A stretch of 17,546 nt of DNA from Gemmatimonadota bacterium (GTDB lineage Bacteria > GCA-2686955): assembly GCA_002686955.1 (NCBI GenBank), contig NYZA01000116.1:1-17546 (forward strand). Reading direction: 5' to 3'. A model generated the notes under the pieces. It was not told where the DNA came from. It did no database searches and saw only the letters and a program-made list of their open reading frames with translations. The position numbers and the translations under genes were made by a program. Within the stretch, counting starts at the first letter, position 1, and each line of letters starts with the position of its first letter. Positions 1 through 17,546 of the stretch are shown piece by piece.

Positions 1-1870
1 CAGACTGCACCGGGTCGTTCGGCGGACCTTGGCCGACCGGCCGATCGGTGCCTCCGCCACTCGACTCGCCCTTTCGAAGATCCCCAATGCCCTCTTGCTC
101 CTGCCGATCGCGTGGCTTCTATTCGTTCAGGTTTTCTTCTTCTTGCGGCCCGATCCCGATCTCTACGAAGTATCCCGGTGGCTGATCGGCTCCAAGGCCG
201 CGGTCCTGGCGGGGACGTATTGGATCGCTGCCGCTCTTCTCGCGGTCGCGGCCGCGCGAGCCATCCCTCGATTGTTGCGCTCCGGCATCGCTTCTCTCTT
301 CACGGCTCTCGGAGTGGTGACGCTTTTCGGCGGGTTGATCTTCGCCTACCTCTCCCCATACACCAACCCGGATCCGCCGGCGGAGCGAGGCGGCGGCGAG
401 GACTCCGCCGTCCGCCCGAACGTGCTCCTGCTCACCCTCGACACGGTGAGAAAGGCCAATGTCTCCATCTACGGTTACGAGCGACAGACGACACCTTTTC
501 TACAGAGCCTCTCCGAAGAGTCGGTCGTCTTCGACCGGGCCTACTGTGTCTCATCGTGGACCCTACCGACCCACGCAGCGCTTTTCACGGGAATGCTCCC
601 GGCCGAGAGCGGCGGAGTCTCCGCGGCGCGAGAGCTGCGCGACGATGCCCCGACGCTTGCCGGCATCCTCCGCGAGCAGGGGTACGCGACAGCCTCGATC
701 ACGGCGGGCTATGCGCTGCACCGGGTCTTTGGTGCGTCCAAGGGGTTCGACTGTTACGACGATCGGCTCGAGGCCTATCTAAGTCGCCTGTCATTTGCTC
801 GATTCTCCAAAACCCTCCAAACTCGCTTCCGTCCTCCAACGAGCTGGGATGTGGCCCGCCAGCGAAGTGCGGAGACCGTGACAGGGCTCGGAATCGAGTG
901 GCTAGAGAAACGGGGCTCGCCGGCGTCACCCTTCTTCCTGCATTTGAATTACTTCGACGCACATGTGCCCTACGCTCCCCGCGACGGTTTCCGGCACTTC
1001 TCGAGAGACATTCCTCAGCCCCAGGGCCGCAACGAGCCGAGTCGGTTGTGGAGACACACAAAAACCGATGCTGCCCACGAGCGCATGCTCTTCGACGGCC
1101 GGCCCGTCGGTCAGGCTCCCTTTCTCAACGATCTCATCGACCTCTACGACGACGAGATCCGCTACATGGACCACTGGATCGAACGCCTCTTCGAGTATCT
1201 GCGCGAGGCCGGCATTCTCGACAATACCATTGTCGTCGTCACCAACGACCATGGTGAGAACATGGGCGAGCACGACCTTCTCTCACACGGAAAGGCGCTC
1301 TTCGCACCGGCCACCGATGGGATTCTCTTCATCTACGATGGACGGGCCCCCGGCACGTCGCGGCGAATCGACACTGTCGTCAGCCAGGCCGACGTTTTTC
1401 CGACGATCATCGAGGTGGTCGATGTGAACGGTGAGCTGGAATCGCATTACCGCGAGAAGAGGAGGTTTCGCGGCAGCAGCCTTCGGCCCCTGCTGAATGG
1501 TGCGTCCGGGGCCACGTCCGACGCCGAACACAACGACTGGTGGACCAACCGCGCCGTTTTCGCGCAGATCTTCAAGAACCGTGGTGCAACCGAGACATCG
1601 CAAGAAGACCAATGGGCACTCACGTCGCTCGTCCGAGGCCGCTACAAGCTCCTGTGGACCCCGGACGGCAAGAGAAGGCTCTTCGACCTCGTCTCCGATC
1701 CGGGTGAGACGATCGATCTCGGCGCGCTCGGCATGGCGGCGCTCGCCGACGAGCTGGCCCTCGATCTCGTGGAGATGGAATCTCACATGGATGTAGCCCG
1801 GCAGACCAGCTCGCCCGACGAGGTTGCCGCAAAGATGCGGATTCTGAAGAGTCTCGGCTATGTTCAGTAG
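1..1870 (+). CDS. Membrane-anchored sulfatase/phosphotransferase-superfamily protein (5' end uncertain)
   Basis: The frame is open to the left edge. The first possible start inside the window is a TTG at 29 with no clear ribosome site, so the true start may lie upstream. Counting from that TTG (613 aa), three hydrophobic segments lie at about 20-39, 58-78 and 90-109, followed by a sulfatase-fold domain. Metal-site motifs are visible: LDTVR (Asp138), FDAH (310-312), TNDHGE (405-410), then H415 and H420. The nucleophile motif reads TLPTH (178-182), so the position that is Cys or Ser in formylglycine sulfatases is Thr. Thr is the nucleophile in the related lipid phosphoethanolamine and glycerol-phosphate transferases. 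I infer an inner-membrane enzyme with an extracytoplasmic hydrolase or transferase domain; the substrate is unknown. The C-terminal end (LKSLGYVQ) resembles the usual tail of bacterial sulfatase-like proteins. It converges on the response-regulator gene 48 bp away. Confidence 0.85.
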   Translation, partial: RLHRVVRRTLADRPIGASATRLALSKIPNALLLLPIAWLLFVQVFFFLRPDPDLYEVSRWLIGSKAAVLAGTYWIAAALLAVAAARAIPRLLRSGIASLFTALGVVTLFGGLIFAYLSPYTNPDPPAERGGGEDSAVRPNVLLLTLDTVRKANVSIYGYERQTTPFLQSLSEESVVFDRAYCVSSWTLPTHAALFTGMLPAESGGVSAARELRDDAPTLAGILREQGYATASITAGYALHRVFGASKGFDCYDDRLEAYLSRLSFARFSKTLQTRFRPPTSWDVARQRSAETVTGLGIEWLEKRGSPASPFFLHLNYFDAHVPYAPRDGFRHFSRDIPQPQGRNEPSRLWRHTKTDAAHERMLFDGRPVGQAPFLNDLIDLYDDEIRYMDHWIERLFEYLREAGILDNTIVVVTNDHGENMGEHDLLSHGKALFAPATDGILFIYDGRAPGTSRRIDTVVSQADVFPTIIEVVDVNGELESHYREKRRFRGSSLRPLLNGASGATSDAEHNDWWTNRAVFAQIFKNRGATETSQEDQWALTSLVRGRYKLLWTPDGKRRLFDLVSDPGETIDLGALGMAALADELALDLVEMESHMDVARQTSSPDEVAAKMRILKSLGYVQ

Positions 1871-1918
1871 GTGGGCGGAAGCCGGGCGCGAGACTCACCA
1901 CTTCTTCTTGCGTGGACC

Positions 1919-2701
1919 CTAACCCTCCTCTTTGCTCTTCTCTTCCGACTTCAGGTCGATCATCGTCGTTCCTTCGACATACTCGGTCGACTCGGGTGCG
2001 CTGAGGGACGAGACCCGCTCGAGCATGGCGGAGATGTCGATGGCGAGATCCTCGATCGATGCCAGCGCGCCCAGCACGGCCTCGTGTTTGCCCTTCTCCA
2101 CATCGCGGCGGGCACAGCCGGCGGCGGCGGTGATCCCCATGCCCCGATTGTTCAGCTCGTGCTGCAAGGTGACGAGGGTGTCGTCGATCGCCCGCTTTCG
2201 GCTGGCGGCGATCATCTGGTCTCTGGTTTCGACGAGGCGTCGAAGGGTCGAACGAAGTCGGTCGAGGGTCGCCTGTTGGCGAGCGATCAGCTCTTCTCTG
2301 TCGAGCCTGAGCTGGCGGACCTCCATCGCCCGCTCGAGGGTCATGAAGAGCTCGGTCGCGTCGAAGGGCTTCTGGATGTAGCAGAAAGCTCCGAGATTCA
2401 CCGCCTGGATCGCCGTCTCGAGGGTGGCGTGCCCGGTCATCAGAACAACCTCGATCTCGGGGTGGCGTTCCCTCAACAGTTTCAAGAGCTCGATGCCGGT
2501 GGCGTTCGGCAGGTGGATGTCGGCCAGGACGACGTCGCAGTCGCCGGTCTCGAGCCACCGGAGCGCAGCCTCGGCGCTCTCGACACCTTCGGAATCGAAG
2601 CGCTGGTCCTCCATGTACTCCAGGATGGTCATGCGGAGCACCCGGTCGTCCTCGACGACGAGCAGCCTGCTCTTTCTCGATCCGTTGTTCGGTGTTGGCA
2701 T
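1919..2701 (-). CDS. Response regulator receiver fused to a kinase-type dimerisation (H-box) helix, no ATPase domain
   Basis: Starting at the ATG at 2701 gives 260 aa. This ATG has a GAAGG ribosome site 9 nt upstream; a GTG at 2710 is possible but too close to that site. Residues 12-125 form a receiver domain with acidic pocket Asp18/Asp19, phospho-acceptor Asp61 (ADIHLP), Thr89 and Lys111 (QKPF). A helical linker (about 125-170) leads to QHELNN (180-185), which matches the H-box of NtrB-like histidine kinases with His181. The protein then continues as helices to a charged tail, without N, G1 or G2 boxes. It therefore cannot phosphorylate itself and may act as a phosphorelay or scaffold protein. 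It starts 12 nt after the stop of the TMTC-like gene, so the two are probably co-transcribed. No DNA-binding domain is visible. The target is unknown. Confidence 0.88.
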   Translation of the reverse strand: MPTPNNGSRKSRLLVVEDDRVLRMTILEYMEDQRFDSEGVESAEAALRWLETGDCDVVLADIHLPNATGIELLKLLRERHPEIEVVLMTGHATLETAIQAVNLGAFCYIQKPFDATELFMTLERAMEVRQLRLDREELIARQQATLDRLRSTLRRLVETRDQMIAASRKRAIDDTLVTLQHELNNRGMGITAAAGCARRDVEKGKHEAVLGALASIEDLAIDISAMLERVSSLSAPESTEYVEGTTMIDLKSEEKSKEEG

Positions 2702-2713
2702 GGAGGGCACCCT

Positions 2714-4405
2714 TCAGTCCACCCACTGCGATTCTAACCTCTTCGTAGCGCGGGCAAGGGCCGAGGCTAGGGTTTCCAGGCGGTCCGGGTCGACCCCTTC
2801 GTCCCTGAGGCGCCGCAGCTCGAGCTGGGCTTCTTCGAGTCGGCCCAGAGAGGTCAGGCAGAGGGCCCGCGAGATGCGCGGCGCGGGGTCGGCGGGTTCC
2901 AGCTCGGACGAAATCTCGAAGTAGCCGAGCGCTCTCTCGAATTCGGCGCGGCCGGCGAAGGCGGCACCGAGCATGCCGGCCACGCGCGCGGTCAGGGGAT
3001 TGTGAGCCTCGTGATCGATGAGCAGATCGAGCGCCTCTTGCGCGCGGCCCGCTCTGTGCAAGGTGGTGGCGTACGCGGTCGTGACCTTCTCCATGCGCGG
3101 GGCGAGGTCGTGGGCGGCCGCGTAGAGCTCGATCGCACGGGCGAGATCGCCTCGCCGCTCGAAATCGGCGCCGAGGTTTTGAAGAGCACGGGGGTTCGAG
3201 GGGAGGGCCTCGACCACCGAGCTCCAGAGTGCGCCTTCGTTCCGCCAGTCGGGAAGTCTGCGGGCGGTGAGCAGGGCGCCCGCCGCGAGGAGGGGAACCA
3301 AGATCGCGGGGGCGCTCCAGCGGTGGTGCCGCCGGAGGCGGTCGAGAGCGAGCGCGAGCGCGATGCAGGGGCCGACACTCGGCAGATAGAGGAAGCGCTC
3401 CGCATAGGGCTGGGGGATCGGGATCAGGTTCGAGACCGGCAGCAGGGCGATCGCGAACCAGGCGAGGGCGAAGGGGAGCTCGGGCGCCCGGGCCCGGAGC
3501 CGCGCGGAGCCGGCGAGGAGAACGAGGAAGAGGAAGGGGACGATGAATGGGAGCGGATGAGGGGGCTCCGGGGCGCCGGCGGGGCCGTAGTCGGCGATCA
3601 GGGGCCAGGGGGAGATGAGCATGCGTGCGGCTAGGGTCAGGGAGCGGCCCGCCGCGGAGATTCGCGGGTAGAAGCCGTCCCATCCCAGTCCCGCCCCCGC
3701 CGCGGCGAAATCGCCGAAGATCCAGCTTCGCAGCGTCAGGTAGAGCAGGAGAGCGAGCAGGGCGCTGGTCCAGAAGCGCCGGCGCCCGCGGATGACGGGG
3801 AGGTCGCGGGTCCACCAGACGAGCGCTATGGCGAGGGGTAGCGTGATCGCCAGCTCTTTCGCGCCCAGGGCGAGCATCCAGAGAAGCACGATGGCCGCCG
3901 CCGATCGCCACGAGTCGCGCGCCCGTGAGGCAACGAGCAGCGCGCCGATGAAGGGGAGCGCGGAGAGCAGGTCGGTGAGATCGCTGGCGAACGCGACCGC
4001 TTCGGTGTGGATCGGGTGGACAGCGAAGAGCAGGCCGGCGGCGAGGGCGACCGTGGGGGAGGCGTGGAAGAGGGTCGCGGCGAGCAGGACCACGAGCGCC
4101 GTGACGCCTGCGTGCAAGAGAAGGCTCTCGGCGTGGTAGACGCGGGGTTCGAGCCCGAAGAGCGACTGGTTGAAGGCGAAGAGGAGCGAGGCGACGGGTC
4201 GGTAGTAGCCGGCCCTGGGCGGCTCATGAGAGAGCTCCGTCCAGTACTGGGGGGTCAGCGCGGCGGCCAGATCGCTCGGCCCATCCCATCGGGCCTGGCC
4301 GAATTTGTGGGCATCGTCCCAGACGAAACCATGGCCGAGGATCGGCGCGTGCAGCGCGAGAGCCACGAGTGCGGCTGCGAGCGCCGCGAGCATCCTGCCG
4401 TTCAT
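2714..4405 (-). CDS. TMTC-like membrane glycosyltransferase with C-terminal TPR repeats
   Basis: This 563-aa protein has about ten hydrophobic segments between residues 5 and 370, followed by a soluble helical region from about 385 with TPR-like repeats. N-terminal motifs fit the TMTC family (DUF1736, GT-C fold): FVWDD with Asp30/Asp31 in the first loop, GYYRPV (66-71), a YHAE...LLLH stretch (90-98) and AVHPIHTEAV (128-137). Animal TMTC proteins are O-mannosyltransferases that act on extracytoplasmic protein domains using a lipid-linked sugar; a similar role here is inference from family. The ATG at 4405 lacks a clear Shine-Dalgarno, but the hydrophobic first helix begins right there. A hairpin at 4449-4481 separates it from the upstream ExbD/TonB-like operon. 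The response-regulator gene follows after 12 nt. Confidence 0.87.
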   Translation of the reverse strand: MNGRMLAALAAALVALALHAPILGHGFVWDDAHKFGQARWDGPSDLAAALTPQYWTELSHEPPRAGYYRPVASLLFAFNQSLFGLEPRVYHAESLLLHAGVTALVVLLAATLFHASPTVALAAGLLFAVHPIHTEAVAFASDLTDLLSALPFIGALLVASRARDSWRSAAAIVLLWMLALGAKELAITLPLAIALVWWTRDLPVIRGRRRFWTSALLALLLYLTLRSWIFGDFAAAGAGLGWDGFYPRISAAGRSLTLAARMLISPWPLIADYGPAGAPEPPHPLPFIVPFLFLVLLAGSARLRARAPELPFALAWFAIALLPVSNLIPIPQPYAERFLYLPSVGPCIALALALDRLRRHHRWSAPAILVPLLAAGALLTARRLPDWRNEGALWSSVVEALPSNPRALQNLGADFERRGDLARAIELYAAAHDLAPRMEKVTTAYATTLHRAGRAQEALDLLIDHEAHNPLTARVAGMLGAAFAGRAEFERALGYFEISSELEPADPAPRISRALCLTSLGRLEEAQLELRRLRDEGVDPDRLETLASALARATKRLESQWVD

Positions 4406-4448
4406 TCGCGCACTCTATCATCGGTTCGCGCCGAGGCCGTACAGGCGC

Positions 4449-4481
4449 GGGCCCCGGCTCCCCCCAGAGGAACCGGGGCCC
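4449..4481 (-). terminator. Strong GC hairpin, probable terminator of the ExbB/ExbD operon
   Basis: Perfect 9-bp arms GGGCCCCGG (4449-4457) and CCGGGGCCC (4473-4481) flank a 15-nt loop that can pair further after one mismatch. It lies 24 bp past the stop of the TonB-like gene and 44 bp before the TMTC-like start. There is no U-tract on either strand, so it could instead be an mRNA-stabilising stem or an attenuator. Confidence 0.55.
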
Positions 4482-4504
4482 TTCCCAGGACGTCGCCTCC
4501 CCGG

Positions 4505-5512
4505 TTATTCGGGTGTCAGCATCAGTGGATAACGGCAGTCGACATCGTCCGCCGCGGGGCCGAACTGCATCTTGTCGAACCAGCGCGTGAGGCAGCGATC
4601 GAGGCCACCGATCGTTACGTCGATGTCGCCCGAGTTGATCGACACGCGCGTTACCTTGCCCGCCGCACCGATGGTGAACTCGAGCCAAACCCGGCCGCGC
4701 AGGGCGGGGTCGAGCTTGAGCGAACGCTCATAGCAGGCCTGAAATGTGCGCGCCCATTTTGCGACGACCTGTCTGATGGCGCCGTCGGTGCGAGCAGCGG
4801 GTTGTCCTCCGCTGCCCGAGACAGTGCCCGGTCCGGCCTCGATCTCCACCCGCTCGGCCCCCTCCAGCGATGTGCGCTCGCCCGAGGGACCGCCGGCGTT
4901 CGATATCAATCCGGCCGCGCCCTTGGTCTCGCGGAGCGGCTTCGCTTCGAGGCGCCGGTCGCCGGGGCCGGAGCTCTCTGCGATCACATCGGCGTTTCTG
5001 GCCGCCTTCAGCCGCCTGCTCTGGGCGACACCCAGCGCACCGGGTCCGGTGCCCGAAGGACCGCGCATCGCGCCGAGCACACCGAGTCGACTCACGTCGC
5101 GCGGGGCTGTGGGGGGCGGATCGCCCGGGCCCTCTTCGGCGGCCGTTGGCTCCGGCGCTGGATCACCGGCGTCGGCGAGCTCTTCCGGCTCGGGTTCCGG
5201 CTCCGGTTCCGGTTCCGGTTCCGGTTCCGGCTCGGGATCGCCGGGTTGACTGAGAGACGCATCGGCCATCTCGATCTCAGGCTCGGGCTCCGGCGGCGCC
5301 ATGTAAGCTCGAACCACGATGCTCTCGAGGTACTCGTCCTGGCTGTTCGCCACGGCTGGGGGAGGATCGGCGATCAGGATCGCGGCCGAAACCAGGGCCC
5401 ACGATAGGACGGCCCCGAGCAGCGTGCGGCGGAAGAAACGATCCGCCTCGGTGGCGTGGAAAACCACCACGGGTCTTTGCGTCTTCCCTTCGATCCGAGG
5501 GGACGAACTCAT
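4505..5512 (-). CDS. TonB-like energy transducer with AgmX/PglI-type C-terminal domain
   Basis: A 335-aa protein starting at the ATG at 5512, where an AGGAG ribosome site overlaps the stop of the preceding ExbD gene. It has a short cytoplasmic N-terminus, one membrane segment (about 30-48), a proline/acid-rich periplasmic spacer with nine Pro-Glu pairs (93-110), and a low-complexity linker. The C-terminal domain at about 245-335 shows FQACYERSL, then LRGRVWLEFTIGAAGKV, then LDRCLTRWF and CRYPL. This is the AgmX/PglI C-terminal pattern, TonB-like, known from the Myxococcus gliding proteins GltJ and GltG. It lacks their large N-terminal cytoplasmic modules, so it resembles a minimal version. 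Its place after ExbB and two ExbD genes implies that it carries the motor's work across the periplasm. The partner is not shown by sequence. Confidence 0.9.
   Translation of the reverse strand: MSSSPRIEGKTQRPVVVFHATEADRFFRRTLLGAVLSWALVSAAILIADPPPAVANSQDEYLESIVVRAYMAPPEPEPEIEMADASLSQPGDPEPEPEPEPEPEPEPEPEELADAGDPAPEPTAAEEGPGDPPPTAPRDVSRLGVLGAMRGPSGTGPGALGVAQSRRLKAARNADVIAESSGPGDRRLEAKPLRETKGAAGLISNAGGPSGERTSLEGAERVEIEAGPGTVSGSGGQPAARTDGAIRQVVAKWARTFQACYERSLKLDPALRGRVWLEFTIGAAGKVTRVSINSGDIDVTIGGLDRCLTRWFDKMQFGPAADDVDCRYPLMLTPE
5183..5236 (-). repeat. Hexanucleotide tandem repeat encoding (Pro-Glu)9
   Basis: Nine six-base units, based on TTCCGG on the + strand, run in tandem within the TonB-like gene. 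Four adjacent units (5207-5230) are identical. On the coding strand they give alternating Pro and Glu, the kind of extended rod seen in TonB. The unit length is a multiple of three, so slippage would change rod length without breaking the frame. Confidence 0.9.
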
Positions 5513-5521
5513 CAGCGTCTC

Positions 5522-6091
5522 CTAGCGTCCGGCTTCCGTAGCTTTGTCCATCGCCAGAGAGACCTCGGCGAACGACGCCTGTCCGCAGGAGTAGATCACC
5601 CGCCGCAGCAGCTCGAAGGGGATGTTCTGGTCACCACTGAGCGTTACCCGTCCCTGCCACGCGATCTCCTCCGTGCCCACGGTGGCCGAGGAGGCCGCCC
5701 GCGCCGCCAGTTTCGCGATATGGATCGCGCGATCACGTTGCTGGGCGAGCGCGGCCACGAGCTCAGGGATCTCGGCGGTGCCCTGCTCGTAGACATCGTC
5801 GATCCTGGCCACGGTCGCGCCGTCGACCACGATGGCGTTCTGTGTCACCGCGACGGGGACCGAGCTCCTCTTCACTCCACCGGCCTCCTCGGAGTTCGGA
5901 AGATCGAGATCGGGAGCCTTGACCGTGTCGTCGCTAGAGAAATTGACCAGTAGGAAAATCAACAGGATCGTGAACATGTCGATCATCGAGGTGATGTTCA
6001 GCACGAAGGGTCGCTTCGAGAAGCGAGCGGCTCTGCGCGCCGACATGCTCCCGCCGCTGCACAGGGGCCTCTTGGAAGGGCTGAAGCTCAT
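5522..6091 (-). CDS. ExbD/TolR-family protein with the canonical membrane Asp
   Basis: A 189-aa protein starting at the ATG at 6091, supported by GAGGAG five nt upstream. Its start overlaps the stop of the preceding ExbD gene as ATGA (6088-6091). A basic cytoplasmic N-terminus leads to a single membrane helix at about 32-51 beginning LNITSMIDMFTILL. Asp38 sits where ExbD/TolR/MotB-type stators carry the proton-binding Asp. The rest is a periplasmic domain with a C-terminal ExbD-like fold, although it carries an extra insert of about 20-30 residues around 100-150. With the ExbB-type protein it should form a proton-driven channel energising the TonB-like protein encoded directly downstream. Confidence 0.92.
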   Translation of the reverse strand: MSFSPSKRPLCSGGSMSARRAARFSKRPFVLNITSMIDMFTILLIFLLVNFSSDDTVKAPDLDLPNSEEAGGVKRSSVPVAVTQNAIVVDGATVARIDDVYEQGTAEIPELVAALAQQRDRAIHIAKLAARAASSATVGTEEIAWQGRVTLSGDQNIPFELLRRVIYSCGQASFAEVSLAMDKATEAGR

Positions 6092-6561
6092 CGTGGCTCC
6101 TCGGGATCGGCTGGACCGATCGAGATCTCGCTGAATCCCGCCGACTTGCAGCGGTCCATGACCGACACCACCGATTGGTAGCGAATGGCGGGGCTGGCGG
6201 CCACGATCACCATCTGCTCATCGGGGTGGGCTTCGCGCACTTCGGAGAGCTGGCGTCCCAGTCCCTCGAAGTCGTAGGAGCCGTCATCGAGACGTGGGAG
6301 CCTCTCGAGCGCGGCCTCGTTCCCCTCGACCCTCAACCCCGATTCCGTCACCGACACCCGCAGATTCAGATCGACCTTCTCTTCCTCCTCCGTCTCGGGT
6401 TCGGACGAGACGGGCAGGTTCAGATCGACCATAGCGGTGTGGGCGAAGGCGGCGGTCAGCAGGAGGAAAGGCACGAGGATCATGAAGACGTTCATGATCG
6501 GCGTGATGTTCAGATCCTCCTGGACGCGCACGACGCGAGATCGGCGGGTGGCGGGAAACAT
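6088..6561 (-). CDS. ExbD/TolR-family protein with Asn replacing the membrane Asp
   Basis: A 157-aa protein starting at the ATG at 6561 with GAGGAG upstream. It has a short basic N-terminus, one membrane helix (about 22-40), then a periplasmic domain with an acidic stretch (EEEEK, about 58-62). The helix entrance reads LNITPIMNVFMILV. Aligned residue by residue with the second ExbD (LNITSMIDMFTIL), Asn24 falls on the proton-carrying Asp. It is therefore unlikely to bind the proton itself and may act as a structural or regulatory partner in a mixed ExbD dimer. The gene lies 21 nt after the ExbB stop and overlaps the next ExbD by four bases, so the two are probably translationally coupled. Confidence 0.9.
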   Translation of the reverse strand: MFPATRRSRVVRVQEDLNITPIMNVFMILVPFLLLTAAFAHTAMVDLNLPVSSEPETEEEEKVDLNLRVSVTESGLRVEGNEAALERLPRLDDGSYDFEGLGRQLSEVREAHPDEQMVIVAASPAIRYQSVVSVMDRCKSAGFSEISIGPADPEEPR

Positions 6562-6582
6562 CGGCTTCTCCTCTTGGTCGGC

Positions 6583-7269
6583 TCAGCGAGCGGCGACCGT
6601 CTCCTCGATCTCGGCCTTCGCCGCCGCCGCCTCCGACTTCCTCAAGATGAGCAGATTCATGACCCGCACCGAAGCCTCGTCGATCTGCTCGATCAACCGC
6701 TCGGTCTTCCGCTGCATCATCGAGTAGGCGACGGTGGTCGGAACGGCCACGATCAGGCCGAGGGCCGTCGTGTTCAGCGCCGTGGAGATCCCAGCGGCGA
6801 GAAGCATCGCCCGCTGCTCCGTGGCCGCACTCTGAACGGCGGCGAACGACTGCATCAGACCGACGATCGTTCCCAGGAGCCCCAGCAGTGTGGCGATCTG
6901 CGCGATCGTTCCCAGATAGGGGGTGCGATCCTGCAGGGTCGGGATCTCGGCCAGCGCCGCTTCGTCGACGGCGTTCTGCACATCTCGCGAGCCGCCTGTA
7001 CGCGCCATGATGGCGGCCCTGACGATACGGGCCAGCGGTGTCTTCTTGGCCATCGAAAGCGTGAGCGCCTGGTCGAAATCGCCGGACCTGATATGCCCGC
7101 AGATCTTGTTGGTGAAGGCCCGGGCCGACATGCTGCTTCGGACGAAGAGCACGAACCACCGCTCCATCGTCACAGCGGTCGCAACGGCTCCGCTGAGCAG
7201 AATGAGATGCATGAACACCCCACCCTGCTGAAGGAAGGCGAGCATTTGCTCGGGTGAGTACATACCCAT
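6583..7269 (-). CDS. MotA/TolQ/ExbB-family proton channel protein
   Basis: The start is the ATG at 7269, chosen because GAGGAGG lies seven nt upstream; the frame extends to 7368 but that extension overlaps the preceding gene and has no ribosome site. The 228-aa product has three membrane segments at about 18-36, 121-143 and 162-184. The ERW motif after the first segment and the pattern TLLGLLGTIVGLM (127-139) are typical of ExbB/TolQ. Thr134 and Thr168 correspond to the conserved pore threonines of TM2 and TM3. It should form the pentameric ring around an ExbD pair, using the proton gradient to drive the TonB-like protein encoded two genes further on. In Myxococcus gliding the equivalent is AglR; orthology was not tested. 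Confidence 0.93.
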   Translation of the reverse strand: MGMYSPEQMLAFLQQGGVFMHLILLSGAVATAVTMERWFVLFVRSSMSARAFTNKICGHIRSGDFDQALTLSMAKKTPLARIVRAAIMARTGGSRDVQNAVDEAALAEIPTLQDRTPYLGTIAQIATLLGLLGTIVGLMQSFAAVQSAATEQRAMLLAAGISTALNTTALGLIVAVPTTVAYSMMQRKTERLIEQIDEASVRVMNLLILRKSEAAAAKAEIEETVAAR

Positions 7270-7315
7270 CAGAGATCCTCCTCGAAAATCGGGCAACTGA
7301 ACGCCTCGGGCGCCA

Positions 7316-7627
7316 TCATCGAACCGCCTCCTCGAGCTGCCCGAGGAGGGAGCTCCGGCGGAGTTCATCCAAATCGACCGTGCGGGTGGGCGCGAGATTC
7401 ACCGCTCCCAGTCGCACAACTTCGTCGACGGGGTCGGCCACCGCCGCGATCCCGCCGCTCATTTCAGCGATCTTCTTCGGGATCATGAAGAAAACCTGGG
7501 GCTTGCGCACTCGCCCGTGGATCACCAACTCCGACTCGATCTGAAGCACGCCTGGCGACACCGGAGGGCTCATCGGCTCGCCGGTGGAGACAAGGGCAGC
7601 AGCAACGAGTGTCGAGATCAGGGCCAT
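7316..7627 (-). CDS. Small exported protein of unknown function in the ExbB/ExbD operon
   Basis: A 103-aa protein starting at the ATG at 7627 with GGAG eight nt upstream. It begins with a hydrophobic stretch (residues 1-14) ending in AALVS, compatible with a short signal peptide. No transmembrane helix follows. The middle reads IHGRVRKPQVFFMIPKK (36-52), then an acidic, Leu-rich C-terminus (DLDELRRSSLLGQLEEAVR). I do not recognise a named family. It lies 41 nt after the large TPR gene and 46 nt before exbB, on the same strand, with its own ribosome site, so it is probably expressed and works in the periplasm with the motor. It is not a TonB or Pal protein. Confidence 0.72.
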   Translation of the reverse strand: MALISTLVAAALVSTGEPMSPPVSPGVLQIESELVIHGRVRKPQVFFMIPKKIAEMSGGIAAVADPVDEVVRLGAVNLAPTRTVDLDELRRSSLLGQLEEAVR

Positions 7628-7668
7628 GCTTTCGCTCCGTCAGGGTCCTCGTGTCTCAAATCGGATCG

Positions 7669-10600
7669 TCAGTTCAAAGGAACCGTGAGGAGCATCTTCG
7701 CCCCTCCCCGTGAGAGGTCCGGTTTCAGTTCCACCCTTGGACCTTTCAAATCGAGATCGACTTCGGGGTCGCCGGAACTGTAGTTTTTGTTGGATTTAGC
7801 GTCTTCCTGTCCATCATCTCTACCGGGAGCCCAGATCGCGATGCCCAAGGCACCGGTGCTCAAGGCACCTAGGGCCACCACCGACCCGGTGTTGGAACCT
7901 TGGGCAGCCATGATCGCGGTGGCGATTCCGCCGGCCAGGCCCGTTCCCCAGAGGGTCGTTCGGGTGCCCGAGCCGATCGCGAAGCCGGGCCGCGGCGGGT
8001 CGAAACCGGCGGGCGCCCCCTCGGTCTCGCGGGCACTGAGCTCCGGGAGCGCCAGCTCCGCGCTCACGGCCAGCTGAATCGGCGCGCCCAGAGGCCCCTC
8101 GCGTTGCGGGAGCGGAAGGTCGATCCCGGGACGGAACGTTTCCGCACGGGCCCTCGCCAGCTCCGCGAAGGGTTCGTCAAGGCCGTTTTCGACCGACATC
8201 TCGACCGCCGCCACATACGACTCGATCGCCTGCTCACCGTAGGGTGAGGCGTAGTCCTCGAGCTCCATCAGATAGAGCGCCGCCTCGACCTGGGAGAGAT
8301 CGGAAGGCGTGGGTGCCCCAATGATCGCCCTGTGAAACTCCTCGAGCACCTCGCCCATGCGCTCCAGGGAGCGGATCGACCACTTCGCCGAGCGATACTC
8401 CGAGGCCCTCGAGTACCCGTCGAGCAACGCATTCATCTTCGTCTCTTTGCGTTGGGTCGTCTCCTGAAGGGGCGGCCGAATGGCGTACTCCCGATAGTCC
8501 GGCAGATCGAGATCGATCCTCTTCCACTGCGCTTCGGCCAGAATCGCGACCGGCACCTCCGCGCCGGCGGAACGGAATCGCTCCGCCGCGTCGAGAAGCG
8601 CGCCGAGTCGGCCGGAAAGCTCGTCGGCGCCGGCGCCAGCTGACTCCGCCAACCGGATCTCGCGAATGCGCGAGTCGAGGTTTCGGCCGTGGTCGGTTTC
8701 GTACTCGGAGTGATAGGCGGCGAAGGCGGATCGCGCACGCTCCATCTCACCCGCCTCGTGCCAGTAGAGGGCAGAGTAGTAGGCTGCGTCATCCCCTATC
8801 TTGGTTCCGGATGTTCTCGACGCGAGTCGGCCCAAAAGAACCGCCGCTCTGGTGTGCTCACCAGCTTCCTCACGCAGAACCGCGGCCTGGCGAAGCGCAT
8901 CTTTGGCCAAATCGGAATCGGGATACTCGGCCGGAATCCGCTCGAAATCCCTCGCGGCGAGCTCCGCCTCCCCCGCGCCCAGCCACGCGGTCGCGGCGTC
9001 GTAGAGCGCCGCATCGTTGCCCTCGGCCAGAGGATCGATGGCGACCACGCGCAGGAAGTGCGCGGCGGCCTCCGAGGCTTCGCCCGCGTCTCTGAGGGTT
9101 TCGGCCTGTCGATATATCGCGGCGGCCCGCAGAGCGGATGAGGATTCGATCGCGGGGTCCATTTTGGCCGCCCACTCTTCCGCCTCGGCGAATCGTCCCA
9201 CCTCGAAGTAGCTGCGGGCGACCATCTCCGTCGCCCTGACGGCCAGCTCGGAATCGAAGGCATTCCCCGCGCAACGAACGAAATCCTCCGCCGCCTCGGC
9301 GTGAAGTTCAGCATCGAAGTGGAGCTCCGCGCGGCGCATCCACAGGCTCGGAATCCGTTCATCGCCCGCGTGTTGCTCGGCAAGTCGATCGATGGTCGTC
9401 GACATGCGCTCGAAGTTCGACGTTCCAACCTCCACGCCGGCCGCGTTCAGGGAGTGGATCGCGTTGTAGAGAGCATTGGCGGCGATCGCACTCGATTCCG
9501 GCAGCAGATCGGCGATGTCGGCGGCCGCGACGAAATGGTCGGCCGCGGCGCCGGGTTGCTCCAGGTCTAGCCAGGCGTCCGCCCGCTGCATCGCGACCTG
9601 TAGCTTCCGATCGCTCTGGGGGTAGCGGTCGAGGAATGAGGCGTACAGATCGACCGCGCGCCGCAACCCCTCGGCATCCGCCGCATCGCGCGCTCGGCCG
9701 TGGAGGCCCGCGGCGCTGGAGTAGTGGAACTCCTCGGCCGACCTGCGCACATCGACCGCCTGGTCGTCGGCGACCCATTCGTCGGCCCATGTCGTGCCGG
9801 GTCCGAAAAGACTGGAGTACCGCGCCCGCGCGGCGAGAGCCTCTCCTTCCTGCTCTTGCAGCTCGAGCACCTCGACCAGCTCCCGTTGCGCTCTAGGAGC
9901 TTCTTTGTGCTCGGGGTAGTTCTCGACGAAGCCGCGGAATGCCCGCTCTGCTGTCTGAAACTCCCCCTCTCCGCGGAAGAGACCACCGAGGCTGAGGAGG
10001 AGCTCCGCGCCGTACGATCGATCTCCGATCCGCTGCAGGTAGCTCTGAAGCCCCTCCACTCCGCTGAACTCGGAGAAGCTGATGGCGATGTACGATTTCG
10101 CCTCACTCGCCATTCCGCCGAGGGCTTCGCCGGCCTCGGTATCGTCTACCAGATAGGTGAATACGCTGATCGCATCGGCATAGCGGGAGAGCCGGTAGTA
10201 CGTCCATCCCAGCTTGTAGAGGGCCTCTTCGTAGAGCGGGGAATCGGGCGAAGCGAGGACCGACCGATACGATTCGGCCGCGTGTTCGAGTCGATTCGCG
10301 TCGAAGTACTCCTCTCCCATGCGGAGATGCGCTTCCGGCGCATAGGTGGAGTCGGAGAATCGATCCACGAGCTCGGCGTAGCGCTCGAGGGCCTTGTCGT
10401 TCGCCCCCTCTTCGCGAAGGCAGTAGGCCAGGCCGTAGAGCGCCCCCGCGGCCTCGGGAGCATCGGGATGGGCCTCGAGAAGAGCCCGGTAGGCGGCCTT
10501 CGAGCGGGAGTAGTCCGCGATCGGGGCCTCGCCTTCGAAGGCGTCGAGGTTCTCGAAGCGGACGAGATGCTCGGCGCGCTCGTGCGCGAAAAGAAGTTCC

Positions 10601-10878
10601 GCTAGCTGGAATCCGAGCGCGGCAGCCTTCGGATCCTCGGGGTAGGCCCGAACGACCCTATCCAGACGAGCGATCGCCCGCTCGTGCCGCGAGTGGAAGC
10701 TCTGCTCGAGTTGCTCGATCCTATCCACGCGCTCCCGCGACGCGGAGCGCAGGGTCTCGACCGCTTCCACGGCCTGATCGACCGGAGCCGCCTCCTCCGC
10801 GGATGCCAGGGCGCCCAACGCCAACAGGAGCGTCGCTGCTCCCGTCACGCGGCCGCCGCCCGTCGCTTTGCGCATCAT
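7669..10878 (-). CDS. Large exported TPR protein with C-terminal hydrophobic pair (GltD-like size and context)
   Basis: A 1069-aa protein. The ATG at 10878 overlaps the previous gene's stop (ATGA); a second ATG at 10875 is equally possible. A signal peptide (about 1-27, ending ASA) precedes a long array of degenerate TPR units, with typical pieces such as LYGLAYCLREEGANDKALERY and ALYKLGWTYYRLSRYADAI. The array covers roughly 60-750, with helical regions beyond. Two short hydrophobic glycine-rich segments lie at about 976-992 and 999-1016, followed by a 50-residue polar tail. The array is therefore periplasmic and may be held in the inner membrane by a C-terminal hairpin. Myxococcus GltD (AgmU) is also a large periplasmic TPR protein of gliding motility. 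The match is by architecture and context, not alignment. Confidence 0.88.
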   Translation of the reverse strand: MMRKATGGGRVTGAATLLLALGALASAEEAAPVDQAVEAVETLRSASRERVDRIEQLEQSFHSRHERAIARLDRVVRAYPEDPKAAALGFQLAELLFAHERAEHLVRFENLDAFEGEAPIADYSRSKAAYRALLEAHPDAPEAAGALYGLAYCLREEGANDKALERYAELVDRFSDSTYAPEAHLRMGEEYFDANRLEHAAESYRSVLASPDSPLYEEALYKLGWTYYRLSRYADAISVFTYLVDDTEAGEALGGMASEAKSYIAISFSEFSGVEGLQSYLQRIGDRSYGAELLLSLGGLFRGEGEFQTAERAFRGFVENYPEHKEAPRAQRELVEVLELQEQEGEALAARARYSSLFGPGTTWADEWVADDQAVDVRRSAEEFHYSSAAGLHGRARDAADAEGLRRAVDLYASFLDRYPQSDRKLQVAMQRADAWLDLEQPGAAADHFVAAADIADLLPESSAIAANALYNAIHSLNAAGVEVGTSNFERMSTTIDRLAEQHAGDERIPSLWMRRAELHFDAELHAEAAEDFVRCAGNAFDSELAVRATEMVARSYFEVGRFAEAEEWAAKMDPAIESSSALRAAAIYRQAETLRDAGEASEAAAHFLRVVAIDPLAEGNDAALYDAATAWLGAGEAELAARDFERIPAEYPDSDLAKDALRQAAVLREEAGEHTRAAVLLGRLASRTSGTKIGDDAAYYSALYWHEAGEMERARSAFAAYHSEYETDHGRNLDSRIREIRLAESAGAGADELSGRLGALLDAAERFRSAGAEVPVAILAEAQWKRIDLDLPDYREYAIRPPLQETTQRKETKMNALLDGYSRASEYRSAKWSIRSLERMGEVLEEFHRAIIGAPTPSDLSQVEAALYLMELEDYASPYGEQAIESYVAAVEMSVENGLDEPFAELARARAETFRPGIDLPLPQREGPLGAPIQLAVSAELALPELSARETEGAPAGFDPPRPGFAIGSGTRTTLWGTGLAGGIATAIMAAQGSNTGSVVALGALSTGALGIAIWAPGRDDGQEDAKSNKNYSSGDPEVDLDLKGPRVELKPDLSRGGAKMLLTVPLN

Positions 10879-12821
10879 TGCTCCTCTCCTGCGTTGGCGC
10901 CCGGCTTCGCGCCATTCCGCGATGCGAGCACCAAGGTCGAATCGGGCTCGTCTCCACGGGTCAGATGTTGTAGCTCCATCCGGGCACTCTCCATCCGCAT
11001 CAGACCGATCTCCGCGAGGCGCATTTCGGCGGCCTTGCGCAGCGAAGGCAGCTCCGATGACGCGCCATCGGCGGATACCGCGATCAGCTCGCGGGATTCG
11101 AGGCTCAGGGAGCGCACCACCGGAAGGAGCGCACCGATCTGGTGGGCGGAGGACAGCGAGCCGGCGCGCAACGCGCTGGTCTGGAGCTGTTGGGCTTCGG
11201 CCTCGATCCGTTCCAGGCGCGCCGCCTCTCGGCGAAGCGAGGCGAGCTGCTCATCGTGGCGGCGCAGCGAAGCGAAGCGCGGATCGTTGGCGACCTTGCT
11301 CACCAGCTCGTCGAGATTCCGTTCCGCGTCGTCGGGTCTACCCGCGACCATTTCGAGCTCCGCCAGAGCCATGAGCGATCGGAGGGCGGGCACGGTTCCT
11401 GGGGATGTGTCGCGCAGCTCCTCGAGACGCCGGCGCGCCGCCTTCACATCTCCGACCCCCGCCAAGCTCTGAGCGGCGAGAAGAACCGACTCCGTGGCGA
11501 CCGGGCTGTCGTTCGGGATCTCTTTCAAGATCTCGACCGTGTCGCTGAAGCGGCCCGCATCGAAAAAAAGCAGCCCCAGAGAAAGAACCGCCCGATCGCG
11601 GACCTGATTGGCTCCCCCCCTGTCGGAGATCTCGATGCTGAGGTCGGCGAGCATCGTTCGCGCTAGATCGAGCTCGCCCGTCGCCGCTACAGCCGCCGCG
11701 AGAGAGAGGTTCGCCCGTTCGGCGTGGGGCGAATCGGACCCGACGGTCTCGAGGGCAAGGCGCGCCGTGTGCGGATCTCCTAGTGCCAGCGCGGCGATTC
11801 CTACGTAGTAGGCGACCTCCGCCTCCGGAACGACCGCCGCGAATTCGCCCGCTCCATCCAAAACACCTTCGTAGTCGCCGAGCTCGAAGCGGAGCGAAAG
11901 CGCATCGGTCGCGGCGCGCGCCGCCATCGTGCTTTCGGGATGCTCCCTGACGATCGCGGCGAGCGCGTGTTCGGCGGTCCCAAGGCGCCCGAGGGCGAGT
12001 CGCGTCGTGGCGAGATGATCCAATGCGCTAGGCCGCCCCGGCCAGCTCGATTGGGAGCTCGCGAGAGCAGCGAGTCGGCGCTCCGCCGCACGGAATTGAA
12101 TCTCGCGGGCGATCCCTTCGGCGTGGGCGGCGTTGGTCAGATGATCCAGGCCCCGATCGAAGCTTCTCTCCGCCATCCGAGCGAGTTCGTCCGGCTCCGC
12201 CGATTCGATCAACTTGCCATGGGCGGCCGCCACGAAAGTGCCCGCCGCATCGGCCCCGACCTGATAGACCCGCACCCGTTCGAAGGCGATTTCCTCCTCC
12301 AGCACGGCCTTCCTATCCCGGAGCACGACTTGGGCCTCCTCCAGCCCGGTCATCGCTTCGGCCATCAGCGACTCTTTGGACTGAACGCTCCAGGAGTAGC
12401 CGGGCGATAGGGCATCAACCTCTTCGCGCAGCGCCCCCAGAGCCGCGGCGCCATCCCCGATCTCTCCGTCGAGCGCGCTCTCGGGCAAAGCCGAGAGCAT
12501 GAGCTCGAGCTCAGCCGCCGCGTCCGATGCGGCGACCGTCTCCGACACGAGCGCCCGCCGCAGGGCGTCCTCCCTGCCCCTCATCCCACGGTTTCCAAAC
12601 TCCAAGGAATGCAGCGCTCCCCGTTCCAGCAGCTCGTCGAGCACCAGATCCACCTCGTCGATCAGGTAGATCTCGTCGTCGATCGCAGCCTCGAGACGAA
12701 AATACTGCGCTTGAAGCAACTCGATCCGAGCGTCGAGCGAGCGCTCGACGGAGGGCATCTCCGTGGGTTGCACGGCCGACACGGCCGCTAGGACCGCACC
12801 GAAAAGGGGGAGGCAGTTCAT
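10875..12821 (-). CDS. Exported TPR/coiled-coil protein, first gene of the motor operon
   Basis: Starting from the ATG at 12821, with GGAG nine nt upstream, gives 648 aa; a GTG at 12836 would add five residues. A signal peptide (about 1-17) is followed by a helical, probably coiled-coil region (about 25-60, rich in Leu, Glu and Asp) and a long all-helical body. TPR-like repeats are clearest around 250-490, for example ALDHLATTRLALGRLGTAEH. The C-terminus (about 500-630) is again rich in Glu, Arg and Leu and may be coiled coil. No catalytic motif is seen. It should be a periplasmic scaffold protein. As the leading gene it faces the 373-bp divergent region, and its stop overlaps the start of the larger TPR gene. 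Its size and position recall GltC of the Myxococcus gliding apparatus; this is inference. Confidence 0.86.
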   Translation of the reverse strand: MNCLPLFGAVLAAVSAVQPTEMPSVERSLDARIELLQAQYFRLEAAIDDEIYLIDEVDLVLDELLERGALHSLEFGNRGMRGREDALRRALVSETVAASDAAAELELMLSALPESALDGEIGDGAAALGALREEVDALSPGYSWSVQSKESLMAEAMTGLEEAQVVLRDRKAVLEEEIAFERVRVYQVGADAAGTFVAAAHGKLIESAEPDELARMAERSFDRGLDHLTNAAHAEGIAREIQFRAAERRLAALASSQSSWPGRPSALDHLATTRLALGRLGTAEHALAAIVREHPESTMAARAATDALSLRFELGDYEGVLDGAGEFAAVVPEAEVAYYVGIAALALGDPHTARLALETVGSDSPHAERANLSLAAAVAATGELDLARTMLADLSIEISDRGGANQVRDRAVLSLGLLFFDAGRFSDTVEILKEIPNDSPVATESVLLAAQSLAGVGDVKAARRRLEELRDTSPGTVPALRSLMALAELEMVAGRPDDAERNLDELVSKVANDPRFASLRRHDEQLASLRREAARLERIEAEAQQLQTSALRAGSLSSAHQIGALLPVVRSLSLESRELIAVSADGASSELPSLRKAAEMRLAEIGLMRMESARMELQHLTRGDEPDSTLVLASRNGAKPGANAGEEQ

Positions 12822-13194
12822 CGGATGGAGCTCCACGGTTCGGTGTGCCTTCAGCGCTCAGGAGCCCAGGTTCCCAACCGGTGTCGCTCGATCGACAGCC
12901 AACGAATGGTCGGAACGGGGGCGGCGCTTCTTTGCTCCTCCGGTTTATCGGACGAAGGTGTGGACGCCTTGAGCGCCCGATTCCCTCTCTCCCTATTGAG
13001 GGAAGGACCGAGTCGTCACGTTCGAGATCTTGGACGAGAAAGCCTCAAGCCTCCGTGCTGGTTCGCCGATATCCCGAAAGACTCCGGGAACCGACATTGC
13101 CCGGAGGAGATCCATCGGGTGCGCTTCCCACGCGGAGCGCGGAGAACCCGTCCAACGCCGTCATGAGACGGGCGTGCGCGTGAGGAGTCAGAGC
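12822..13194. promoter_or_regulatory. Divergent intergenic region between the motor operon and the barrel gene
   Basis: These 373 bp separate two divergent genes and should hold both promoters. No coding frame here has a ribosome site or a protein-like composition. An inverted repeat TTCCCTC (12981-12987) and GAGGGAA (12998-13004), with a 10-nt spacer, is the clearest element and could be an operator or a small stem. A possible weak sigma-70-like pair on the + strand is TTGAGC (12969-12974) and TATTGA (12994-12999), but the 19-nt spacing is poor and the second box overlaps the repeat. No convincing promoter was found for the - strand operon. Confidence 0.4.
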
Positions 13195-14148
13195 ATGCAC
13201 AACGTGACACGAGTCACCTGGATCGTCGCCGGCTTGATCGGCGGAGCGGCGGGCCGCGCCGACGCGATCGCCAACTTCCAACCTAGCGACCTCGTCGACA
13301 TGCCGACGGCCAGAGTATTGCCGCACCGCGTGCCGGTCGTAACGACCTTCATGACCACCTACGCATCGGCGGCACGGCTCCATACGAAGGGATCGCAGAC
13401 CTTTACGGTCGGAGTCTTCGATTGGGCCGAGGCGGGTCTTTTCGTCGAGAGCGAGCAGAAGATCGCCGGTGCCATCAAGCTGAGGGTCAGCGACGAAGGC
13501 CGCTACCTTCCCGCCATCGCGGTCGGCGTGCAGAACATCGGAGGCGACGACCAGATATCCGAGTACGGCAGCGATTTCTTCTACTCCAGCGGGCAGGCCA
13601 ATTCCTTCTATGTGGTGGGATCGAAGCGATTGACCTGGCTGCCCGAGCTCGACGTCACGCTGCATCTCGGCGTCGGTTCCGGGCGATTCCGCGGCGTCAC
13701 TACGGCCTCGAACGATGTGCAGGGTGTGTTCGCGGGTCTGGAATTCTGGGTGACCGACTATCTGCGTTTCATGTTCGAAGAGGACGGAGCGGACGGAAAT
13801 ATCGGCGCCACTTTCCGTGTGAACGACAGCTTCTCGGCCCACCTGGCCCTTGCGGAGTTCGAGTCCGCCTTCAACTACAAACGCAGTCCGGCGAGCGTCG
13901 ACCCCAAGGTGCACCCGAAGGTGAGCTTCGGAATGAACTACGCCTTCGACCTCCTTCGTCCCCCGCTCTCTCGCAAACAGGCGAAGATCAAGCAGATTCG
14001 CAGCCAGCAAAGGGAGAACGCCGTGCTCGAAGCGGAGCTCGAACGGCTTCGCGCTCGGCGCCAAGACGCCGAGGAGCGGATCGCGGCTTACAAGGCCGCG
14101 CTTGCCAAGGCACCGCCGATCGACCGAGCCGACCAGGGCGACCAGTAG
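13195..14148 (+). CDS. Probable outer-membrane beta-barrel protein of YjbH type with C-terminal coiled coil
   Basis: A 317-aa protein starting at the ATG at 13195, which has GAGGAG seven nt upstream; the longer frame from 13030 would bury the signal peptide. A signal peptide (about 1-24) is followed by alternating polar/hydrophobic strands ending in aromatic residues. The pieces LVDMPTARVLP, FDWAEAGLF, AIAVGVQNIGG, then an EYGS...VVGSKRL stretch and LHLGVGSGRF resemble the YjbH/exopolysaccharide barrel family, in which a protein with an N-terminal small residue-rich strand lines an outer-membrane barrel. The last 65 residues (about 250-310) form a charged coiled coil rich in Glu, Arg, Ala and Gln, which is unusual for a barrel. 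It is divergent from the ExbB/ExbD operon and may be its outer-membrane partner. Function is inferred. Confidence 0.78.
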   Translation: MHNVTRVTWIVAGLIGGAAGRADAIANFQPSDLVDMPTARVLPHRVPVVTTFMTTYASAARLHTKGSQTFTVGVFDWAEAGLFVESEQKIAGAIKLRVSDEGRYLPAIAVGVQNIGGDDQISEYGSDFFYSSGQANSFYVVGSKRLTWLPELDVTLHLGVGSGRFRGVTTASNDVQGVFAGLEFWVTDYLRFMFEEDGADGNIGATFRVNDSFSAHLALAEFESAFNYKRSPASVDPKVHPKVSFGMNYAFDLLRPPLSRKQAKIKQIRSQQRENAVLEAELERLRARRQDAEERIAAYKAALAKAPPIDRADQGDQ

Positions 14149-14199
14149 TCGCGCGCCCCGGGCGAAGGCTCGGCGCGGCGGCCCAAGCGGGATGGTAGA

Positions 14200-14222
14200 C
14201 GCGTCTCGCTCTTGGAGACGCG
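14200..14222. other. Perfect 8-bp hairpin with 7-nt loop downstream of the barrel gene
   Basis: Arms CGCGTCTC (14200-14207) and GAGACGCG (14215-14222) enclose GCTCTTG. It lies 51 bp past the stop of the barrel gene. No U-tract follows, so it may be a weak or Rho-assisted terminator or an mRNA 3' end stem. The stem with its 7-nt loop superficially resembles a tRNA anticodon arm, but no acceptor or T arm is present. Confidence 0.45.
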
Positions 14223-14265
14223 AATCGCCAGCAAGCCCCCAGAAGGAGAGCGTAGCTGGGGACCG

Positions 14266-14297
14266 GGGACGAGATCGATGTGATGCGGTCTCGTCCC
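14266..14297. terminator. Hairpin between convergent genes, probable bidirectional terminator
   Basis: Perfect arms GGGACGAGA (14266-14274) and TCTCGTCCC (14289-14297) can extend inward by three more pairs including a G-U, leaving an 8-nt loop. On the + strand the tail is moderately T-rich (TTCCTCATT). It sits directly after the comEC stop (14302-14304 on the - strand) and 118 bp beyond the barrel gene stop, so it could stop transcription from both sides. Confidence 0.6.
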
Positions 14298-14301
14298 TTC
14301 C

Positions 14302-16542
14302 TCATTCGGCCTTTCCGCTCCATCTCCGGCCGGCGGCCGTGCGGCACCACCAACGACGCCCATCGGTCTCGAAGAGCACGGCGCCGTCTCGATCGGTTCG
14401 CAGCAGCGGAATGCCACGCGCTTCCAGCTCCGTGATCGTCTCCGGGTGGGGATGTCCGAAGCGGTTCCCGAACCCGGCGCTGGCGATCGCGAGGGAGGGA
14501 GACACCGCGTCGAGGAAGGGCTTGCGACTCGATGTGCGGCTTCCGTGATGCCCGAGAACCAAGATGTCGGCGTGTGGAATCGGGCCGGCTTCCGCCAAGG
14601 CGCGCTCGCCCGCGGCCTCGAGATCACCCGGCAACATGATGGCAACGCCTCTGGCGCGGACTCCGAGCGCGATCGACCCATCGTTCACCGAAGTGCGATC
14701 GCCCGCTAAGGGCCGGCGCGCCCACCATGCGTCCATCTCCACCTCGTCCGACGGCTCGAGACCGATCGCCGGGATTCCTTGGCGCTGGGCGGCCGAAGAT
14801 GCGCGCAGACTCTCGTGTCTGCCGGTGGGATAAAGAAGCGCCATCGGGCGTCTCGCCTCGGTCGCCCAAGGCACGCCACCATCGTGATCGGCGTGGGCGT
14901 GGGAAGTGATCAGGATCTCCTGTCGTGCCGAGCCGACGGCGCGATCGATGGCGCGCATGACCGGTGGCGGACCGCGATAGCCCGGGGGACCCGCGTCGTA
15001 GAGCAGGGATCGGCCGTCCGGAAGACCGATCCAGACCGCCAGCCCCTGGCCGACGTCGCCGACGAGGACCGAAAAAGGGGGATCGGCAAGCGCCCTGAAG
15101 GTGACGCCGGTCAGACCCAGAGCCGTCAGGAGCAGTGCCGCGCCGAGTGAGAGAGATGACCGTCGGACCAGAGCGCGGATGAGAGCCAGCCCGGCACCGG
15201 CGAGCCCGATGGCGGCTGGAAGGGAGAGCCCGGGCGCCTCGAACGAGGAGAGCGGCAGCTCCGCGAAAAAGCGCGCGGTCCATGCCAGACCGGCGGCGCA
15301 CCAGGCGGCGACCCCCTCGACCCCGCGACCGAGCCCATGCCCCCCCAGAGCGCTGGGAAGTCCGCAGAGCAACGAGGCCAGCAGGGTCCCGGTCAGCGGA
15401 ATTCCGATCAAGCCGCTCAGCGGCGACCAGATCGGCACCCGACCGAAGTGGTGCGCGACGAGCCCCATGGTGGCGAACTGCGCCGCCAGACCGACGCGCA
15501 GGGCGGCTGCGCCCCATCCCGCCAACCCCCTTCCCGAGCGCGCGCCGCAGATCAGAATCGCCGATGTCGCCGCGAACGAGAGCTGGAATCCGGCGGCTGT
15601 CGGCGCCTCGGCGTCGAGGATCAGGATGGCCAGCGCCCCGATGCCGACCGCATTCAGAGGGGTGGTCCGCCGCCCCACCGCCGCCGCGAAGGCCCAGGCC
15701 CCCACGGCGATGCAGGCCCGGAGAACGGAGGGGGCTCCACCGACGATCAGGGGAAGAAGCGTGACGACGAAGAGCAGGGCGATCGCTCCCCATCGGCGCG
15801 GGAATCGGGAAAGGCACGCCGCCGTCACGGTCGCGACGAAGCCGATATGCAAGCCCGAGAGGGCGAGCAGGTGGGCCAAGCCGGCGGCCCGCATAGAATC
15901 GACCAGGGTAGGATCGAGCGAGGAACGGTCCGCGAGGAGCAGGGCGCGAAAGAGCCCCGTCTCGTCGGACGAAGCAGCGATCGCCCGCGAGAGCCGGCTC
16001 CGTAGGCGCAGACCGATCGGGATCGGGTGTGCCTCCGCGCAGGGTTCGAGCAGCGACCGCGCGATCAGCAGGGCGGGACGCTCGCGTGAGGCGACTCGCC
16101 CCGCCGCCCCGACCTGCACCAGGCCGGGGCGAAAATGCCGAATCCGTCCGGCCGGTCGGAGCTCGCCCACGATCCGCGACAGCTCCCCGACCGAAGGAAG
16201 CTCGACCGCGGCGCGAGCGACCAACCGAAAGCGTTCTCCGGTATGTGCATCCACCCCTTCCTCCCCGGCCGTGACCCAGATGCAGGCATCTCGCTCTCGT
16301 GACGCGCCAGGAGGCAAGGGTCCCGCCGCCGGCGCTGGGGATTGCGCCAAACCGGCCACGAGCGCCGCCGCGACAGGGGCCAGACGCGTGGGCCGGCGGC
16401 GTAGGACGCGCTCGCCCAAGGCCAGACCGATGACCAGAAGCCGAGCCACCCACGGCAGAAACAGAGCGGGTGGGACGACCCAGGAGAGCAGGTAGCCCGC
16501 ATAGACCCAGACTGCGAGACGGAGGGCGGGCAGGGCTTGCAC
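14302..16542 (-). CDS. comEC: ComEC/Rec2-family DNA uptake channel
   Basis: This 746-aa protein matches the usual ComEC length. It has an N-terminal membrane pair (about 10-65), a periplasmic soluble domain, then the Competence domain with LLALSGLHIGF (225-235), PSVLRA (271-276) and GFQLSFAAT (318-326), and several helices up to about 480. A metallo-beta-lactamase-like domain follows, with VGDVGQG (494-500), HAHADHDGG (548-556), SVNDGSI (618-624), PGDLE (638-642) and LGHHGSRTS (663-671); all the expected metal-ligand residues are present. ComEC carries single-stranded DNA across the inner membrane during natural transformation. The start is a GTG (16540-16542); an in-frame stop lies two codons upstream and no ribosome site is obvious, so the exact start is uncertain. 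A small membrane-protein gene precedes it by 95 bp. Confidence 0.93.
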   Translation of the reverse strand: MQALPALRLAVWVYAGYLLSWVVPPALFLPWVARLLVIGLALGERVLRRRPTRLAPVAAALVAGLAQSPAPAAGPLPPGASRERDACIWVTAGEEGVDAHTGERFRLVARAAVELPSVGELSRIVGELRPAGRIRHFRPGLVQVGAAGRVASRERPALLIARSLLEPCAEAHPIPIGLRLRSRLSRAIAASSDETGLFRALLLADRSSLDPTLVDSMRAAGLAHLLALSGLHIGFVATVTAACLSRFPRRWGAIALLFVVTLLPLIVGGAPSVLRACIAVGAWAFAAAVGRRTTPLNAVGIGALAILILDAEAPTAAGFQLSFAATSAILICGARSGRGLAGWGAAALRVGLAAQFATMGLVAHHFGRVPIWSPLSGLIGIPLTGTLLASLLCGLPSALGGHGLGRGVEGVAAWCAAGLAWTARFFAELPLSSFEAPGLSLPAAIGLAGAGLALIRALVRRSSLSLGAALLLTALGLTGVTFRALADPPFSVLVGDVGQGLAVWIGLPDGRSLLYDAGPPGYRGPPPVMRAIDRAVGSARQEILITSHAHADHDGGVPWATEARRPMALLYPTGRHESLRASSAAQRQGIPAIGLEPSDEVEMDAWWARRPLAGDRTSVNDGSIALGVRARGVAIMLPGDLEAAGERALAEAGPIPHADILVLGHHGSRTSSRKPFLDAVSPSLAIASAGFGNRFGHPHPETITELEARGIPLLRTDRDGAVLFETDGRRWWCRTAAGRRWSGKAE

Positions 16543-16600
16543 GGTTCAATGCCGAAGGGCAAGGAGCGTGCCGTTTCGAGGCCGCGGCGGGGACCTTGTA

Positions 16601-16619
16601 GCCACGGCTTTGCCGCGGC
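16601..16619 (-). other. Short hairpin between the small membrane protein and comEC
   Basis: On the - strand, GCCGCGG and CCGTGGC form a 7-bp stem with one G-U pair around a 5-nt loop, in the 95-bp gap before comEC. No U-tract follows. It may reduce transcription or translation of comEC or have no role. Confidence 0.25.
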
Positions 16620-16637
16620 GATGCGGGTCGATTTCCG

Positions 16638-16955
16638 TCAGGCGTGGGTCGGTTGGCGATCCCCGTCGCTCGGCGCCATCGATGGGCGCGGCTTCTCCTC
16701 ACCCTTCTGCGAAAGAGGAGGAAGTGCCTCCGGCTCCGTCCGCCTGCGCCTTCTTCGCAACGGCACGATCGACGCCCTCGCCATGACCTCCTCCGCCTCT
16801 TTGCGCCATGCTTCGATCTCGGGCGCCGCATCCTTCGATGGGCGTCCGGCTGTGGCGAGATCGAGAACGAGCTTGAGAAGCGGTGTCAGCGCCAAGAAGG
16901 CGAGGGTGTAGAAGAGAAGATCGATCAAGGGTGCGAAGATCTCTGATTGCTCCAT
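16638..16955 (-). CDS. Small membrane protein with basic cytoplasmic tail, unknown function
   Basis: The start is the ATG at 16955, chosen because AGGAA lies a few nt upstream and because it places a hydrophobic helix right at the N-terminus; the frame extends to 17351 but the extension would run through the pyrE start region. The 105-aa product begins MEQSEIFAPLIDLLFYTLAFLA and has a single or doubled membrane segment (about 8-34). A helical linker follows, then a run of six arginines (about 69-74) and a proline- and charge-rich low-complexity tail. The positive residues after the helix suggest a cytoplasmic C-terminus. I recognise no family. It is divergent from pyrE and upstream of comEC on the same strand. 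Confidence 0.65.
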   Translation of the reverse strand: MEQSEIFAPLIDLLFYTLAFLALTPLLKLVLDLATAGRPSKDAAPEIEAWRKEAEEVMARASIVPLRRRRRRTEPEALPPLSQKGEEKPRPSMAPSDGDRQPTHA

Positions 16956-17048
16956 GGCGTTCCTCGGCGGCAAAAACTCCTTTCTCTTGATCGACCGAGC
17001 GGGCGTAAGCTCCAGCGATTCGCCTCGAAAACCCGATAGGAGGAAGCG
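16956..17048. promoter_or_regulatory. Short divergent gap between the small membrane protein and pyrE
   Basis: These 93 bp must contain the start signals of two divergent genes. The pyrE ribosome site AGGAGG (17038-17043) is clear. A TTGATC at 16987-16992 could be part of a + strand promoter, but no good -10 box is spaced correctly from it. No attenuator hairpin was seen. Confidence 0.3.
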
Positions 17049-17546
17049 GTGCGCGAAACCCTTCGCCAACTGCTCACGCAGCGCTCGGTCACCCGAGGCA
17101 GCTACGTGCTCTCGAGCGGCAAGACCAGCGACTACTACGTCGACTGCCGCAGAACCACTCTCCATCCCGAAGGAGCTTGGCTGATCGGCAAGCTCCTGGA
17201 GCCGATCGTCGCCGCGCGGGAGCCGAGAATCGATTCGGTGGGTGGCCTGACTCTGGGCGCCGATCCCCTCTCCCTCGCGATCGCCATAGAGTCGCGCAGG
17301 AGCGTCCCTCCGATTCGCTGCTTCACTGTGCGAAAGGCGACCAAGGAGCACGGCCGAGGCAATCGCATCGAGGGCAGCTTCGAGCCCGAAGACCGCGTCT
17401 TGGTGCTGGAAGATGTGGTCACCACGGGTGCATCGGCCCTGGCGGCCGTGGAAGCCCTGCGAGAAGCGGGTGCTCGGATCGACGGCGTGCTGGCCTTGGT
17501 CGATCGCGACGAGGGCGGCCGCCGGAGAATCGAAGAAGCGGGGCTC
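17049..17546 (+). CDS. pyrE: Orotate phosphoribosyltransferase, 3' end cut by the window
   Basis: The GTG at 17049 follows AGGAGG by five nt, and the frame stays open for 166 codons to the right edge. The protein catalyses orotate plus PRPP to orotidine monophosphate in pyrimidine synthesis, in the cytoplasm. The PRPP-binding motif VLVLEDVVTTGAS (117-129) with Glu121/Asp122 is typical. The flexible catalytic loop reads RKATKEHGRG (95-104) with Lys96, Lys99 and His101. The N-terminal part has the family's SSGKTSDYYVDCR (22-34) and GGLTLGADPL (65-74). Full-length family members are about 180-215 aa, so only the last few dozen residues are missing. Confidence 0.95.
   Translation, partial: MRETLRQLLTQRSVTRGSYVLSSGKTSDYYVDCRRTTLHPEGAWLIGKLLEPIVAAREPRIDSVGGLTLGADPLSLAIAIESRRSVPPIRCFTVRKATKEHGRGNRIEGSFEPEDRVLVLEDVVTTGASALAAVEALREAGARIDGVLALVDRDEGGRRRIEEAGL

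Follow-up and report, generated by a model that had tools for sequence, protein, structure and literature searches.

An Agl/Glt-type core operon with a YjbH-related outer-membrane barrel in a Gemmatimonadota bacterium: a candidate surface-polysaccharide machine

The window analysed here, a stretch of 17,546 nucleotides from a Gemmatimonadota bacterium, carries an operon that probably, though by no means certainly, encodes a dedicated, non-gliding core complex of the Agl/Glt type working as a surface-polysaccharide machine. Tree, profile comparison and gene order bear out the Agl/Glt relationship that an earlier note on this DNA had proposed, and show that one conserved gene unit comprises homologues of AglR, AglQ, AglS, GltD and GltF together with a GltG-type protein whose C-terminal domain is predicted to be TonB-like; a putative YjbH-related barrel belongs to this unit here and in other families. 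The core complex itself is not new, having been published in 2011 (PMC3169522). The features concerned are as follows.

10875–12821, minus strand: upstream TPR protein in the GltC place, exported (648 aa from ATG 12821; GTG 12836 is possible)
7669–10878, minus strand: exported TPR protein, GltD orthologue (1069 aa; hhalign)
7316–7627, minus strand: small exported protein of the GltF/CglF family (103 aa; motif LQIESELVIHGRVRKPQVFFMIPKK; HMM)
6583–7269, minus strand: AglR, proton channel of the ExbB/TolQ type (228 aa; tree, Shine-Dalgarno site for the start)
6088–6561, minus strand: ExbD in the AglQ position (157 aa; ExbD 3e-21; residue comparison)
5522–6091, minus strand: ExbD in the AglS position (189 aa; ExbD 2e-15; residue comparison)
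4505–5512, minus strand: GltG-type TonB-like protein (335 aa; profile matches, model, Foldseek)
13195–14148, plus strand: outer-membrane barrel related to YjbH (317 aa, with a signal peptide and, spanning residues 258–305, a C-terminal coiled coil)
12822–13194, no strand: divergent intergenic region between barrel and operon, a probable shared control region (gene geometry and the same divergence in the sister genome G001)

Coordinates, junctions and family matches confirm the earlier description of seven same-strand genes with a divergent outer-membrane barrel. The order along the minus strand is TPR, TPR, small exported protein, ExbB, ExbD, ExbD and TonB-like, with overlaps of 4 nt at the TPR/TPR and ExbD/ExbD junctions and gaps of 41, 46, 21 and 9 nt at the remaining ones; the family matches comprise MotA_ExbB (4e-27), ExbD (twice, as listed), TPRs and, above cut-off, the AgmX/PglI C-terminal domain. 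The ExbB start is ATG 7269, which is preceded by GAGGAGG, and the first ATG, at 7368, was rejected in its favour, while for the barrel the likeliest start is ATG 13195, with GAGGAG upstream, rather than TTG 13030. Calditrichota, Delongbacteria, Pseudomonadota and many other lineages share this gene order, and an operon order recurring across phyla is more than chance.

The ExbB/TolQ tree groups the window ExbB with myxobacterial AglR in one clade (92/98, the branch having 20 operonic or AglR copies on one side), separate from those further ExbB/TolQ copies of its genome that the tree included, and two ExbD homologues adjoin it, as the Group B core complex requires. On tree and gene content, the whole cluster was judged to be neither a conventional Ton system for iron or sugar nor Tol-Pal, no TolB or Pal being found in the operon. 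The two ExbDs are not equivalent: that in the AglS position keeps its transmembrane Asp (SMIDMF, Asp38), whereas that in the AglQ position has Asn24 instead (PIMNVF), leaving its helix without an acidic residue. Residue comparison over about 60 loci finds the AglS-position Asp always kept and the proton-carrying Asp absent from the AglQ-position ExbD in about 50, the window copy being one of those with Asn, a pattern that appears to go beyond the published picture. The motor of this operon appears to have a single proton-carrying residue, against two in relatives, and the loss of one Asp together with the invariable retention of the other predicts an obligatory heterodimeric, one-Asp motor. 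The AglQ transmembrane Asp is required in Myxococcus (PMC3858216), and the core-complex Asn would be the natural counterpart of the motor-paralysing AglQ D28N change, a point that forms part of the asymmetric-motor reading. The missing Asp of the first ExbD and the polysaccharide-export link described below had both been overlooked in the earlier note.

Downstream of the motor, the 335-aa TonB-like protein consists of a TM helix (22–48), a Glu/Pro linker and a C-terminal domain (about 240–335), and is matched in profile searches by NF033768 (8e-16, above cut-off) and GltG (4e-8). Its C-terminal domain is modelled with pLDDT of about 88, and Foldseek ranks TonB C-terminal domains as the best matches (prob 0.99, E 0.009). 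Unlike Myxococcus GltG, the window copy has no FHA domain, nor do the Calditrichota GltG copies, which are similar in length. The 1069-aa TPR protein aligns over some 850–890 columns with myxobacterial GltD (hhalign, 1e-44) and core-complex GltD (2e-56), other TPR controls reaching at best 3e-6. The 648-aa TPR protein (TPR_19, 3e-18) has as its best profile match the Calditrichota TPR protein at the same place (1.8e-8), with GltE at 3e-6, and is not matched by NCBIfam GltC; it is GltC by position only, its sequence match not rising above generic TPR level. No gene for the GltE lipoprotein lies between GltD and GltF at the locus, and several Calditrichota operons likewise have no GltE at this position.

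Across many phyla, GltF keeps the same position within core operons. Profile search returned no convincing Pfam family for it; an HMM built from non-myxobacterial members matches, among 2958 ORFs, positional GltF/NfsF genes only, and the Myxococcus-like GltF matches NCBIfam CglF at 1e-37. The occurrence of GltF beyond myxobacteria and Bdellovibrio appears to extend the published picture. The GltF motif resembles the start of TonB-dependent receptors (EEIVV-G), a resemblance from which we claim no relation.

The window barrel matches the N-terminal part of Pfam YjbH at 2e-4 and 21 bits, under the gathering score of 24, and YjbH matches 10 of 16 barrel homologues at E <= 0.1 (best 4e-7). A profile search for a plug or TonB-dependent transporter match was negative, the barrel profile finds nothing but coiled-coil matches in the PDB, and a single-sequence AlphaFold model gives no usable fold (pLDDT 38.7), the helix at 258–305 still being confident. 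Conserved-neighbourhood comparison places a barrel that is related to YjbH and ends in a coiled coil beside the core operon in about 11 bacterial families, a linkage that appears to go beyond the published picture, and in the sister genome the 648-aa TPR homologue again runs divergent from the barrel. AglR-type motors occur in 12 of the 14 genomes with a strong barrel match, compared with about 62 of all 386, and in the remaining two genomes a divergent AglR lies within the same operon. The barrel and the seven genes are thus linked in other genomes rather than scattered and never co-occurring, and the proposal that they form a single system stands.

Set against the Group B core complex, defined as gltD, E, G and C with aglR, Q and S (Luciano 2011, PMC3169522), the window likewise comes from a probable non-glider and clusters AglR/Q/S, GltD and GltG homologues with a TPR gene at the position of GltC, but differs in its YjbH-related barrel, the lack of GltE in the operon, a GltG without FHA, a different deep lineage and a GltF homologue, the published range of GltF being Myxococcales and Bdellovibrionales. 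Because the other core features are present, we claim Group B membership for a variant without GltE in the operon. The motor family, GltD, GltF and GltG are shared with the Myxococcus Agl-Glt gliding machinery, and the barrel adjoins the GltC place as Myxococcus gltA/gltB sit with gltC; the window differs in its AglQ-position Asn and YjbH-related barrel and in that MglA was not found, and gltH, gltI, gltJ and gltK are absent within the window. The Agl-Nfs spore-coat machinery, another member of the family, serves a purpose other than motility, working on surface polysaccharide, but borrows its AglRQS motor from elsewhere, whereas the window operon carries its own. Fibrobacter succinogenes FSU_2396-2403 encodes an OM protein, two TPR proteins (84 and 147 kDa), ExbB, ExbD, ExbD and TonB in the same order, with an OmpA-family protein in place of the barrel, the likeness coming from gene order and protein sizes; this cluster is raised on cellulose (PMC6851124, PMC4619616).

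What the complex may act on is suggested by its neighbours elsewhere. Related operons lead straight into OPX polysaccharide-export genes in four lineages, one of them Myxococcus-like: OPX and Wzc-type genes come after GltG on the same strand in three genomes (G036, G315 and G045), and in the Myxococcus-like genome G029 the GltG cluster is followed by an OPX gene. In a further genome (G080) OPX and Wzc-type genes follow the barrel-TPR pair. No OPX gene adjoins most of the core operons examined, and none lies within the window, the four OPX genes of the window genome being on other contigs. The cellulose-raised Fibrobacter cluster, with its similar gene order, also speaks for a polysaccharide role. 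YjbH and GfcD are themselves members of polysaccharide-export operons (PMC9603273), and the window barrel is a putative member of the same outer-membrane family as these components of the group 4 capsule and yjb operons, differing in having one barrel and a coiled coil in about 317 aa, where YjbH is a 698-aa double barrel, and in its linkage to a proton motor. In the mechanism we propose, protons would cross an AglR pentamer around an AglQ-AglS heterodimer with a single protonatable Asp, and the resulting motion would be handed to GltG, whose C-terminal domain, spanning the periplasm on its Glu/Pro linker, would engage GltF and both TPR proteins (GltD and GltC). These may in turn hold the coiled-coil tail of the barrel, as Myxococcus GltC holds GltA/GltB, with the surface work most likely being the gripping, moving or releasing of exopolysaccharide, much as Agl-Nfs moves the spore-coat polymer (PMC3858216).

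Four other readings were weighed against a surface-polysaccharide machine. A device for outer-membrane integrity, a second Tol-Pal-like system pulling the envelope in growth or division with no polymer substrate, draws on the resemblance of ExbB/ExbD to TolQR and of the TPR to CpoB/YbgF; we hold it unlikely in view of the separation of the window ExbB from the other ExbB/TolQ copies tested in its genome, the lack of TolB or Pal in the gene unit and the polysaccharide exporters that are its neighbours elsewhere. Marginally less likely still is an energised importer, in which the TonB-like protein drives uptake of an oligosaccharide or other large substrate through the barrel: the C-terminal fold would suit it, and cellodextrin import has been proposed for Fibrobacter FSU_2400-2403 by the authors of PMC6851124, but the barrel resembles YjbH and matches neither a plug nor a TonB-dependent transporter, its neighbours in other genomes are exporters, and Ton systems do without two long TPR proteins. 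That the complex drives the export step itself, as part of a translocon pulling polymer through the barrel, is improbable even with OPX, Wzc and barrel genes adjacent in several lineages, given that Myxococcus lacking agl genes goes on exporting slime and spore coat (PMC3858216) and that many core operons are without a nearby OPX gene. Most improbable is an Agl-Glt-like gliding machine whose regulators and surface adhesin are encoded at other places in the genome. It has in its favour the homology of the motor and GltD, F and G to essential gliding parts, but neither the window genome nor its sister yielded an MglA match, the core was found to be insufficient for gliding and present in non-gliders (Luciano 2011, PMC3169522), and the motor is without the Asp that Myxococcus AglQ needs (PMC3858216).

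Gliding by the window organism is unlikely because MglA gave no match in the window genome (G000) or in G001, with three in G029, an absence that is not certain because the window genome is about 85% complete. The earlier suggestion of an ancestral or non-gliding variant accordingly holds in its second half, no MglA having been found and no gliding accessory genes lying in the window, while the trees do not resolve whether it is ancestral.

The function of the Agl/Glt core complex in non-gliders was left open in 2011 (PMC3169522), and its conserved association with a YjbH-related barrel and with polysaccharide export now provides a direct hypothesis, testable in cultured bacteria. More tentatively, and as a possibility we would put short of probable, core Agl/Glt complexes may be driven by an asymmetric 5:2 motor with an obligatory ExbD heterodimer and a single proton-carrying Asp, their ancient task being the handling of secreted surface polysaccharide via a dedicated barrel. 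The Asn/Asp pairing of the two ExbDs bears on the published question of whether AglQ and AglS each pair with themselves or with one another (PMC9389320), and a natural one-Asp 5:2 motor would offer a way to ask whether rotation needs both aspartates.

The window operon and the barrel gene divergent from it form a real, conserved and single system, a variant of the Agl/Glt core complex, within the following arrangement.

2-1870, plus strand: membrane enzyme resembling sulfatases/phosphoethanolamine transferases (Sulfatase 6e-42), convergent with the operon and truncated at the contig end
2714-4405, minus strand: membrane protein, TMTC-like by eye, in which only the C-terminal TPRs match Pfam; same strand as the GltG gene and 99 nt downstream of it
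12821 to 4505, minus strand: seven-gene operon; two junctions overlap by 4 nt, the others are gaps of 9-46 nt
13195-14148, opposite strand to the operon: divergent barrel gene
14302-16542, minus strand: ComEC-like competence membrane protein, by eye
17049-17546, plus strand: start of an orotate phosphoribosyltransferase gene, by eye

The membrane protein gene at 2714-4405 may be co-transcribed with the operon, and its product could modify glycans or proteins. The assembly of the window genome comprises 4.28 Mb (85% complete), and its lineage is deep, since all listed relatives share merely the domain except G001, the only same-family genome among those compared. G001 keeps this gene content and relative order on short contigs, with part of GltD, GltF, AglR, AglQ, AglS and part of GltG on C647 and the GltC-place TPR gene and barrel, divergently arranged, on C606. 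As a separate observation, the core operon of Calditrichota-like genomes (loci L164, L166, L168, L173 and others) has apparent ATP synthase genes on one side and an apparent aspartyl-tRNA synthetase gene on the other, assigned by eye.

The operon proteins are assigned individually. In a tree of ExbB/TolQ proteins from the window genome, G001, the Myxococcus-like genome G029 and the Bdellovibrio-like genome G034, the window ExbB falls in a 20-member group with AglR-type proteins (support 92/98), separate from the other tested copies of its own genome. G029 is labeled Myxococcus-like on the basis of GltG, GltE, CglF and CglE equivalogs over cut-off and because the lengths of its AglQ- and AglS-position proteins, 162 and 194 aa, are exactly those given for Myxococcus (PMC3169522). 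TPR protein TPR1069 is GltD (hhalign against myxobacterial GltD, 1e-44 over 851 columns; best control among other TPR sets, 3e-6), and TPR648 occupies the GltC place with a sequence match at the generic TPR level only. The TonB-like protein has an AgmX/PglI C-terminal domain over cut-off, modeled with a pLDDT of about 88, for which Foldseek returns TonB C-terminal domains as best matches with a probability of 0.99 but an E value of 0.009. A GltF-family profile built without myxobacterial or Bdellovibrio members retrieved from 2958 ORFs the G029 GltF/NfsF genes, the Bdellovibrio-like GltF and Calditrichota small genes, and no other match up to E = 1; G029 GltF is CglF by NCBIfam (1e-37). In the 2011 study by Luciano and colleagues (PMC3169522), Group B (gltC, D, E, G and aglR, Q, S) is clustered in non-gliding bacteria with its function left unknown, and Group A, gltF included, is confined to Myxococcales and Bdellovibrionales, whereas the window operon holds a GltF homologue. 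The present result shifts GltF to the general core, since it occupies the place after GltD/GltE and before AglR in the window lineage and also in Calditrichota, Delongbacteria, Pseudomonadota and further lineages. The one further gene mentioned for non-myxobacterial clusters in that study (PMC3169522) may be this GltF homologue.

Besides its signal peptide, the barrel protein has a barrel region with similarity to YjbH (matched by 10 of 16 homologues, 4e-7 at best, with 21 bits for the window protein itself, under the cut-off of 24) and a C-terminal helix (258-305), confident in the model and kept among homologues as a charged coiled-coil-like tail. Strong matches (E <= 1e-20) occur in 14 of 386 genomes. 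In seven genomes (G031, G178, G313, G241, G369, G141, G278) the barrel immediately precedes the TPR/GltD genes, after which come the small gene, the motor genes AglR, AglQ and AglS and, if the stretch is long enough, GltG or another protein; G001, G385, G258, G121, G106 and G080 have partial units, several at contig ends, and weaker members occupy the equivalent place in G328 and G191. An AglR-type motor (E <= 1e-57) is found in 12 of the 14 barrel genomes versus about 62 of 386 overall (counted from tables), and the remaining two have a divergent AglR inside the barrel operon. The earlier note had read barrel and motor genes as one candidate energised envelope machine, as opposed to scattered genes never co-occurring with the barrel; this reading holds, since the barrel adjoins the core operon elsewhere and 12 of its 14 genomes have the motor. 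GltC of Myxococcus is complexed with two barrels, GltA and GltB (PMC4488436); by analogy, the YjbH-related barrel beside the GltC-place TPR protein in the window looks like a pair of the GltA/GltB-GltC kind with a different barrel. Second barrel copies, lacking adjoining motor genes, occur in G241 and G369 (L112, L115).

The most surprising feature of the system is the Asp missing from one of the two ExbD subunits. In ExbD, TolR and MotB the proton is carried by a transmembrane Asp. Of 61 readable rows for the AglQ-position ExbD, 44 have Asn at this column, 6 have Ser (two of them from one genome), 1 has Gly and 10 have Asp; Asp is found in 60/60 AglS-position ExbDs and in 11/11 ExbDs outside Agl/Glt-type clusters. 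Where GltD or GltF adjoins the motor, 45 of 47 rows lack the AglQ-position Asp (including one unreadable gap scored by the script as Asp-less), and the Asp is present in 8 of 15 motor sets without such neighbors (p = 7e-5, ignoring relatedness; the tree shows several gains or losses). The prevalence of Asn has exceptions: in L172 and L183 (family f21), both complete core operons, the AglQ-position ExbD retains Asp. Proton conduction, motility and sporulation are all lost in Myxococcus carrying the AglQ D28N change (PMC3858216), and a review treats the choice between homo- and heterodimers of AglQ and AglS as an open question (PMC9389320). Under the accepted mechanism a homodimer of Asn-type AglQ could not function, so the sequence pattern predicts that AglQ pairs with AglS in a heterodimer in which a single Asp works. 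A limited literature search found no report of Asn/Asp ExbD pairing in Agl/Glt motors.

Searches with myxobacterial MglA found three copies in G029, further copies in G031, G241 and G369, and no match in the window genome or G001; the case that this makes against gliding in the window lineage is strong but not final, because both assemblies are incomplete. Absence of MglA does not define the barrel/core-complex family overall, since G031, G241 and G369 carry MglA-type proteins. Surface polysaccharides are the target of both Agl-Glt and Agl-Nfs (PMC3858216). Downstream of the core operon and in its orientation, G036, G315 and G045 each carry genes for an exported protein, a probable barrel, a Wza-like OPX (polysaccharide-export) protein and a Wzc-like protein. 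On G029 contig C49, the genes after a GltD-GltF-GltG cluster encode a cNMP-binding protein, two exported proteins (the second of 444 aa) and an OPX protein. The latter locus would correspond to M. xanthus MXAN_1915 (the OPX protein WzaB), MXAN_1916 (its barrel partner; PMC9603273) and MXAN_1922, the G4 gltD homologue, which the 2011 study lists without a function (PMC3169522). With only one to five OPX matches per genome examined, so many OPX genes on the same strand within about 5 kb of core operons appear unlikely to be there by chance. At L043, L157, L161 and L167, from four unrelated families, the core Glt operon continues into an OPX exporter, and all of these loci but L043 also have Wzc-like genes. 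Fibrobacter FSU_2396-2403 (OmpA, TPR, TPR, ExbB, ExbD, ExbD, TonB) is raised on cellulose, with FSU_2396/2397 in a complex with cellulases and a fibro-slime protein (PMC6851124, PMC4619616). The OPX genes of the window genome sit on contigs other than the operon's, and the substrate of the window operon is therefore a putative one, assigned by analogy with its family. The most useful part of these findings is the link to the barrel and to polysaccharide export.
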